Shown in pieces: positions 1 to 64,000 of a stretch of 64,000 nucleotides of DNA. The notes beneath the pieces were generated by a model that ran no database searches, was not told the DNA's origin, and saw only the letters and a list, made by a program, of their open reading frames with translations. Position numbers and translations under genes: made by a program. The stretch's first letter is position 1, and the number at the start of each line of letters is the position of its first letter. The stretch is from NCBI GenBank assembly GCA_027064525.1, contig JAMOPJ010000037.1:1-64000 (forward strand), in the 5' to 3' direction. Source of the stretch: Archaeoglobaceae archaeon. GTDB lineage: Archaea; Halobacteriota; Archaeoglobi; Archaeoglobales; Archaeoglobaceae.

Positions 1-18
1 AAAAGGGTTGCTCAGCAC

Positions 19-1017
19 ATGAGGAAATACCTTATAATCTACACTCTTCTATCCTTACTGACTGGGTTGATTATCGGTTGCAAGTATTCCCACTTCTTCA
101 AATCGAATCCTAAACTCGTTAAAAACCTCATAGTAACCTTTGCAATTCTGACGATCTACCCTTCTATGGTTCAGCTAAGAACAGAAGAACTTGCGAAATC
201 AGCGAGGATGTTTAAAGAGATAGCGATTTCGATGTTCTTCGTTTTCATAGTCTCACCCATTTTAGCAATGACCTTTGCAAAATTCTTCGGCGATGTTGAC
301 CTCTCCTTGGGATTCGTTACGTCCAACGTAGTCCCAGCATCGAGCGCATCGATAGGATTCGTTTTAATTGCCGAAGGTAACATAGAACTTGCGACGATTC
401 TTGCAGTTTTGAGTCTCTTAGGCTCGTTACCAGCAATTCCTGCATATCTAAGCTTTTACGCGAGCGTTTCGGCCGTAAAAGTTCCGATAGGGAAGATAGT
501 GTCCGCAGTGATCTACACACTCGTAACCCCCTTTATAGCGGGCCAGATAACGAGATGGTTTTTGATTCACAGAAGGCTTAGGGGATTGGGGAAGGAGGAG
601 AAGGTTAAGATGGCTAAAAGGATAGAAGGAAAGCTCAAGCCAATACTGTCTTTGGCTACGATGATCACAATGCTAATTTTAATAGGCTTGCTCGTAGCAA
701 GCAAAGCCGAAGTTGTTGTCGAAAAACCAAGGATAGTTGCGGAAATCGTTATCCTACAATCCGCAATGTTCTTCACCCTCTTCGGAGTTATAACTTTCTT
801 AGACAAAATCTTCAACGTCAGCTACAGCGATCACATGGCTGTAGCCTTCATATCCGCAACTAAGAATCAAAGCGTCGCTGCTGCAATTGCGGTTATGGCT
901 CTAAGTCTGAAATCCGCAATAGTCCCAGCTTTAATACCGATAATACAAGCACCGATAGTTATAGGATATCTACATCTACATCCTTGGCTCAAGAGAATTT
1001 TTAAGGTTTGCAAATAG
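19..1017 (+). CDS. BASS-superfamily membrane permease (ACR3/bile-acid symporter type)
   Basis: A 332-residue, very hydrophobic protein with about ten predicted membrane segments. The repeated VTSNVVPASSASIGFV and SATKNQSVAAAIAV stretches resemble the two crossover regions of bile acid:Na+ symporter and ACR3 arsenite exporters. The Cys that follows Pro in the ACR3 crossover helix is Ala here (VVPASSA), so arsenite export is not supported and the substrate is unknown. It sits alone at the window edge, and its promoter lies outside or in the first 18 bases. The 3' side is a region of decayed genes. I am fairly sure of the superfamily but not of the substrate. Confidence 0.7.
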   Translation: MRKYLIIYTLLSLLTGLIIGCKYSHFFKSNPKLVKNLIVTFAILTIYPSMVQLRTEELAKSARMFKEIAISMFFVFIVSPILAMTFAKFFGDVDLSLGFVTSNVVPASSASIGFVLIAEGNIELATILAVLSLLGSLPAIPAYLSFYASVSAVKVPIGKIVSAVIYTLVTPFIAGQITRWFLIHRRLRGLGKEEKVKMAKRIEGKLKPILSLATMITMLILIGLLVASKAEVVVEKPRIVAEIVILQSAMFFTLFGVITFLDKIFNVSYSDHMAVAFISATKNQSVAAAIAVMALSLKSAIVPALIPIIQAPIVIGYLHLHPWLKRIFKVCK

Positions 1018-1138
1018 ATCACGATGGGCACTAAATGATAATAATTTTATATATTTTTAAAATAAAAATATAAAATTTTAGCCCACTCTGCTTGGTGCTG
1101 TCAAAATAACGAAAAATAAATAACCAGGATAAAACGTA

Positions 1139-1829
1139 TAGGACTCGCACTAAGGCAATTAGTAGATTACGTTAAAGCTACAAAAGTCTTTTGGAGAGAC
1201 GAGAAAGATGTAGAACTTAAAATTTTAGCAACTCTATTATACTTTTCAGGTCTTTCTTTGAGAAAAACAAGTGATTTCTTATCTCTATACGAAGAGATAA
1301 GCCGTGAATCGGATAGCTATCATAGGCTTAAGGAAGTTCTAAAGCGACCAAGAAAGAAGGAAAGATGGCTTATTGCAATAGATTAGACAAAATTAAAGCT
1401 TGAGAAGAAATTAATTTTCGTATGGGATGCTATAGACCTCGATACCAAAGAATGCCATATGGGCCTTCTGAAAGCAGAGGGTGCTTTGAAGCCTACGTTT
1501 TATTAAGAGAGGCTCTGAAATACTGCAAAAATAAGCCAGAAATTCTACTCCGATAAAGCCTCTTGGCTTGTTAAAGGATTAACTTCGGCAGGTAAAACCT
1601 ACATCCATCAAACCTTCGGTAAAACTACGTAGAAAATTTAGAAGACCATTCCAAAATATCAAGAGCTTCTACCTAAATCTCAAAGGATTCGAAGTCTTCT
1701 ATAACTTCTTCAGAGAATCTCTTAAAAATATCCAAGCTACTTCAATTAAAACCTAAAAGGGTCAGCGCCTCTTACCTTAATAGTTTTATCTTAAGTTTTT
1801 TAAAGGCTTTTGCTACTGTTGTGTGGTGA
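1139..1829 (+). pseudogene. Decayed DDE transposase of an archaeal insertion sequence
   Basis: Translated fragments in several frames read LRQLVDYVKATKVFWRDEKD, LKILATLLYFSGLSLRKTS, then KKLIFVWDAIDLDTKECH (a DDE-type catalytic Asp context), and end with KPKRVSASYLNSFILSFLKA before a TGA at 1827. Internal stops (for example TAG at 1384) and several frameshifts break the gene. It belongs to the same transposase type as the fragment at 2268-2477. No clean terminal inverted repeats could be delimited. The gene is clearly non-functional. Confidence 0.7.
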
Positions 1830-1930
1830 CAAAAGTTTTTATTTTTAGTGACGATTATTACTCTATGGTGGCAAGAAGTCTCGATGATACAATTAGAATG
1901 GCTCAGAATGATAATGACGTGCATCAGATT

Positions 1931-2267
1931 ATGCTTACTAGAAGAGATTTTCTCAAATTATTAGGATTTACAGCGTTGAGTATTGGAACTGGAGTAGGAT
2001 TTGCAGGTTGTTCCGGAGGCGGAGCTTCAGGACAAAATGATATTGAATTTAAACCTCCATCAGAAAGTCCTCTCGGAAGTGATTATCGATTATATGATAA
2101 TCCTATTAAGGTTGTATCCGCTCCTGAGGAAATTTATGAAGGTTTGAAAACTTGTATCGCTCAATATCTTTGTATTATTGGTCCCTGGAAATGTCGCTCT
2201 CTGGGTAGATGGTAAGAAAAATCCTATTTACGATTCTGAAAGAATTCGAGAAGCTGTTAAAGAGGAG
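1931..2267 (+). pseudogene. Broken Tat-exported lipoprotein gene
   Basis: From ATG 1931 the product starts MLTRRDFLKLLGFTALS, a twin-arginine signal, followed by a lipobox-like GFAGC, so export and lipid anchoring would be expected. The reading frame runs to about residue 80, then shifts near 2175-2190. In the new frame NVALWVDGKKNPIYDSERI continues to about 2267, where sequence coding for a transposase C-terminus begins. The frame also stays open upstream to 1823, but those residues have no signal-peptide character. The original function cannot be told. The gene appears to have been cut by an insertion sequence and then frameshifted. Confidence 0.5.
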
Positions 2268-2477
2268 TTGGTATCTGTGGGCTTTACAAAGGCTTGGTTT
2301 AAGATACAGGCACGAGACGTTTGGTAGAAGAAACGCTGTAGAAGAATTCTTTTCTCAGCTAAAGAGAGAACAAAGAAGTTTTGGAACAGATTCCCATACA
2401 AGAGTTCCTTTGTTTCAGTTCAGAGCCGGTTAGAGAGCTTTATGGCATTCTATAACTATTGGAGGGTGTCAACTTGA
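2268..2477 (+). pseudogene. Transposase C-terminal fragment
   Basis: The sequence encodes SWYLWALQRLGLRYRHETFG and RRNAVEEFFSQLKR, then after a one-base frameshift FWNRFPYKSSFVSVQS and LESFMAFYNYWR, ending at TGA 2475. This is the C-terminal catalytic part (glutamate in RNAVEEFF) of the same transposase type as 1139-1829. Just after the stop, GTGTCAACTTGACAC is an inverted repeat that could be the right end of the element. Only the 3' end of the IS remains, and it is joined directly to the broken Tat-protein gene. Confidence 0.65.
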
Positions 2478-2492
2478 CACTACCGCTTTTTT

Positions 2493-2820
2493 TCAGCTTA
2501 AAAGCAAATTTATTGTATTCTGCTACGGTCTGGTCTTCCCATTTCCCGTCCTTGTAAACTCCTTGATGCGGGTTATGACATACGAGGCATGTATTCGGCA
2601 TCGTATCCGGGCGTGTTGACCCATACCCGCATGCTTTGGACTCATCGTTTCTTTCAATTGAGGAATCTGCAATGGGTGCACTGCCATGACAGTCGGTAGA
2701 GTTCAGCTTAGAATGCGCAGAACTCAGCATCACCTGCGCACTTGTTGCTCCAACCGCCACACTACTGAAAAAACCGCCAGCGCCAACACTACTGCAATCG
2801 AAAGATGATTCATACCACAT
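2493..2820 (-). pseudogene. Remnant of a multihaem c-type cytochrome
   Basis: The minus strand encodes a hydrophobic, signal-like N-terminus (GGFFSSVAVGATSAQ), then TDCHGS, where the first Cys of a CxxCH haem site is Ser (STDCH), then a complete CLVCH site in NTCLVCHNPHQG. The reading runs into IS-derived sequence after FAFKLKK at about 2493, so the 3' part of the gene is missing. Multihaem cytochromes are common in metal-reducing Archaeoglobales. Truncation and the lost haem ligand argue that this is not functional. Confidence 0.5.
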
Positions 2821-2969
2821 CGCTCCAGATGGCCATGTGATCGAGTAATATATAAACCTTCGAGGTTAATTGAGGGTTTGACAGAGCTAGGAGATTTTAG
2901 GAGGAATAAGAAGAGTTTAAGTTGGCAGGATTATTATATTTTTGAGTTTTCTTTGAGATGGGCGAGCCG

Positions 2970-3026
2970 GTGGCGATGTAACGATGTTGATGAACCTTTA
3001 AATTATATACAACGATGCGTCAACCC
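2970..3026 (+). repeat. Diverged copy of the 60-bp dispersed element
   Basis: This stretch aligns along most of its length with the element at 5550-5609, keeping GTGG, GATG, TGTTGATGAA, TTTAAAT, ATA and ACAA in the same order and spacing, but with many substitutions and about 3 bp less. It lies in a gene-free stretch (2821-3076) downstream of the ABC permease. Homology is likely but weaker than between the other two copies. Confidence 0.45.
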
Positions 3027-3076
3027 TTATCGCTACTTGTCTACCTCTAACCTGACGCGTCTTCACGACTACACCT

Positions 3077-3793
3077 TTAAATCCTCTTTAGCAGAGCTTT
3101 CTCGTGAAGCTTGACGGAAAGGACGAAGAGCAAAGTAGTGTATCCGATCAACACGGCGAAGTCCGTGTAAACTGGGAAGAATGGTTTTAATCCTACGCAA
3201 AACCTTGCGATGTCTGTGAAATACGTTAGCGGGGAGAGAAACGCTAAGATTTTCCCAAGCCATGGTAGGTTGTCTATTGGAATGAATATCCCGCTTATGA
3301 ATATCATCGGAAACCTCACGAGCGCGGAGATCATCATGACGGTCGCTGGGATGTTTGAAGGATAGGCAGAGAACAGCAAACCCAAACTTGAGAAACAAAC
3401 TGCAGATACAACTATCCCCAAGATTATCAGAGGATTTACAGATATTCCGACTCCGAACGCTATCGCAAGGGGAATTGCGGAGAGCAGAATTCCAAAGATG
3501 GAAGAAGCTATTATGTCTCCGAGAATTATCGTTTTCACGTCTATAGGGTAAGTCAGGAGTCTTTCCAAAGTTCTCATCTGCCCCTCCCAAGGTGCTACGA
3601 CTGGAGAGACAGATGTTGAAGCGAAGAAAACAGTCATAGCAATCAAGCCAGCCATAAGAAAGTTGAGAGGCAAGTCTCTGCCGATCCAGAAAGCTAAGAA
3701 TAGGAATATCGGCAGTAAAATCCCGAAGATGACGACCGGTCCTTTCGAGTAGTATATTAAAATATCCTTTTTGGCTATAGCTAAAGCCCTCAT
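3077..3793 (-). CDS. ABC-2 type transporter permease
   Basis: A 238-residue integral membrane protein with six predicted helices, of the ABC-2 permease type. The IFISGIFIPIDNLPWLGK segment and the following LSPLTYFTDIAR are typical of the last loop of this family. It forms the membrane part of an exporter with the ATPase encoded just upstream; the two reading frames overlap by 4 bp (ATGA), indicating translational coupling. The substrate is unknown. Likely roles are drug, lipid or ion export, possibly under the adjacent Lrp-type regulator. Confidence 0.85.
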   Translation of the reverse strand: MRALAIAKKDILIYYSKGPVVIFGILLPIFLFLAFWIGRDLPLNFLMAGLIAMTVFFASTSVSPVVAPWEGQMRTLERLLTYPIDVKTIILGDIIASSIFGILLSAIPLAIAFGVGISVNPLIILGIVVSAVCFSSLGLLFSAYPSNIPATVMMISALVRFPMIFISGIFIPIDNLPWLGKILAFLSPLTYFTDIARFCVGLKPFFPVYTDFAVLIGYTTLLFVLSVKLHEKALLKRI

Positions 3794-4683
3794 GCTACCT
3801 CCCCCAAAATCTTAAGGAATGCATCTTCAAGTGAAGGTGACCTCGTGTTTATCGAAACTATTCGAACTCCCCTACTCTTGGCAAACTCTACTATTTTACA
3901 TATAGTTTCGTTAGGATCGGTCGTGTAAACGACGTATCTATCTCCAACCTTTTCACCCTTGAAGTCAACCTCCCTGTCGAACCTAACCTCAACCGCAACG
4001 CTCCCTCCTACGAGTTCCTTTATTCCGTCTGGTGTATCCTCAGCGATAATCTTTCCATCTTTGATTATTGCAACCCTATCGCAGAGCAGATCCACTTCAT
4101 CCATGTTGTGAGATGTTAGAAATACCGTAACCCCCTCATCTCTGAGTTCTAACACCTTTCTCCTGAGCATTCTCGCACTTGCCACGTCCAAGCCGGATGT
4201 AGGTTCGTCCAAAAATATTACGTCCGGATTGCATATCAAAGCCATGCAGAACATCAACCTCTGCTTCATTCCCTTCGAGAACGCCTTAACCTTCGAGTTT
4301 CTAACATCGTAAATACCAAACTCCTTTAAGAGTTTTTCACCCCTCCTTTCCGCAGTTTTCTTATCGAGTCCGTAGAGCTGGGATGCAAGCATTAGATTTT
4401 GCCAAGCGGTTAGGTCGGGATAAACGTTCGAAACTTCTGGTAAAACGCCAACCTTCTCTCTCGCTTTAATGGGTTCCTTTGCAACATCGTAACCGCAAAC
4501 GAACGCCTTTCCTTTGTCTGGTCTTATCAATCCCGTAAGAATTCTTACGGTTGTCGTTTTTCCCGCTCCGTTCGGACCGAGATAACCGAATATCTCTCCC
4601 TTCCTGACTTTGAACGATATTCCTTTCAAAACTCTTTTACCGTTGAAAGACTTCTCGATATTCTCGACTTTTATCACCGCCAT
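3790..4683 (-). CDS. ABC transporter ATP-binding protein
   Basis: The ATPase partner of the following ABC-2 permease. Walker A is GPNGAGKTT, the Q-loop region follows, the signature is the degenerate FSKGMKQRL, Walker B is DVIFLDEPTSGLD, and the switch His lies in LTSHNMDE. The C-terminal 80 residues are the small accessory domain found in DrrA/CcmA-like exporters. I chose the ATG at 4683 (MAVIKVENIEK) over the GTG at 4692 because other members start just before KVENI. It is divergent from the Lrp gene and shares a promoter region with it. Confidence 0.88.
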   Translation of the reverse strand: MAVIKVENIEKSFNGKRVLKGISFKVRKGEIFGYLGPNGAGKTTTVRILTGLIRPDKGKAFVCGYDVAKEPIKAREKVGVLPEVSNVYPDLTAWQNLMLASQLYGLDKKTAERRGEKLLKEFGIYDVRNSKVKAFSKGMKQRLMFCMALICNPDVIFLDEPTSGLDVASARMLRRKVLELRDEGVTVFLTSHNMDEVDLLCDRVAIIKDGKIIAEDTPDGIKELVGGSVAVEVRFDREVDFKGEKVGDRYVVYTTDPNETICKIVEFAKSRGVRIVSINTRSPSLEDAFLKILGEVA

Positions 4684-4725
4684 TGTGACCACCAGTCGGG
4701 ATGAAATCTTTGGATTGTAAACGAA

Positions 4726-4790
4726 ATAAACCTTTTTCGGTTTATAATCTAAACTATTAAATTTTAAATCGAAACAAGTTTATAAGTTTA
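4726..4790. promoter_or_regulatory. Divergent promoter with inverted-repeat operator
   Basis: Between the ABC operon and the Lrp gene there is a perfect inverted repeat, ATAAACC (4726-4732) and GGTTTAT (4739-4745), with a 6-nt spacer. Its right arm overlaps the minus-strand TATA-like GATTATAAACC. A second TATA-like TTTATAAG (4779-4786) lies about 25 nt before the ATG at 4807, fitting a leaderless mRNA. Autoregulation and control of the exporter by the Lrp protein at the inverted repeat is inferred. Confidence 0.5.
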
Positions 4791-4806
4791 CATTCTATGC
4801 TAAATC

Positions 4807-5376
4807 ATGATTGACGATAAGGATAGAACGATAATAGCAAAGCTTCAAGAGGACGGTAGAACTCCGATTGTGGATATATCGAAGGAGATCGGACTTTCGA
4901 GCATGGGTGCGAAGAAAAGAATAGATAAACTCGTAAAAGAAGGAGTTATAAAGATTAAAGCTCTCGTGAACGCTGATAAATTGGATTTGAAGCTTGCATT
5001 AATTATTATGGAGCTCGAAAGCGGTTCCGCTTTGAGGGAACTTATTAAAAAACTTGAAACCTGTCCCCGCATAATCAAATTTTTCGTCACTACTGGCGCA
5101 TACAATCTCTTTGCCTTAGTTTGGGCAGAGGATTACCACACCCTCGAAAGCATAAGTCTGGAAAGCTGTTCTTTAAGAGCACAAAAAGGAGTAAAGAGAT
5201 TCGAGTTTTATCCGATAATCGAAATCCACTACGATCCCTTTATCGATTTGAAGGTTACCGCGAAAAAGGTGTTCGAAAAACCGCCGTGCGGTGTGGATTG
5301 CCAATCCTGCGTAAGATACGAGAAAAATAAGTGCTTAGGCTGTCCAGCAACGCCCTTGTATAGGGGTAAACTGTAA
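4807..5376 (+). CDS. Lrp/AsnC-family regulator with Cys-rich C-terminal tail
   Basis: Residues 1-60 form the AsnC helix-turn-helix (DRTIIAKLQEDGRTPIVDIS, then KEIGLSSMGAKKRIDKL) and about residues 62-145 the ligand-binding RAM-like domain. The last 30 residues carry CGVDCQSC, KNKCLGC and then PATPLYRG, a pattern C-x3-C-x2-C-x7-C-x2-C like the TRASH and other small metal-binding tails appended to archaeal Lrp proteins. Metal sensing is therefore plausible. It is transcribed away from an ABC exporter, which suggests it controls efflux of a metal or toxic compound (inference). Confidence 0.82.
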   Translation: MIDDKDRTIIAKLQEDGRTPIVDISKEIGLSSMGAKKRIDKLVKEGVIKIKALVNADKLDLKLALIIMELESGSALRELIKKLETCPRIIKFFVTTGAYNLFALVWAEDYHTLESISLESCSLRAQKGVKRFEFYPIIEIHYDPFIDLKVTAKKVFEKPPCGVDCQSCVRYEKNKCLGCPATPLYRGKL

Positions 5377-5431
5377 CATCACAATATTTACGGGCTGAAA
5401 GTCCTTTTACAGTAGTTCCGAAAGTTTGCAA

Positions 5432-5534
5432 TTAGGTTAACCTAAATGGGATTGTGGGTTTTCTGGTTGCCGAATAGTCCCCTTTCCGATCGTTTGAATG
5501 AGGGTTCATCAGCGCGATCATATACCCAAACGAT
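5432..5534. repeat. Perfect palindrome and inverted repeat in gene-free stretch
   Basis: In the gene-free stretch 5377-5733, TTAGGTTAACCTAA (5432-5445) is a perfect 14-bp palindrome. Farther on, ATCGTTTG (5489-5496) is matched by CAAACGAT (5527-5534) with a 30-nt loop. No open reading frame with coding character spans them. They may be protein-binding sites or fragments of a decayed mobile element. Confidence 0.45.
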
Positions 5535-5549
5535 GTTTACACTCACCTG

Positions 5550-5609
5550 GTGGTGATGCAGCACTGTTGATGAAATTATTTAAATCATACACAATGTGAA
5601 GTCACGACC
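5550..5609 (+). repeat. 60-bp dispersed element, intergenic copy
   Basis: Sixty bases starting GTGGTGATGCAGCACTG and ending AGTCACGACC match bases 39029-39088, inside the Cmr cas10 gene, at 55 of 60 positions without gaps. Similarity stops abruptly at both ends, so this is a discrete unit. It contains a TATA-like TTATTTAAATCATA. This copy has an in-frame TGA relative to the cas10 reading frame and is not part of a gene. Confidence 0.8.
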
Positions 5610-5630
5610 GGTTAAGCTTTTGGGAATTGG

Positions 5631-5666
5631 ATCCGCAGGAAAGTTTGGGAGATAAAATCTGCGGAT
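5631..5666. repeat. Inverted repeat, possible hairpin
   Basis: ATCCGCAG (5631-5638) is followed after 20 nt by its exact reverse complement CTGCGGAT (5659-5666). It lies between the 60-bp element and the putative structured RNA and has no coding context. It could form a hairpin in a transcript or be a remnant of a mobile-element end. Confidence 0.4.
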
Positions 5667-5733
5667 ACTGGATTACCAAGATTCGACGATCGTCACCGTA
5701 ACATTTATCTATAATTGAATCTCATTATCACGA

Positions 5734-5800
5734 GGGGCGCCTGTAGGCATTGGTTGTAGCGGTCCCCGCCGTCACCACTGTTATCTGTTTTTGGCGCCCC
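5734..5800 (+). ncRNA. Candidate structured RNA closed by an 8-bp GC stem
   Basis: GGGGCGCC (5734-5741) pairs perfectly with GGCGCCCC (5793-5800). Inside, UGGU...ACCA and GCGG-UCC-CCGC can form a nested stem with a symmetrical internal loop. GC-rich islands in AT-rich thermophile intergenic DNA often mark structured RNAs. A TATA-like TTTATCTATAATT (5703-5715) sits about 25 nt upstream, favouring transcription from the plus strand. No C/D box, kink-turn or canonical ACA end is evident, so no class is assigned. It directly abuts the stop codon of the convergent regulator gene, so a bidirectional terminator is the main alternative. Confidence 0.4.
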
Positions 5801-6112
5801 CTACTTACTGCATCTATCGATCATTCTGGCCATCTCGATCAGCTTCCTCTTTATCGCCTGAGCAACCTTATCTGGATCCTCAGCATAGTAGACGTATCCA
5901 ATCCAACCCTTTTCTATCAGCTTCCTTCCAACTATCCCATCTTTTACCAACCTCTTCAGCCTTTCTCTAACTATTCTAGTGGATAGCTGTAGCTCTTCAG
6001 CTATCTCTCTTACCGTCATTTCTCCCTTCTTCAGCAGGAGCTTGTATATATCAATCTCCGACTTATTGAACTGTAATTGTTTTAGCAACGAGTTTACCCT
6101 ATCGAGCACCAT
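5801..6112 (-). CDS. Winged-helix transcriptional regulator (TrmB/MarR-like)
   Basis: A 103-residue protein with one DNA-binding domain: FNKSEIDIYKLLLKKGEMTV, then REIAEELQLSTRIVRERLKR (recognition helix), then a wing DGIVGRKLIEKGWIGYVYYA. This matches TrmB-type archaeal regulators reduced to the DNA-binding part. I chose the ATG at 6112 because GGTGGTGGGG precedes it; the frame is open up to 6133. It is divergent from the radical SAM gene, with AT-rich TATA-like sequence in the ~90-bp gap, so it may regulate that gene (inference). Confidence 0.75.
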   Translation of the reverse strand: MVLDRVNSLLKQLQFNKSEIDIYKLLLKKGEMTVREIAEELQLSTRIVRERLKRLVKDGIVGRKLIEKGWIGYVYYAEDPDKVAQAIKRKLIEMARMIDRCSK

Positions 6113-6203
6113 GCCCCACCACCTATGATCCAAACATTTATAACTTATGAAATCTAATTTTCATGGGTTGAACGAGCTATAAAAACCTTAGGTGGTGATG
6201 ATC

Positions 6204-7598
6204 ATGGACGCGATGATCGAGTTCTTCAGTCTGATACTATCAAATCCCATCACGAAGAGGGCGATAAAGCACGGCTTGAAGAGAGATAAGAACGGTATCG
6301 TAAAGCTCGACAGGTATCTAAGAGCTTACGCTTACGGTGAAGAGCTGAGAGATTTGGAGTTCAAAGCGCTTAAGAAGCTCATCGAAGCGGGCTTAAAAGT
6401 TTTCGGAGGAGAAAGAGAGGATCTTCTGAAGGAAAGGTTGAAGGATGCGTATTGGAGGAGGGGATTCATAAGCGTTTTGAGAGGGTTGGTGGAGTTCGGG
6501 GTGAGGAAGCCGTTCGTTCCGGGAGCACCGTTTCTAATCGTTTGGGATGTGACGTATAGATGCAATCTGAGATGCAAGCACTGCTACTCCACTGCAGGAA
6601 AGCCTTGGAAGGACGAGCTGAACGAGGAGGAGGCAATGAAAGCTCTGAGAATTTTGGCAGATGCTGGAGTTACCGCGATAGCGTTCAGCGGAGGAGAGCC
6701 ATTGCTGAGGAAGGACTTCTTCGATCTTGCGAGGACAGCGAAGGACTACGGAATGTTCGTTTCCGTAGCGACGAACGGAACACTGCTTAGCAAGGATGTC
6801 GTGAGAAAGCTGAAGGAGTGCGGGGTTTGGTTCGTTCAGATAAGCTTGGACGGAACGAAGGAGACGCATGAGAAGTTTAGAGGGATAGAGGGGATTTACG
6901 AGAAGGTGATCGAGGGTATAAGGAACTGCGTGGAGGAAGGACTCATCACGTGCATCTCCACAACCGCAACGAGGCTCAACTACCACGATGTGCCGAAGGT
7001 GATGGATTTAGCTGAGGAACTTGGAGTTCAGTGGTTCATGCTCTACAACTTCATCCCAGTTGGTAGAGGAGACTTCGAGATGGATCTGAGCGCTAAGGAG
7101 AGGGAGGAGCTTTTGAAGGAGCTCTGGAGAAGGTTGAAAGCCACCGGTATCAACTTCATGTCCACTGCCCCATACTACGCAAGGATTGCGATGCAGGAGG
7201 AGAGCTCGATAGTTCCGACGCACTTTTACAACTCAAACTTGGAGGGAAAGCTTAAGGTTTTGGCGGACTTCATAGGTGGCTGCGGTTGCGGGAGATTCTA
7301 CTTGGCTATGAGGGCTAATGGCAACATCGAGCCATGTGTCTTCTTCCCGCTGACACTCGCGAACATAAAGGACTTCGAGAGTGGGGAAGATTTCCTACGG
7401 TTCTGGAAGGAGAACGACGTGCTGAACGATCTGAGGAACAAGGATGCGATTGAGATCTGCGGAGAGTGCAGATACAGATACGTCTGTGGAGGTTGTAGAG
7501 CGAGAGCTTACGCATACTTCAAAGACTACATGAAGCCCGATCCCGGCTGTATAGTTGTGGAGAAGAGGCTTAAGGCGAGAACTCAATCGACCTCCTAA
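6204..7598 (+). CDS. Radical SAM/SPASM-domain protein
   Basis: After a helical N-terminal region of about 110 residues comes the radical SAM core: [10 protein letters not shown] supplies the three Cys for the SAM-binding [4Fe-4S] cluster, and AFSGGEPLL is the GGE motif. The C-terminus carries a SPASM-type Cys set: CGCG, then [11 protein letters not shown], then [17 protein letters not shown] and a last Cys in PDPGC, for auxiliary clusters. Members of this group include the haem-synthesis enzymes AhbC/AhbD and peptide-modifying enzymes. The N-terminal extension is longer than in AhbC/D and no precursor peptide is visible, so the reaction is unknown. The start at 6204 follows GGTGGTGAT; GTG 6192 and ATG 6198 are alternatives. 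The 3' end overlaps the convergent polyferredoxin gene by 29 bp. Confidence 0.8.
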
Positions 7599-8772
7599 AC
7601 TTCGGACTCTTCAGCTTTTCTTCAATCTCTTCGAGCTTTCTTAGCAGTTTCTCATCGATCTTCGGTTTTTCTGCTGGCTTAATTTCGATTTTAGTTTCAA
7701 CCTTCACCTCTTCAACCTCCTCTGCAACTTCTGCCGTCTTCTCTTTGAGTATCCTTTCGACGGCCTTCATCCAGCCTTCGGTCCATGGGGTCCCGTTTCT
7801 CTTTACATCAATCCTGCTCCTTTTAACCACTATGAGGTTCTGATGGCAGGCGTTTTCGCATGCTCCACAGAATATGCAGGTGTCCTCATCTATTGCGAGC
7901 TTACCGCCCTCGATGCTCCAAGCCTTCGTAGGACAGATAAGAATGCAGGCTTTACATCCGATGAGATCGCACCTATCATCGAGCAACCTCTCGTAGAGCA
8001 TGACTTTGCCTTCGATAGGTTTCTTAACTTCAACGCCTTCGTAAGGGCAGGCTTTAACACACCTCTTGCAGAATATGCATTTGTCATCATCTATGACGAT
8101 CTCAGCTATTTCGGGCAGTTCTCCCTCAACTATTCTCCTTCCCTCAACATCTATCGCTTTGTTTGGGCAAATCTCTTCGCAGAGCTTGCAGTAATCACAT
8201 TGAGATTCTTCTACGAGTATTTTTTCGAACGGCTTCAGTCCTTCCCCTTCGATCGCTTTAAAGGCTGAGCAGAATTCAACGCATATCCCACAGAGCTTGC
8301 ATCTCTCCTCATCTATCCTGATCGAACCCTCGATTCCTTCATTTTTGATTGGGATATCCTCCCTCCTCAGTTTGATCTTTCTCTCTATAGCATTCGTTGG
8401 GCAGATTCTATAGCAGATTGCACAGTTCACGCAGTTTTCAAGCTTCTTGACCTCTCCTTTCAGATAGGCTGGAGTTAGATCCTTTTTGAATTCGAATTCG
8501 TCGATGATAAACCTAAACGCATTCAGAGGGCAGAAGGAGAAGCATATCCCACAGAAGACGCATTTCGTGTGATCTATCATGATCGGGGGCATGTCCAAGC
8601 CTAAAGCTATGTCGTGAACTGAATGCAGTTCTATCGCATTGACGGGACAGGCGTAAACGCAGATCCCGCATCCTACACACTTCTTGTAATTGTAAATAAG
8701 TTTTCGAACTTCGACTTCGGTCTTCTGCTGGAATATGAACTCCTCTCCGCTCACTTCGACCGTTCTTTCCAT
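7570..8772 (-). CDS. Polyferredoxin with about eight [4Fe-4S] motifs
   Basis: The 400-residue protein contains eight Cys clusters of ferredoxin type: [80 protein letters not shown] and [11 protein letters not shown]. The clusters alternate with charged linkers. The last 90 residues are Glu/Lys-rich and probably disordered or coiled. It resembles MvhB-like polyferredoxins that wire heterodisulfide reductase-type complexes. Its start overlaps the end of hdrA by 22 bp, so the two are co-translated and probably form one electron-transfer complex. Confidence 0.85.
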
Positions 8773-10988
8773 CTCCTGACCTCCTCTACGAATTCTCTAA
8801 TATCTTCGGTTATCTCAACCTCTCCGGCGGATCTCCAAACGGCCTTAACCCTCCAAGCATCGTCGCCAAGCAAATCCTTTAGAGCTTCAACCCTTGACTT
8901 TGCTTTGAAGTTCCCACTTCCGAAGTGGCATTCTCCAAGTCTGCAGCCCGCAACGATAACACCATCGATCCCCTTCTTTAGAGCGTGAACTATCCATTCC
9001 GGCTTAACCCTACCACTGCACGGAACCATTATCGTTCTCACGTTGGCCGGATATTGGACTTTCAAGACTCCAGCTAAATCTAAAGCGGAGTAGGCGCAGA
9101 ACTGACAAGCGAACATTAGAATGAGTGGATCTGCGTTCTTCTCCTCAGCCAGTGCATCTATTTCCGCCAAAATCGCGGAGTTGCTGAAATAATTCATGTC
9201 TATCGCATCGTTTGGGCATGAAGCAACGCATACTCCGCAACCCAAGCAGGCTGAAGGGTTTATCTCAGCCCTCTTATGTTCATTGATCCTTATAGCTTTA
9301 AAATCGCAAGATCGAACGCATATTCTGCATCCTATGCATTTTTCCTCACATACGAAAGAGTAGAAGGGATCTGATTCGATGTCCTCTGCCATTACTATTT
9401 CCAAAGCCTTTGCGGAAGCTAATCCAGCGGATTCAACGCTCTCCCTTATATCCATCGGGGAGCCTGCGGCTCCGGCCAAAAATATCCCCCTCACGTTAGT
9501 CTCTACGGGTTTCAGCTTCGGATGGGATGGCATTAAAAATCCGTTCTCATCTACCGCTACCCCCAAAACATCTGCAAGCTCCGAATTACCTTCCATAGGA
9601 GTGGCTAAAACCGCAAGATCGAATTCCTCTTCCCTAACACATCCACTCAACGTATCTTCGAACGTCAAAACCGCCTTTCCGTTCCTCTCACGCACCCTCG
9701 GCTTTCCCCTGACGAACTTGACGCCCATCCTCTGAACCCTCTTGTAAAGTTCTTCGTGATAAGCACGCATGTCGATGTAGAATATCCAGATCTCCGCATC
9801 GGGATACCTCCTCTTTATCGTGAAGGCGTTCTTCAGCGTTGCGAGGCAACAGACCTTACTGCAGTAAGGTTTACCTTTCTCATCCCTGCTTCCGGCGCAG
9901 AGAACGAAAGCGATCTTCTTTGGAGTTTTTCCATCTATTAAGAGCTTTCCTTTGGTCGGGCCACTTGCTGAAAGAAGTCTCTCCAACTGCATGAGCGTTA
10001 TCACGTTCTTCGAGTTCTTGACCTTCAGATTGTATCCTGTCGCGACGATTATCGCTCCGACATCCACCTCTATCTCTTCATCTTCCTGCTCGAAGTTTAT
10101 CGCATTCTCCGGGCAGGATGAAACGCATAGCATGCAACCGATGCAGTGATTCGTATCGATCACGGCACACATCGGAATCGCTTGGGGAATCGGAAGGTAG
10201 ATCGCCTTCCTCATCTCATTCGGAATCCAGATCGGACAAGCCTTGCTGCAGAACTCTATGCATCCCTTGCACTTTTCCTCATCGACGAACCTCGGATGCT
10301 TGACTATCTTAACCCTGAAGTTTCCAACGAACCCCTTGACCTCCTTAACCTCCGCGTTTGTTATAACGTCGATGTTTGGATGCTTCCAGACCTCGCTCAT
10401 CTTGGGGGCTAAGATGCAGATCGAGCAGTCGTTAGTAGGAAAGACTTCGTTGAGTAGGGCCATGTGCCCACCTATGGTGGGAGACTTCTCGACCAGATAG
10501 ACCTTCGTGAAGTTTGCCAGCAGTAGCGATGCCGTGATACCGGCAACACCACCTCCTATAACGAGAACAGATCTTTTTACGGGAATTTTGACCTTGCTGA
10601 GGGGTTTGAGATGCCTCGCCCTCGCAACCGCCATTCTTACGAGATCCCTCGCTTTCAGATTAGCTTCAACTCCACTGTGAACCCAAGAACACTGCTCTCT
10701 TATGTTTGCGAAGACGAGCATAAAGGGATTGAGCCCGGCATCTTCGAGCAAGTTGCGAAACGTGTGCTCGTGGAGTTTGGGAGAACATGCAACGATGACC
10801 ACTCTGTCGAGTTCGTGCTCTCTAATCGCGTTTGCTATCTCTTTCAGTCCAGAGTCGGAGCACGCGTATTTGATTGCCGTTGAATACGCTACGTCTGGCA
10901 AACTTTTAGCGTATTCTGCGAGGGCTTCGACGTCTATGACTCCGGCGATGTTGAGCCCGCAGTGGCATATGAAAACCCCAATTCTCAC
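8751..10988 (-). CDS. hdrA: HdrA-like flavoprotein fused to MvhD domain
   Basis: A 745-residue protein. The N-terminal HdrA region has CHCGLNIAG, then the FAD-binding Rossmann motif VLVIGGGVAGITASLLL at about residue 145. A ferredoxin domain CIGCMLCVSSCP lies near residue 280, and two more clusters, CIGCRICVRSC and CLGCGVCVASCP, near 560-600. The last 150 residues (FACQFCAYSALDLAG, CSGRVKPEWI, VAGCRLGECHF) are an MvhD domain, the [2Fe-2S] partner that normally links hydrogenase to HdrA. Such HdrA-MvhD fusions can bifurcate electrons. No hdrB or hdrC lies nearby, so the partner at the disulfide side is unknown. Confidence 0.9.
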   Translation of the reverse strand: MRIGVFICHCGLNIAGVIDVEALAEYAKSLPDVAYSTAIKYACSDSGLKEIANAIREHELDRVVIVACSPKLHEHTFRNLLEDAGLNPFMLVFANIREQCSWVHSGVEANLKARDLVRMAVARARHLKPLSKVKIPVKRSVLVIGGGVAGITASLLLANFTKVYLVEKSPTIGGHMALLNEVFPTNDCSICILAPKMSEVWKHPNIDVITNAEVKEVKGFVGNFRVKIVKHPRFVDEEKCKGCIEFCSKACPIWIPNEMRKAIYLPIPQAIPMCAVIDTNHCIGCMLCVSSCPENAINFEQEDEEIEVDVGAIIVATGYNLKVKNSKNVITLMQLERLLSASGPTKGKLLIDGKTPKKIAFVLCAGSRDEKGKPYCSKVCCLATLKNAFTIKRRYPDAEIWIFYIDMRAYHEELYKRVQRMGVKFVRGKPRVRERNGKAVLTFEDTLSGCVREEEFDLAVLATPMEGNSELADVLGVAVDENGFLMPSHPKLKPVETNVRGIFLAGAAGSPMDIRESVESAGLASAKALEIVMAEDIESDPFYSFVCEEKCIGCRICVRSCDFKAIRINEHKRAEINPSACLGCGVCVASCPNDAIDMNYFSNSAILAEIDALAEEKNADPLILMFACQFCAYSALDLAGVLKVQYPANVRTIMVPCSGRVKPEWIVHALKKGIDGVIVAGCRLGECHFGSGNFKAKSRVEALKDLLGDDAWRVKAVWRSAGEVEITEDIREFVEEVRRWKERSK

Positions 10989-11070
10989 AATCGATCGTTA
11001 ACAATTGGGTTAATTAAGTTTTGAGGCATTGTGGTAAAGCATATATAACATTTTGTAAAGAATATTTAAC

Positions 11071-11448
11071 ATGGATGAGCGTAGAGTTAGGATCCTGCAG
11101 ACTCTCATCGGAAGCTTCGTGGGTATCGCGGTCGGACTATCGATAGTATTGGGAAACTATGCCGTTCCGATCGTCGCGGTGATCTTGGGGCTGATAGCGG
11201 TTCGATCGATTAGAAGCAGAGCGGAAAGGGAGGAAGTAGTGCTCGAAGATGAAAGAGCCGAGCTGATAGCGAGCAAGGCTTCGGACAGAACTCTCAGAAC
11301 CGTCACGATTCTGCTTGCTACGTTGGGCTTCGCTCTAAAGTTCTTGGGATACTCCAATGCGGACATCCTTCTCTACACCGTCTGTGTTATGCTGATCGTT
11401 TATTTGGCCTTCCATCGCTACTATGCTCAAAAGATGGGAGGGTTATGA
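11071..11448 (+). CDS. Small membrane protein, DUF2178-like
   Basis: A 125-residue protein with four predicted membrane helices in two pairs, separated by a charged loop ([20 protein letters not shown]) of the sort seen in DUF2178 proteins. It is followed by a small Cro/C1-type regulator with a 4-bp ATGA overlap, a pairing that recurs in archaea and bacteria. A TATA-like CATATATAACA lies about 26 nt before the ATG, suggesting a leaderless transcript. Function unknown; the pair may act as a membrane-linked regulatory switch (inference). Confidence 0.7.
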
Positions 11449-11654
11449 AGAACAGACTTAAGGTTTATAGGGCGATGCATAATCTCACTCAAGAGGAGCT
11501 CGCAAAAGCTTTGGGTGTTTCAAGGCAAACGATAATAGCAATTGAAAAGGGCAAATACGATCCATCTTTAAGGCTCGCGTTCAAGATCGCCCGATTTTTC
11601 GGAGTCAGGATAGAGGACATATTCATATACGACGAGGACGAGCCGAAAGGTTAA
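11445..11654 (+). CDS. Cro/C1-type helix-turn-helix regulator
   Basis: A 69-residue protein made almost only of an HTH domain: [20 protein letters not shown], then [20 protein letters not shown], then [17 protein letters not shown]. It matches the compact YozG-like regulators that accompany DUF2178 membrane proteins. It overlaps the membrane-protein gene by 4 bp and is therefore translated with it. It probably autoregulates this two-gene operon. Confidence 0.85.
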
Positions 11655-11679
11655 GCTACCGTTTGCACGATTTTGTTCT

Positions 11680-12213
11680 ATGGATCCCCTGCAAGATGTC
11701 TTCTTCTGGGCTTTGATTGCAACTGCCACGATGTTCTTGGAAGTGACAGTTTTCATATCGAGGAGGAGAAAGAGGAGGATCGTCTATGCGTTGGCGGGAG
11801 TATCGGCGATAATCTTGTTCGAAGTTCCCAGATTCATCGTTCCTCTCCTCCCCCAGCCGAAAATCGACTTTGCGTTCGCGAGACTCATAGGCTTAGCCGT
11901 ATTTGTCTTGGGATTGACGATAATGATGGCCGCATTTATTCAGCTGATGAAGGCGAAGAGGGAGGGCTGGAAGCTTCAGACCTCCGGCATATACGGAATC
12001 GTCAGACATCCAATGTATCTGGGAGACATCTTATGGGCTTTGGGTTGGAGCTTGATGCTCAAAGCACTTTACGCATTAGCGCTAACTCCGCTTTGGCTGT
12101 TTCTAAGATGTTCGCTCGCAATGCTTGAAGAGGAGAAGCTGATGGAAAAGTATCCCGAATACGCGGAATACATGCGAAAAGTCAGGTGGAGGATCGTGCC
12201 ATTTTTCATCTGA
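11680..12213 (+). CDS. ICMT/PEMT-family membrane methyltransferase
   Basis: A 177-residue membrane protein with four or five predicted helices. The C-terminal signature GIYGIVRHPMYLGDILWALG followed by EEEKLMEKYPEYAEYMRKV is the SAM-binding and catalytic part of the isoprenylcysteine carboxyl methyltransferase and phospholipid N-methyltransferase family. The methyl acceptor is unknown in archaea. The gene starts 25 bp after the HTH gene and ends overlapping the convergent nurA by 8 bp. Confidence 0.75.
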   Translation: MDPLQDVFFWALIATATMFLEVTVFISRRRKRRIVYALAGVSAIILFEVPRFIVPLLPQPKIDFAFARLIGLAVFVLGLTIMMAAFIQLMKAKREGWKLQTSGIYGIVRHPMYLGDILWALGWSLMLKALYALALTPLWLFLRCSLAMLEEEKLMEKYPEYAEYMRKVRWRIVPFFI

Positions 12214-13099
12214 TCTTACTAATCCACTTGAACGAAATTCCGTGACTCCTAACGGATTTCATGAAACTCGCCCTTGCTTTTGCATCTATACACGAATAGT
12301 GATGAGCCCTTTCGAGTATGTAGGGATACCCTCTCGTCTTGCCGAGAAGGCATTCGGCAAAAACAATTTTCACTATCTCCTCGTGCATATCCTTCATCCA
12401 ATTCGGATATTCTACTCTAACGGGCATAGATGGGTTTACCATAAGATAAGCGTAGCAGACGTCTTCGCCGAAGGGCAGGGTGTATGAGAACATATCCATG
12501 ACATCTGAAAGCAGGAAGGAGTCATAGATGTCCAATCCGAACTTTCTTGCGATGTCCTTGGAAAAGCTCTTATCTATGTAACCGATCAGCGGAGTTTCGG
12601 TTTCTTCGCTGAGCTTCAGAACCTCTGAGATTTTCTCTTCGTATTTGTCCCTTATCGAGGGATCCACAGAATAGGGCATCAGACTCCCATCAAAGAACAA
12701 CCAGCTTTTGCCATCCATTTCTTCCTTAAGCATCTCGAGCTCAAGCTGAAATCTTCTCAGATCTAAGTTCTCTTCGAGTCTTATGAACGTGGTTCTATAG
12801 TTTTTGCCGTATTCTCCCTTCCCGTGTATCACCCATATCTTCGCAACCTGAATGACGCCGATGGGAATTCCAAGCTCTCTAAGCGGGGCAATCTGACTCC
12901 CATCCACTCCAACGACCCTTTTACCATTCAAAACTTTGAGATGCCACCTGTTGCCGATTTCGATCCGATCGATTCTCAAAGAACTTAGAATTCGGTGCTC
13001 GACACTTCTCTTTTTTCTTTCAATTTCCTCGTTGTAGCTCCTGAGGAAGTCTTTGAACCTTCCGATGTTTTCAATTAGACTTCCGTCAAAGCTGTTCAT
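12206..13099 (-). CDS. nurA: NurA-domain nuclease
   Basis: A 297-residue protein with the NurA fold: VVGVDGSQI around Asp66, FFDGSL near residue 155, and LIGYIDKS near 195 supply the acidic metal-binding residues. NurA is a 5'-3' single- and double-strand DNA nuclease that works with the HerA helicase in end resection. No herA is in the window. Its position next to cas6 and csa3 on the same strand suggests a link with the CRISPR island, but it may simply be the island's neighbour. Confidence 0.75.
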   Translation of the reverse strand: MNSFDGSLIENIGRFKDFLRSYNEEIERKKRSVEHRILSSLRIDRIEIGNRWHLKVLNGKRVVGVDGSQIAPLRELGIPIGVIQVAKIWVIHGKGEYGKNYRTTFIRLEENLDLRRFQLELEMLKEEMDGKSWLFFDGSLMPYSVDPSIRDKYEEKISEVLKLSEETETPLIGYIDKSFSKDIARKFGLDIYDSFLLSDVMDMFSYTLPFGEDVCYAYLMVNPSMPVRVEYPNWMKDMHEEIVKIVFAECLLGKTRGYPYILERAHHYSCIDAKARASFMKSVRSHGISFKWISKIR

Positions 13100-13135
13100 T
13101 CAAAATTTGATCTGTCGTTGGGTAATTGTCCTTTT

Positions 13136-14047
13136 CTATTCGATGGAATACCATCCGTGTCCGTAGCTCGATCTCTTTCCGATGTGTGAGAGTTGGCAGA
13201 ATGCCAATACCTTCCTTAACGAAGCCTTTAACTTGCCGGAGTATGTAATTTCGCCGTGGATGAATGTTTCTTCGTTACCTTTGTATATGAAAGTCCTTCT
13301 GTTCAGGTTTGAGGATGCAGTGACTATTCTCTCCGCCGCCTTTAGAGCATCTTCCACATCTACGTCGATATCCGTTCTAAGATACTGGTAGCGTATCGAG
13401 GAATACTTTCTAAGCATAAACGTGACCAGATCTCTAAAATTTGGTTCGCTTATCAGCGCGCCATCTCTGATCAATCTGAATGGCGTCAGAAATCGAATTT
13501 TGAAGATCCTACCCACATTAACTCTGAAATCTCCATTTTTCACGTAAATCTTTGGATTGAAGAATTCGCCGTCTTCGAACAGTATACCCTTCTCGTTTCT
13601 AAAAGGATTTTCGACGGTTATCCTCTTAATTTTGAGTGACCCCCTACAATCGCGAGATCCAAGTCCAGATCTGCACATCGAATTAACGGCATTGAAGACA
13701 TGATCCTCATAGGCCATCGCATCGCCGTAAAGAACGATGGAGAATCTTAGAGTATCTCCCGCTCTGTATTCGGTTTTAGGCTCGAGAGGAGGTTTTATGA
13801 CGTAAGGTTTGGTGTAGTGCTTTATCTTTCTTAAAACTATACCTTTAGTCGTAGCTCTGAAGAGATAACCGTATGGACATTTGAAGAGAATCGGACATGC
13901 GTGGCAATCCCTCGAATCGTCTATTATACAGTAAAGCTTTTTGAGATGGTATCCCAAAGCCCCTCTAATCAAATTACCTTTCCAATTTGGAAGCTTTGCG
14001 GGCTTTAAAAATTCGAGTTCGAACGTGTAAACTCTGGCAATCTTCAT
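13136..14047 (-). CDS. cas6: Cas6 crRNA-processing endoribonuclease
   Basis: A 303-residue RAMP protein. It has an N-terminal region with a Cys set (CHACPILFKCPYG), a middle FSIVLYGDAMAYEDHV segment, GLGSRDCRGSLKIK, and a C-terminal YSGKLKASLRKVLAFCQ followed by IGKRSSYGHGWYSIE, the glycine-rich end of DUF2276/Cas6 proteins. It should cut precursor crRNA inside the repeat, leaving the 8-nt handle AUUGAAAG that ends every repeat here. It is the only Cas6 seen in the window and so likely serves both arrays. The next gene upstream on the same strand is csa3. Confidence 0.8.
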   Translation of the reverse strand: MKIARVYTFELEFLKPAKLPNWKGNLIRGALGYHLKKLYCIIDDSRDCHACPILFKCPYGYLFRATTKGIVLRKIKHYTKPYVIKPPLEPKTEYRAGDTLRFSIVLYGDAMAYEDHVFNAVNSMCRSGLGSRDCRGSLKIKRITVENPFRNEKGILFEDGEFFNPKIYVKNGDFRVNVGRIFKIRFLTPFRLIRDGALISEPNFRDLVTFMLRKYSSIRYQYLRTDIDVDVEDALKAAERIVTASSNLNRRTFIYKGNEETFIHGEITYSGKLKASLRKVLAFCQLSHIGKRSSYGHGWYSIE

Positions 14048-14080
14048 TTTTTAGCAGTTATATCGAAAAATTTTAAATCT

Positions 14081-14719
14081 TTACCCTAAGATCAAATTCG
14101 CCAACTCTGTCGTTTTTACCTCAAGCGGTTTTCTCTTCTCAACTTTTATCAATCCTAACTCCTCCAGACTTGAAATGTGTCTTCTTATTGTGCTCACATC
14201 TTTTCCCAAGGTTTTCGAGAGTGATTTAACGTCCTTCAGCCCTTGAGCTATCAGCTTGAGTATTTCAATCTTCTCATCGGTTAGATTTTGTCTGATTTCG
14301 TGTATTCGCAGTATATTCTGCGGGATCTCTATCAAGCCTGAGAAGTCTTCGAGTTCTATCTCCAACCTTACGTTCCTCATGGGTCTCATCAGGAGTGCAA
14401 ATAGCACTATAACAGCTAAAGCCCTCATACCACCGCTCAAGTTGACTATCAGGTTGTAATCCTTGAATTCGTCGAGCAAGGACATTACATCTTTTACAGC
14501 TCTTGTAAAGTTCTTCACATCTATCTGGACGAGTCTAACTTCGACATCGTAAGATCTCTCTACGAAAGCTTTGATCCACTCGTAAGCCTTTCTAACTTTC
14601 TCGACAAGTCCGGCAGTTATCAGGACTATTTTATCTCCTTCTTTAATTCCATGCCTGAGTATCGCCCTATAGCAGAACTTCTCGTCGAAGCCTAAGGTTA
14701 TGATCAGTGCTGTTTTCAT
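14081..14719 (-). CDS. csa3: Csa3 CARF-wHTH transcriptional regulator
   Basis: A 212-residue protein. The N-terminal CARF domain (about residues 1-130) begins KTALIITLGFDEKFCYRAIL and contains NLSGGMRALAVIVL, the ligand-loop motif of CARF folds. The C-terminal winged helix reads EKIEILKLIAQGLKDVKSLS and then KTLGKDVSTIRRHISSLEEL. Csa3 proteins control type I-A interference and adaptation genes and sense cyclic oligoadenylates. It is divergent from the I-A operon, with a candidate operator between them, and the Cmr Cas10 of this island could make its ligand. Confidence 0.88.
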   Translation of the reverse strand: MKTALIITLGFDEKFCYRAILRHGIKEGDKIVLITAGLVEKVRKAYEWIKAFVERSYDVEVRLVQIDVKNFTRAVKDVMSLLDEFKDYNLIVNLSGGMRALAVIVLFALLMRPMRNVRLEIELEDFSGLIEIPQNILRIHEIRQNLTDEKIEILKLIAQGLKDVKSLSKTLGKDVSTIRRHISSLEELGLIKVEKRKPLEVKTTELANLILG

Positions 14720-14736
14720 GCATCTTACATTAGATA

Positions 14737-14800
14737 ATGCAAGTATTTATTTATTTTCAATTTAAGATGTGATGAAAAAGCTTTTATATGATTCTTGCAT
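14737..14800. promoter_or_regulatory. csa3/I-A divergent promoter with inverted repeat
   Basis: ATGCAAG (14737-14743) and CTTGCAT (14794-14800) form a 7-bp inverted repeat across the csa3-csa5 gap. Between them TTTTATATGA (14781-14790) is a TATA box placed about 26 nt before ATG 14811, implying a leaderless start for the long I-A/III operon. The AT-rich TATTTATTTATT can serve csa3 on the other strand. Binding of Csa3 here is inferred from position only. Confidence 0.45.
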
Positions 14801-14810
14801 AATTGATATC

Positions 14811-15152
14811 ATGGAATTTGCAAAAGATATAGCTGAAGTCTTGGCTGTTCTGATAGCTGAGAAAGGCAACTACACCTATGTTGATAAGCTGGGTTATGCT
14901 CCATCGAAGGACTTAGCCATTTACTACATAAGAGAGGCGTTGAGAGATCTTCACTCTTTGATCAACAGTCAAAGATGGGACAATTCAAAGGCTAAAGCAA
15001 AAGCTGATAAGATAGATTTTGATAAAGTTGAGAGAGGCATTCAAGATTTGGCTAAGCTTGATCCAAGAGATAAGAAGAGATTGAGAGAGATAACAGCCCT
15101 TATCTCCGCTAAGGCACTTTCCATTTCTGCTACACTTGTTAAGGAGGGCTAA
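14811..15152 (+). CDS. csa5: Csa5, small subunit of type I-A Cascade
   Basis: A 113-residue, helix-rich protein (EFAKDIAEVLAVLIAEKGNY at the start, LREITALISAKALSISATLV at the end), directly upstream of csa2/cas7. Size, helicity and position match Csa5 (Cas11a), the small subunit of I-A Cascade. I chose ATG 14811 rather than 14769 because the TATA box lies 26 nt before it and the extra 14 residues overlap that promoter. It is the first gene of the 16-kb co-directional run. Confidence 0.7.
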   Translation: MEFAKDIAEVLAVLIAEKGNYTYVDKLGYAPSKDLAIYYIREALRDLHSLINSQRWDNSKAKAKADKIDFDKVERGIQDLAKLDPRDKKRLREITALISAKALSISATLVKEG

Positions 15153-15154
15153 GT

Positions 15155-16090
15155 ATGTTCGTTTCAATAAGGGGTAGGGTTTTGGTAAACGTGGAAGCAC
15201 TAAACATGACTGAAAGCGTTGGAAACTACGTAAAACATAGAAGGGTTCCGGTAATTTTGCCAGAGTCGTATACAACGTATTTCGTACCGGCTATAAGCGG
15301 TGAATCAATAGCTCATGGATTTCAAGTCGTTTTGGCTGAGGAAGCTAAGAAGAATGGTTTACCAGTTTGTAAGCTCTGTGAAAAGGGAATATTCCTAAAG
15401 AGCACGAATGAGAGCGTGTTCAAGGAATCATTTGGACAAGACCCACCAAAGGATGAGTTTGAATTTGAAAGGACCGTAGTTGGTAATTGCTTAGTCGAGG
15501 ATGTTGGTGGATTCCTGTATGCTCCAAAAGCTGGGGGAAACGTGAAGAGAACGTCGAACTTTTATACAGGATACATGATCCCGACGAAAGAGGCTTTGGA
15601 GAATGTGGTAATTGAGCCACAGTTGCATTCGAGGTATGCGCTTGGGACACCATTTGTTGAAGGAGGACAGGGACAGATGATATACTACGTTGAACTGTCT
15701 TCAGCAGTTTATACGTTTAGCTTCGACTTAGATACGAGATACATAGGTAGAGCTACTTTTGTTTACGATAAAGCTGGGCAGGATGTCGTGAACGATAGAA
15801 AGAATAGAATTGAGGTAACGTTAGATGCTATACAGATGTTCTTAATAGAGTTCATGTTTGGTGCAAAGAAGACGAGGTTTTTGCCAATGGTTGAGTGGGA
15901 GTCGTTGGTTGTAGCTATTAGCGATGACGTTTGGACAATTCCAAGTCCATTTGCAGAAAACTACATCGAAAAGGCTGAAAAGAAAATGCAAAAGGTAAAC
16001 TACAACACAAAGCTGTTTGTCTATCCGAGAGATGGAGAGTTTGAAGAAGTCGTCGTAAATGCTATTGAAGAGGCCAAGAGTAGATTATGA
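15155..16090 (+). CDS. cas7: Cas7 (Csa2), backbone of type I-A Cascade
   Basis: A 311-residue RAMP-like protein starting MFVSIRGRVLVNVEALNMTE and with VPAISGESIAHGFQVVLAEE near residue 50, characteristic of the Csa2/DevR family, which coats crRNA in I-A Cascade. GGAGGG lies just before the ATG. It follows csa5 by 2 bp and overlaps cas5 by 4 bp, so the three genes are tightly coupled. Confidence 0.92.
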   Translation: MFVSIRGRVLVNVEALNMTESVGNYVKHRRVPVILPESYTTYFVPAISGESIAHGFQVVLAEEAKKNGLPVCKLCEKGIFLKSTNESVFKESFGQDPPKDEFEFERTVVGNCLVEDVGGFLYAPKAGGNVKRTSNFYTGYMIPTKEALENVVIEPQLHSRYALGTPFVEGGQGQMIYYVELSSAVYTFSFDLDTRYIGRATFVYDKAGQDVVNDRKNRIEVTLDAIQMFLIEFMFGAKKTRFLPMVEWESLVVAISDDVWTIPSPFAENYIEKAEKKMQKVNYNTKLFVYPRDGEFEEVVVNAIEEAKSRL

Positions 16091-16908
16091 TCGGCTTTAT
16101 AGTCGATACAGAATTTGTCTGGGGATTTCAGGCAAGGATAGTAGGACTTTCAAAGACATCTCCCTCATTTTACTACCCACCACCGACAACTTTCTTGGGA
16201 GCTTTGGCTGAGGTCATAGCAAAAACTGAAGGAATTGGTGAAAAAGAGGGTAAGAAGATAATCCCAAAGCTTAGCGAAAACTTACTTGCCATCGGAGTTA
16301 GACCGATTAACTGTGTTCCCATCAAGTATGAAGACTTAAATAGAATTATAACTGTAAAAATTACTTCTGGCACACTTTATCCAAATCCGAAGGATTTAAC
16401 AAAATCTTTCGATTCACCAGCAAGAGGTAAAACCATTCTATCGAGCTTAGATGACGATGCTCCAGCTATAAGATGGTTTTTAGTCTTTAAGAGTAATAAA
16501 ATCAAATTTAATTGTGATGAACTATCGCTGAGCGAAGAACACCTCTGGAAGATTCATAGATTGGGTTCAAAGGAGAGTAGGGTTTCTGTTAGCGATGTTT
16601 TAAGGGCTGATGAATTAGATGTCAAAGATAGAAATGCAGTAACAAACTACAGTTTTCCCGTTACTAAATCGATTACGGTCGTTGATAGCAGAGGAAACTG
16701 GGAGTATGAGGTCTACGTGAACCCGTTTGATATTAAAAGATACGATGAGAAAGAAAATCCAGTGACGAATTATACGGCTGGAAGAAAGATACTACCGTTT
16801 AGGATTCCAATTTTACAAACCTTAAGACAGCCGATGTGTCGTGTTGAACTCATCGACAACGCCATAGCCTATAAGTTTGAAGATGAGGTGGTAGTAGGAT
16901 GGTTGTGA
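16087..16908 (+). CDS. cas5: Cas5, type I-A
   Basis: A 273-residue protein with the Cas5 start MIGFIVDTEFVWGFQARIVG followed by SFYYPPPTTFLGALAEVIAK, the conserved first loop and G-rich helix start of Cas5 proteins. Cas5 binds the 5' handle of the crRNA and caps the Cas7 filament. It overlaps cas7 upstream and cas8a downstream, matching the usual I-A order cas7-cas5-cas8a. Confidence 0.9.
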   Translation: MIGFIVDTEFVWGFQARIVGLSKTSPSFYYPPPTTFLGALAEVIAKTEGIGEKEGKKIIPKLSENLLAIGVRPINCVPIKYEDLNRIITVKITSGTLYPNPKDLTKSFDSPARGKTILSSLDDDAPAIRWFLVFKSNKIKFNCDELSLSEEHLWKIHRLGSKESRVSVSDVLRADELDVKDRNAVTNYSFPVTKSITVVDSRGNWEYEVYVNPFDIKRYDEKENPVTNYTAGRKILPFRIPILQTLRQPMCRVELIDNAIAYKFEDEVVVGWL

Positions 16909-18110
16909 TAAGCCTACCAGTTGATTCAACGTTCTTAAGTGAAGTCATCTACGAGGGTTTGTTACAGTATTTGAGTCATGATAAATCGTTCTCCAAAGCG
17001 TTTAACGAGGCTCTTGATAGGATTCCAAAGGATAAGAAACTAACACTCTCTGGAAACGACATCAGTATGATTAAGAGGATTAGAGGGAAGGAAAACCTTA
17101 GAATCGGTTTTCCAGAACAACTACTCCAGCTGTTAGACGATAGATTTTCTAACGAGGTTATCTACGAGAGAGTTAAGAATAAGGAAAATTATACAAATTT
17201 ACTTTCAGTTGATTTTATAAAAGAACTTTTAGAATGTAAGGGTTTAAATGATATCAGAATTAAGGACTTTTCGTTGATATTGAAAAAGGGTGAGGTCGTA
17301 ATCGGTAGGAAAGAGATCACCGCTCCTCAGATACTAAAAGTCGATAGGTATACCGGATATACTTCTCTGGAAACGGAGTTTGTGTCAAGTCAGCTGACTC
17401 TTTACATATCGAAGGATGTGGCGCTACTGTTTCTTTTGGGAATTTACTCGTCGTTCGTTACGACTTTCAGACAACAGCAACAGGCATACTATTACTTCCT
17501 GTTCTTCTCGCCAGATGAAATTCTGAAGTTGTTGAGCGAATCCAGCAATGTGATAAGGAAATACTTCTTGATTAAGGATGCGGTGGTGGAAAAGCTGGCG
17601 ACGATTCTTGGGAAATCCACGTCAAACGAACTTCTACTACTCGAAATCCTTCTAAGCGTAGAACTGCAAGAGCTGATGGATCGAGAACAGCTCGATAAGA
17701 TTTCGTTGGTGCTGTTTAAGATCGCTCCAGAAGGGCAAACGTATAAGATCTACGAGCAGATACCAATAACCATCTTTAGAAATCCCAGCTTCTATCAAGT
17801 TATTGAGAAATACTTTAGAGATCCACGAGAGTTTTGTAGAAAGCTATCAGAAACTTTAGCACCAGATAAAACGATATTCAAGGCTCTTGCAAGTTTAAAT
17901 GCTAAGAACAAATTCAGCGAGGCGGATAACGTTTTAAGAGCTGTTCAAGAGCTTTATAGGTTTGTCCTTCTTGGAGATGCTCAAGGATGGTTCGGCTTTG
18001 TAAGAGAACTGTGGAATTGTTATTCCAAACTTGCTAATAGCTCTGATAGGAGGGAGAAAAGTAGGAGTAAAGATTATATTGAAATTGTGAAAAATTTAGC
18101 ATACATATGA
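16899..18110 (+). CDS. cas8a: Cas8a, large subunit of type I-A Cascade
   Basis: A 403-residue protein placed right after cas5, with no recognisable catalytic motifs. The sequence is helix-rich in its second half, including TFRQQQQAYYYFLFFSPDE, a region typical of Cas8a1/Csx8-like proteins. Cas8a would take part in PAM recognition and in holding the target. Family assignment rests on size, position and general pattern. It overlaps cas5 by 10 bp. The following gene belongs to the type III module, although the usual successor would be cas3. Confidence 0.7.
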   Translation: MVVISLPVDSTFLSEVIYEGLLQYLSHDKSFSKAFNEALDRIPKDKKLTLSGNDISMIKRIRGKENLRIGFPEQLLQLLDDRFSNEVIYERVKNKENYTNLLSVDFIKELLECKGLNDIRIKDFSLILKKGEVVIGRKEITAPQILKVDRYTGYTSLETEFVSSQLTLYISKDVALLFLLGIYSSFVTTFRQQQQAYYYFLFFSPDEILKLLSESSNVIRKYFLIKDAVVEKLATILGKSTSNELLLLEILLSVELQELMDREQLDKISLVLFKIAPEGQTYKIYEQIPITIFRNPSFYQVIEKYFRDPREFCRKLSETLAPDKTIFKALASLNAKNKFSEADNVLRAVQELYRFVLLGDAQGWFGFVRELWNCYSKLANSSDRREKSRSKDYIEIVKNLAYI

Positions 18111-18120
18111 GGTGCTATTA

Positions 18121-19423
18121 ATGCAAATCAGAATCAGAACACTAACTCCAATATGGTCTGGAGATGTCAACAGACAATGCACAAGATTAAGAGAAACTTC
18201 TATAATCGGCTCTTTAAGATGGTGGTTTGAAGCACTTGTTAGAGGATTCGGCGGTTACGCTTGTGATCCTACTTCCAGTGAGAAATGCGAATATAGATAT
18301 AATACAAATGATATTTGTGCAGTTTGTGAACTATTCGGAACGACAGGTTGGGCTAAGAGATTCAAATTCGAAATTAAACAAAGTTTTCGTCAAATATATG
18401 AAGATAGCTTAGTAATTGGGGGTAGTAGTAGGAATTGGTATTATCCAAGTGGATTAATAAGCTGTAATAGCGTATTAAACATGTTAGAACAAATTTTACC
18501 ATTTGAACTAAAAGATAAAGATTCTGAAAATCCTAACCAAGAAAATGATCTAGTAAAACACATTTTCAATGTATTATTTACATTCATCTCAAATTGGGGA
18601 ATGATAGGCGGAAAAACAGCAATTGGTTATGGTGCCGTTAGATTTGAAGATGAAAGTGGTAATTCCTTAAAAGCCAGCAATGAAGATATTAAAAGGTTTT
18701 TTAAATATTTAGAAAAGAAAGAGAAACTTGGAAAAGATGCTAAAAACGCGCCAAGAATAGATGAAATGTTTTTTGCAAGGTTTAAAATTAACGAGGAATG
18801 TATAGATAAAATTATCGAAAAAATTAAAGAAAATATTCTTCGAACTCCAAACTCAATATACAAATGTAATAGAACCGAAGAAATAATAAGTGATGGAAAG
18901 AAATTTTTGGAGAGATTAATGGATTATTATGGTTTTATTCCAACGAGTGCTTTGGTTAGGAAAGAATTGAGAAAAAGGTTTAGAGAAGACTACATTAACA
19001 ACAATCCTAATACCTGTTCAAGCTGGATTCAGCAATTAAGCACAGATGCTCTAAAGGAATTGCGACATTTCATCATGGGAGAACTTGGTAGATTTTCTGC
19101 TATAAATGTTTCTCATATCTACGGGAATGGTAAAAGTTGGGAATTTAGGGTTTATGGATGGATTCCAAAGGATATAAGACAAAGACTGAATATAAACAAT
19201 ATAAAAATAAAAAGAAGCGATATTATAGATTATCTTAAGCAGATTTTTAATGATCAGCAATTCTGGCAAGCTTGTTTAGGTAGTTTCTGTTTTCTTCAAA
19301 AAGCAGAAGATAAACAAGTGATAGTAGAGTACCCAAACGATGGATGGAACTTTATCGATTTTGGGAAGCTAAATCGAGAAGAAACCAAAGAAGCTTTCAG
19401 TAAGATATTACGTGGTGGTGAAA

Positions 19424-19437
<14 letters not shown>
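18121..19437 (+). CDS. cmr1: Cmr1-like RAMP of the Csx11-type III module
   Basis: A 438-residue RAMP protein. The start IRIRTLTPIWSGDVN and TSIIGSLRWWFEALVRGFGG are the Cmr1 N-terminal signature, also seen in the second Cmr1 at 36323. A Cys set (CDPTSSEKCEYR and CAVCELFG) follows, probably binding zinc. Cmr1 binds the 3' region of crRNA or target in III-B/III-C complexes. Start at ATG 18121 with GAGGTGC upstream, 10 bp after the cas8a stop. From here to 27.1 kb the codon use is visibly more AT-rich than in the flanking I-A genes. Confidence 0.85.
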
Positions 19438-24694
<5,257 letters not shown>

Positions 24695-24708
<14 letters not shown>

Positions 24709-25756
24709 ACATGTTAGGTATTTCGCCTTAGCTTTAGATCCGATCCATGTCGGAACGGGAGGGTATAGAATTGGAAGAGTTGATAATACTATTATCCGAG
24801 AACCAGCGACGGGGATTCCAAAGATTCCAGGGACTACGATAGAGGGTGTTTGCAGAAGCTATGCGTATTTAAAAGCTAAAGAGAATGGGGAAAATGTACT
24901 CGAACAATGCGCTAAGGGTAAAGTCAAAAAAGAAGGAAATATCATAAAGGAACCATGTGGAAAGTGTAGAATATGCATAACTTTTGGATATACTCAAGAA
25001 AAGATGGCTATGCAAGCTATGGCTTTATTCTCTGATGCAAGAATTCTATTCTTTCCAGTAGCTACTATGATCGGCCCAGTTTGGGTAACTTGTCCCATGG
25101 TTTTGAAAGATGCTGAAATAAAAGAGATAGATAATCAATCTAAAGAAGTAAATGAAATTCCTGAACCAACTGCCAACACATTTATAGTTCCTGAGAATTG
25201 CAAAATTAATCCACCAGAAGGTAAACTCAATTTTGGTTGGTTGCTTTTAAATCAAGATGATAATGATACTAAGAAAACAAATATAGATAATTGGATTTAT
25301 TATGAAAATAATGAGCAAAAGAATCTAAAAGATTGTGGAATTCCGAAGGAAATACTAAGTAGGATTGTTATTGTTCCAGATGACTTATTTATAACAATTG
25401 TAAACTCAAATCTTGAAGTTAGAACTTCCGTAGCAATTGATCCAACTACTGGAGCAGTGGAAGAAGGAGCATTATTCACGTACGAAGCAATTCCGAGAGG
25501 AACAGTGTTTTGGTTCGAAGTAGTATATCAAAATCCTAAGAACTTCCCAGCACTGAAAGGTCTGAAGCTTAAGTGGAAAGAAAATGAAATAACTATTGAT
25601 GATAATGCTAAAGATAATAATCTATTTTTGTTATTAAAATCATGTGTAGAAGATGGACTGTCATTGTTCCAACATCTAGGCGTTGGAGGAATGGGTTCAA
25701 GAGGTTTTGGAAGACTGAAGGTGCTTAGTGTAGGTGATAAAAATGGTGGAAAGTAA
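24695..25756 (+). CDS. cmr4: Cmr4-like RAMP, Csx11-type III module
   Basis: A 353-residue RAMP protein starting VVYKHVRYFALALDPIHVGT. The stretch GRVDNTIIREP with Asp30 matches the Asp that cleaves target RNA every 6 nt in Cmr4 and Csm3 backbones, followed by PGTTIEGVCRSYA. A zinc-type Cys set (Cys near 72, then CGKCRIC near 88) follows. GVGGMGSRGFGRLKVL is the C-terminal RAMP glycine loop. It should form the filament of this complex and retain RNA cleavage. It overlaps csx11 by 14 bp and cmr5 by 14 bp. Confidence 0.85.
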
Positions 25757-26138
25757 TTTAGATAGAATATCCGCCCAAATTGGATTTAATATAGTTGAAT
25801 CGTTTAAACATAAGGAAGACTTTGAAAAATTAGAAACAATAGTTAATAAAGCATTGGGTATACTTATAGAGGACGGATTGTTTGCTTATGCTATATGGCT
25901 CAAAAGTAGGGGTGATAAGGAGAGAAAATACACTAAAACAATAGAAAATAAAAGCTTAGAACTATTAAAAAATAAAAATATTAATTTAACAAATAAAAAT
26001 GATTTGATGACTGCTATACTTGATGACATTTCAACCAATATTCAAAAAACACTCCTCGCAAGACAACTCCTTGAAAAAATGCTAATTTATGCAAGATATA
26101 GAGCAAAAGCTCTTCAAAAGTCAGGTGAAATGTCATGA
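25743..26138 (+). CDS. cmr5: Cmr5-like small subunit, Csx11-type III module
   Basis: A 131-residue helical protein. The C-terminal LLARQLLEKMLIYARYRAKA resembles the Cmr5 small subunit, and the EDGLFAYAIWLKSRGDKE segment likewise matches the Cmr5 pattern of a Gly-Leu helix followed by a W-x3 motif. It lies between cmr4 and the Cmr3-like gene and overlaps both. Cmr5 forms the minor filament that helps hold target RNA. Confidence 0.75.
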   Translation: MVESNLDRISAQIGFNIVESFKHKEDFEKLETIVNKALGILIEDGLFAYAIWLKSRGDKERKYTKTIENKSLELLKNKNINLTNKNDLMTAILDDISTNIQKTLLARQLLEKMLIYARYRAKALQKSGEMS

Positions 26139-27145
26139 TGTGGAACTGCTACCTTACAATTTTCAAAGCGGAATCTCCAATACATATAGGCTACAAGCAG
26201 ATTGGAATTCTCAAAACTACACGATACTTCATCATAGGCAGAGCTATGTGGGGGACTATAACTGCAAATCTCACAAGAGCTTTATTTGAAAATCCAAGTC
26301 CCAAAGATTATGAAGTTGCTGGAAATTTTGTTAGAGAATATATAAGAACAACTTACTTTTATCCTGCCATAAAGGAAGAAAACGAAATTAATGTTGGAGA
26401 CCTAACTGACTTTTATGTAAATTTAAATGGATCAAAATTTGGTGTTTTCCTACCGAGCTATATGGATAATGGATTAAAATTTGGTAAAATTTCAAAAGAG
26501 GAATTTGAACAGAGATTCATTGGTTCGTTCGTCTCTACAGCATTGGATGTCAGCACAAAAACAGCCGAAGAAGGAAGCTTGCATGAATTTGAATTTATAA
26601 AAAATAAAATTAAAATTAAGAATAAGGCTATTAATGTATACTGGATTGGATATTTGTTTATAAATATGGATACTAAAGAAGCTAAAGATAATAGTGGTAA
26701 AAAGGTCTATGATGTAATTATAAAGGAAACAAATGAGGACATAGAGGTCATATTCGCTAAAAATGAAAGATACTACAGAAGAAATAATCTAAAAAATAAT
26801 ATCTTAAATCAACTATTTGTTGGAGGAGAAAGGAATTATGGATTAGGTAAGCTAAAATTACTGGAACTAACCAAAGAAACTAATAACAAAATTTTTGGAA
26901 AATACGATGTTGAGCTAAATAAAGAACAACCCATTCTCAAAAATTTAGATATTGCTATTGCTCACGTAAAGTTGGATGGACTTGAATTAAAATTTGGAGA
27001 AATTGAACCAGTTGTAGGTTTAGAATGGTCTGATAAGGGTGCTGGACAAAAAGTTAGCAATGCAGAAATATGTGCTACTCCCGGAAGCAAACTAAAATCG
27101 GGTAATTTTATTTTATGTGATTACGGTATGCTCAGGAGGATATAA
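26135..27145 (+). CDS. Cmr3/Cas5-like RAMP, Csx11-type III module
   Basis: A 336-residue RAMP protein. It opens NCYLTIFKAESPIHIGYKQI and has TTRYFIIGRAMWGTITANLT, comparable to the Cas5-group start in which a G-x-hydrophobic helix follows the first strand. GGERNYGLGKLKLLEL is the RAMP glycine loop. By elimination (Cmr1, 4, 5 and 6 already assigned) it is the Cmr3-equivalent that grips the crRNA 5' handle. It ends 2 bp before the second MNT gene. Confidence 0.6.
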   Translation: MMWNCYLTIFKAESPIHIGYKQIGILKTTRYFIIGRAMWGTITANLTRALFENPSPKDYEVAGNFVREYIRTTYFYPAIKEENEINVGDLTDFYVNLNGSKFGVFLPSYMDNGLKFGKISKEEFEQRFIGSFVSTALDVSTKTAEEGSLHEFEFIKNKIKIKNKAINVYWIGYLFINMDTKEAKDNSGKKVYDVIIKETNEDIEVIFAKNERYYRRNNLKNNILNQLFVGGERNYGLGKLKLLELTKETNNKIFGKYDVELNKEQPILKNLDIAIAHVKLDGLELKFGEIEPVVGLEWSDKGAGQKVSNAEICATPGSKLKSGNFILCDYGMLRRI

Positions 27146-27147
27146 TA

Positions 27148-27648
27148 ATGAGGACATTCACAAAAACACACAAAGAATACATCAAGAAGTTGATGGAAAG
27201 AATCAAAGAATATTACGATAACAACTTAGTTTCAATTGTAATCTTTGGATCTTATGCAAAAGAACAAAACAAGACAAACTCCGATCTCGACATACTTATA
27301 GTTTTAGAAAGGTGTAAAAAATCAAGACAAAAAAGATTACAGGAGTTTGTTGAAAAGATTGAAATGCCATTAGAATCCTTAGCGATGAAATTACTCGACG
27401 AAGGAATATACATGGACATAACACCAGTTATCCTCAGTAAAGATGAAGCCAGATACTTCAATCCGCTGTATCTAGACATGGTGGAACATAAAATAATTAT
27501 CTTTGATAAAGATAATTTTATACAATCAATTCTTGAAAGAGTGAAAGAACTCATAAAATCTTGGGGTAGCTACAAAGAATATGTAAACGGTCACGAAGTT
27601 TGGGTTGTCAGGAAGGGTAAGCCGATAGGGGTGGTAAAACTTGGATAG
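27148..27648 (+). CDS. Nucleotidyltransferase (MNT), pair 2
   Basis: A 166-residue protein with FGSYAKEQNKTNSDLDILI (GS-x10-DxD). It has a longer C-terminal part than minimal MNTs, ending in EVWVVRKGKPIGVVKLG. AGGAGG sits just before the ATG. It forms a pair with the overlapping HEPN gene downstream and lies between the last type III gene and cas3'. An activity of nucleotide transfer to its partner is inferred from the family. Confidence 0.82.
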   Translation: MRTFTKTHKEYIKKLMERIKEYYDNNLVSIVIFGSYAKEQNKTNSDLDILIVLERCKKSRQKRLQEFVEKIEMPLESLAMKLLDEGIYMDITPVILSKDEARYFNPLYLDMVEHKIIIFDKDNFIQSILERVKELIKSWGSYKEYVNGHEVWVVRKGKPIGVVKLG

Positions 27649-28045
27649 ACTCGCAATTGATTACTTGAAAAGAGCAAAGATAAGGTTAGAAGTGCTCGAA
27701 GTCCTATATGAAAAGGGAGACTATCCTGATGTTGTTAGAGAAGCTCAAGAAGTCGTAGAACTGGCTTTAAAAGCAGTTTTAAGACTAATAGGTGTTGAAC
27801 TCCCAGTTGATGATAGTGATAAGATATTGGGCAAATACGAACATTTACTTCCAGAAGAACTCAGACAAAACCTTAAGAAAATAGCTACTATATCCAAAAG
27901 ACTTAGAAAAGAAAGAGAGCTCAGTTTTTACGGTGCTGAGGATTTTATCCCGTTAGAGGAATACACAGCCGAGGAGGCTATGCAGGCTATCAACGATGCC
28001 AAGTTCGTAGTAGATACGATAACAAGAGCCTTCAAGGTGTGCTAA
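27641..28045 (+). CDS. HEPN-domain protein, pair 2
   Basis: A 134-residue helical protein. It starts at TTG 27641 (DRLAIDYLKRAKIRLEVLEV) after GGGGTGG, and then has VVREAQEVVELALKAVLRLI, the central HEPN helix. KRLRKERELSFYGAEDFIP near the end carries Arg and acidic residues but no clear R-x4-6-H motif. It overlaps the MNT gene by 8 bp and ends 1 bp before cas3', so it is read as part of the same operon. Confidence 0.75.
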   Translation: MDRLAIDYLKRAKIRLEVLEVLYEKGDYPDVVREAQEVVELALKAVLRLIGVELPVDDSDKILGKYEHLLPEELRQNLKKIATISKRLRKERELSFYGAEDFIPLEEYTAEEAMQAINDAKFVVDTITRAFKVC

Positions 28046-28046
28046 C

Positions 28047-29795
28047 ATGCTCACAACATATTTCAGTGAGGTTATTGAAACGTGGTTCGGAGGAAAAAAC
28101 AAGAGACCGTTCGTAGAGTATGCTATCAAGAAGCTCGAAGAAAATTGGAGCGATAAAAACGTATTCGTGATAGAAGCTCCGACTGGCTACGGAAAATCGA
28201 CAATCTCAGCTACTGTAGCTCTATACTCTATCAACGAAGAGCTGAAGTCGATAATAGCATTTCCTCTGAGAACCCTATTGGAAGATCAGTATAACAAGTT
28301 CAAAAGTCTTGTAAGCGAAGATATACTTGGAAAGAGGTACATGCACAACCCAGATTCACGGTATCTGATCAAACCGATAACCTTAACAACTGTAGACACA
28401 CTGTCGATGACCTTATTCGGAATTCCGCCGGAAGACATGGATAAGATCGTTAGATCTTGGGACGGGACTTCAACTGGAAGTTTAGGACACTACCTCTTCT
28501 CTTGGGCTTCCGTTGCTCTGTCAAATATAGTGCTGGATGAAGTTCACCTACTAGCGGACTCGACGAAGTCTTTAAGCTTTTTAATTGCTCTGATGAGAAT
28601 CTGCATAGATTTCGATCAAAGACTGATTTTGATGAGTGCAACCATTCCAGATTCGTTGAAAGATGAAATTCGGGAATATGTCCCAGACGTTGAGTTCATA
28701 GAGTTTAAACAAGACATAGATCCAGACTTCTGCAAAGAGAGAGCGAATAAAAGCTACGATATCATTTTAGAAGAAGTTTCCAACGAGCAGGATAAATACG
28801 AACTGATATTAAAATGGATTGATGAAAATGAGAATTTTTCCAAAGTTATAGTGGTGTTCAACACGATCGCAGATGCGATTAACTTCTACAACCTCGTTAA
28901 AGATAAGAATGCCGTATTGCTTCATTCGAGGTTTTCCGAAAAGGATAGGGAGATGAAACTGCAAAAACTGCAAGAAATCAGAGATAAAGACGAATACGTC
29001 ATAGTATCTACTCAGGTGATAGAAGCTGGAGTGGACATCTCATCAAACCTATTCATTACGGAAATAGCTCCAGCGAACTCTCTAATTCAGAGATTAGGCA
29101 GATTTTTGAGATATGATGAAAGAGTTGGCAGGATTATTATCTGGTATGAAGGTAAAGATGGCAAGATTAAAGCGGAAAGAAACAGATACAAAGTTTACGA
29201 TAGTGTATTAACCCAAAAAACGTTAGATTGGCTGATGGAAAATTCTGACATAAGAAATGGTAAAACGATCGTAAATCTAAACGTCCATCTACCCGAAGCT
29301 GAATCTAAGAAGGGGTTCAAGGAGTTACTTAACTACGTTTACAGTAAAGACTGTTTTAGAGTCGATAAGAGATCGATAAAAGATTTCGAGAGGATATTTC
29401 TGCACTTAGAAGATGCATCGCTGAAGGCAGTTGAAACCTTCTTTAAGATGGAAGGGAGCTTTGTTAGAGATGGCTTAATAGTTCCGATAACATCGAATGA
29501 TGCCCTTGAGAAACTACAACGTTTAGATCTGTCCAAATTCATAAGAACGTATGTAGTGCCCATATCTTTTGAAACGTTTGAGAGTAAGGCGGAGCGTGTG
29601 ATCGGTGTTATGGCTGAGGAAAACGATGAAGTTGGATACAGAGAAGTTGACGATTATCTAAGAGACAAGCTCAAGGACAGATACTTGAAACCACGACAAG
29701 TTCTAAGATATATCATTAGAAACAACGTTATAGCTTTTGTCGTCGATGCTGAATACGATAACGAATTGGGATTGAGGTTTGATTGGCGTGATTAA
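28047..29795 (+). CDS. cas3: Cas3' helicase, type I-A
   Basis: A 582-residue superfamily 2 helicase. Walker A is APTGYGKST at residues 44-52, motif II is DEVH at 164-167, motif III LMSATIP follows, and the second RecA domain has VVFNTIADA, VSTQVIEAGVDIS and IQRLGRFLR. Cas3' unwinds the target DNA once Cascade is bound. It carries no HD domain, which is encoded by the next gene, as is usual in type I-A. GGTGTGC precedes the ATG. Confidence 0.92.
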   Translation: MLTTYFSEVIETWFGGKNKRPFVEYAIKKLEENWSDKNVFVIEAPTGYGKSTISATVALYSINEELKSIIAFPLRTLLEDQYNKFKSLVSEDILGKRYMHNPDSRYLIKPITLTTVDTLSMTLFGIPPEDMDKIVRSWDGTSTGSLGHYLFSWASVALSNIVLDEVHLLADSTKSLSFLIALMRICIDFDQRLILMSATIPDSLKDEIREYVPDVEFIEFKQDIDPDFCKERANKSYDIILEEVSNEQDKYELILKWIDENENFSKVIVVFNTIADAINFYNLVKDKNAVLLHSRFSEKDREMKLQKLQEIRDKDEYVIVSTQVIEAGVDISSNLFITEIAPANSLIQRLGRFLRYDERVGRIIIWYEGKDGKIKAERNRYKVYDSVLTQKTLDWLMENSDIRNGKTIVNLNVHLPEAESKKGFKELLNYVYSKDCFRVDKRSIKDFERIFLHLEDASLKAVETFFKMEGSFVRDGLIVPITSNDALEKLQRLDLSKFIRTYVVPISFETFESKAERVIGVMAEENDEVGYREVDDYLRDKLKDRYLKPRQVLRYIIRNNVIAFVVDAEYDNELGLRFDWRD

Positions 29796-30615
29796 TGTCT
29801 ATGCATTCTTAAGGGGCAAAGCGGATGAGGTGGATAAGTTCTTCGAAGGTAAATCAGCAGATATTGAAAAGCAAACGTTGAAGGAGCACATAGACGAAGC
29901 CTTAAAGGCTGTTAATGAGTTAAAGGAAAGTAGAATCTGGAAGTATGCGGTAAAGCTATTTGAGGGAGACGAAGATTTGGTTGAGGAATACCTAAGAATG
30001 ATCGTAGCATTTCACGACATAGGCAAGTTGTTCTATCAGGCGAACGTGTTCTTAGACAAGGAGAAATGTTTAAAGTATCTCAACTTCAAGGGACACGAAT
30101 ACTTCTCAACGTATTTGGCGGATGAGTATTTTTGGTTAGAAGATTGTAGACTTAATCGACTGCTCATACTCTCGACAATCCTATATCATCACCACGCAAT
30201 GGGTTTAAAAGAAAGAGGAAAAGTTAGGGAGTTACGGGTTTGCAAGACGGAGAAAGATTACAAAATCATGTGTAAGATCGTAGGAGACATTCTTGAGAGT
30301 TATGGATTACGAGCAAACGAATTTCTGCGATATCTAAAGAACTTAAAGGATAAACTTGAGTGTAAAAACGACATACTCGTCCTAGAGCAGAGGTTCGTTA
30401 ACGACATGTATAGAGAGGTCGAAGGCGTGAATAGGACGATTTGGGATCGCTTCGTAGGTGACAAGTCGTTCAGAAAAGAAATGTTAACGTTTGTTGTTAT
30501 TTTGCAGATATGCGATTATAGAGGGTCTGAAGGTCGAACGAAAAGACCACCCAAGTTCTACAATATCCTCAAAGAGTTTATTGAATTTTACAAGATCGAA
30601 ATGCTACAATGCTAA
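29788..30615 (+). CDS. cas3'': Cas3'' HD nuclease, type I-A
   Basis: A 275-residue HD-domain protein. LKEHIDEALKAVNE gives the first His, MIVAFHDIGKLFYQ the HD pair, FKGHEYFSTYLA and ILYHHHAMG further metal ligands. It degrades target DNA strands with Cas3'. I chose GTG 29788, which overlaps the cas3' stop by 8 bp; TTG 29779 is the alternative. It closes the 16-kb run that began at csa5. Confidence 0.88.
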   Translation: MINVYAFLRGKADEVDKFFEGKSADIEKQTLKEHIDEALKAVNELKESRIWKYAVKLFEGDEDLVEEYLRMIVAFHDIGKLFYQANVFLDKEKCLKYLNFKGHEYFSTYLADEYFWLEDCRLNRLLILSTILYHHHAMGLKERGKVRELRVCKTEKDYKIMCKIVGDILESYGLRANEFLRYLKNLKDKLECKNDILVLEQRFVNDMYREVEGVNRTIWDRFVGDKSFRKEMLTFVVILQICDYRGSEGRTKRPPKFYNILKEFIEFYKIEMLQC

Positions 30616-30654
30616 TGAAAAATTTTTGAAAAACGGTTAAATACACTTAACGGT

Positions 30655-30876
30655 ATGAGTCACAAAATGTTGACGATATCGGAAGAAGCGTATAACGCTT
30701 TAAAGAAGTTAAAGAGGAAAGGGGAATCATTTGGCGATGTTATAGTAAGGATAACGAAGAGTGCAAGCTTATTGGAATACATTGAGTCTACTGAGTTTCC
30801 ACAGGATTTGGCAGATAGCATAGAAGACGTGCACAGGAGCAGAAAGAAAGTTAAAAGTAGAACCATTGAGCTTTGA
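30655..30876 (+). CDS. vapB: VapB-type antitoxin (DUF217-like)
   Basis: A 73-residue protein: KMLTISEEAYNALKKLKRKG, then ESFGDVIVRI, the pattern of DUF217 (AF0084-like) antitoxins whose N-terminus binds DNA. The C-terminal HRSRKKVKSRTIEL would wrap the toxin. The toxin gene that follows is broken, so the antitoxin is either a relic or may neutralise a related VapC elsewhere, such as the one at 35511. Confidence 0.75.
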   Translation: MSHKMLTISEEAYNALKKLKRKGESFGDVIVRITKSASLLEYIESTEFPQDLADSIEDVHRSRKKVKSRTIEL

Positions 30877-31168
30877 TGTGGCAAAATAGTCTGCCTCGAA
30901 ACGGATTTTCTCATAGCTCTTATAAGAAAAGACGAAAAAGCGATAACAAAGTTGAGAAAATTTAAGCAGAGTAGCGTTACTCGAATTCAATCTGACAGCT
31001 TCCGATCTCTATGGGCAGATTTCAGCTGAACTCGAAAAGAAAGGTGAGCCAATAGGTGAAATGGACACACTCATAGCCAGCATAGCTTTAGCTCACAGTG
31101 AAAGAATTCTAACCCGAAACGTTAAGCATTATTTCCGTATTAAGGGTTTGGAGGTCGAAATCTGGTGA
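30877..31168 (+). pseudogene. vapC toxin remnant (PIN domain), frameshifted and deleted
   Basis: In one frame from about 30886 the sequence reads IVCLETDFLIALIRKDEKAI, then TKLRKFKQ, the first PIN helix with its catalytic Asp. Near 30965 the frame changes and VALLEFNLTASDLYGQIS continues to EMDTLIASIALAHSE and ILTRNVKHYF, ending at TGA 31166. About 40 residues of the usual PIN middle part are missing, and no start codon is in frame with the first part. The toxin is thus inactivated beside an intact antitoxin gene. Confidence 0.7.
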
Positions 31169-31250
31169 AGTGAGGTAATACTTTTTCGAAAGAACAGATA
31201 CCTATTATTTAAGTTATACCGCTGATTATTATTAACTTCATAACTTACTT

Positions 31251-31814
31251 CTAAAACTCATAGCATTGAAACCTGAAGTCGCAGTTTTTACAAGATTTAG
31301 ATTTTGAGGGCTTGGGTGTTTTGCCGTTGAGGACTTCAAAACATCTCCTTACAGCGCTCTCGACGAATTTCCTGTTTTCATCAGTTAACTCAATAATTTT
31401 AAATTCGTTCGATTCTGTCAGATAGAGATTGCATCTCTTCACTGGCTTACCCAACGTATCTTCGAGCAGGATTCCGTAGAGGACCGCCGAATATTTCCAC
31501 CACGGCTTTAGGCTATAGCTGTATTTCACTTCTAAAGGTGCGAAGCTTCTACCATCTTTGATCACGAAGTCCACCTTACCCTTAACGCCCAACCTCTCGC
31601 TCTCAATCTCGAATTCCTTTGCATGAATCTCAAATCGCTCTGAGATGATCGATTCCACATCTTGCTGAATATCTTTGCCCAAATCGGCCCAGTAACCTTT
31701 CGGTGTCTCCATCCCCAAGACTACTGAGAAGTAGAAAACCATCGGACAAAATAGGAACAGTTCGACATCTCTCACCCATAGCTTAATCCCACTTCTCGCC
31801 ATAAAAGATCCCAT
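31251..31814 (-). CDS. cas4: Cas4 nuclease
   Basis: A 187-residue RecB-like nuclease. It has LFLFCPMVFYF with the single N-terminal Cys, GKVDFVI (motif II Asp), PLEVKYS (motif III E-x-K) and the C-terminal SKSCKNCDFRFQC, which completes the Fe-S cluster. Cas4 trims and orients prespacers by their PAM. It overlaps cas2 by 32 bp; the ATG at 31802 (MARSGIKLW) is an alternative start with a shorter overlap. Confidence 0.88.
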   Translation of the reverse strand: MGSFMARSGIKLWVRDVELFLFCPMVFYFSVVLGMETPKGYWADLGKDIQQDVESIISERFEIHAKEFEIESERLGVKGKVDFVIKDGRSFAPLEVKYSYSLKPWWKYSAVLYGILLEDTLGKPVKRCNLYLTESNEFKIIELTDENRKFVESAVRRCFEVLNGKTPKPSKSKSCKNCDFRFQCYEF

Positions 31815-32055
31815 CGTGCCTGATTCTCGAATGGAATTTCAAATCGCGATCGCAGATTGGGAAGATGTCTATGCGGTCGTTACCATCTAAATTCTTTCTT
31901 GACAACACTTTCTCCAAGTCTTTTCGTTCCTCGCTCGTTAGATAACCTATAAAAGCGCTTTTCTGGATCCTGAATAAACCGAAGTCTTTCAAAATATCCG
32001 CAACCTTATTTCTTAAGCTATCGTTGGTTATGTCATAAACAACTAAAACTTTCAT
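31783..32055 (-). CDS. cas2: Cas2
   Basis: A 90-residue ferredoxin-like protein starting MKVLVVYDITNDSLRNKVAD, with LFRIQKSAFIGYLTSEER in the middle. The Asp in YDI is the conserved Cas2 residue. It bridges Cas1 dimers in the spacer-integration complex. ATG 32055 is preferred to 32064 because Cas2 proteins start at this strand. It is divergent from array 1, so its promoter lies between 32056 and the leader. Confidence 0.92.
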   Translation of the reverse strand: MKVLVVYDITNDSLRNKVADILKDFGLFRIQKSAFIGYLTSEERKDLEKVLSRKNLDGNDRIDIFPICDRDLKFHSRIRHDGIFYGEKWD

Positions 32056-32518
32056 GCCAATCATTTTGATTTGAGAGGACTTAACGCTTGTTGTTAGGTA
32101 AATTGTGAAGATTACTACGTCGATAAGGGAATTATAATTATATACTTATAATTTTTCGTTGGGTTTTACAATGGTTTTTGTAAAATTGAGAATATAGAAT
32201 AGGAATATGTTTGGTTTGGTCGGTGTGGTGAAATTAAGAAGCTTGATCTTGAAGTCGTTTAGTTGGAAGGTTGAAAGCGAATTGATGTTTTTTCTTAGAG
32301 ACTCATATGGAATCGTTCCAACAAATTTGGACTTCTCGAACATTTTGAATTATAAAAATGGGGGAATAGACGAGTGGGTTGGTAGTATATAAATTTTTCC
32401 TGAACAATGTGGGAGTTAGGTTATAAAGGTTTTGGTTGACATGATGTGTTCGAAATATAAGCCAAAAAAGAAAGGCTTATATGCCTCATATAACCTTAAA
32501 TCATGTTCGATATATACC
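32056..32518 (+). promoter_or_regulatory. Leader of CRISPR array 1
   Basis: No gene lies here. The last 203 bases (32316-32518) match the leader of array 2 (46010-46213) at all but about seven positions. The leader holds TCGAACAT (32336-32343) and inverted copies TGTTCGA (32447-32453) and ATGTTCGA (32503-32510), the symmetrical AGGC-TTATAT-GCCT (32473-32486), and TATA-like TATATAAATTTTT. The last motif, ATGTTCGATATATACC, abuts the first repeat. Transcription of the array runs to the right, away from cas2. Confidence 0.8.
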
Positions 32519-33253
32519 CTCAATGAAAAGAGGATTGAAAGATCAAAGCATTTCTCGTAATTCCGAGGTTGTTGCCATCCTTGAACTCAATGAAAAGAGG
32601 ATTGAAAGATTATCGATTGCCACTCAACTTTCTTTTCTTCAGGCTTAGCTCAATGAAAAGAGGATTGAAAGGCTAAAGCCATCCAGCGCTGATATTCCTG
32701 CAAAAGATACGCTCAATGAAAAGAGGATTGAAAGTATATACCTCAACTCCGTTCTCCCAAACCACACCCTCCATTTTCTCAATGAAAAGAGGATTGAAAG
32801 GTAATAGTAGCCGTTCCCTGCCCCGAGTATAATTGCCAACCTCTCAATGAAAAGAGGATTGAAAGGTCTTCCTGCAACCTCAGCAACTGCTTTAGTTATT
32901 CCCCTAGCTCAATGAAAAGAGGATTGAAAGAAGGGATGTTCATCTGCTGCTGAACGCTTTCTTGAATTTGAACTCAATGAAAAGAGGATTGAAAGAGGTG
33001 CTAATGCAGAGAGGCAAGCTGACGGTTAAAGGCAAGCTCAATGAAAAGAGGATTGAAAGAAGTCTGATAGCTTCAGCGATCAACGAGAAGATCATCCTAA
33101 CTCAATGAAAAGAGGATTGAAAGTGAACCTTTTAACGACGTATTTTATCATCCTATCTGACACAGCTCAATGAAAAGAGGATTGAAAGTTAGCTCTGCGC
33201 ATGCATGTATCTGCGTAGGTCGCTCCCGGACTCAATGAAAAGAGGACTGAGTG
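32519..33253 (+). CRISPR. CRISPR array 1: 12 repeats, 11 spacers
   Basis: The 23-nt repeat begins CTCAATGAAAAGAGG and ends ATTGAAAG. Repeats start at 32519, 32586, 32649, 32712, 32778, 32843, 32908, 32973, 33037, 33101, 33166 and 33231. Spacers are 40-44 nt. The last repeat is degenerate (ends GGACTGAGTG), marking the distal end. The final 8 nt ATTGAAAG are the standard crRNA 5' handle, so transcription runs left to right from the leader. The array lies between the cas2-cas4 and cas1-csa1 genes. Confidence 0.98.
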
Positions 33254-33292
33254 TTAAAATTAGATAATAAATTAATAATTAAAAAATAGAAT

Positions 33293-35292
<2,000 letters not shown>

Positions 35293-35510
35293 AAGTATAT
35301 TCACTTATTTTATAAAATTATTATTTGCAAAATCTCGCTTTTTGCAACATTTCTGAAAGTGGCCAGTTGTCGATAATAACCGCTAACGGGTAGTGGATAA
35401 AAGAGTTTTATCGGTAATGTGGAGACCCAACACTGCTGACAAAGAAAAATAGTATCTCATCGCTACCTATTGCTACTATTATTGTATAATTCGGATGAAT
35501 TTTATTAAAG

Positions 35511-35927
35511 TTAAGGAAGTTTTACGAATCCATATGTTTCGAAATCGTTATCAAAGGTAAAAGCTTTCTTTAAATTTAGTCTTTCCATAATTGCAAAGCT
35601 CAAACAATCTACTAAATCCATACCATCCTGATCATCATATTTTAGGAATATATCCCATGCTCGTTTCCAGTCCTCCTCCGTCTCCTTTTCAATTATAACA
35701 AACTTGCTTTTCGTGTATGCCTCGTAAAGTTCTATCGCCTTAGCTTTTCCAACCCTCTTAGACGTTCCATTTAAGAATTCAGCAAAGACTGGTCTTCCTA
35801 TAACGAATAGAACTCCATCATTAAGCTTAGAGTTGAGAAAGTTCCGAGCCTTTTTATGATTTTTATCTTTCCTATTCGCCAAAGCTATTAAGGCAGTAGT
35901 GTCCATGTAAATCTTTTCGGGTTTCAT
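35511..35927 (-). CDS. vapC: VapC-type PIN-domain toxin
   Basis: A 138-residue PIN-domain protein. EKIYMDTTALIALANRKDKN holds the first Asp, FAEFLNGTSKR the conserved Glu, and DGMDLVDCLSFAIMERL plus FTFDNDFETYGF the last acidic residues, so all catalytic positions are kept. It is a predicted RNase toxin. The ATG at 35927 overlaps the antitoxin stop by 4 bp (ATGA). It is located between the adaptation genes and the Cmr operon. Confidence 0.87.
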   Translation of the reverse strand: MKPEKIYMDTTALIALANRKDKNHKKARNFLNSKLNDGVLFVIGRPVFAEFLNGTSKRVGKAKAIELYEAYTKSKFVIIEKETEEDWKRAWDIFLKYDDQDGMDLVDCLSFAIMERLNLKKAFTFDNDFETYGFVKLP

Positions 35928-36175
35928 TCGCTTTGCCAATCTACGCACCCCCAATCGTCTTTCTCGCTGGCATCGCTCTCAACTTCAAAGACCCCCACAG
36001 CTTTCCAGATAGAATCTTCTTTAGTTGCCTTTTCTATATCCTTTTTGCTCTCCTCTACATATTTGGATACGGCCTCTCTGACTATCTCCTTCAAACTTTT
36101 TCCCCTGAGCAAAGCTATCTTCTTGAGCATTCTATACGTCTTATCATCAACTTCCGTTTGAATGTGTATAACCAT
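35924..36175 (-). CDS. vapB: VapB-type antitoxin
   Basis: An 83-residue protein, MVIHIQTEVDDKTYRMLKKI then GKSLKEIVREAVSKYVEESK, a ribbon-helix-helix-type DNA-binding antitoxin. The C-terminal acidic segment (FEVESDASEKDDWGC) should bind the PIN toxin encoded next. ATG 36175 is preceded by GGAGTGAT; the open frame extends to 36211. Expected to autoregulate the vapBC operon. Confidence 0.82.
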   Translation of the reverse strand: MVIHIQTEVDDKTYRMLKKIALLRGKSLKEIVREAVSKYVEESKKDIEKATKEDSIWKAVGVFEVESDASEKDDWGCVDWQSE

Positions 36176-36322
36176 GTAATCACTCCTATACCATCGTTTA
36201 CATTTGATCACTAATAAATCTTTCTAATTATATTATAGAATCTAAAGTGTTTAAGTCATAAGATTATTTTAATAATGGACAGAGGAAAGTTTTAAAAAGT
36301 CGAAAACCAATAATATCAAACG

Positions 36323-37342
36323 ATGTTTAAAGCTGAATTTGAACTCGAAGCGATAACTCCGATTTTTATGCGAGGTGCAGATCAAAGCAAAGCGGAGATT
36401 AGAGCTTCTTCGATAAAGGGCTTGATGAGGTGGTGGTTCAGGGCTTTGGCTGGAAATTACTTCGGTGACGACATCGCTGGATTGAGAAGAGCCGAGGAAT
36501 ACGTTTTTGGAAGCACAGGGCAGAGGAGCAGGGTTATCGTTGAAGTTGAAGCTCCAGAACCTGAAGAATTTAATTTTAGTGATTTTAGGGATCTATCCTA
36601 CCTGTGGTTCTCGATAAAATTAAGCAGACCCCGATATTATTACTCAGCCGGAATAAGATTTAAGATAAAGCTGAAAGGTTCAGATTACAAAGCATATGTA
36701 GCTTCGTTGGTTTCACTCTGGGCACTCGCATGTTTGGGTGGTATCGGTTTTAGGAGTAGAAGAGGTGCTGGTAGCGTTAGATTTGTTGAAGGAGATTTTG
36801 ACGAATTTGAAAGACGAGGTATTGCATGCACTTTCACGTCGTATAGGGATCTAACTAACTCAATAAACAATGCAATAAATGCAATTGGAGAGGCTTTTAA
36901 CTTGAGGAGGCTAAAGATACATCCTCAGACATACCCGATTTTAAGCTCAGAAACTGCCTGTGTTGGTCTCTGGAATCCCAGAACGGGGAATCCAGTTTTA
37001 GCACTTAAAAGATTTCAAAATGAGTATACAAATTTCAGAAGAAAAGAAATTGAGAAAAAAAGTAGAATTGTATTTGGATTGCCCATAAAGCTTAGTGGTA
37101 AAGGAGTAGGAGACATTAGAGATAAGTTACGTAAGTTAGGTCAATGTAGAAGGGGCTCACCCATGTTCGTTGGACTTATAAATATTGGAAAATTTTTACA
37201 TGTTAAAATAATTAAGTTTTATACAGATCCCTATCATCCTGACAGTTATATAAATGATATTGTGGACTGGTTAATTTTATCGAATTTTGATGAGTCATTA
37301 AATGAAAGAACTGTATTTGGATCGTTGGAGGTGTTCAAATGA
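36323..37342 (+). CDS. cmr1: Cmr1, type III-B
   Basis: A 339-residue RAMP protein: FKAEFELEAITPIFMRGADQ and ASSIKGLMRWWFRALAGNYF are the Cmr1 hallmark, with GGIGFRSRRGAGSVRFV as the RAMP glycine loop. It is the first gene of the Cmr operon; a TATA-like GTTTTAAAAAG lies about 28 nt before the ATG. It overlaps cas10 by 4 bp. It is shorter than the Cmr1 at 18121 and lacks that protein's Cys insert. Confidence 0.93.
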   Translation: MFKAEFELEAITPIFMRGADQSKAEIRASSIKGLMRWWFRALAGNYFGDDIAGLRRAEEYVFGSTGQRSRVIVEVEAPEPEEFNFSDFRDLSYLWFSIKLSRPRYYYSAGIRFKIKLKGSDYKAYVASLVSLWALACLGGIGFRSRRGAGSVRFVEGDFDEFERRGIACTFTSYRDLTNSINNAINAIGEAFNLRRLKIHPQTYPILSSETACVGLWNPRTGNPVLALKRFQNEYTNFRRKEIEKKSRIVFGLPIKLSGKGVGDIRDKLRKLGQCRRGSPMFVGLINIGKFLHVKIIKFYTDPYHPDSYINDIVDWLILSNFDESLNERTVFGSLEVFK

Positions 37343-40320
37343 TTAATTGGAATGAAAAACTTATAGCATTTCTCCACGATCCACCAGATAAAGCTCTGAA
37401 AATATTGAACCACGAAGAAAGAGCAGAAAATTTACTAAGTAACATTGAATTGAGCTGGAAGAAGATTAAAGCCGATGTAATTTCCTCCTCACTTCAAAGG
37501 ATAGTGTTTGACTCGAATGGAAAAGAGCCTTCATCAGATTTTTATGCGAAATCGAGCGGGACATACGTGCATGTAGGATATCCTGTTTTAAGGCATCCGA
37601 TAACAGGCTGTAAAAAAGAGTATGGGAATCTTATCAGGTTTTGCGACTACCTAAGAAGAACTTACGGTTACTCAAAGCTTGACGAATTCATAAATGATGT
37701 TTTAAACGCTGAGATAGATTGTCTGAAAGAACTAGGGGGTAGTGTAGGAAAGAAAGGATACTTCAGAATCTGGAATTACTACAAAGAGACTTTAAGGAAA
37801 AGACTGGCTGAGATGCTAAAGCAGAAGTGGTCTGGCTTCATCAAAGCCACTTTCGGTGAAAATGAGAGTATTTACAATTCACTTGCAGAGGAAGCAGTCA
37901 ACTTGCCAGCAGATACCCGTTGTCCAGATCATACGATATGGGATCATCTCGACGCATCTTCGGCTATATATGGTGCGATTAGCGGTGCTAAACCAGCTCT
38001 TCTGATGTTCAAAATATCGCCAGTCCAAGATTTCATTAAAAATGCGAGGAAGGAGAAGGATCTATGGGCTGGAAGTCATTTACTCAGCTTTCTGACGTTT
38101 CAGGCGATTAAGGTTGTGGTGGATGAGTTTGGGCCGGATGCAATAGTCTTTCCACATTTGAGAGGTCAGCCATTCTTCGATAAAGAATTTGAAATCTACT
38201 TTGATAAAATTCCAGAAAAAGCCAAAAATGGAAATAAATCAAAAGAAAAGCTGTATATTGCCAACATACCTAATAAATTCCTCGCAATCGTTGGTGCTGA
38301 TAAAGTCGGCAGTATTAGAAACAAAATAAAGGGAGTTATCGACAAGACACTTGAGGAGCTATTGGATTTCTCGCTAAATGAATCATCGTTAAGCAGTAAA
38401 ATAAATACCTATATGAAAAATTATTATCTCAAATTACTTCAGAACTACTTTAACATAACCGTATGTGCAATTTCGGCAGATTTGAACAGCCTAATCAAAA
38501 TTATAGACAAGTTACCAGATAAGATTAAGGAAAAATACGAGAATTGGTTATCTTTGCTCGAAGAATCTGGATACGAAAGACAAATTTTCGATCTTTATTC
38601 CCTGATGTTCGAGCTTATCGAAGAAACGGTTGCGATTGAATCGAGGAAGTTTGTCAAGTTAGAAGGATTGGGTAAAGAAAAATGCACCCTCTGCGGTGAA
38701 CTTGAAATCATTGGAAATAAAGACACATGGAAGGGTTTGAACAGAGCAACTTTTAAAGAAAACGAGAGATTGTGTCCCGTATGTCTCGTTAAGAGAATTT
38801 ATCCCAAATGGATCGGCGATAAGTGGAAGATCAAAGTTGGATTTGAATCGGTTTCCGAAGTCGCTTTAAGGAAGAAACTGGATGAGGATTTGAGAAAGAA
38901 ACTGGAAGATGAGAATGTAACATTTTATGATGTTATTAATGACAATAATCTTGCAAGAAAATTGGGTTGTTACAAGTCTCTTAAGTCATTTTTCGAAAAT
39001 GTGAGCACGATTTTGGATCATCTACAAAGTGGTGATGCAACACTGTTGATGGGATTATTTAAATCATACACAATGTGGAGTCTCGACCATCTACAATTAC
39101 CAACCAATTATGAACTTATATATAAAGAAAATCTAACAAATATTGGAGCCATTTCAAAAACGCTGGGGATTAATGAAGAAAGAATTGAGGGAATTCTGAA
39201 TGTCGATAAGTATCTTGAAAATGCGAGAAACGCCGTAAAGGATATTGAAAGATTGATCGGTGAATTTCCAAAATACTACGCGATTCTGATGATGGACGGA
39301 GATGACATGGGTAAAATGCTGATAGGAGAGGAGATGAAACCCGTCAAGAATTATCTTCATCCCGGAGTTTTGGAATACATTCCTCCTAAAGCAAAGATGA
39401 AAGTCGAAAACACAAGAAGGCTGATTACCCCAGCAACCCACTCAGCAATAAGCAGGGCTCTCGCACACTTTTCGATAGACATCGTTCCAGACATAGTCGA
39501 AAATTACAGAGGAGAACTAATTTATGCGGGAGGAGACGACGTTTTAGCTTTGCTTCCGGTAGATTCAGCTTTGGCATGTGCTTATGAAATCCAAAAGAAG
39601 TTCGGAGGGGAATGGGATGGATGGAACGTTCTCCCAGCCAAGACGATGAGTGCTGGAATTTTGATTGTCCACTACAAACATCCCCTATACGATGCACTCG
39701 ATAAAGCAAGAGAGCTTGAGAAGAAGGCTAAGGAACTCGGTAGAAATGCTGTTGCGATCGGCTATCTCGCGAGAAGTGGTAGCTACGATGAAGTAGTATT
39801 CAACTGGAGTTTGGTATGCGAAATAGGAGAGATCGTCGAACTTATAAAGAACTCGAAGAGAGACGTGAAGCCGAACCTTTCGAGGAGGATAATCTACCAC
39901 GTAGTTCAGGAGATAGAGAGCCTGCCGAGCGATGAAAACGCTTTAAGGGAATATCTGAAATTCGAGTTTTCGAGGCATTACAGCGGTGAGGGTGAGAAGG
40001 TAAAGGTGTTGGCTGAAAGAGTCTTAAATATGGCTAAGAACGTCAGAGTCACGCTTACGAAAGACGATTTTGAAGAGCTGGAATTAGATATTAAGAGGAC
40101 CCAACTCGTAAGGGCTAATTCGAAGGTTAACGGATTGATAAAGAATGAAAAGCTGTCGGTGGGCAAGATCTACGAAGAGCTTAAGGACGTTTTGAACGTT
40201 GATCGTTGCGAATTCTACAAAAAACTATACGGTTTGATCTTGAAGAAACAGATTAAAAGTTCGTTCATCCTTTTGAAGATCCTCGTCAATTGCGATGCGG
40301 AGTTGAGGTGTCAGCCATGA
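37339..40320 (+). CDS. cas10: Cas10 (Cmr2), type III-B, with intact GGDD cyclase motif
   Basis: A 993-residue protein. The N-terminus has LIAFLHDPPDKALKI (degenerate HD region of Cmr2). A zinc finger, CTLCGELEI then CPVCLV, lies near residues 450-490. MMDGDDMGKML near 655 is part of the first palm, and YAGGDDVLALLP (GGDD at residues 731-734) is the catalytic palm that makes cyclic oligoadenylate. Residues 564-586 correspond to a 69-bp insertion with a 9-bp target duplication (39028-39096). The gene overlaps cmr1 and cmr3 by 4 bp each. Confidence 0.93.
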   Translation: MINWNEKLIAFLHDPPDKALKILNHEERAENLLSNIELSWKKIKADVISSSLQRIVFDSNGKEPSSDFYAKSSGTYVHVGYPVLRHPITGCKKEYGNLIRFCDYLRRTYGYSKLDEFINDVLNAEIDCLKELGGSVGKKGYFRIWNYYKETLRKRLAEMLKQKWSGFIKATFGENESIYNSLAEEAVNLPADTRCPDHTIWDHLDASSAIYGAISGAKPALLMFKISPVQDFIKNARKEKDLWAGSHLLSFLTFQAIKVVVDEFGPDAIVFPHLRGQPFFDKEFEIYFDKIPEKAKNGNKSKEKLYIANIPNKFLAIVGADKVGSIRNKIKGVIDKTLEELLDFSLNESSLSSKINTYMKNYYLKLLQNYFNITVCAISADLNSLIKIIDKLPDKIKEKYENWLSLLEESGYERQIFDLYSLMFELIEETVAIESRKFVKLEGLGKEKCTLCGELEIIGNKDTWKGLNRATFKENERLCPVCLVKRIYPKWIGDKWKIKVGFESVSEVALRKKLDEDLRKKLEDENVTFYDVINDNNLARKLGCYKSLKSFFENVSTILDHLQSGDATLLMGLFKSYTMWSLDHLQLPTNYELIYKENLTNIGAISKTLGINEERIEGILNVDKYLENARNAVKDIERLIGEFPKYYAILMMDGDDMGKMLIGEEMKPVKNYLHPGVLEYIPPKAKMKVENTRRLITPATHSAISRALAHFSIDIVPDIVENYRGELIYAGGDDVLALLPVDSALACAYEIQKKFGGEWDGWNVLPAKTMSAGILIVHYKHPLYDALDKARELEKKAKELGRNAVAIGYLARSGSYDEVVFNWSLVCEIGEIVELIKNSKRDVKPNLSRRIIYHVVQEIESLPSDENALREYLKFEFSRHYSGEGEKVKVLAERVLNMAKNVRVTLTKDDFEELELDIKRTQLVRANSKVNGLIKNEKLSVGKIYEELKDVLNVDRCEFYKKLYGLILKKQIKSSFILLKILVNCDAELRCQP
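39028..39087 (+). repeat. 60-bp dispersed element inside cas10
   Basis: Bases 39029-39088 match the intergenic stretch 5550-5609 at 55 of 60 positions. The element is flanked by a perfect 9-bp direct repeat CATCTACAA (39019-39027 and 39088-39096). Element plus duplication is 69 bp, i.e. 23 codons, so the cas10 frame stays open; the protein gains residues 564-586 and repeats LDHLQ on both sides. This is the structure left by insertion of a very small mobile element. Confidence 0.75.
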
Positions 40321-41375
40321 GAATTTTAATCGAACCGAACGACGTCCTGATGTTCAGGGAATCAAAGCCATACACGGCTGGGGAGGCTCATTTAGCGAGG
40401 AGCATATTTCCTTTGCCTCAAGCTATAGCCGGAGCTTTGAGAAGTGCAATTCTGATTAACAATAATTTCTCAGACGAAGCTTGCGAATTTACAGGATATA
40501 AAGAAGATGAACCGAAATTCGAGATATTGGGGCACTTCCTGTTCAAAGATAAAGAATTCTTCAGCACTCCTCTCGATGTAGTCAAAGCGAAGGGTGTTGA
40601 AGGCTACTTTTTCGTTAAACCTCTATTCCTAGAGCACTGGAACAGATTCATCTTCAAAGGAAAATCCATTCACTTCGAAAGCGTTGGAGGGTTTTTAAGC
40701 TTTGAAAATCTGATTGAATACCTCAGAGAAGATCTAAACGAAGATGAGCTTGAGGATATCGTAAGGCATGATCTGATAATTAAGGAGAGCAGAATAGGAA
40801 TAAAGCTTGGAGATACCAAGACAACTGAGGAGGGATTCTTATACAAGGCGGAATTTCTGAGATTGAGCAAATGCGTTAAGATTTCTGTTTGGATAGGAGA
40901 GGATGGCGGGAAGTTAAATAGACTCTTGGGTAATAATGGATTAATAAGGCTGGGCGGAGAGTGTAGGTTCGCAAGATTCGAGGTAAAAGATGAAAACCCT
41001 CTCAGCAAGCTTGAGAAAGTTTGGGATGAGATAAAGGAGGAGATCAACAGAAACGGCGAATTCAAGCTATACGTCGCAACACCACTCCTCGTTAAAAACG
41101 ACAATCGCTACACTTGGGATGTAATGCATCTTCTCGAAAACGAGTTAAACGTTAGGATCAGAAACATCTATCCCCTCGTAGGCAAACCCTTAGTTTTCAG
41201 CGGGTGGAATTACGCGAACAACAGACCAAAGCCTAACAGGTACGCGATTCCTTCTGGCTCTGTCTATTTCGTGGAGTTCGAAGGTAAAATCGAGCTCGAT
41301 AGGCCTTACCTCAAGCTTGGAAAGTTAAAGGGATTGGGTTACGGGTTATGCTTTATGGGGGTTGGAAAATGGTAG
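40317..41375 (+). CDS. cmr3: Cmr3, type III-B
   Basis: A 352-residue Cas5-group RAMP. MRILIEPNDVLMFRESKPYT and ARSIFPLPQAIAGALRSAIL are the Cmr3 start, and GKLKGLGYGLCFMG the C-terminal glycine loop. It binds the 5' handle of the crRNA next to Cas10. ATG 40317 overlaps the cas10 stop (ATGA) with GAGGTG upstream. It overlaps csx1 by 7 bp. Confidence 0.9.
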   Translation: MRILIEPNDVLMFRESKPYTAGEAHLARSIFPLPQAIAGALRSAILINNNFSDEACEFTGYKEDEPKFEILGHFLFKDKEFFSTPLDVVKAKGVEGYFFVKPLFLEHWNRFIFKGKSIHFESVGGFLSFENLIEYLREDLNEDELEDIVRHDLIIKESRIGIKLGDTKTTEEGFLYKAEFLRLSKCVKISVWIGEDGGKLNRLLGNNGLIRLGGECRFARFEVKDENPLSKLEKVWDEIKEEINRNGEFKLYVATPLLVKNDNRYTWDVMHLLENELNVRIRNIYPLVGKPLVFSGWNYANNRPKPNRYAIPSGSVYFVEFEGKIELDRPYLKLGKLKGLGYGLCFMGVGKW

Positions 41376-42649
41376 AGAGGGTTCTGATTGTTCCGTGGGG
41401 CAATCCCTTCGAGTGGGGCGATATAACCTATACTTACGAGGGTATAGCAATGAACAGCTTTTGCACCTTGCCAATCCTAAAGGAGGCGATAGATCCTGAT
41501 AAAATAATTGTGGTAGTCGTAGATACGCTTGCGAATTTAGTTAACGAGAGGACGGGTGAGCCTTCCGTAGAGCAACGGGTGTTTTCGAGTTACGATGAGG
41601 TATTGGAGGACGTTAGAGAAAGAATAGAATATTTCGTGAAGAACAAGCTCGGAGAAAGATTTGATGAAATCGATTTGGTCATCGCTCCTGGGGTAGGTGT
41701 GTTCAAGAACATCGAGGTTTACGGCGACATCCTCGACTACTATCATTTCGTTACATATAAGCTGGCCGAACTATTGCCCGTTACGAACATGGAGGTCTAT
41801 CTTGACTTAACTCATGGCATAAACTTCATGCCCGTTTTGACATATAGAGCCGTGCTGAATCTGCTTGGGTTGGCGTCCTATTTGAGGAACGTTAGACTCA
41901 CGGTTTTGAATTCGGAACCCTATCCGAGAGGGATTGCTGGGGACAAGTTGAGGAAGGTCAAGCTAAACATAAAACCAGTTGAAAAGCGGAATGTTCAGCC
42001 TAAGCCTATTCTCAGCCTTTTGAGTGAAAATTTCAATCGTTGGAACGCGTTTATAAGCTCAGTGGCGAATGGATACCCGCTCCTATTTGCGACCTTCTAT
42101 CCCGATCAGGCTAAAATCAAGGAGGAGATCGATAATAAGCTTAACGAATTCTTGAATAACATCGATGTAAATGGAAGAGTTGTCAAGAGAAGATCCGGGC
42201 TCAATTCAGATTTCAAAACACTCTCAAAACTTTACTACCTTCTGAGAGTTTTAAACACAGTTAATATTTTTCAAAGTCTTCCAAAATCCGAGATATCCCT
42301 TGAAGAATTAAGGAGCATTTCAAATAGTTTATTCAAGAATCTGCCGAGAGTCGGAATAATAGTAGAGGAACAACTCAAATCTCTTGAAGATCGCTTAACA
42401 ACAAACGGTAAACCCAAGAGTCACATAGAGATGAGTTGGAAGCCTTTGAAAATGTATATCAGAGTTGGTGGCATCAGCGGATCTGATGAGTCTTCAACTG
42501 AGAGAATCGTTAGAAACTTCATAGCCCACTCGGGATTCGAATATAACGTCACGATGGTTCGGAGATCCTTTGATACTATTCAGTTCAAGTATAAATCGAA
42601 AGAAAACGTGATAATCTACGCTGTAAAATCCATGATGTTGGGTGGTTAA
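41369..42649 (+). CDS. csx1: Csx1, CARF-HEPN ribonuclease
   Basis: A 426-residue protein. The N-terminal CARF domain starts VERVLIVPWGNPFEWGDITY and contains YLDLTHGINFMPVLTYRAVL, the Csx1 version of the ligand loop. The C-terminal HEPN domain has RNFIAH (Arg382 to His387, R-x4-H), the RNase motif. Csx1 is switched on by cyclic oligoadenylate from Cas10 and then cuts RNA at random. It is encoded within the Cmr operon next to the Csx3 gene, which fits signal and off-switch. Confidence 0.88.
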   Translation: MVERVLIVPWGNPFEWGDITYTYEGIAMNSFCTLPILKEAIDPDKIIVVVVDTLANLVNERTGEPSVEQRVFSSYDEVLEDVRERIEYFVKNKLGERFDEIDLVIAPGVGVFKNIEVYGDILDYYHFVTYKLAELLPVTNMEVYLDLTHGINFMPVLTYRAVLNLLGLASYLRNVRLTVLNSEPYPRGIAGDKLRKVKLNIKPVEKRNVQPKPILSLLSENFNRWNAFISSVANGYPLLFATFYPDQAKIKEEIDNKLNEFLNNIDVNGRVVKRRSGLNSDFKTLSKLYYLLRVLNTVNIFQSLPKSEISLEELRSISNSLFKNLPRVGIIVEEQLKSLEDRLTTNGKPKSHIEMSWKPLKMYIRVGGISGSDESSTERIVRNFIAHSGFEYNVTMVRRSFDTIQFKYKSKENVIIYAVKSMMLGG

Positions 42650-42650
42650 G

Positions 42651-42947
42651 GTGAAGTTCACGGTTAAGGAACTCGAAAACTTTACGATAGTTCATTTTGA
42701 ACTCGAAAATCCAATAAAACCCGAAGAGCTAAGGAAGTTGAAAATACCAAAAATTAATCCTAGAAAGGGGGTTATAATTTCGGGAAGGGGTCCGATATGG
42801 CTATACTGCTTTTTAGCTCATAAATTCCATCCAACGCCGTTTATAGCAATCTACGATCCGAGAATTGGAGCGGTCGTCGTTCAATCTCATACAGATCTAA
42901 AGGAAGGTGACATTCTAGATATCGTCGTTGAAGAGGTGTTAGAATGA
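42651..42947 (+). CDS. csx3: Csx3 (likely ring nuclease Crn3)
   Basis: A 98-residue protein with VVHFEL-like start (IVHFELENPIKPEELRKL), GRGPIWLYCFLAHKF, and IAIYDPRIGAVVVQSHTD, the Csx3 core with its conserved His and Asp. Csx3 proteins degrade cyclic tetra-adenylate by joining into filaments and so terminate type III signalling. GTG 42651 follows GGTGGT; GTG 42642 would add three residues. It follows csx1 directly and overlaps the next gene by 4 bp. Confidence 0.85.
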   Translation: MKFTVKELENFTIVHFELENPIKPEELRKLKIPKINPRKGVIISGRGPIWLYCFLAHKFHPTPFIAIYDPRIGAVVVQSHTDLKEGDILDIVVEEVLE

Positions 42948-43237
42948 AGAGTTTGGATGACATAAAGGATATTCTTGAAAAGAACAAGGATAATCTTCGA
43001 AGAAAGTTTAAGATAAAAGAAATCGGACTTTTCGGATCATACGTTAGAGGAGAGCAAAAGGAAAGTAGCGACATCGACATATTGGTGGAATTCGAAGAAA
43101 CTCCAACGCTGTTGGAATTCGTCGAGCTAGAAAATTATCTTACCGAACTCTTAGGTGTTAAGGTCGATTTGGTTATGAAAAGGGCGTTAAAGCCGAAGAT
43201 AAAAGAGACAGTTTTGAAAGAGGTCGTTTACATATGA
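42944..43237 (+). CDS. mntA: MntA-type nucleotidyltransferase antitoxin, pair 3
   Basis: A 97-residue protein with [19 protein letters not shown] (GS-x10-DxD) and the third Asp in VKVDLVMK. This is the canonical MntA, which adds AMP to the HepT toxin and blocks it. It overlaps hepT by 4 bp. The pair splits the Cmr operon between csx3 and cmr4. Confidence 0.9.
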
Positions 43238-43578
43238 GAACGGATGAAGACTACATCAAGGACATCTTGGATGCCATAGAGAAGATTGAGATGTTCGTTA
43301 AGGGTATGAATTACGATGAATTTTTGAAAGATGTGAAAACGCAGTATGCAGTTGTAAGAGCTTTAGAAATTATAGGTGAAGCCGTTAAGAATATTTCGAG
43401 GGAGTTGAAGGAAAAACATCCTGAAATCCCTTGGAGAGCTATAGCAGGTATGAGAGACAAGCTCATTCACGCTTATTTTGGCGTCGATTGGGAAGTCGTT
43501 TGGCTGACGGTTAAGAAGGATATTCCGAAGATAAAACCCATTTTTGAGAAGTTATTGAAGGGTGGGGGAGATGTTTGA
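43234..43578 (+). CDS. hepT: HepT-type HEPN RNase toxin, pair 3
   Basis: A 114-residue HEPN (DUF86) protein. [18 protein letters not shown] contains R-x4-H-x-Y, the HepT RNase motif in which the Tyr is the residue AMPylated by Mnt[19 protein letters not shown] is the conserved central helix. It is intact and overlaps mntA by 4 bp and cmr4 by 8 bp, so it is translated as part of the Cmr operon. Confidence 0.92.
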
Positions 43579-44449
43579 GAAGGCTTTGATATTGGGTTTG
43601 TATAGCGTAACTCCGGTGCATGCTGGAAGCGGGGCTGAGCTGAGTGTTATCGACCTGCCGATTCAGAGGGAAAGGCATACAGGCTTTCCCGTGATTTGGG
43701 GGCAGAGCTTAAAGGGTGTTTTGAGAAGGGCTTATGAGAGATTAGACAATTCTCAAAGCAAGCAGAAGACTGAAGTTATCTTCGGACCTCCAACGGATAG
43801 AGCGCACGAACATTCAGGAGCGATAAGCGTCGGAGATGCCAAGGTTCTGCTGTTCCCGGTTAGGAGTCTGAAAGGAGTGTTTGCTTACGTTACCTGTCCA
43901 CTCGTGCTTGGGAGGTTTAGGAGAGACTTGGAGCTTGCCGGATTTTCCTTAAACTTTAACGTTCCGTCCGTAGGTGAAAACAAGGCGATAATAACTAAAA
44001 ATTCATCTCTGCTTGTTGACGGCAAAGTCGTTCTGGAAGACATTGTGTTGAGCGGTAATCAACAGGATATTTCAAAAGTTATTGGGAAAATTTCAGATGT
44101 TTCGCCAATTCAGATAGACGAAAGCCGAGTAGTCATTATTCATGACGACGTTTTTAGGAGTCTCGTTACCATGGCGACGGAGATAGTTGCAAGAGTTCAG
44201 ATAAACGCTGAAACCGGAACTGTTAAAGAGGGTGCTCTGTGGTATGAGGAGTATTTACCGAGTGATACACTACTGTATTCCGTAATAGCAATTGGAAAGC
44301 CGAAGAAAGAGATAAACGGGCTGTCAACTGCAGAGGATATCGCCAAGACGTTGAGCACATTTGACGGTCAATTTCTGCAAGTTGGAGGAAACGAAACCGT
44401 TGGAAAAGGCTTCGTAAAGTTGAAGGTGATGAGAGATGAGAAGTCTTGA
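43571..44449 (+). CDS. cmr4: Cmr4, type III-B backbone RNase
   Basis: A 292-residue [24 protein letters not shown], then VIDLPIQRE with Asp28 as the RNA-cleaving residue, [14 protein letters not shown], and [15 protein letters not shown] as glycine loop. It builds the filament and cuts target RNA at 6-nt steps. ATG 43571 is preceded by GGTGGGGGAG; GTG 43562 would add three residues. It overlaps hepT by 8 bp. Confidence 0.93.
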
Positions 44450-44816
44450 GCAGGAGAGAGCTAAGTTCACTTATGAGAAGGTGAAATCCGTAATGGGTGC
44501 GGAATTCGAGGAAGATTACGCGAGATACGTAAAAAGTGCACCAGCACTCATCTTAGCCAACGGTCTCGGCAACACTCTGGCATTTTACAAGTCCAAAAAG
44601 AAGAAAGCGTATGACACTCTCTACGATCACTTAAACGAGTGGCTCAAGGAAAGGGGATTTTACGACGATAACACAGATGTGCTCGAATGGATAATGAGTA
44701 GTGCGGACTCTCTTCAGGTTTTTAGGGCCACGCAGGAAGTGCTTTCCCTCCTAAACTGGATGACGAAGTTCGCAAAAGCCATGCTGAAGGGTGACGAGAG
44801 TGAGGAGAGTCGTTAA
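44436..44816 (+). CDS. cmr5: Cmr5 small subunit, type III-B
   Basis: A 126-residue helical protein: [40 protein letters not shown] and YDTLYDHLNEWLKERG are the Cmr5 signature. It forms the minor filament next to Cmr4. The start overlaps cmr4 by 14 bp and the end overlaps cmr6 by 26 bp. Confidence 0.93.
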   Translation: MRSLEQERAKFTYEKVKSVMGAEFEEDYARYVKSAPALILANGLGNTLAFYKSKKKKAYDTLYDHLNEWLKERGFYDDNTDVLEWIMSSADSLQVFRATQEVLSLLNWMTKFAKAMLKGDESEESR

Positions 44817-45774
44817 TTTGTATTTTCCACTTCCAAAAGATCTAAAGACAGTGATACAAAATGCGTTCGACAACGGCAAGTATAAAGGTAGTTTCGACAA
44901 CGTAGGACTCGTAATTTCGAAATACGCTCCTTTTACAAAAATAGATGGCGAGTTCGAAAAACCCAAGTATGATAGATTTGGTGATCAAATTAACTTGCCA
45001 TATGAAGCAATAAAACTTTACGAAAAACACTACAAAATCCTGAGAAACCTATGGGTGGTTACTAAGGCGAGAACCTTTTCGATGAAGACGAAGTCCCGCT
45101 TAGTAATAGGTTTGGGAGATGAAAGTGTTTATGAGACTTCCATAAGACTTCATAGGAATTACGGAGTTCCTTACATTCCCGGATCGGCTTTGAAAGGTGT
45201 TGCAAAGCATTACGCCATATACAAGCTCGTCGAAGATAACTTCGACGAAATAAAAGAGCTGTTCGGCAAAGATGATTTCTTCGAACTCGCTGGGAGAGTT
45301 CAGCGATTGGTTGAAGAGCACGATGATTCCAAGATTGAAAATTACAAAACCCTTGACTTGAACGAAAAATCGATAACACTCGAAGAACTCAGAATTATTT
45401 TCGGAACTCAAAAGCGTGAGGGTGAAATAATCTTCTTCGACGCCTTTCCAACCTACGATTGTTTAAAAGAGCATGCTGAAAACAAAGAACCGATTCTGGA
45501 ACTTGACATAATGAATCCTCACTATCAGCCATATTACTCCGCAAGTGAGAGGGAGTTAGGAACGAATGTAGAAAAAGCCCCCGGCGATTGGCATTCTCCC
45601 GTTCCAATATTCTTTTTGACCGTTCCCAAAGGTATAGATTTCCAATTCGCAATAGCTCCGAGAGATGAAGAAGGGTCTGAGCTCTTGGATAAAGCTAAGG
45701 AACTGCTTATATCGGTTCTGAAGGAGTTTGGAGTTGGAGCTAAGACTTCACTGGGCTACGGTCGCTTTGAATGA
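44791..45774 (+). CDS. cmr6: Cmr6, type III-B
   Basis: A 327-residue RAMP: VPYIPGSALKGVAKHYAIYK is the conserved Cmr6 motif, and GVGAKTSLGYGRFE the C-terminal glycine loop. It caps the crRNA 3' side of the complex with Cmr1. GTG 44791 is used here; GTG 44800 (RRVVNLYFPLP) is an equally good start. It is the last gene of the operon; the next 439 bases are non-coding. Confidence 0.93.
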   Translation: MTRVRRVVNLYFPLPKDLKTVIQNAFDNGKYKGSFDNVGLVISKYAPFTKIDGEFEKPKYDRFGDQINLPYEAIKLYEKHYKILRNLWVVTKARTFSMKTKSRLVIGLGDESVYETSIRLHRNYGVPYIPGSALKGVAKHYAIYKLVEDNFDEIKELFGKDDFFELAGRVQRLVEEHDDSKIENYKTLDLNEKSITLEELRIIFGTQKREGEIIFFDAFPTYDCLKEHAENKEPILELDIMNPHYQPYYSASERELGTNVEKAPGDWHSPVPIFFLTVPKGIDFQFAIAPRDEEGSELLDKAKELLISVLKEFGVGAKTSLGYGRFE

Positions 45775-46213
45775 CGTTGACAACGTTCTCGAACCGCATA
45801 GTGCTTTAGTTGATTAGGTAATAATTATTTTTATGCAGTTATGTATTATAGCTGATTTTTACAATTTGTTTTGTAGAAATTTGCTTATTTAATTTTGTTA
45901 TATTTTGTGAAGTTGGAGTATTTGTCGAGTGGTGTGTAGTTTCAGATATGGATTTTGTAAAAATTGGATGAGATATAACCTTTTTCGTTTAATTTTGATC
46001 TTTTATACATTCCAACAAATTTGGACTTCTCGAACATTTTGAATTATAAAAATGGGGGAATGGACGAGTGGGTTGGTAGTATATAAATTTTTCCTCGAAC
46101 AATGTGGGAGTTAGGTTATAAAGGTTTTGGTTGACATGATGTGTTCGAGAAAATACCCAAAAAAGAAAGGCTTATATGCCTCATATAACCTTAAATCATG
46201 TTCGATATATACC
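45775..46213 (+). promoter_or_regulatory. Leader of CRISPR array 2
   Basis: An AT-rich non-coding stretch. Its last 204 bases (46010-46213) are almost identical to the leader of array 1. Four TCGAACA-type motifs are present: TCGAACAT (46030-46037), TCGAACAATG (46095-46104), TGTTCGA (46142-46148, inverted) and ATGTTCGA (46198-46205, inverted). Similarity to array 1's leader begins sharply at TTCCAACAAATTTGG. The upstream part (45775-46009) shows nothing recognisable apart from AT-rich runs. Confidence 0.8.
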
Positions 46214-49200
46214 CTCAATGAAAAGAGGATTGAAAGACCCATTCCTCTAATCGAATAAGCAAGTCAACGTTTACTCTCAATGAAAAGAGGATTGAAAGAT
46301 AAGGCTTAAGTTCATCCTCCGAAACACCCAAAATCCTCTTACTCAATGAAAAGAGGATTGAAAGTTCCTTGTTCTCTCTTACGAAGTGAACTAAGTTCCA
46401 ACCCTTCTCAATGAAAAGAGGATTGAAAGCAACGTCAGTCAATTTCTCCCCCTTCCTAACCTTTCTCATCTCAATGAAAAGAGGATTGAAAGCCCATAAC
46501 CATGAACCAAACCCCCCAAGTGTTGCCCCAAAACTCAATGAAAAGAGGATTGAAAGCAAATGCTATAAAGTCCTCAGTTTCTCTATACTCCAACTCCTCA
46601 ATGAAAAGAGGATTGAAAGTGTTGGGTTCTTTAGGGGGGCTTGGGTGCGCCTCACCAAAACTCAATGAAAAGAGGATTGAAAGTCCAATCCACTACCTAA
46701 TTTCCTCCCCATTTCACATCACCCAACTCAATGAAAAGAGGATTGAAAGTTTTGTTAATACCTATTACAGGAACGCTAACTACCACTTGTCTCAATGAAA
46801 AGAGGATTGAAAGAGTCGTTCCCGTTCCGAAGAACGGGTCTAACACAGTGCCATCTCAATGAAAAGAGGATTGAAAGAAGAACTCGTCCTCAGAGCAGCA
46901 AGAAACGCTTTGAAGCACTCAATGAAAAGAGGATTGAAAGGCCGGATGGAAAAGTTGCTGCAAATGCAGATTTTAAGATACTCAATGAAAAGAGGATTGA
47001 AAGTAAATGCAGTTAATCATATCATTGAGATGAGGTAAGAAAACTCAATGAAAAGAGGATTGAAAGGTTGTGGAGTGTGCTATATTGAGTGGCTACATAA
47101 ATTCTTGAGGCTCAATGAAAAGAGGATTGAAAGAAGGAAGGGCAACTTGAGCTCCTTAGCAAGTGCTCTGGCAACTCAATGAAAAGAGGATTGAAAGATT
47201 TCTATTGTTTTTATAGATATGTCTTTGGCCAAGCCTGATGCTCAATGAAAAGAGGATTGAAAGACAAGTAAGACGTTTCTCGTTGAGCAGTTGCTTCCAG
47301 CTCTCAATGAAAAGAGGATTGAAAGGGGTGACGACGAAATCATCGACGCCAACAACTGTGATGCTCAATGAAAAGAGGATTGAAAGGCTCTGAAGATTGT
47401 TGACATAATAAACGAATATTATGGCATAGACTCAATGAAAAGAGGATTGAAAGTTGCCCCAAGCAGAGGAGGCAGTAAACCCAAGATTTGCAAAACTCAA
47501 TGAAAAGAGGATTGAAAGTTGCGGATCAAACTATATTTAATCTCGACTCCTGCACTTCTAACTCAATGAAAAGAGGATTGAAAGTTTTCTGTGAGAAACG
47601 TAGATGCTGCATCGAACCCTGTCTCAATGAAAAGAGGATTGAAAGTCGTAAATAAAGTCTGCGCGTCCTACGATCGCTAATTCGTCGCTCAATGAAAAGA
47701 GGATTGAAAGGAGAATGCGAGGTGCACAATAATTACTTATTTATGGGTTGTGGACTCAATGAAAAGAGGATTGAAAGAAAGGGAGGGGTTCCGTTGTGTC
47801 GGGTGGTGCGAAATCGACTCAATGAAAAGAGGATTGAAAGCTCAACAAAGCCCTGACTTCGTCCATCCGCACCCCCTCAAACTCAATGAAAAGAGGATTG
47901 AAAGTTAGCTTGCCTAAAAGATGTTCGCTCATGCCAACTACGGGACTCAATGAAAAGAGGATTGAAAGTCTCCTTCAAGCCTTTCACCGCAGTACTTGCA
48001 GATGTAGTATCTCAATGAAAAGAGGATTGAAAGCTCTAAATCCGTAGCCATTAATGTTTATTCCCATGCTTCTCTCAATGAAAAGAGGATTGAAAGCTGT
48101 TGCTTACATAGTTAACACCGCTAATCAACTTGGTTTTAAATCAATGAAAAGAGGATTGAAAGCTGTTATCACTCCTTCCTCAATGAGCTTCTTAGCATAG
48201 TCTTCTCAATGAAAAGAGGATTGAAAGATAACTTATCGGATTTAGAAACTATCATTCCTAAAATCTCAACTCAATGAAAAGAGGATTGAAAGATAGCAGT
48301 CCGTAATTTTATGTCTAACATAGCTCTCTATAACTCAATGAAAAGAGGATTGAAAGGTAGAGGAAGCGGTTTGCTACTTACCAAGCGATGTGTCTGTCTC
48401 AATGAAAAGAGGATTGAAAGTTCTTTCGTCAGTGTAGCTATATCTGTCGATTTCCTGAATGCTAACAATGAAAAGAGGATTGAAAGCTCCCCTCTAAATC
48501 GTTTACTTTCTCGATAATTTCCTCCATATATACCCTCAATGAAAAGAGGATTGAAAGTTTTAGAAGAGTTCGTAGAAGAGCTTTCGTTGATTTGAGCTCA
48601 ATGAAAAGAGGATTGAAAGTTGATCTCGTCATCGGCTTGATCGGGATCACCCGTTATGACTCAATGAAAAGAGGATTGAAAGGTGCGATAATAGTTCACA
48701 ACATTGAGAACCCACAGTGCAACTCAATGAAAAGAGGATTGAAAGATTTTATGACTAAAGCCGTCCGGCACGACATCGAGCGGAGCTCAATGAAAAGAGG
48801 ATTGAAAGTCCAATACCGGGAATTCACCCGTAAATACCACCGCCATGTTCGCTCAATGAAAAGAGGATTGAAAGTTAACTAAGCACGCATCCAATAGATC
48901 TAAGTCATGCGAACTCAATGAAAAGAGGATTGAAAGTCCCTCTTCAACAATCCTACCCTTTCACCCCATCCCTAAACTGCTCAATGAAAAGAGGATTGAA
49001 AGCTAATAGCGTCCGCGATAAAATTCGTGAATTGCGTTACATGTCTCAATGAAAAGAGGATTGAAAGTAGCCTAAAGCGTAAGTTAATAATGTCAACGGA
49101 TCGTATTCTCAATGAAAAGAGGATTGAAAGTTTATCTCATTTATAGCCTTCCTTACAATCTCATGAGCCTTTAACTCAATGAAAAGAGGATTGAAAGACT

Positions 49201-49965
49201 GTCTCCATTGTCGTTATTAGGCTATCCATTATTTCCATCTCAATGAAAAGAGGATTGAAAGATGATGTATTATATGCTACAGGCTATGGGAGAAGTGCTT
49301 ACTCAATGAAAAGAGGATTGAAAGTTTCCAACTTTGTAGGGATAGTTTCGCATTGTTGCAAGAACTCAATGAAAAGAGGATTGAAAGTCAAGTTCAGCAC
49401 CCGTGAACCACTCCGTTTTTTCTGCAACTCAATGAAAAGAGGATTGAAAGAAGTCTGCGAGTTGCAAATGCTTCTCCTTTAATACTGACATACTCAATGA
49501 AAAGAGGATTGAAAGACGATGACACTCCAGTGTGGCACTACGATATACCAACTCTGGCTCAATGAAAAGAGGATTGAAAGGGTGCTATATTAGCTTTTCG
49601 GGCTTGTTCGATGAGGGTTTCTCAATGAAAAGAGGATTGAAAGTTGAGAATGCAGGAAGCATCAGAAGCAGGGATGACCTAAGACTCAATGAAAAGAGGA
49701 TTGAAAGAAGAATCTACATACCGTATTTGCATAGTCCCTTCTCTTTGCACTCAATGAAAAGAGGATTGAAAGGCTCTTCAAGCATGTAGGCAGTTTGTCT
49801 GTCTGTCTTAGACTCAATGAAAAGAGGATTGAAAGGTAGAACCTTATCTGGGTCAAACTCATGTGCTTGTGAGTATCTCAATGAAAAGAGGATTGAAAGT
49901 CGACTCTTCTGTTGTATTCCTCAACCGCTTTTGGATCCGATGCTCAATGAAAAGAGGATTGAAAA
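46214..49965 (+). CRISPR. CRISPR array 2: 59 repeats, 58 spacers
   Basis: It has the same 23-nt repeat as array 1 (begins CTCAATGAAAAGAGG, ends ATTGAAAG), counted 59 times from 46214 to 49965. Repeat-to-repeat distance is 61-71 nt, average 64, so spacers are about 38-48 nt. Nearly all repeats are perfect. Exceptions are the one at 48140 (first base A), the one at 48464 (first two bases AA) and the last at 49943 (ends AAAA). The near-perfect repeats over such length suggest an active array. The leader is on the left. Confidence 0.98.
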
Positions 49966-49983
49966 GTAATGAGAAGAGAAAAG

Positions 49984-50667
49984 CTAAATCTCGAAATACT
50001 TCTTCTCCAAGTCCTGCATCTCCTCTATTGACCCTTCCTTAACTATCTCACCTTTCACGAGCACGTAAGCCCTATCCGCAACCTCAAAAGCCAAGCTGAT
50101 GTTCTGCTCTACGATCAGAATCGAAATTCCCAAATCCTCTTTTATTCTCTTGAGGGCTTTTGCAATCTTTTCAACGACTATAGGTGCGAGTCCCATCGAA
50201 GGCTCATCGAGCAGTATCAGCTTCGGATTCGACATTAAAGCTCTGCCTATAGCTACCATCTGTTGCTCTCCACCGCTCATGGTCTTTACGAGCTGGTTTC
50301 TCCTCTCCTTGAGCTTTGGAAAGAGAGAATAAACGTATCTCAGCCTATCATCGCACTCCTCAAGCAAAGCTCCCACTTTGAGGTTGTCTTCGACGGTCAT
50401 GTTTGGGAAGAGTCTCCTTCCTTCGGGGCAGATGGATATCCCCAACCTTATCCTCTCGTGAGGCTTCAGATTGGATATCTCTTTTCCGGCGAAGACTATA
50501 CTTCCCTTCGTCCTGACGAGACCGCAGATGGATCTCAGCAGAGTTGTCTTTCCCGCTCCGTTCGGGCCTAAAACAGCCACAACCTCTCCTCTATCAACTT
50601 TCAAATTTATTCCTCTAAGTATCTGGGCCTTATCGTAAAACGCACTCAGATCCTCAACCCTGAGCAT
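49984..50667 (-). CDS. livF: LivF-type ABC ATPase, branched-chain amino acid uptake
   Basis: A 227-residue ATPase: Walker A GPNGAGKTT, signature MSGGEQQMVAIGRAL, Walker B LILLDEPSMGLAP, and IVEQNISLAFEVADRAYVL, diagnostic for LivF. ATG 50667 is inside the end of livG (14-bp overlap); GTG 50676 is the alternative. Its stop lies 18 bp from the distal end of CRISPR array 2. It energises import with LivG, LivH and LivM. Confidence 0.92.
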   Translation of the reverse strand: MLRVEDLSAFYDKAQILRGINLKVDRGEVVAVLGPNGAGKTTLLRSICGLVRTKGSIVFAGKEISNLKPHERIRLGISICPEGRRLFPNMTVEDNLKVGALLEECDDRLRYVYSLFPKLKERRNQLVKTMSGGEQQMVAIGRALMSNPKLILLDEPSMGLAPIVVEKIAKALKRIKEDLGISILIVEQNISLAFEVADRAYVLVKGEIVKEGSIEEMQDLEKKYFEI

Positions 50668-51349
50668 GCCTGACACTGCCCAAGTATGCCCTTATCACGT
50701 CTTCGTTTTTGACCGCTTCTTCAGGCAAACCTTCGAAGATGACCTTCCCGAAGTTCAGAACCAAGACCCTCTCAGCTAAGTTGAACAGCTCCTTGAGCTT
50801 GTGTTCGATGATTATTTGAGTAATCCCGTTCTCGTTGAGTGTTCTGATTATTTTATCCAGATCTTCAGCCTCCTTTGGACTCAGGCCTGAAAAGGGCTCA
50901 TCTAAAAGTAGTATCTTCGGATCCGTGGCGAGTGCCATGCCTATGCTTAGCCTTCTAAGCTCTCCTTGGGAGAGGTTCTTCGCGAGCATGTTTCTCTTGT
51001 TCCAAAGGCCTATCGATTTGAGGATCTCTGCTGTTTTCCCGTTGAAGTTCGCAACTTCAACGTTCTCCTCAACCGTCATATGCTTGAAGACCTTGATTAT
51101 TTGGAAAGTTCTGACGAGCCCCATCTTCACGAGCTGGTTAGGTCTCTTTCCGACGATGCTCTTCCCTCTAAGTTTGATATCTCCGGAATCTGGTTTTATG
51201 AATCCCGAAATAACGCTGAATAGTGTCGTCTTTCCGGCTCCGTTTGGCCCGATTATGCCAAGTATCTCTCCGTCTTTCACGCTGAAGCTGACGCCGTTCA
51301 GAGCTCTTATTTCACCGAATTTTTTTGTGACATTGACTACCTTTAGCAT
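50654..51349 (-). CDS. livG: LivG-type ABC ATPase, branched-chain amino acid uptake
   Basis: A 231-residue ATPase: Walker A GPNGAGKTT, GLVRTFQIIKVFKHMTVEEN typical of LivG, signature LSQGELRRLSIGMAL, Walker B ILLLDEPFSGLSP. It lacks the extra insert found in bacterial LivG, as many archaeal versions do. It is divergent from livK with a shared palindromic TATA region of 57 bp, and should be co-expressed with the livKHM genes. Confidence 0.92.
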   Translation of the reverse strand: MLKVVNVTKKFGEIRALNGVSFSVKDGEILGIIGPNGAGKTTLFSVISGFIKPDSGDIKLRGKSIVGKRPNQLVKMGLVRTFQIIKVFKHMTVEENVEVANFNGKTAEILKSIGLWNKRNMLAKNLSQGELRRLSIGMALATDPKILLLDEPFSGLSPKEAEDLDKIIRTLNENGITQIIIEHKLKELFNLAERVLVLNFGKVIFEGLPEEAVKNEDVIRAYLGSVRHAQG

Positions 51350-51371
51350 GCTAATTTGTTACTAATTTACA

Positions 51372-51387
51372 CAATATTTAAATATTG
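51372..51387. promoter_or_regulatory. Palindromic TATA element serving livG and livK
   Basis: CAATATTTAAATATTG is a perfect 16-bp palindrome containing an archaeal TATA sequence readable on both strands. Its centre lies about 30 bp from the livG start and 27 bp from the livK start, the right distance for leaderless transcripts in both directions. A single TBP site may thus drive both halves of the transporter. Confidence 0.5.
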
Positions 51388-51406
51388 CTCTAATCCGCAT
51401 TGATGT

Positions 51407-52693
51407 ATGAGAAGATTTGGCATACTGCTTCTAATCGCACTGTTACTTCTCGGATGCGCCGGAGAGAAGCCCGTAGAGGAGAAAGCGACTCCTGAAAAGA
51501 AAGCTGAGAATGTCATAAAGATCGGAGTAATCGGTCCGATGGATACCAAATACGGAACAGCGATGGCCAATGCCGTCAAACTCGCGGCTGAAGAGATAAA
51601 CGATCAGGGCGGAATATTGGGCAAGAAGATAGAGGTCGTGGTTGGAAACACGAAGCTCGACCAGAACACCGCCACATCCGAATTCAGAAGGCTCGTGGTC
51701 GATGAAGGTTGTAAGGTGATCATAGGTGGATTCTCAAGTGGTGTTGCCCTTTCGATGATGGACACGATGGCAGATTTGGCGAGTAGCGGTCACAAGGTAA
51801 TATGGCTCGGAGATGCTTCATCGCCGAGGCTAACGGATAAGGTCGCTCAGGATTACGAGCACTACAAATACTACTTCAGACCCCTCGTTCTGAACGCGTC
51901 CACGTTCCCACTGGATATGGTTGAAATGCTCGATTTTCTCAAATCTCAAGGTTTGAACATCAAGAAGGTTGCGATAATCAGGGACAACGCTTTGTGGACC
52001 GATGACGTGATGAAGGTCTTTAAGCCACTGCTTGAGGAGCACGGCTATGAAATAGTGATGGACGAAAAGGCAGAAAAGGGGCAGACGGACTTCTCATCGT
52101 TCCTCATAAAGGCTCAGGAGAAGGCCGACGTGATAGTTCCCATCTTGGCTCACGTTAGGGGCGATTCGTTGGTGAAGCAGTGGGCCGACATGAAGATTAA
52201 GATACCCATAGCCGGACACGATCTGGCTGCGATAGATCCCGACTTCTGGAAGGCAACAGATGGTAAGTGCTTCGGAGAGATATACACCGCAGACGGAGGT
52301 GGAGTTCCATCGCCGATAAACGAAAAGATGGAGCACTTCCTAAACGCATACAAGGCGAAGTTTGGCCATCTGCCGGAAGCTTACAGCGCTTACGGTTGCT
52401 ACGATGCAGTTTATCTCTACAAAGCTGCTGTAGAGATGGCCGCAAAGGCTGGAGAGAAGGATCCGTTCGATCCGGATGTGCTGGTCAAATACCTTGAAAA
52501 GTTCGACAGAGAGCATCCATTCGAAGGAGTTAGGGGTAAGATTGCCTTCACCAAGAACCACGACCTCGTTTGGGGCGACGGATTCGTCAGGAACTGGATA
52601 TGCCAGTGGCAGGAAGGAAAGCAAGTGGTTCTATACCCAAACTATATGGCAACTGGTAAGCTCGTCCTTCCGGACTGGATTGAACAATCGTAA
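51407..52693 (+). CDS. livK: LivK-type substrate-binding lipoprotein
   Basis: A 428-residue type 1 periplasmic binding protein. The start RRFGILLLIALLLLGCAG is a lipoprotein signal with the lipobox LLLGC. VIKIGVIGPMDTKYGTAMAN and AAEEINDQGGILGKKIEVVV are the family's first strands, and YSAYGCYDAVYLYKAAVEMA is the usual C-terminal helix. It binds an amino acid or a related compound outside the membrane and hands it to LivHM. The specific ligand is not evident. Confidence 0.9.
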   Translation: MRRFGILLLIALLLLGCAGEKPVEEKATPEKKAENVIKIGVIGPMDTKYGTAMANAVKLAAEEINDQGGILGKKIEVVVGNTKLDQNTATSEFRRLVVDEGCKVIIGGFSSGVALSMMDTMADLASSGHKVIWLGDASSPRLTDKVAQDYEHYKYYFRPLVLNASTFPLDMVEMLDFLKSQGLNIKKVAIIRDNALWTDDVMKVFKPLLEEHGYEIVMDEKAEKGQTDFSSFLIKAQEKADVIVPILAHVRGDSLVKQWADMKIKIPIAGHDLAAIDPDFWKATDGKCFGEIYTADGGGVPSPINEKMEHFLNAYKAKFGHLPEAYSAYGCYDAVYLYKAAVEMAAKAGEKDPFDPDVLVKYLEKFDREHPFEGVRGKIAFTKNHDLVWGDGFVRNWICQWQEGKQVVLYPNYMATGKLVLPDWIEQS

Positions 52694-52726
52694 ACTTCTT
52701 AAATTTTTTCAATTTCCTTGCGGTGG

Positions 52727-53563
52727 ATGCTGGAGATCTTGATTTACGGCATCATCATAGGCTCGATCTGGGCTCTGGTTTCTTCAGGCTTCAGCTTAGT
52801 TTTCGGTGTAGCGAGGATTTTGAACTTCGCCCACGGAACATTCTTCGTTTTGGGCGCTTACTGTGCGATCCTTCTTTACCCCTATTTGGGGTTTTTCTCG
52901 ATAGTTCCGGCGGTCATATTGATAGGAGCGTTTGGTTGGCTCGTTTATAGAGGTCTCATAAGTCCGGTAAAGGGTTATGAAGTCATGGTAATTCTAATAA
53001 CGCTTGCTTTGGCTTTGCTCGTTGAAGAAATTTTGCTCGCGATATTCAAAGATATATCGAAGTCTTTTCCCTCGCTCGTTTCGGGATTGGTAACGATTGC
53101 GGGTGTTCCGGTTCCGACGAACAGACTCCTTATATTGGGGATTGCGGTTGTGGTGATAGTCTGCTTGGACATCTTCATAAGGAGGACGAAGGTTGGAAAG
53201 TTTATAATGGCGACCTCTCAAGACATGGAGGCATCTATGCTCGTGGGGATAGATGTAGAATGGGTTTATTCGATCACGATGGCGATCTCAGCGATGCTTG
53301 CGAGTCTCGCTGGAATCCTATACGCTCAGATATACGCCGTCAATCCTGCTACGGCCTTCAGGGTTCTGATATACGCATTCGCAATAGTCATATTGGGTGG
53401 ATTGGGAAGCGTTAGGGGGAGCATAGTAGCGTCGTTCATAATCGGTTTCATTCAGGTTGCGATCTCGATGCTGTTCGAGCCGAGGTGGGCTGAGATAGCG
53501 GCTCTGGCGACGATAATATTCATACTGATAGTCAGACCCAAGGGGCTGTTCGGGGTGGAGTGA
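52727..53563 (+). CDS. livH: LivH-type permease
   Basis: A 278-residue membrane protein with about eight helices. GSIWALVSSGFSLVFGVARI and LNFAHGTFFVLGAY are the LivH start, and AIVILGGLGSVRGSIVASFI the family's cytoplasmic-loop motif. ATG 52727 follows GCGGTGG. It pairs with LivM as the transmembrane path of the transporter. Confidence 0.92.
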   Translation: MLEILIYGIIIGSIWALVSSGFSLVFGVARILNFAHGTFFVLGAYCAILLYPYLGFFSIVPAVILIGAFGWLVYRGLISPVKGYEVMVILITLALALLVEEILLAIFKDISKSFPSLVSGLVTIAGVPVPTNRLLILGIAVVVIVCLDIFIRRTKVGKFIMATSQDMEASMLVGIDVEWVYSITMAISAMLASLAGILYAQIYAVNPATAFRVLIYAFAIVILGGLGSVRGSIVASFIIGFIQVAISMLFEPRWAEIAALATIIFILIVRPKGLFGVE

Positions 53564-53564
53564 G

Positions 53565-54506
53565 ATGAGGTGGCTCGCAATCCTATCACTGGCAATCCTC
53601 GCAATCCTTCCGTTCTTCGTCCCTCAGTCGGTAGTGTATCTGCTTGGATTGACGTTCATATTCGTCGTTTACGTCATAAGCTGGGATCTCATAGCCGGCT
53701 ATGCGGGGCAGATCAACTTGGGGCACACCGTATTTATAGGCATAGGGGCATACACAACAGCTTTGCTTCAAAATCCGGAGAGGCTTGGGATAATTCTTCC
53801 ACACCTCCCCATCTGGCTCACGATAATCTTGGGAGGTTTGATGGCCGTCGCGTTCGGCTTTGCAATTGGAGCGATCTGTCTGAGGCTTAAGGGTTATTAT
53901 CTGGCCTTGGTTACGGCCATCTTACCGCTGATCTGCATCCAGCTCTTGAATGTTTATTCGGACGTTTTTGGTGGATACGAAGGGTTCTCAGTGGGATTTG
54001 GGAAAGCGTTAGCTTCGAGTCTGATCGGAAAGTATTACATCTCCCTTGCCTTCATGCTCCTCTGCATAATCGCCACGGTTTACGTTATCAAGAGTCCACT
54101 GGGAATCAAGCTCAAGGCGATAAGGGAGGATGAGGAGCTTGCTGAAGCGGTAGGAATAGATGTGGTTAAATACAAGCTCATGGCGTTCTGTCTGAGCGCC
54201 TTCTTCGCAGGATTGGCTGGAGCTATGATGGTTCATTACAGGATAACTGTCGGCCCAGATCTCTTCGACGTTCCTCTGATGCTTACGATCATACTGTCAG
54301 CGGTTATAGGAGGTCTGGGGACTATATACGGGCCGATCGTCGGGGCGTTCATGATATACTTGGCCAAAAACTACGTGTTTGCCAGAATAGTCCAAGAGCT
54401 CTCTTTGAACGTCTCGGACGAGATATTTCTATACATCCTGCTGATACTGATAATATTGAAGAGTCCCGAAGGCATATTCGAGAAGGTCAGGAGGATGCTC
54501 GCATGA
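53565..54506 (+). CDS. livM: LivM-type permease
   Basis: A 313-residue membrane protein. WDLIAGYAGQINLGHTVFIG and GAYTTALL, then LKAIREDEELAEAVGIDVVK and VIGGLGTIYGPIVGAFM are LivM hallmarks, including the EAA-like coupling loop. It starts 1 bp after livH and overlaps hisG by 4 bp, so transporter and HisG are translated together. Confidence 0.92.
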   Translation: MRWLAILSLAILAILPFFVPQSVVYLLGLTFIFVVYVISWDLIAGYAGQINLGHTVFIGIGAYTTALLQNPERLGIILPHLPIWLTIILGGLMAVAFGFAIGAICLRLKGYYLALVTAILPLICIQLLNVYSDVFGGYEGFSVGFGKALASSLIGKYYISLAFMLLCIIATVYVIKSPLGIKLKAIREDEELAEAVGIDVVKYKLMAFCLSAFFAGLAGAMMVHYRITVGPDLFDVPLMLTIILSAVIGGLGTIYGPIVGAFMIYLAKNYVFARIVQELSLNVSDEIFLYILLILIILKSPEGIFEKVRRMLA

Positions 54507-55345
54507 TAATAGCGATTCCGAACAAGGGGAGGTTGAGTCAGCCCTCGCTCGATCTGCTGAAGCAGGCTGGAATAAAGCCTGAAATCGAGGAGAGAAAGCT
54601 GATAGTCTCAACGAACAACCCGAACATAAATGTCCTCTTCGCGAGAGCTAAGGACATTCCGGAATACGTCTACATGAACGCCGCTCAGGCCGGAATAACG
54701 GGTTACGATATGGTAGTTGAAGCCGGTGTGGATGTGGAGGTTCTGCTGAAGCTTGGATTCGGTAGGGCGAAGTTGGTCGTTGCAGTTCCGTCTGAATCTG
54801 ACGTGAGAACTGTGGAGGATCTTGATGGGATGAGAATTGCTACGGAATTTAGAAACATCGCTAAGAGATTTTTTGAAGAGAAGGGGATAAACGTTAAGAT
54901 AGTCGAAGTCTCTGGAGCGTGTGAGAACGCCCCCCAAATAGGAATCGCAGATGCGATCCTCGATCTGACCTCCACGGGCACGACCCTCAAGATTAACAAC
55001 CTGAGGGTGGTCGGGGAAGTTCTTGAGACGGAAGCCGTTCTGATAGTTAACAAGGATTGCAAGGACAGCTTCGAAGTAAAGGCCTTGGTTACATCGATTC
55101 AGGGCGTTCTAAACGCTCGCGGAATGATGTATCTCATGATGAACGTGCCTGAAGAGGCGCTAGAAGATGTGAAGAGGATAGTCCCCGGCTTAAAGGGACC
55201 GACGGTTATGAGAGTAGAAGCTGAAGGAATGCTCGCAGTTCATGTGGTCGTTCACGAGGATAGGTTGTTCGAGGTTTTGGAGCAACTTAAGAAGGTTGGG
55301 GCGAGGGACATACTCATAATTCCGGTTCAGAGGCTTATCTACTGA
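54503..55345 (+). CDS. hisG: ATP phosphoribosyltransferase (long form)
   Basis: A 280-residue HisG: IAIPNKGRLSQPSLDLLKQA at the start, GITGYDMVVEAG, and DAILDLTSTGTTLKINNLRV (phosphate-binding loop), plus the C-terminal ferredoxin-like domain (PTVMRVEAEGMLAVHVVVHE) that binds histidine for feedback. It catalyses the first step of histidine synthesis from ATP and PRPP. The location behind liv genes is unusual; the overlap ATGA with livM implies co-expression. Its end overlaps the convergent membrane-protein gene by 11 bp. Confidence 0.95.
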   Translation: MIIAIPNKGRLSQPSLDLLKQAGIKPEIEERKLIVSTNNPNINVLFARAKDIPEYVYMNAAQAGITGYDMVVEAGVDVEVLLKLGFGRAKLVVAVPSESDVRTVEDLDGMRIATEFRNIAKRFFEEKGINVKIVEVSGACENAPQIGIADAILDLTSTGTTLKINNLRVVGEVLETEAVLIVNKDCKDSFEVKALVTSIQGVLNARGMMYLMMNVPEEALEDVKRIVPGLKGPTVMRVEAEGMLAVHVVVHEDRLFEVLEQLKKVGARDILIIPVQRLIY

Positions 55346-55796
55346 TCAGCCTTCCGAACTGCTCGACGATCAAATGGTAGTTCTTGACAAGGTATTCAAT
55401 TAGATCTGCTGCGATCTCAAGCCTCAGTAGCTGGTATGCCCAAACTTCGAAAACTTCGATTTTCGTAAGGTGTGCGACTCCAAACAGCACGAGAGAGGAT
55501 GCGAAGGCTGAAAAGAATATGACAAGTAGTGTTTCCCAAAGTCGGATGCTCAGAACCGATCTAATTAAAATTATATAAATCAAGCCGGTTGCAATAGGAG
55601 CAAACATTGCATAAGTCGGAACTAAGCTCATGACCCAGTAGATTATACCACAGAACACCACAGCGATTATGTTGACGAGCAGGACGTCCAAAAACTTCCT
55701 ATCTCTGCCAACTCCTTTGAGACTGAGCCACATGAAGAGGCTGAGTAGGTATATCAGCATGATGGCGAATATTAGGCCAAATAAAAGGACGATCAT
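55335..55796 (-). CDS. Hypothetical membrane protein
   Basis: A 153-residue protein with four predicted helices in the first 115 residues (IVLLFGLIFAIMLIYLLSLF at the start), then an amphipathic end EVWAYQLLRLEIAADLIEYL. No family is recognised. It is transcribed convergently with hisG and divergently from the metallophosphoesterase-like gene. Coding character is supported by the coherent helix pattern only. Confidence 0.6.
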   Translation of the reverse strand: MIVLLFGLIFAIMLIYLLSLFMWLSLKGVGRDRKFLDVLLVNIIAVVFCGIIYWVMSLVPTYAMFAPIATGLIYIILIRSVLSIRLWETLLVIFFSAFASSLVLFGVAHLTKIEVFEVWAYQLLRLEIAADLIEYLVKNYHLIVEQFGRLISR

Positions 55797-55882
55797 CCCT
55801 ATAAGATTTGATTATTAAATATTTAAAGCTTTGTCCTAAAATATTTATAAGCTGAGCTCATTGTTTGAGCGGAGGTGATATT

Positions 55883-56599
55883 ATGATCGTTGTGGCTTCA
55901 AACTTGCATGGAAATTTGATCGCGCTGAACAGATTGCTTGAGGAAGTGGAAAAATTGAAAGACGAGGGAAAGGACATAAAGGGGATCTATATCTTGGGGG
56001 TCTTCGGCTACATGCCCTATCCCAAGGAGGTTTACGAGATAATGGTTGGGGAGGGTATAGTGGCCACAAGGGGAAAGATAGACCACCTAATTGCGAGGTG
56101 GAAAGATCTGAGCGATGAGGAGAAGGAGGAGATTCCAGAGTTCGATAGATTCATAGTAGAATGGAACAGGGAGAAGTTAGGAAAGGAGGGCAGAAGCTGG
56201 ATAAGAAACGAAGTTCCAGCGTTCTTGGCTGAGAGATTTGGTGACAACGAGTTTTTGTTCACATTTGGCAATCCATTCGATCCGATAAACGGTGAAGTTC
56301 TGCCAAACCAGCCTTCATCATACTATGAACAGTTGCTCGCACCGCTGAAGAAGTATGAGATGCTCATAGTTGGAGGTTACGAGCCGTTTATCGCTGAGAC
56401 TGCCTACGGGAAGATCGTCTGTCCGGGAGTATGTGGATTCTACAGAAAGGGCAACAGCCCGACATTCGCTCTGATAGATACAAGGAGCTTGGATGTATCC
56501 ATCTACGACTTCGAATTCGACAGAGGTGAAGTCGAGAGAAAGATCAAGGAGGAGAATCTGCCCGAAGAGGTAATAAGAATTCTACACCACGGTTTATAG
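55883..56599 (+). CDS. Metallophosphoesterase-fold protein lacking metal ligands
   Basis: A 238-residue protein that follows the YfcE/Metallophos_2 layout: MIVVASNLHGNLIALNRLLE corresponds to the usual SDIHGN start, LGVFGYMPYPKEVYE to GDxxGYGPxP, VATRGKIDHLI to GNHD, and IVGGYEPFIAETAYGK to GHTH, then VCPGVCGFYRKGNSPTFALI to the PGSVG end. At each motif the Asp, Asn and His ligands are replaced (NLH, GV, GKID, GGYE). The protein is thus probably non-catalytic. GGAGGTGAT precedes the ATG at 55883. Its stop abuts that of tiaS. Confidence 0.7.
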   Translation: MIVVASNLHGNLIALNRLLEEVEKLKDEGKDIKGIYILGVFGYMPYPKEVYEIMVGEGIVATRGKIDHLIARWKDLSDEEKEEIPEFDRFIVEWNREKLGKEGRSWIRNEVPAFLAERFGDNEFLFTFGNPFDPINGEVLPNQPSSYYEQLLAPLKKYEMLIVGGYEPFIAETAYGKIVCPGVCGFYRKGNSPTFALIDTRSLDVSIYDFEFDRGEVERKIKEENLPEEVIRILHHGL

Positions 56600-57877
56600 C
56601 TATCTAAATATGTGCCTCTTAACGCCCTTCATCCGAATAAGGGGCTTCGATAGATGTCTCCTTGCGCAAGGAGGGACTTCGTAGAAGCCGGTATCCAAAT
56701 CTCTTTCAATTTTTCTTCGAACCTTCTCAAACGCCCTTGTCTTGCATTTCTTGCACCTAAAACCTTTGCCCTTGCCGGCTGAGTCCATTCTCTTCCCGCA
56801 CTTTGGGCATATCGGATTCTCCTCAACCCACACTTCGGCAAGCTCGATGACGTTTATCTTTTCCAGATTTATCGTGTCCCTCTTCATAGAACCGTAAACT
56901 TCCACGACATCCCCTTTCCTGAGCTTGCGAATGATGTGCCTGAACTGCTTCGTCGGTTCGAAGGCGGCACATTTCACTTCTCCAAATCTTGTTTCTATCG
57001 TAAAGAATACGTGGCCTCCAGTTATATCGTAGGGATCTTCTACAACCCTCCCTCGCAGGATGTAAGAGTGGTAGTTCTCGATCTCTTTAATTTCGTTCTC
57101 GTGAATCAGATGCATGTCAGTTCCCTGATTCGTTATGAAGACCATGTATCTGTCGATTGGCTCTGTTCTTACGAGTTCGAAGGCCTTCATGATCGCGTGG
57201 AAATCATCACCCCTTATGCCGAACAGAACTGGGTCGGGTGAGTTTGGAACTGCCACAACTGTTTCGTTGCACCAGTCAACGGTATCCCACGTTTTTGGAT
57301 AGGTTTCCCAGTCGGCATCGAAGAAGGACTCCTCGTCAATCTCTCTCTTCGTTCCAAATCGTTCGGGCTTTCTATATGCTAACACCTCGATCGTGTAATC
57401 CGTAAGTTCTAAGCCGATGGATGCGAGGGCTCCGATAAGCCCTAACCCCTTTTTGAATCTAAGATGAGGTAGCATGAACTTGCCAATGATGAAAAGGGCC
57501 TCATCCAAGAGAACTACATCTCTAACTGCTTTCATTGCAAATTTGGAAAGGTAATTCATAACTTCGTCCCTATCGGCATCCACGAAGACCACACCGGGAT
57601 TCGTTCTCTCGTGTTTAAGCTCTGCATATTCTTCTACTATCTCCCTCAGAATGTCGATGACATCATCTTTCCTTGACTCGTCAAGCTCTATGAGGAAAGA
57701 CACCGCTCCATTTCCCCTTGTCTTGAACGGGATCGTCGGATTCAGCCTTATGAGGCGGGGAAATCCGATGAGTCTAAATCCTTCTTTCTCGAGCCTTTCG
57801 ATTGCTAAAGTCGCCAGATAGGTCGTGCACATCCCCTTCGGCGAGTCGGTGTCGTCCATTCCTATCCAGAGTCTCAT
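56600..57877 (-). CDS. tiaS: tRNA(Ile2) agmatidinylcytidine synthetase TiaS
   Basis: A 425-residue protein starting RLWIGMDDTDSPKGMCTTYL, the TiaS DDTD motif in its kinase-like domain, with KTRGNGAVSFLIEL. An OB-fold part (HSYILRGRVVEDPYDITGGH) and a zinc ribbon (CPKCGKRMD and CKKCKTR) follow. It attaches agmatine to C34 of tRNA-Ile(CAU) so that it reads AUA, an archaea-specific essential modification. It converges with the metallophosphoesterase-like gene with no gap. Confidence 0.95.
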   Translation of the reverse strand: MRLWIGMDDTDSPKGMCTTYLATLAIERLEKEGFRLIGFPRLIRLNPTIPFKTRGNGAVSFLIELDESRKDDVIDILREIVEEYAELKHERTNPGVVFVDADRDEVMNYLSKFAMKAVRDVVLLDEALFIIGKFMLPHLRFKKGLGLIGALASIGLELTDYTIEVLAYRKPERFGTKREIDEESFFDADWETYPKTWDTVDWCNETVVAVPNSPDPVLFGIRGDDFHAIMKAFELVRTEPIDRYMVFITNQGTDMHLIHENEIKEIENYHSYILRGRVVEDPYDITGGHVFFTIETRFGEVKCAAFEPTKQFRHIIRKLRKGDVVEVYGSMKRDTINLEKINVIELAEVWVEENPICPKCGKRMDSAGKGKGFRCKKCKTRAFEKVRRKIERDLDTGFYEVPPCARRHLSKPLIRMKGVKRHIFR

Positions 57878-57929
57878 CCAAATGGATTACGCACATAAAT
57901 CATAAAAGCTTTCTTTGGGAGATGAGATC

Positions 57930-59258
57930 ATGAAGAGAAGAACCTTCATGAAGCTTGCATTGGGATCAGGCCTTCTACCTTTATTTACGGGGATTGGGAA
58001 TTCGAGATGGAACGGTTGGAGAGCTATATACTACTGGAACTTGCACAGCCCTCCTGAAGGGTTGGAGGGGGCTGTTAGGACGATAGAGGAACTCGATGCG
58101 AGGTTCATCTGGTATGCTCATTGGATGGTAGGATTTCCGATGCCACCGGATTTGGAGCAGGCGAAAGAGATTGCCACCAAATGCGGATTGAATAGGAAAG
58201 AAGCTGAAAAATTCGTCAATTGGTGTAGAGCGGAGTTTTACACGCTTGAATTCGTTAAGGAACAGACAAATGCCGTGAGGGGAAGAACTTACTGTCCTAC
58301 GATACTGGGTTACACGAACTTCAGAAGGGACTTCAACTTCGATCCGATAACCTTTGAACCGATAGCGGGAGATGAGATCGAGTCGATGCTGCTCGATTTG
58401 GGAAAGTGGGATATTACCAATCCCGATACCGGAAAACCCTTCACGATTGAGGAAACGCAAAAACTGTTTTGGGACTTGGGTCTACCAAGGCACAATGGTA
58501 TTCCTGATTACAGCGATCCGAAAGTCGTTAGACACTACATTAGAAGGGCTAAAGCGTTCAAAAAGGCTGGTGCTCAAGCGGTTTGGTTTGATCTCTTCTT
58601 CCAATTGCCCCTAAACCTCAAGAAGAGATTGAACTTGGATTTTGACCATCCGATGATTAAGGATCTTTACGACGGTTGTTCCAAGATCATCAACGGTGCA
58701 AAGCTTATGGGTCTTACAGTAGGAACATGGTTCCACTGCTTTGAGTTCCCATACAAAAGACCTAACCTCGACTTCGTTACAGCTTCTCCAACGACGGAGG
58801 AGGTTTTGTCTCTAACCATAGATTACGAAAGGTGGAATAGGTTGTCAGATCTCGTTAACGGAACGGATCTCTTGATAATCTTCGATTTCGCAAACAGGGA
58901 CGATCTCCCCCTTCCCATTTTTTCTCAAAAGCTATCCCCTCAGCAACAGTGTGAATTCCTCCTCAAACTCCACGACCTCGTATCTGAAATCGATGCCCCA
59001 GCAACCGTAGCTTACCCCATTCACGGCCCCGGATTGGGGGAGCATCCAAAACGCTTGGCTTGGAACGAGTTCAAACTTTACGATGCAAAGGCTTTCGGAA
59101 CTTATAAAACGATCCTTAATCTGATGAAATCCCAGCAACCTAAGTCTCCATTTATGCCATCCTATTTGTCCATTCTAATCTTGCTCGCCTTAGCAAGCAA
59201 AAAAATTAAAAGAGATCGTATCTCTCAAGCCAAACGAAACTCTCTCTCCTCCTCTTAA
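57930..59258 (+). CDS. Tat-exported protein of unknown function
   Basis: A 442-residue protein. It starts [20 protein letters not shown], a twin-arginine signal, followed by an aromatic-rich globular part ([60 protein letters not shown]). The strand-helix pattern with [10 protein letters not shown] and [10 protein letters not shown] suggests a TIM-barrel of glycosidase type, but I recognise no family. A C-terminal hydrophobic stretch [13 protein letters not shown] followed by KKIKRDR may anchor it. ATG 57930 follows GGAGATGAGATC. The 3' end overlaps the convergent rpoK by 53 bp. Confidence 0.65.
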
Positions 59259-59433
59259 CCGTGATTGGGATGACCCCTCTTTCAAACTCCTCTTTTGCTA
59301 TCTCGAGGGGATCAGTCTTGTCAGTCTCAATTAACACAGGAGCACCCATTGCTATCTGCAAAGCTCTCGCTCCAATGATACGGGCTTTCTCAAACCGAGT
59401 ATATTTAAAAGGAAATGTGGTTTTGATAGGCAT
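59206..59433 (-). CDS. rpoK: RNA polymerase subunit K (Rpo6)
   Basis: A 75-residue protein: [20 protein letters not shown] and GAPVLIE, then [18 protein letters not shown] is the RpoK/omega signature. It assists assembly of archaeal RNA polymerase. ATG 59433 has AGGGGTG upstream. It lies directly behind tRNA-Pro, in the conserved L18e-L13-S9-RpoN-RpoK cluster. Confidence 0.95.
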
Positions 59434-59443
59434 CACCCCTTAG

Positions 59444-59517
59444 TGGGGCCGCCGAGATTTGAACTCGGGTCACCGGCTCCCGAAGCCGGGAGGATAACCA
59501 GGCTACCCTACGGCCCC
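59444..59517 (-). tRNA. tRNA-Pro (anticodon CGG)
   Basis: The minus strand folds as a tRNA with acceptor GGGGCCG/CGGCCCC, anticodon arm CCGGC-TTCGGGA-GCCGG giving anticodon CGG, and a T-arm with GTTCAAATC. The discriminator is A and CCA is not encoded. Its first 15 nt are also the 3' end of rpoN (stop TAG 59505-59503). The tRNA must therefore be processed out of the rpoN-rpoK transcript. Confidence 0.95.
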
Positions 59518-59706
59518 ATGAAATCGGGCAAACTCCTTAATCACAGACTTATATGTTAGGAACATCCTCCTGCAGCAATATCTCTCTATGCCAAGTTCAT
59601 CCAGTGCTTCCTTTGGTGATTTGCCTTCTTCCTCTACCTTCTTTCTGTATTCCTCATATAGATGTCCAATTACAGCTCCACAGCTGAAGCAACGAACGGG
59701 AAACAT
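59503..59706 (-). CDS. rpoN: RNA polymerase subunit N (Rpo10)
   Basis: A 67-residue protein: MFPVRCFSCGAVIGHLYEEY gives the first zinc Cys pair (CFSC), and LGIERYCCRRMFLTYKSVIK the second (CC-RR-M). ATG 59706 follows AGGTGAT; the upstream open frame to 59757 overlaps rps9 and is not used. The C-terminal residues HGAVG are encoded by the 5' end of tRNA-Pro. Confidence 0.95.
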   Translation of the reverse strand: MFPVRCFSCGAVIGHLYEEYRKKVEEEGKSPKEALDELGIERYCCRRMFLTYKSVIKEFARFHGAVG

Positions 59707-59713
59707 AAATAAA

Positions 59714-60112
59714 TCACCTGTAGGATGTCTGTCTTCTCTTTCTCGCTCCTCTTCCACCCTGCTTCTTTGGCTCCTTTCTTCTCACGTCGTTGACGAGTAA
59801 ATATCTATCATACTGCAGATAAGCTTTTCTGAGCTCCTCATCACCGCTCCACTCGACAAGCCCTCTCGCAATTGCTGTTCTCGCAGCTTCAGCTTGTCCC
59901 ATAACTCCACCACCCTTAACGGTTACATCGATGTCCACATGCTTCGCAAGATCCTTTGCGATTATCAAAGGCTCCATTATGGTCATCCTCGCCAGCTCGG
60001 GCTGAAAGATCTCGATGGGGATCTTGTTTATCCTAACCCTCCCTATTCCGGGCCTAACAACAGCCTTCGCAATGGCCGTCTTTCTCTTACCGCTCGTTAT
60101 CACGATCTTCAT
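59714..60112 (-). CDS. rps9: 30S ribosomal protein S9
   Basis: A 132-residue uS9: [20 protein letters not shown] at the start, [20 protein letters not shown] in the middle and the basic tail [17 protein letters not shown], whose Arg end reaches the P-site tRNA. ATG 60112 is preferred over GTG 60118. It overlaps or abuts rpl13 (3 bp gap) and precedes rpoN by 7 bp. Confidence 0.96.
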
Positions 60113-60114
60113 AT

Positions 60115-60585
60115 TCACACACCCCTAAATCCCAAATACTTGCTCACATCCGCAAGGGTTACGAACTTGTCAGTCTTACAGACCTTCTCGTAGAGAGCAC
60201 ACTCAACAACTTCAAACTCCTTATCTTTAAGCTCCTCAGGAACACCCATGAAAACTCTGAGCCTTCTGTAGGCTTCTCTTCCCCTTCTGCTCTTCCAAGG
60301 TAACATACCTCTCACAGTCCTTTTGAAGATCTTTTCGGGATGTCTTGGGAAGTATGGACCTTTCTCCTTGCTACCCCTGTCGTATTTCTCCTTATACCTT
60401 TGGAAGACCATCTCTTTATCTCCCGTTATTATAGCTTTCTCTGCATTTACCACAACTATCTTCTCGCCGTTGAGCAATCTCTTCGCGATTACGCTGCTTA
60501 ACCTTCCAAGTATATGCCCTTCCGCGTTTATGACCTTGTAGTCATCACCCAACTGCTTTAGAACCCTCTTAATGTTCACGGTCAT
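60115..60585 (-). CDS. rpl13: 50S ribosomal protein L13
   Basis: A 156-residue uL13: [40 protein letters not shown] and [20 protein letters not shown] are conserved. ATG 60585 is preceded by AAGGTGG. Located between rpl18e (10 bp) and rps9. Confidence 0.96.
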
Positions 60586-60595
60586 CGCAACCACC

Positions 60596-60973
60596 TTACG
60601 CCATTATCCTAACTCCTGAACCTGAAGGATTTGACTCAATCAATTCTTTAATCGTTATACACTTGCCACCAGCCTCTGTGATCTTCTTCTTAGCCGTTTC
60701 GGAGAAGCTTAGCGCAGCGACGGTCACAGCTTTCGATATCTTACCTCCACCGAGCACCTTGCCTGGAACGACTATCGTTTCTCCATCATTAGCGTATCTC
60801 TGTATCTTTGCTACATTAACTTCTGCATAAAGTCTTTTTGGCTTAGCCAACCTTTCAGCTATGTCTTTCCATATCGGAGCATCGTTCATCGCTGAAGCCT
60901 TAAGTAGCTCATCGATCAGCCTGACGAGGTTCGGATTGGACTTTTTCTTTACCCGCTTTCTTATTTTGCTCAT
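60596..60973 (-). CDS. rpl18e: 50S ribosomal protein L18e
   Basis: A 125-residue eL18: KRVKKKSNPNLVRLIDELLK, WKDIAERLAKPKRLYAEVNV, and VPGKVLGGGKISKAVTVAAL, with GSGVRIMA at the end. It is the first gene of the ribosomal/RNA polymerase operon. On the minus strand a TATA-like CATTTAAATATCC (around 60994-61006) lies about 25 nt before the start. Confidence 0.96.
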   Translation of the reverse strand: MSKIRKRVKKKSNPNLVRLIDELLKASAMNDAPIWKDIAERLAKPKRLYAEVNVAKIQRYANDGETIVVPGKVLGGGKISKAVTVAALSFSETAKKKITEAGGKCITIKELIESNPSGSGVRIMA

Positions 60974-61094
60974 AGCAGAGAATCGCTGTAGGATGGATAT
61001 TTAAATGTTCCTCCACTATAATTCATCTGCATGTGTGAGCGTTGCAAGCTTACGTATATCCCGAAACTGGTAAAGCTATGGAATGAGGACAGCG

Positions 61095-62582
61095 TTAGCC
61101 GAAGAAATCCTCAAGCGTGGTAACTCCGCTTGGCTTTTCTTCTCTCTTTTTCTTTCTTGTAGTCTTCTTTTTCTTTTTCTCGGCCTTCTTCTCCTTTGAT
61201 TTCCCCTCTTCAGCCTTTTTCAATCTTTCCTCTATCTCTTTCTCGACCTCCTCAGCTGAAGCTTTCTCCTCTACTGATTCTTCCTCAACTCTATGTAGCT
61301 TGTGCTTTCTTATGAACTCCTTTATCTCCTTAGCTCTTTTCTCGTTACCTGTGATCAGAGCCAATTCCTCCTCAGTAAAATCGTAGAATGCAGCAACGCT
61401 CGCAGCAGTCTTTATATCTGCCTTACTGAGGAGTGCTCTGATGTAGCCGAACATCTCTGTGGAGGCTTTCCTCTTAGACATGTGCGAATACTTCGCGATT
61501 TTCTCCAGAATCTTCCTAAACTTTTCCCTTCTATCCTTGAACTGGATGAGAAGTTGCCAGATGTTCGGTTTCTGGTATCTCGTCCAGCCCCCTTTCGCCT
61601 TGCTCTTAACCTGCTGAACTCCGACAGTCATCAGATAGCTCGCATACCTCCAAAGTCTGTAGAACTGTCTCCTCCTAACCCTTCCCAAGAACATGTCAGC
61701 CCTTGAGAGAACAAGATAAGCTTTGAGCAGATCTTCTCCCTCGTATTCGAGCGGGAGATTCTCGTCTATCCAGACTATGAAATCTTCCGGCGATTCATCC
61801 AAGAGCATAGCTTCGCCGTAAACTGCGGGATTGAACGTCTTAAAGATCTTCTGCATTACCTTGAATACATCTGTCTCCTGAGTTCTCTTAGCAACGATAA
61901 CATCCTCAAGCTTTATCTCCTTCTTGCCTTCCGCAATAGCCTGCAGATCGTTTATAGCTGCTCTTAGATCTCCTCCTGCATTTCTCGCTATTGCTTCAAG
62001 AGCTCTCTTGTCAGCTTTGATGCCTTCAGCCGCACAAATTCTCTCCAAAACCTTTACGATCTGTCTAACATCTAACCTCTTGAACGTTATCATCTCACAG
62101 AGGTTCCTGAGTTCCGGAGAGAGGTTGTATGGGTCGTTTGCTGTCAAAATGAGGGGTTGTCTTGGTTGTCTCTTGAGCAATCGGATTAAGGCACCTTCCC
62201 CACCGAAATCCTCCTTCTTGTGAATGTTATCGACTTCATCCAAAATTATGAGCTTGAGCCTGCCAGATTTAGATGAGAAAAACTCACCTTCATCGCTTAG
62301 CGTTTCGGTGAAAGCAGCCTCACCAACTATCTTTCTAATAATCTGCCAATTTCGTTGATCACTCGCGTTAAGCTCAACTACTTCCCAACCGAAGGTGTTC
62401 GCTAACGCAAGTGCAAGAGAAGTCTTACCAACACCCGGAGGACCGGCTAAAAGCAGAGGTTTTTGCGGAATGCCTTCCTCCCACTTTTTAGCCCACATAA
62501 CAACCTTCTCAATTATATCACGAGGAGCTACAACTTCCTTAATCGTCTTAGGTCTGTATTTCTCGACCCAGAGTTCTGGCAT
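61095..62582 (-). CDS. rfcL: Replication factor C large subunit
   Basis: A 495-residue AAA+ clamp loader. LWVEKYRPKTIKEVV opens box II, Walker A is AGPPGVGKTSLALALA, Walker B LIILDEVDNIHKK, then LTANDPYNLSPELRNLCEMI. The last 90 residues are highly charged, ending with TTLEDFFG, a PIP-like box that binds PCNA. It loads PCNA on DNA with RfcS. A TATA-like GTTTTATAAC lies about 24 nt before the ATG on the minus strand. Confidence 0.96.
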   Translation of the reverse strand: MPELWVEKYRPKTIKEVVAPRDIIEKVVMWAKKWEEGIPQKPLLLAGPPGVGKTSLALALANTFGWEVVELNASDQRNWQIIRKIVGEAAFTETLSDEGEFFSSKSGRLKLIILDEVDNIHKKEDFGGEGALIRLLKRQPRQPLILTANDPYNLSPELRNLCEMITFKRLDVRQIVKVLERICAAEGIKADKRALEAIARNAGGDLRAAINDLQAIAEGKKEIKLEDVIVAKRTQETDVFKVMQKIFKTFNPAVYGEAMLLDESPEDFIVWIDENLPLEYEGEDLLKAYLVLSRADMFLGRVRRRQFYRLWRYASYLMTVGVQQVKSKAKGGWTRYQKPNIWQLLIQFKDRREKFRKILEKIAKYSHMSKRKASTEMFGYIRALLSKADIKTAASVAAFYDFTEEELALITGNEKRAKEIKEFIRKHKLHRVEEESVEEKASAEEVEKEIEERLKKAEEGKSKEKKAEKKKKKTTRKKKREEKPSGVTTLEDFFG

Positions 62583-62618
62583 CGATTAAATTTCGAATTG
62601 GATGTTATAAAACTATTG

Positions 62619-63203
62619 TCATCGTCTGATAATATCTCGGAAGAAGAACCAAGCTGAGAAAACACCCATTGAAATACCAACCCCTATGCTCAATCCCCAA
62701 GCGAGTGCGGACTTTATCTCGTGAGAGAGATTTGTAACGTCTATCAACAGCACTATAACTATGAACAGCATTATCAGCGTCATGAAACTTTTCATTTTCT
62801 CTTCAACCGCTATTTTTTCCGCTATTCTACTCACGGTAACGAATACAACCGCTATGAGAAAGACTACACTGACAACTCTTCCAAAGTAGTCGAGAACGGC
62901 GTTTATGGTATCCACCCACTCTGGAAAGGCTACGCTTGAAATCGAGTATAGAGCGGTTAGAGCTATTGCAACGTTAACTATACCGAGGATAAGAGAAGTA
63001 AACGATATGGACATTCCTACATACTTTTTAAACGGTTTAAAAAGCTCTTCAATTTTCACGATCTCAAATATCTTTGACAGCACTCTGTTAAGTATTATCG
63101 CGATCACGAAGAATATACATACGAGTATTATGGAGAGTATGAGCTTTGGAATTAGGAATTCTATATCCCTAAGCGCTCTTATTACAGCTTCCTCGATGTT
63201 CAT
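62619..63203 (-). CDS. Small membrane protein with conserved TM helices (MscS-relative type)
   Basis: A 194-residue protein with about five helices. LIPKLILSIILVCIFFVIAI then ILNRVLSKIFEIVKIEELFK matches the conserved-TM-helix repeat found in small MscS-like channels, but the MscS beta domain is absent. WGLSIGVGISMGVFSAWFFF is a glycine-rich last helix. A channel role is possible but unproven. The start overlaps the upstream MFS gene by 4 bp. Confidence 0.6.
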   Translation of the reverse strand: MNIEEAVIRALRDIEFLIPKLILSIILVCIFFVIAIILNRVLSKIFEIVKIEELFKPFKKYVGMSISFTSLILGIVNVAIALTALYSISSVAFPEWVDTINAVLDYFGRVVSVVFLIAVVFVTVSRIAEKIAVEEKMKSFMTLIMLFIVIVLLIDVTNLSHEIKSALAWGLSIGVGISMGVFSAWFFFRDIIRR

Positions 63204-64000
63204 AAGGAAAGATAGTAAGCGACTCGGTATAAAAATGTAAGCAGGAGGAAAACAGAGAACAAGACCGATAACCTCAGCGCAAGCAAAGCTGTTTCCTTGG
63301 CAACAGTGGTTGAGAATGTATAGCCCGAAATTGTAACGTTGTAGACGATCCTTGAATATACCTTCGCCTTCTCAACATCCACCGCAACCTCGGGAATAGC
63401 CAAAAGCGATATCGTAAGAGCGATCAGGAACAGTGCTGAAGCTATAATGAACATCTTGAAGATATCTCCTACCATAAGGGCTAAAGCCATTCCTAAAAGC
63501 TGAGAAAATGCATATGCAAACGCTAAAAAGAATGCTAAGACATCTCTCGCTTTGGATAGCTCTGCGAACAGAAAACTTGCAAGAATGCTTGAACCGTTTG
63601 TTGAGAACGCGTATAGAATAGCTATCGGGACATGCAATTCAGGCTGCTTTGTAAGGATTATTAGGAAAGGTGTGATAGAGGCTGTTAATATTGCGATTCT
63701 GTAACTTCCGTAACTTCTCTTAGCCCAGAAAATCGGTGCAACTATTGTCGTTGCTGTTTGAGTCATGCTGAGAAGAGCCGCAAAATAGTCCTTTGCATGT
63801 AGGTTCCAAATTAGATGTGGTGTCCAGATGGCACCCACTATTGCTGTGGCAGAAGATAATACAACCAAGAACAGGAAGACGTTGACGGATCTGATTCTGA
63901 TTTCCTCATCGATCGGTGTTATTCTAATCGCGCCTATATCGGCCATCGTTAGCAGAACGCTTGAGATGATACCGACAGATGCCGCAATTGCATAGAGGAA
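63200..64000 (-). CDS. MFS-like transporter, C-terminal part (runs off the window)
   Basis: The frame is open to the window edge: before Met at 63946 it reads FLYAIAASVGIISSVLLT, a membrane helix, so that Met is internal and the gene is partial. After a central loop (ADIGAIRITPIDEEIRIRSV) come about six helices, as in the C-terminal half of a major facilitator transporter. A further amphipathic tail ends LTFLYRVAYYLSL. Substrate unknown. Confidence 0.65.
   Translation of the reverse strand, partial: FLYAIAASVGIISSVLLTMADIGAIRITPIDEEIRIRSVNVFLFLVVLSSATAIVGAIWTPHLIWNLHAKDYFAALLSMTQTATTIVAPIFWAKRSYGSYRIAILTASITPFLIILTKQPELHVPIAILYAFSTNGSSILASFLFAELSKARDVLAFFLAFAYAFSQLLGMALALMVGDIFKMFIIASALFLIALTISLLAIPEVAVDVEKAKVYSRIVYNVTISGYTFSTTVAKETALLALRLSVLFSVFLLLTFLYRVAYYLSL

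Follow-up and report, generated by a model that had tools for sequence, protein, structure and literature searches.

The effector genes of a type I-A CRISPR-Cas system in an Archaeoglobaceae archaeon (assembly GCA_027064525.1, contig JAMOPJ010000037.1; 64,000 nucleotides, referred to here as the window) are split by a run of type III genes on the same strand, which raises the questions of how the two systems came to be nested and whether they work as one unit. The reading that we prefer, at a probability of about 0.68, is that a III-C module was inserted into the I-A operon of the genus ancestor and that one regulated message yields both effectors.

A type III-C module inside a type I-A operon

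Sixteen genes lie on one strand between positions 14811 and 30615, with type I-A genes flanking a complete III-C module (Table 1), in the order csa5-cas7a-cas5a-cas8a, cmr1-cmr6-MNT-HEPN-csx11-cmr4-cmr5-cmr3, MNT-HEPN and cas3'-cas3''. Gene identities were assigned with PADLOC, Pfam and NCBIfam profiles, and they bear out the gene row that a sequence-only reading had proposed from csa5 to cas3''. All 15 junctions measure -26 to +10 bp, which supports, as architecture, the coupling by overlaps suggested in the same reading. The type I part is of subtype I-A (cas11a/csa5, cas7a, cas5a and cas8a, with a split cas3'/cas3'' whose motifs are intact). The csa5 start, ATG 14811, agrees with homologues, and cmr1 likely starts at ATG 18121. 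An assembly artefact was ruled out as the source of the nesting, since the cas8a-cmr1 and cmr3-cas3' junctions recur in the genomes of two other species.

Table 1. Features of the nested operon and its surroundings in the window.
Feature	Position	Strand	Evidence
cas6	13136..14047	-	PADLOC Cas6 9.9e-64
csa3, CARF-wHTH regulator, divergent	14081..14719	-	PADLOC Csa3 1.7e-53, CARF 2.8e-57
divergent promoter region	14720..14810	+	TATA-like GCTTTTATAT at about 14780-14789
csa5 (cas11a)	14811..15152	+	PADLOC Cas11/Csa5 3.7e-13; start from homologues
cas7a	15155..16090	+	PADLOC 3.2e-102
cas5a	16087..16908	+	PADLOC 1.7e-39
cas8a	16899..18110	+	PADLOC 3.2e-110
cmr1 (III-C)	18112..19437	+	PADLOC Cmr1 1.8e-21, Pfam RAMPs 1e-23
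cmr6 (III-C)	19412..20545	+	PADLOC Cmr6 7e-69
MNT1 nucleotidyltransferase	20545..20862	+	Pfam NTP_transf_2 6.8e-13; in cmr6-csx11 slot
HEPN1 (PF05168)	20859..21263	+	Pfam HEPN 6.7e-27
csx11 / cas10c	21256..24708	+	TIGR02682 302.6 bits (cut-off 249); Cas10c PDLC01314 4.5e-119
cmr4 (III-C)	24686..25756	+	PADLOC 9.1e-51
cmr5 (III-C)	25734..26138	+	PADLOC Cmr5 (III-C) 1.7e-33
cmr3 (III-C)	26135..27145	+	PADLOC 1.1e-92
MNT2	27148..27648	+	Pfam NTP_transf_2 5.4e-10
HEPN2 (PF05168)	27641..28045	+	Pfam HEPN 3.3e-16
cas3' helicase	28047..29795	+	TIGR01587 2.6e-93; Walker A, DEVH intact
cas3'' HD nuclease	29779..30615	+	PADLOC Cas3a2 3.6e-19; HDIGK intact
CRISPR array	32519..33188		repeat scan, 11 repeat copies
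type III-B locus	36323..45771	+	PADLOC; GGDD intact, csx1, csx3
CRISPR array	46214..49965		repeat scan, 57 copies, same repeat as 32519..33188 array

The inserted genes amount to a complete module of subtype III-C, with Csx11 (Cas10c) as its large subunit and a Cmr1, 3, 4, 5, 6 backbone in III-C order. The HD motif of Csx11 (HDVGK) is intact, while alignment and a motif scan found no GGDD cyclase motif in this protein, as expected for III-C (PMC12669027, PMC11229360), a subtype for which neither a cyclase nor known effectors have been reported (PMC11229360). The structure predicted for Csx11 has a Cas10 fold (Z 21.9-22.1 against Cas10 structures); no solved structure of Csx11 itself turned up in a search by sequence.

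The operon begins at a region shared with csa3, whose product keeps both published cA4-binding motifs, LGFDEKF and SGGMR (PMC8844856), and which may control the nested operon. Cross talk between Csa3 and cA4 has a precedent, but it counts against the preferred reading that DNA binding by Csa3 in vitro was unaltered by cA4 (PMC8844856). The TATA-like box upstream of csa5 is conserved in the nested congener G003, in A. fulgidus and in G018, and lies about where the sequence-only reading put a single promoter (14781-14790). However, a scan of the AT-rich insert gave further TATA-like matches within cmr1, cmr6 and csx11, so that internal promoters in the III-C part are possible. An imperfect TGCAT...ATGCA inverted repeat beside the csa3 start, spotted by eye, could be an operator.

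Only one Cas6 was recognised in the stretch examined, and it presumably processes crRNA for all effectors; a repeat scan assigned both arrays to one repeat family. The neighbouring III-B locus, which contains a canonical MNT-HepT pair (Pfam HepT-like), is a possible source of cOA for Csa3.

Origin and divergence of the insert

Comparison of the locus order in relatives indicates that the nested order is not ancestral. In all four outgroups (A. fulgidus, G018, G007 and G038, one of them from another family), cas8a is directly followed by cas3'. The nested order is common to two congeners, G003 and G002, with the same cas8a/cmr1 and cmr3/cas3' junctions. The G002 locus is decayed: a cas8a remnant precedes cmr1, and an 80-bp cas3' remnant lies about 48 bp after cmr3. 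Because its I-A part has shrunk to the cas8a stub and an internal part of its cmr4 is inverted in the assembly, the composite locus evidently can decay. The cas3' leader GGTGCATTAA is present both in nested G003 and in the uninterrupted G018 and G038. The uninterrupted outgroups and the old leader retained in a nested congener support a derived order, in which III-C was inserted into the I-A operon, as had been proposed from the sequence alone.

That proposal had counted ten genes in the insert, and in this respect it needs amendment. MNT2-HEPN2 is missing from the cmr3-cas3' junction of G003 and G002, and HEPN2 has no match in any congener. Since cmr3 is immediately followed in both congeners by cas3' or what is left of it, the second pair is best read as a later addition, an event separate from the insertion of the III-C cassette. 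Each of MNT1 and MNT2 has a GS...DXD motif (intact in MNT1 by motif scan) and adjoins a HEPN gene, so both pairs have the makeup of MntA-HepT toxin-antitoxin systems. The motif scan found no RX4-6H RNase motif in HEPN1 or HEPN2, whereas the III-B pair of the window has it; HEPN-T proteins often lack RX4-6H and may still be toxins (PMC3710099).

The inserted III-C genes (GC 0.322, GC3 0.292) are more AT-rich than the I-A genes (0.395, 0.422) and the non-cas genes of the window (0.471, 0.545). This GC difference of 0.07 agrees with the earlier hint of transfer, but six other loci differ by just 0.01-0.04 between III-C and type I neighbours, once in the opposite direction, which makes composition weak evidence of transfer and not decisive as proof of a recent one. 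Both modules are under purifying selection, as Ka/Ks is about 0.05-0.12 in I-A and III-C alike (the cas1 value, computed in a wrong frame, was set aside).

Nesting elsewhere and alternative explanations

The survey covered 64 complete III-C cassettes. Five of them are strictly nested in type I operons, each at a different position, and one more is loosely nested; 51, by the labelling used here, have no contiguous type I effector genes. In the strictly nested loci, the window included, the insert keeps the direction of the host operon. The sequence-only reading took the nesting as a single case; the survey instead finds a recurrent architecture, which is not unique to the window and has arisen several times in other lineages.

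An ancestral nested order, with III-C lost from the uninterrupted I-A operons, might be suspected because nested or adjacent I/III-C loci are known in other phyla. It is very improbable given the four outgroups, one in another family, and loci elsewhere that involve other type I subtypes and insertion points and require six changes on the Csx11 tree. Nesting could also be physical and uncoupled, the I-A operon serving as a safe landing place for a III-C module with its own internal promoter(s). The TATA-like matches inside the insert are compatible with this, and the 51 cassettes without adjoining type I effector genes must be transcribed from their own promoters. We nevertheless consider it unlikely, as no junction exceeds 10 bp, leaving no intergenic room, and as the inserts follow the operon direction.

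The distances raise a further alternative, namely that III-C cassettes have docked at this site repeatedly, by exchange or by more than one insertion, so that the cassette of the window differs from those of its congeners. III-C genes are far more divergent than I-A genes (cmr3 60% versus cas8a 86% identity between congeners; within the genus, cas8a 83-91%, cmr3 60-68% and cmr5 51%), a gap that would be unexpected under one simple vertical history unless III-C evolves fast. The cmr3 and cmr5 of the window are no closer to the congeners than to Ferroglobus-like G014 or G008, and G002 and G003 show a mosaic pattern (start of cmr1 96% identical, cmr3 67-68%). These distances are suggestive of cassette exchange within the genus. 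However, the AU test does not reject a clade that joins the window with G002 and G003 (p 0.36), the tree is nearly star-like, the congener sequences are partial, and III-C may simply evolve fast; we therefore regard repeated docking as possible, if doubtful. It is compatible with our preferred account of how the locus works.

Proposed working and comparison with known systems

Under the preferred reading, insertion followed by one message, a complete III-C cassette would have entered the operon of a genus ancestor downstream of the cas8a stop codon and upstream of the cas3' ribosome-binding site. Reading would continue from I-A through III-C into cas3'-cas3'', because the ribosome-binding site of cmr1 extends across the cas8a stop and the old leader of cas3' was retained; a single regulated message most likely starts from the divergent csa3/csa5 region. 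The I-A Cascade and Cas3 would destroy double-stranded DNA, while the III-C complex would bind target RNA, Cmr4 cutting RNA and the Csx11 HD domain cutting nearby DNA, probably without cOA signalling since the cyclase motif is gone. The two effectors would share arrays and Cas6 as the source of their crRNAs, so that III-C would back up I-A against escape mutants. Csa3 could in addition receive cOA made by the neighbouring III-B locus. Should the two effectors indeed come from one transcript, DNA destruction and RNA-triggered defence would be armed by the same switch, and the locus would offer a natural setting in which to test whether type III serves as a backup to type I when escape mutants arise.

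An insert occupies the slot before csx11 in 13 of 78 III-C cassettes and in every one (13/13) includes MNT-HEPN or AbiE toxin-antitoxin genes. Internal MNT-HEPN pairs are no speciality of III-C, since 7 of 21 sampled III-B cassettes from the same phylum carry them. The idea that these toxin-antitoxins replace lost cOA effectors is weakened by their presence in these III-B cassettes, among them that of the window with its intact cyclase motif; perhaps they are guards, or they provide abortive defence for a type III system that lost its cOA signalling. The slot offers a concrete effector candidate for III-C, for which none is known (PMC11229360). The repeated nesting at varied places suggests that III-C, without signalling of its own, leans on its type I host. 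We tentatively propose, at less than even odds, that III-C modules are recurrent type I passengers, which insert in the host reading direction at varying internal junctions, use the host promoter, crRNAs and Cas6, and exchange unrelated toxin-antitoxin pairs, MNT-HEPN or AbiEi-AbiEii, in the slot.

The I-A locus of Archaeoglobus fulgidus and relatives has the same divergent csa3 followed by csa5-cas7-cas5-cas8a-cas3'-cas3'', but there III-C does not separate cas8a from cas3'. Subtype III-C (Csx11/Cas10c) shares the order cmr1-cmr6-csx11-cmr4-cmr5-cmr3 and likewise lacks the cyclase motif; the cassette of the window differs in its placement within an I-A operon and in the MNT-HEPN pair filling the slot. 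A similar locus is that of G008, from the same family, where III-C also lies between an I-A-type effector set and cas3, and where a HEPN2 73% identical to that of the window adjoins the cassette. There, however, Cas8a is of another family, MNT2-HEPN2 is on the 5' side, AbiEi-AbiEii replaces MNT1-HEPN1, and about 380 bp precede cmr1. Loci of Aminicenantes (cas8b-7-5-[III-C]-cas3, the same place relative to cas3 as in the window), WOR-3 (cas8b-[III-C]-7-5-3) and Micrarchaeota (cas7-[III-C]-5-3) embed III-C in the same direction with tight junctions, but in I-B hosts, other phyla and at other insertion points. For type III acting as a backup to type I, a precedent is Marinomonas mediterranea, which has co-occurring I-F and III-B; the pairing there is a different one, and it is not a nested operon (PMC5576922).

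Composite locus and identity of its insert

The window lies on contig 37 of a genome whose relatives place it in the Archaeoglobus family. The sixteen genes of the composite locus run in a single direction, and every gap between neighbours falls within -26 to +10 bp. Profile searches and junction measurements bore out the gene list, order and coordinates proposed in the sequence-only reading (see table). The Csx11 protein of the window scores above the curated family cut-off and also matches Cas10c, the large subunit of III-C, in profile searches. Its predicted model (mean pLDDT 78) adopts a Cas10 fold over its full length and resembles the Csm1 and Cmr2 structures with Z-scores of 21.9–22.1. 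Among 17 aligned Csx11 proteins, the HDxGK region is conserved in most; GGDD was not found in the cyclase region by alignment and motif scan, and a KRK-P motif is common there instead. Together, csx11 and cmr1, cmr3, cmr4, cmr5 and cmr6 make up the full effector set of subtype III-C. Surveys in the literature describe III-C as lacking the cyclase and having no known effectors (PMC11229360; PMC12669027). Contig 36 of the same genome carries a second type I locus (L103), with a 765-aa Cas3 and cas7-like, cas1/cas4-like and MNT-like genes.

Loci and genes discussed, with positions in the window or in the named locus
Feature	Position	Gene order or content
NurA-domain nuclease gene, window	12206–13099	adjoins cas6; Pfam NurA 3.6e-22
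Composite I-A/III-C locus, window	14811–30615	csa5-cas7a-cas5a-cas8a-cmr1-cmr6-MNT1-HEPN1-csx11-cmr4-cmr5-cmr3-MNT2-HEPN2-cas3'-cas3'' (profile searches)
PIN-domain toxin-like gene and small upstream partner, window	35511–36211	between cas1 and the III-B locus
Type III-B locus, window	36323–45771	cmr1-cas10-cmr3-csx1-csx3-MNT-HepT-cmr4-cmr5-cmr6
cmr4 of congener G002 (L045)	8551–9587	residues 20–251 inverted relative to rest of gene
III-C cassette of L156	510–7953	directly downstream of PglX/PglZ-like genes
Nested locus L167		cas8b-cas7-cas5-[III-C]-cas3
Nested locus L146		cas8b-[III-C]-cas7-cas5-cas3
Nested locus L139		cas7-[III-C]-cas5-cas3
Nested locus L141		cas3-[III-C]-cas8-cas7-cas5

Insertion and divergence within the genus

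The composite I-A/III-C locus is a real finding, and its interpretation as a type III cassette inserted into the I-A operon, already put forward from the sequence alone, is well supported by uninterrupted outgroups and by nested junctions in two congeners. The order cas8a-cas3'-cas3'' is unbroken in Archaeoglobus fulgidus (which we take G035 to be), in two genomes from a different genus of the family and in a single genome from outside the family. In congener G003, cmr1 follows cas8a on one contig and cas3' follows cmr3 on another, the III-C middle being unassembled. In congener G002, cmr1 follows a cas8a stub; the end of csx11 lies at a contig end with cmr4, cmr5 and cmr3, followed after ~48 bp by 80 bp left over from the start of cas3'. 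Because the same junctions occur in both congeners, three species, counting that of the window, have nested junctions in common. Nested G003 and two uninterrupted outgroups (G018 and G038) have an identical cas3' leader, GGTGCATTAA; the insertion therefore fell cleanly between the cas8a stop and this leader. MNT2-HEPN2, absent from the cmr3-cas3' junction of both congeners, is thus most plausibly a later gain. Both modules are being retained, with Ka/Ks of 0.05–0.11 between the window and G003 in the I-A and III-C genes compared and synonymous sites near saturation.

Within the genus, the III-C genes are far more divergent than the I-A genes (identity 83–91% for cas8a, 60–68% for cmr3 and 51% for cmr5), and G002 and G003 share 96% identity over the first hundred residues of cmr1. 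Fast evolution and in-place exchange of the cassette would both fit this divergence. A concatenated-gene tree is nearly star-like and does not by itself establish a clade of the window, G002 and G003, which the AU test does not reject (p 0.36). Several congener contigs end within III-C, and the inversion in G002 cmr4 is either real or an assembly artefact.

Recurrent nesting and the slot before csx11

A single scan of public genomes with a Csx11 alignment, together with searches within the phylum, identified 92 non-redundant III-C loci, of which 64 have a complete cassette; Geoglobus is among the named relatives. Under a strict rule permitting gaps up to 300 bp, 5 of the 64 complete cassettes, including that of the window, lie strictly inside type I operons; PADLOC confirmed the I-B genes of L167, L146 and L139. 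A sixth nested case, from the same family (G008), has a gap wider than the rule, and eight further cassettes, one incomplete, directly adjoin type I effector genes on just one side. The six nested cases require six changes on a quick Csx11 tree of 84 rows, from a sample gathered by similarity, so that frequencies are rough. The gene order of L156 and of L188, where a pglZ-like gene lies downstream of III-C, suggests that III-C also joins BREX/Pgl operons.

A pattern spotted by inspection, rather than set as a hypothesis in advance, concerns the cmr6-csx11 junction. Inserts >200 bp occur at 13 of 78 such junctions, all with an MNT/HEPN or AbiE gene (a single partner recognised in 3 of the 13). 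The other four junctions have inserts in 7/69, 2/83, 1/78 and 2/78, some of which are split genes or rearrangements. In the close group formed by the window, L122, G008 and G316, two members have MNT-HEPN in the slot and the other two have AbiE; hence unrelated pairs either replaced each other or entered the same place separately. AbiEi and/or AbiEii occupy it in archaea and bacteria (L046, L052, L025, L130, L134, L151). Ferroglobus placidus (our assumption for G014; L048/L100) has MNT1-HEPN1 in the slot and, nearby, a broken MNT2-HEPN2 adjoining another type I operon. At the cmr1-cmr6 junction, L158, L190 and L196 contain an AAA ATPase-like gene (AAA_21/AAA_15 in L158), accompanied in L158 and L190 by a second gene of unknown family.

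As a control, III-B cassettes of the phylum were considered: 7 of 21, many from the window's family, contain an MNT-HEPN pair after cas10, cmr3 or csx genes, so embedding is a habit of Cmr-type cassettes and not a III-C speciality. Such loci include L205, L207, L209, L202, L204 and L213, with the pair after cas10 or cmr3/csx1. A motif scan found the canonical RX4-6H motif in the HEPN of the window's III-B locus and did not find it in HEPN1 or HEPN2. HEPN-T proteins without this motif may still be toxic (PMC3710099), and HEPN1 and HEPN2 are putative toxins.

Possible coupling and relation to known systems

Transcription from the csa5 promoter region would yield one message for the I-A Cascade, III-C and Cas3. 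Both CRISPR arrays in the window share a single repeat (68 copies in all), and the stretch examined has one recognised Cas6; the effectors therefore probably use the same crRNAs. With Cmr4 and the HD domain, III-C would target transcripts and nearby DNA independently of cOA. An intact GGDD cyclase motif, csx1 and csx3 are present in the III-B locus next to it, which could produce cOA. Csa3, the regulator encoded divergently beside csa5, retains both published cA4-binding motifs; going by the literature, cA4 may or may not alter its binding.

Functional coupling of I-A and III-C is a good hypothesis. Type III backing up type I is known in Marinomonas (PMC5576922). The nested architecture of the window is not unique, as it recurs in other phyla, and hybrid I/III loci were already known in general (PMC11229360).

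Follow-up and report, generated by a model that had tools for sequence, protein, structure and literature searches.

A probable IS1-type MITE of 61 bp in frame within the Cmr cas10 gene of an Archaeoglobaceae archaeon

The cas10 gene of a type III-B (Cmr) operon in an Archaeoglobaceae archaeon contains a 61-bp unit that is, in its structure, a miniature inverted-repeat transposable element (MITE), and it is very probable that this MITE consists of two back-to-back ends, was mobilised by an IS1-family transposase and was inserted into cas10 in frame. The features that bear on this reading, in the whole stretch of 64,000 nucleotides that was analysed (hereafter the window), are as follows.

37339-40320, + strand: cas10/cmr2 of the type III-B (Cmr) operon, 993 aa, host of the insertion (TIGR02577, E=1.5e-110; HD (HDPPDK) and GGDD motifs)
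39020-39027, + strand: target site duplication ATCTACAA, left copy
39028-39088, + strand: 61-bp IS1-type MITE, in frame in cas10 (35-copy alignment; CM match of 89.8 bits; 23-residue gap in a relative)
39028-39051, + strand: left terminal inverted repeat AGTGGTGATGCAACACTGTTGATG, compared with the IS1 end
39065-39088, - strand: right terminal inverted repeat, with the reverse complement GGTCGAGACTCCACATTGTGTATG here and the consensus GGTCGTGACTCCACATTG
39089-39096, + strand: target site duplication ATCTACAA, right copy, encoding the final residues of the 23-residue insert
5549-5609, + strand: second, intergenic MITE copy, with no recognisable target duplication
2969-3025, + strand: third, degraded MITE copy (CM 35.1 bits, E=1.5e-8), adjoining IS6-like remnants

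Boundaries and architecture of the element

In a BLAST comparison, positions 39029-39088 of the window are identical with positions 5550-5609 at 55 of 60 bases (92%) without gaps, and from this match the initial annotation had described an element of 60 bp. The match stands and the size does not: a multiple alignment of 35 copies places the element at 39028-39088 and its partner copy at 5549-5609, giving a length of 61 bp. The first base of the cas10 copy is A, and most other copies carry G there. Similarly, the perfect direct repeat of 9 bp that had been taken for the target duplication, CATCTACAA, is indeed present at both 39019-39027 and 39088-39096, but the duplication itself measures 8 bp (ATCTACAA, at 39020-39027 and 39089-39096); the extra ninth base is the terminal C of the element on the right and a C by chance on the left. 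With up to 3 mismatches allowed, a 23-base core of the element occurs in the window at these two sites only, and at none in 100 dinucleotide shuffles. The match of the two window copies, together with the repeat, is not due to chance.

The consensus ends (GGTGGTGATGCAACACTG on the left and GGTCGTGACTCCACATTG on the right) form inverted repeats that are imperfect across 18-24 bp. The spacer between them is about 13 bp in units of 58-61 bp, with almost no internal sequence. The MITE holds no transposase gene, and its 61 bp fall within the MITE range of 50-500 bp.

Insertion into cas10 and its protein consequence

The operon companions of cas10 are cmr1, cmr3, a Csx1-type CARF gene, cmr4, cmr5 and cmr6, and the best PDB matches of the protein are Cmr2 chains, plus one chain titled GGDEF domain-containing protein. 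The gain in cas10 amounts to 61 + 8 = 69 bp, that is, 23 codons encoding residues 564-586 (SGDATLLMGLFKSYTMWSLDHLQ), which confirms the in-frame gain of 23 codons claimed initially; the insert duplicates the DHLQ encoded by the target. Because element and duplication together make 69 bp, any insertion of the element keeps the phase. Only one of its six frames is open (the first forward frame, as judged by eye), and it is the frame used in cas10.

An alignment of Cas10 orthologs around the insert, as the initial annotation had proposed, shows the closest Cas10 found to be without exactly these 23 residues. This relative (L079), from another genus of the family, aligns over the full length except for the 23 insert positions, which are gapped in both BLASTP and MAFFT, at an identity of 47% overall and 56% in the best segment (BLASTP). 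Other Cas10 relatives differ in length around the insertion site, and this variation suggests that the region tolerates change. No Cas10 match was found in the four genomes of the same genus, and a Cas10 scan of genome contigs returned distant bacterial relatives only. In an AlphaFold2 model of Cas10 (12-sequence alignment, mean pLDDT 80.5, pTM 0.86), residues 565-588 fall below a pLDDT of 50 directly after the helix 545-563, a low value that is partly expected since the insert residues have no homologous alignment columns. On this model, the 23-residue insert is probably disordered and forms a loop that separates the zinc-binding region from the second palm domain.

Neither the reading frame nor the rest of the operon is broken, and Cas10 keeps its HD and GGDD motifs, which argues against inactivation; Cas10 with the insert may, judging from its sequence, still work. 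It is unlikely that the insert has been adopted, either by altering Cas10 such that the Cmr system is tuned or weakened, or by giving the gene an internal promoter via TTATTTAAATC. Insertions of IS elements, IS1 among them, into cas genes are known to disable CRISPR (PMC10359306), and the element does have an AT-rich, TATA-like core; however, the insert sits in a region of variable length among relatives, and the intact frame, motifs and operon speak against a loss of function.

Window positions 18112-29795 hold a second cas-type cluster. Its products are proteins of the RAMP superfamily, a Cas3-like helicase and a large protein that matches Cas3-HD weakly.

Copies of the element and its candidate mobiliser

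The initial annotation had also suggested a search of the whole genome for the 60-mer. The host genome (1.89 Mb in 53 contigs) carries about 51 MITE copies (55 CM matches, of which three IS1 ends and one reverse duplicate were discounted), many of them with target duplications of 8 bp, and further copies occur in relatives; by BLAST, 41 matches were found in the host. Model R1 behaves as a sequence profile because its RNAalifold structure is trivial (only 4 pairs). Forty-four copies were extracted, and 33 of them measure 60-61 bp (61 bp in 21 copies, 60 bp in 12). Exact 8-bp flanking repeats are present at 23 of the 44 aligned copies, and repeats with at most one mismatch at 27, counts that are slightly favoured by the scoring of copy boundaries partly on the flank repeat, although the alignment supports the same ends. 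The chance expectation for an exact repeat is 4^-8 per copy, far below one in total. The duplications are AT-rich, with 27% GC vs. about 42% in the flanks. Moreover, five 61-bp copies at five sites are identical, which points to recent movement of the MITE, and further identical sets of 2, 2 and 3 copies occupy different sites. The many copies with duplicated flanks and the gap in the relative's Cas10 support the earlier proposal that a tiny non-autonomous element transposed into cas10. MITE matches at E ≤ 1e-5 were found in 8 of 295 genomes of the phylum, all in the family; the element is present in all four same-genus genomes and in a few other family members, in fewer and more diverged copies.

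Most of the 44 copies are intergenic, and the cas10 copy alone sits inside a long open frame. A second in-frame copy (C18:77264; L009 1300-1850) was observed in a short frame that resembles a vapC-type PIN gene with a possible vapB adjoining, an assignment made by eye for a gene of which a scanned 60-residue piece has no Pfam match. This gene also carries an upstream premature TAG and is, for this reason, probably a pseudogene. Another copy (C45:36840; L050 2001-2061) breaks the first few codons of a 297-codon open frame, and the gene may be disrupted or may use a start further downstream.

Several other repeats were observed in the window. Degraded fragments at 2320-2395 and 2892-2957 are 73-77% like a broken IS6-like element at C45 (L077:1213-1888), and the degraded MITE at 2969-3025 lies directly beside one of them. 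An imperfect inverted repeat at 5360-5425 (GGGGTAAACTGTAA ... TTTACAGTAGTTCC) surrounds GGGCTGAAAGTCC, and no second copy of it was found in the loci examined. The motif TACAGTAGTTCCG (5410-5422) is also present upstream of a MITE copy in genome G003 (L127), and the two places, having no wider similarity, were rejected as an orthologous site. A possible structured RNA or long hairpin at 5734-5800 (GGGGCGCC ... GGCGCCCC; fold z-score -1.8) has no Rfam match in locus L001.

A direct search of the host for an IS1 transposase gave no match, since the host contigs break off within the element, and the host IS1 was first noticed through weak CM matches at contig starts. Three host contigs start with the same 119-127 bp, in which the IS1 end is GGTGGTGTTATGATACTGTTGATG, and the opposite end, GGTAATGCTACAGTAATG, was found at five host contig ends. 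The flanks pair as 8-bp duplications (GATGCCTT for contigs C12/C51 and CTACTTTT for C10/C38), and the visible pieces, read by eye, encode an intact zinc-ribbon start and transposase C-terminus. Fragmented assemblies hide multi-copy IS1 elements in this manner, leaving them visible only as contig ends. Full-length relatives of about 758 bp are present as eight copies in genome G014 and one in G001, and they match PF03400 (DDE_Tnp_IS1) at E=1.7e-18 for a G014 copy and E=8.6e-12 for the G001 copy. The G014 copies are flanked by 8-bp duplications too (e.g., GCATTTTG and CTCATCTC); several of them are split into two ORFs that meet at seven consecutive A, and others have a single longer frame.

The left end of the MITE matches the resident IS1 end at 21 of 24 bases for subfamily B and at 19 of 24 for the subfamily A consensus, and the best of 200,000 shuffles in the control for the 21/24 match reached 19. 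On the right, agreement of the MITE with the ends of the resident IS1 is only moderate (13-14 of 24 bases), the best value being 17/24 with the G001 IS1. A comparison of copy ends with IS ends, which had been recommended at the outset, points to an IS1-family element as the related autonomous element, with 21/24 for the left end of MITE subfamily B. From these sequences, the MITE was likely mobilised by the transposase of an IS1-family element that is resident in the host and seen there only at contig ends, or it may descend from a sister IS1 instead of the resident one. Against mobilisation by IS1, G014 has eight IS1 copies and no MITE match, and G002-G004 carry MITEs and have no IS1 transposase match.

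We propose that the MITE is little beyond two imperfect IS1-type ends of 18-24 bp placed back to back. The resident IS1 (about 760 bp, from its relatives), which likewise makes target duplications of 8 bp, would supply the transposase in trans. A single copy would have been inserted into cas10 at ATCTACAA, adding 69 bp, and Cas10 would have gained its 23 residues, 564-586, because the insertion has the sole orientation and phase that is free of stops.

That the MITE is moved by some other transposase, e.g., that of the IS6-like elements of the family, and resembles IS1 by coincidence, seems quite improbable. IS6 elements too make 8-bp duplications, and a decayed IS6-like element of 676 bp, with ends starting GGTAGAGA, resides in the same genome. 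The IS6-like transposase was the first suspected partner of the MITE and was rejected on its ends, which agree with those of the MITE at no more than 6-8 of 24 bases, whereas IS1 ends match far better. Moreover, the sole IS6-like copy found in the host is broken, and none of the IS6-type loci examined from relatives has a pair of MITE-like ends.

There is very little likelihood that the repeat acts as a small functional RNA or a regulatory hairpin and is not a mobile element. The RNA of some copies forms a hairpin (two have a z of about -2.5), but other copies, the cas10 copy included, fold no better than shuffles, L001 and L011 have no Rfam match, and transposition is indicated by the target duplications and by the identical copies found at separate sites. 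The chance that the 23 residues belonged to Cas10 ancestrally, with the intergenic stretch being a fragment of cas10, is negligible, for this idea is favoured by the open frame through the element and nothing more, and is refuted by about 51 copies elsewhere, many with duplications of their own, and by the best relative's Cas10, which is without the 23 residues that in the host include a duplicated DHLQ.

Minimal size and comparison with known systems

With its duplication as a marker, the IS1-type MITE in cas10 is a clear example of a mobile element adding sequence to an archaeal CRISPR effector that looks intact and is not destroyed. It is close to the minimum of a DDE transposon, which makes it a good substrate for learning how short transposons can get. 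As a tentative and rather doubtful extension, two abutting DDE ends (58-61 bp with a spacer of about 13 bp) that are still amplifying might be synapsed without the DNA looping available to larger elements, and the element might serve as a natural generator of 23-residue inserts. If true, synapsis could take place, for example, via the paired ends of two copies or on DNA that is locally melted at high temperature.

Prokaryotic MITEs are 50-500 bp in length (review PMC10969869), and the archaeal MITEs SM3A and SMN1 in Sulfolobus are 164 bp and 320 bp (PMC3718332). The 61-bp unit shares with prokaryotic MITEs the inverted-repeat ends, the target duplication, the many copies, the lack of a transposase gene and a host genome that also contains a related IS. 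Unlike the others, it has almost no internal sequence and carries IS1-type ends, and it is unusually small, close to the lower limit of size for this known kind. Our limited search of the literature found no described MITE of Archaeoglobaceae or of archaeal IS1 origin, and one may exist.

In the IS1 family, the DDE_Tnp_IS1 transposase of the relatives is preceded by a zinc-ribbon/HTH part, and the ends start with GGT. Both the IS1 elements and the MITE have AT-rich duplications of 8 bp, whereas the MITE is without a transposase gene and its right end is only moderately similar to the IS1 ends observed. In E. coli, IS1 makes target duplications of 8 or 9 bp (PMC10359306).

The palindromic elements of Rickettsia (RPEs), as summarised in the review, lie in frame in protein genes and are tolerated (PMC10969869, citing Ogata 2000, 2002). 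The two systems share a short palindromic mobile repeat, in-frame insertion and tolerance, which makes the Rickettsia comparison of the initial annotation fair as an analogy; here the keeping of the frame follows from length (61 + 8 = 69). RPEs are given as about 150 bp long, with nearly half of those of R. conorii in genes, whereas the 61-bp MITE is found in genes in 1 clear case of 44 (2 with the stop-bearing vapC-like gene). Insertions of IS elements into cas genes inactivate the gene (PMC10359306), whereas the cas10 MITE, also of IS1 type, keeps the frame. What is particular to the cas10 MITE is its size, its IS1 type, its archaeal host and the arithmetic of 61 + 8 = 69.
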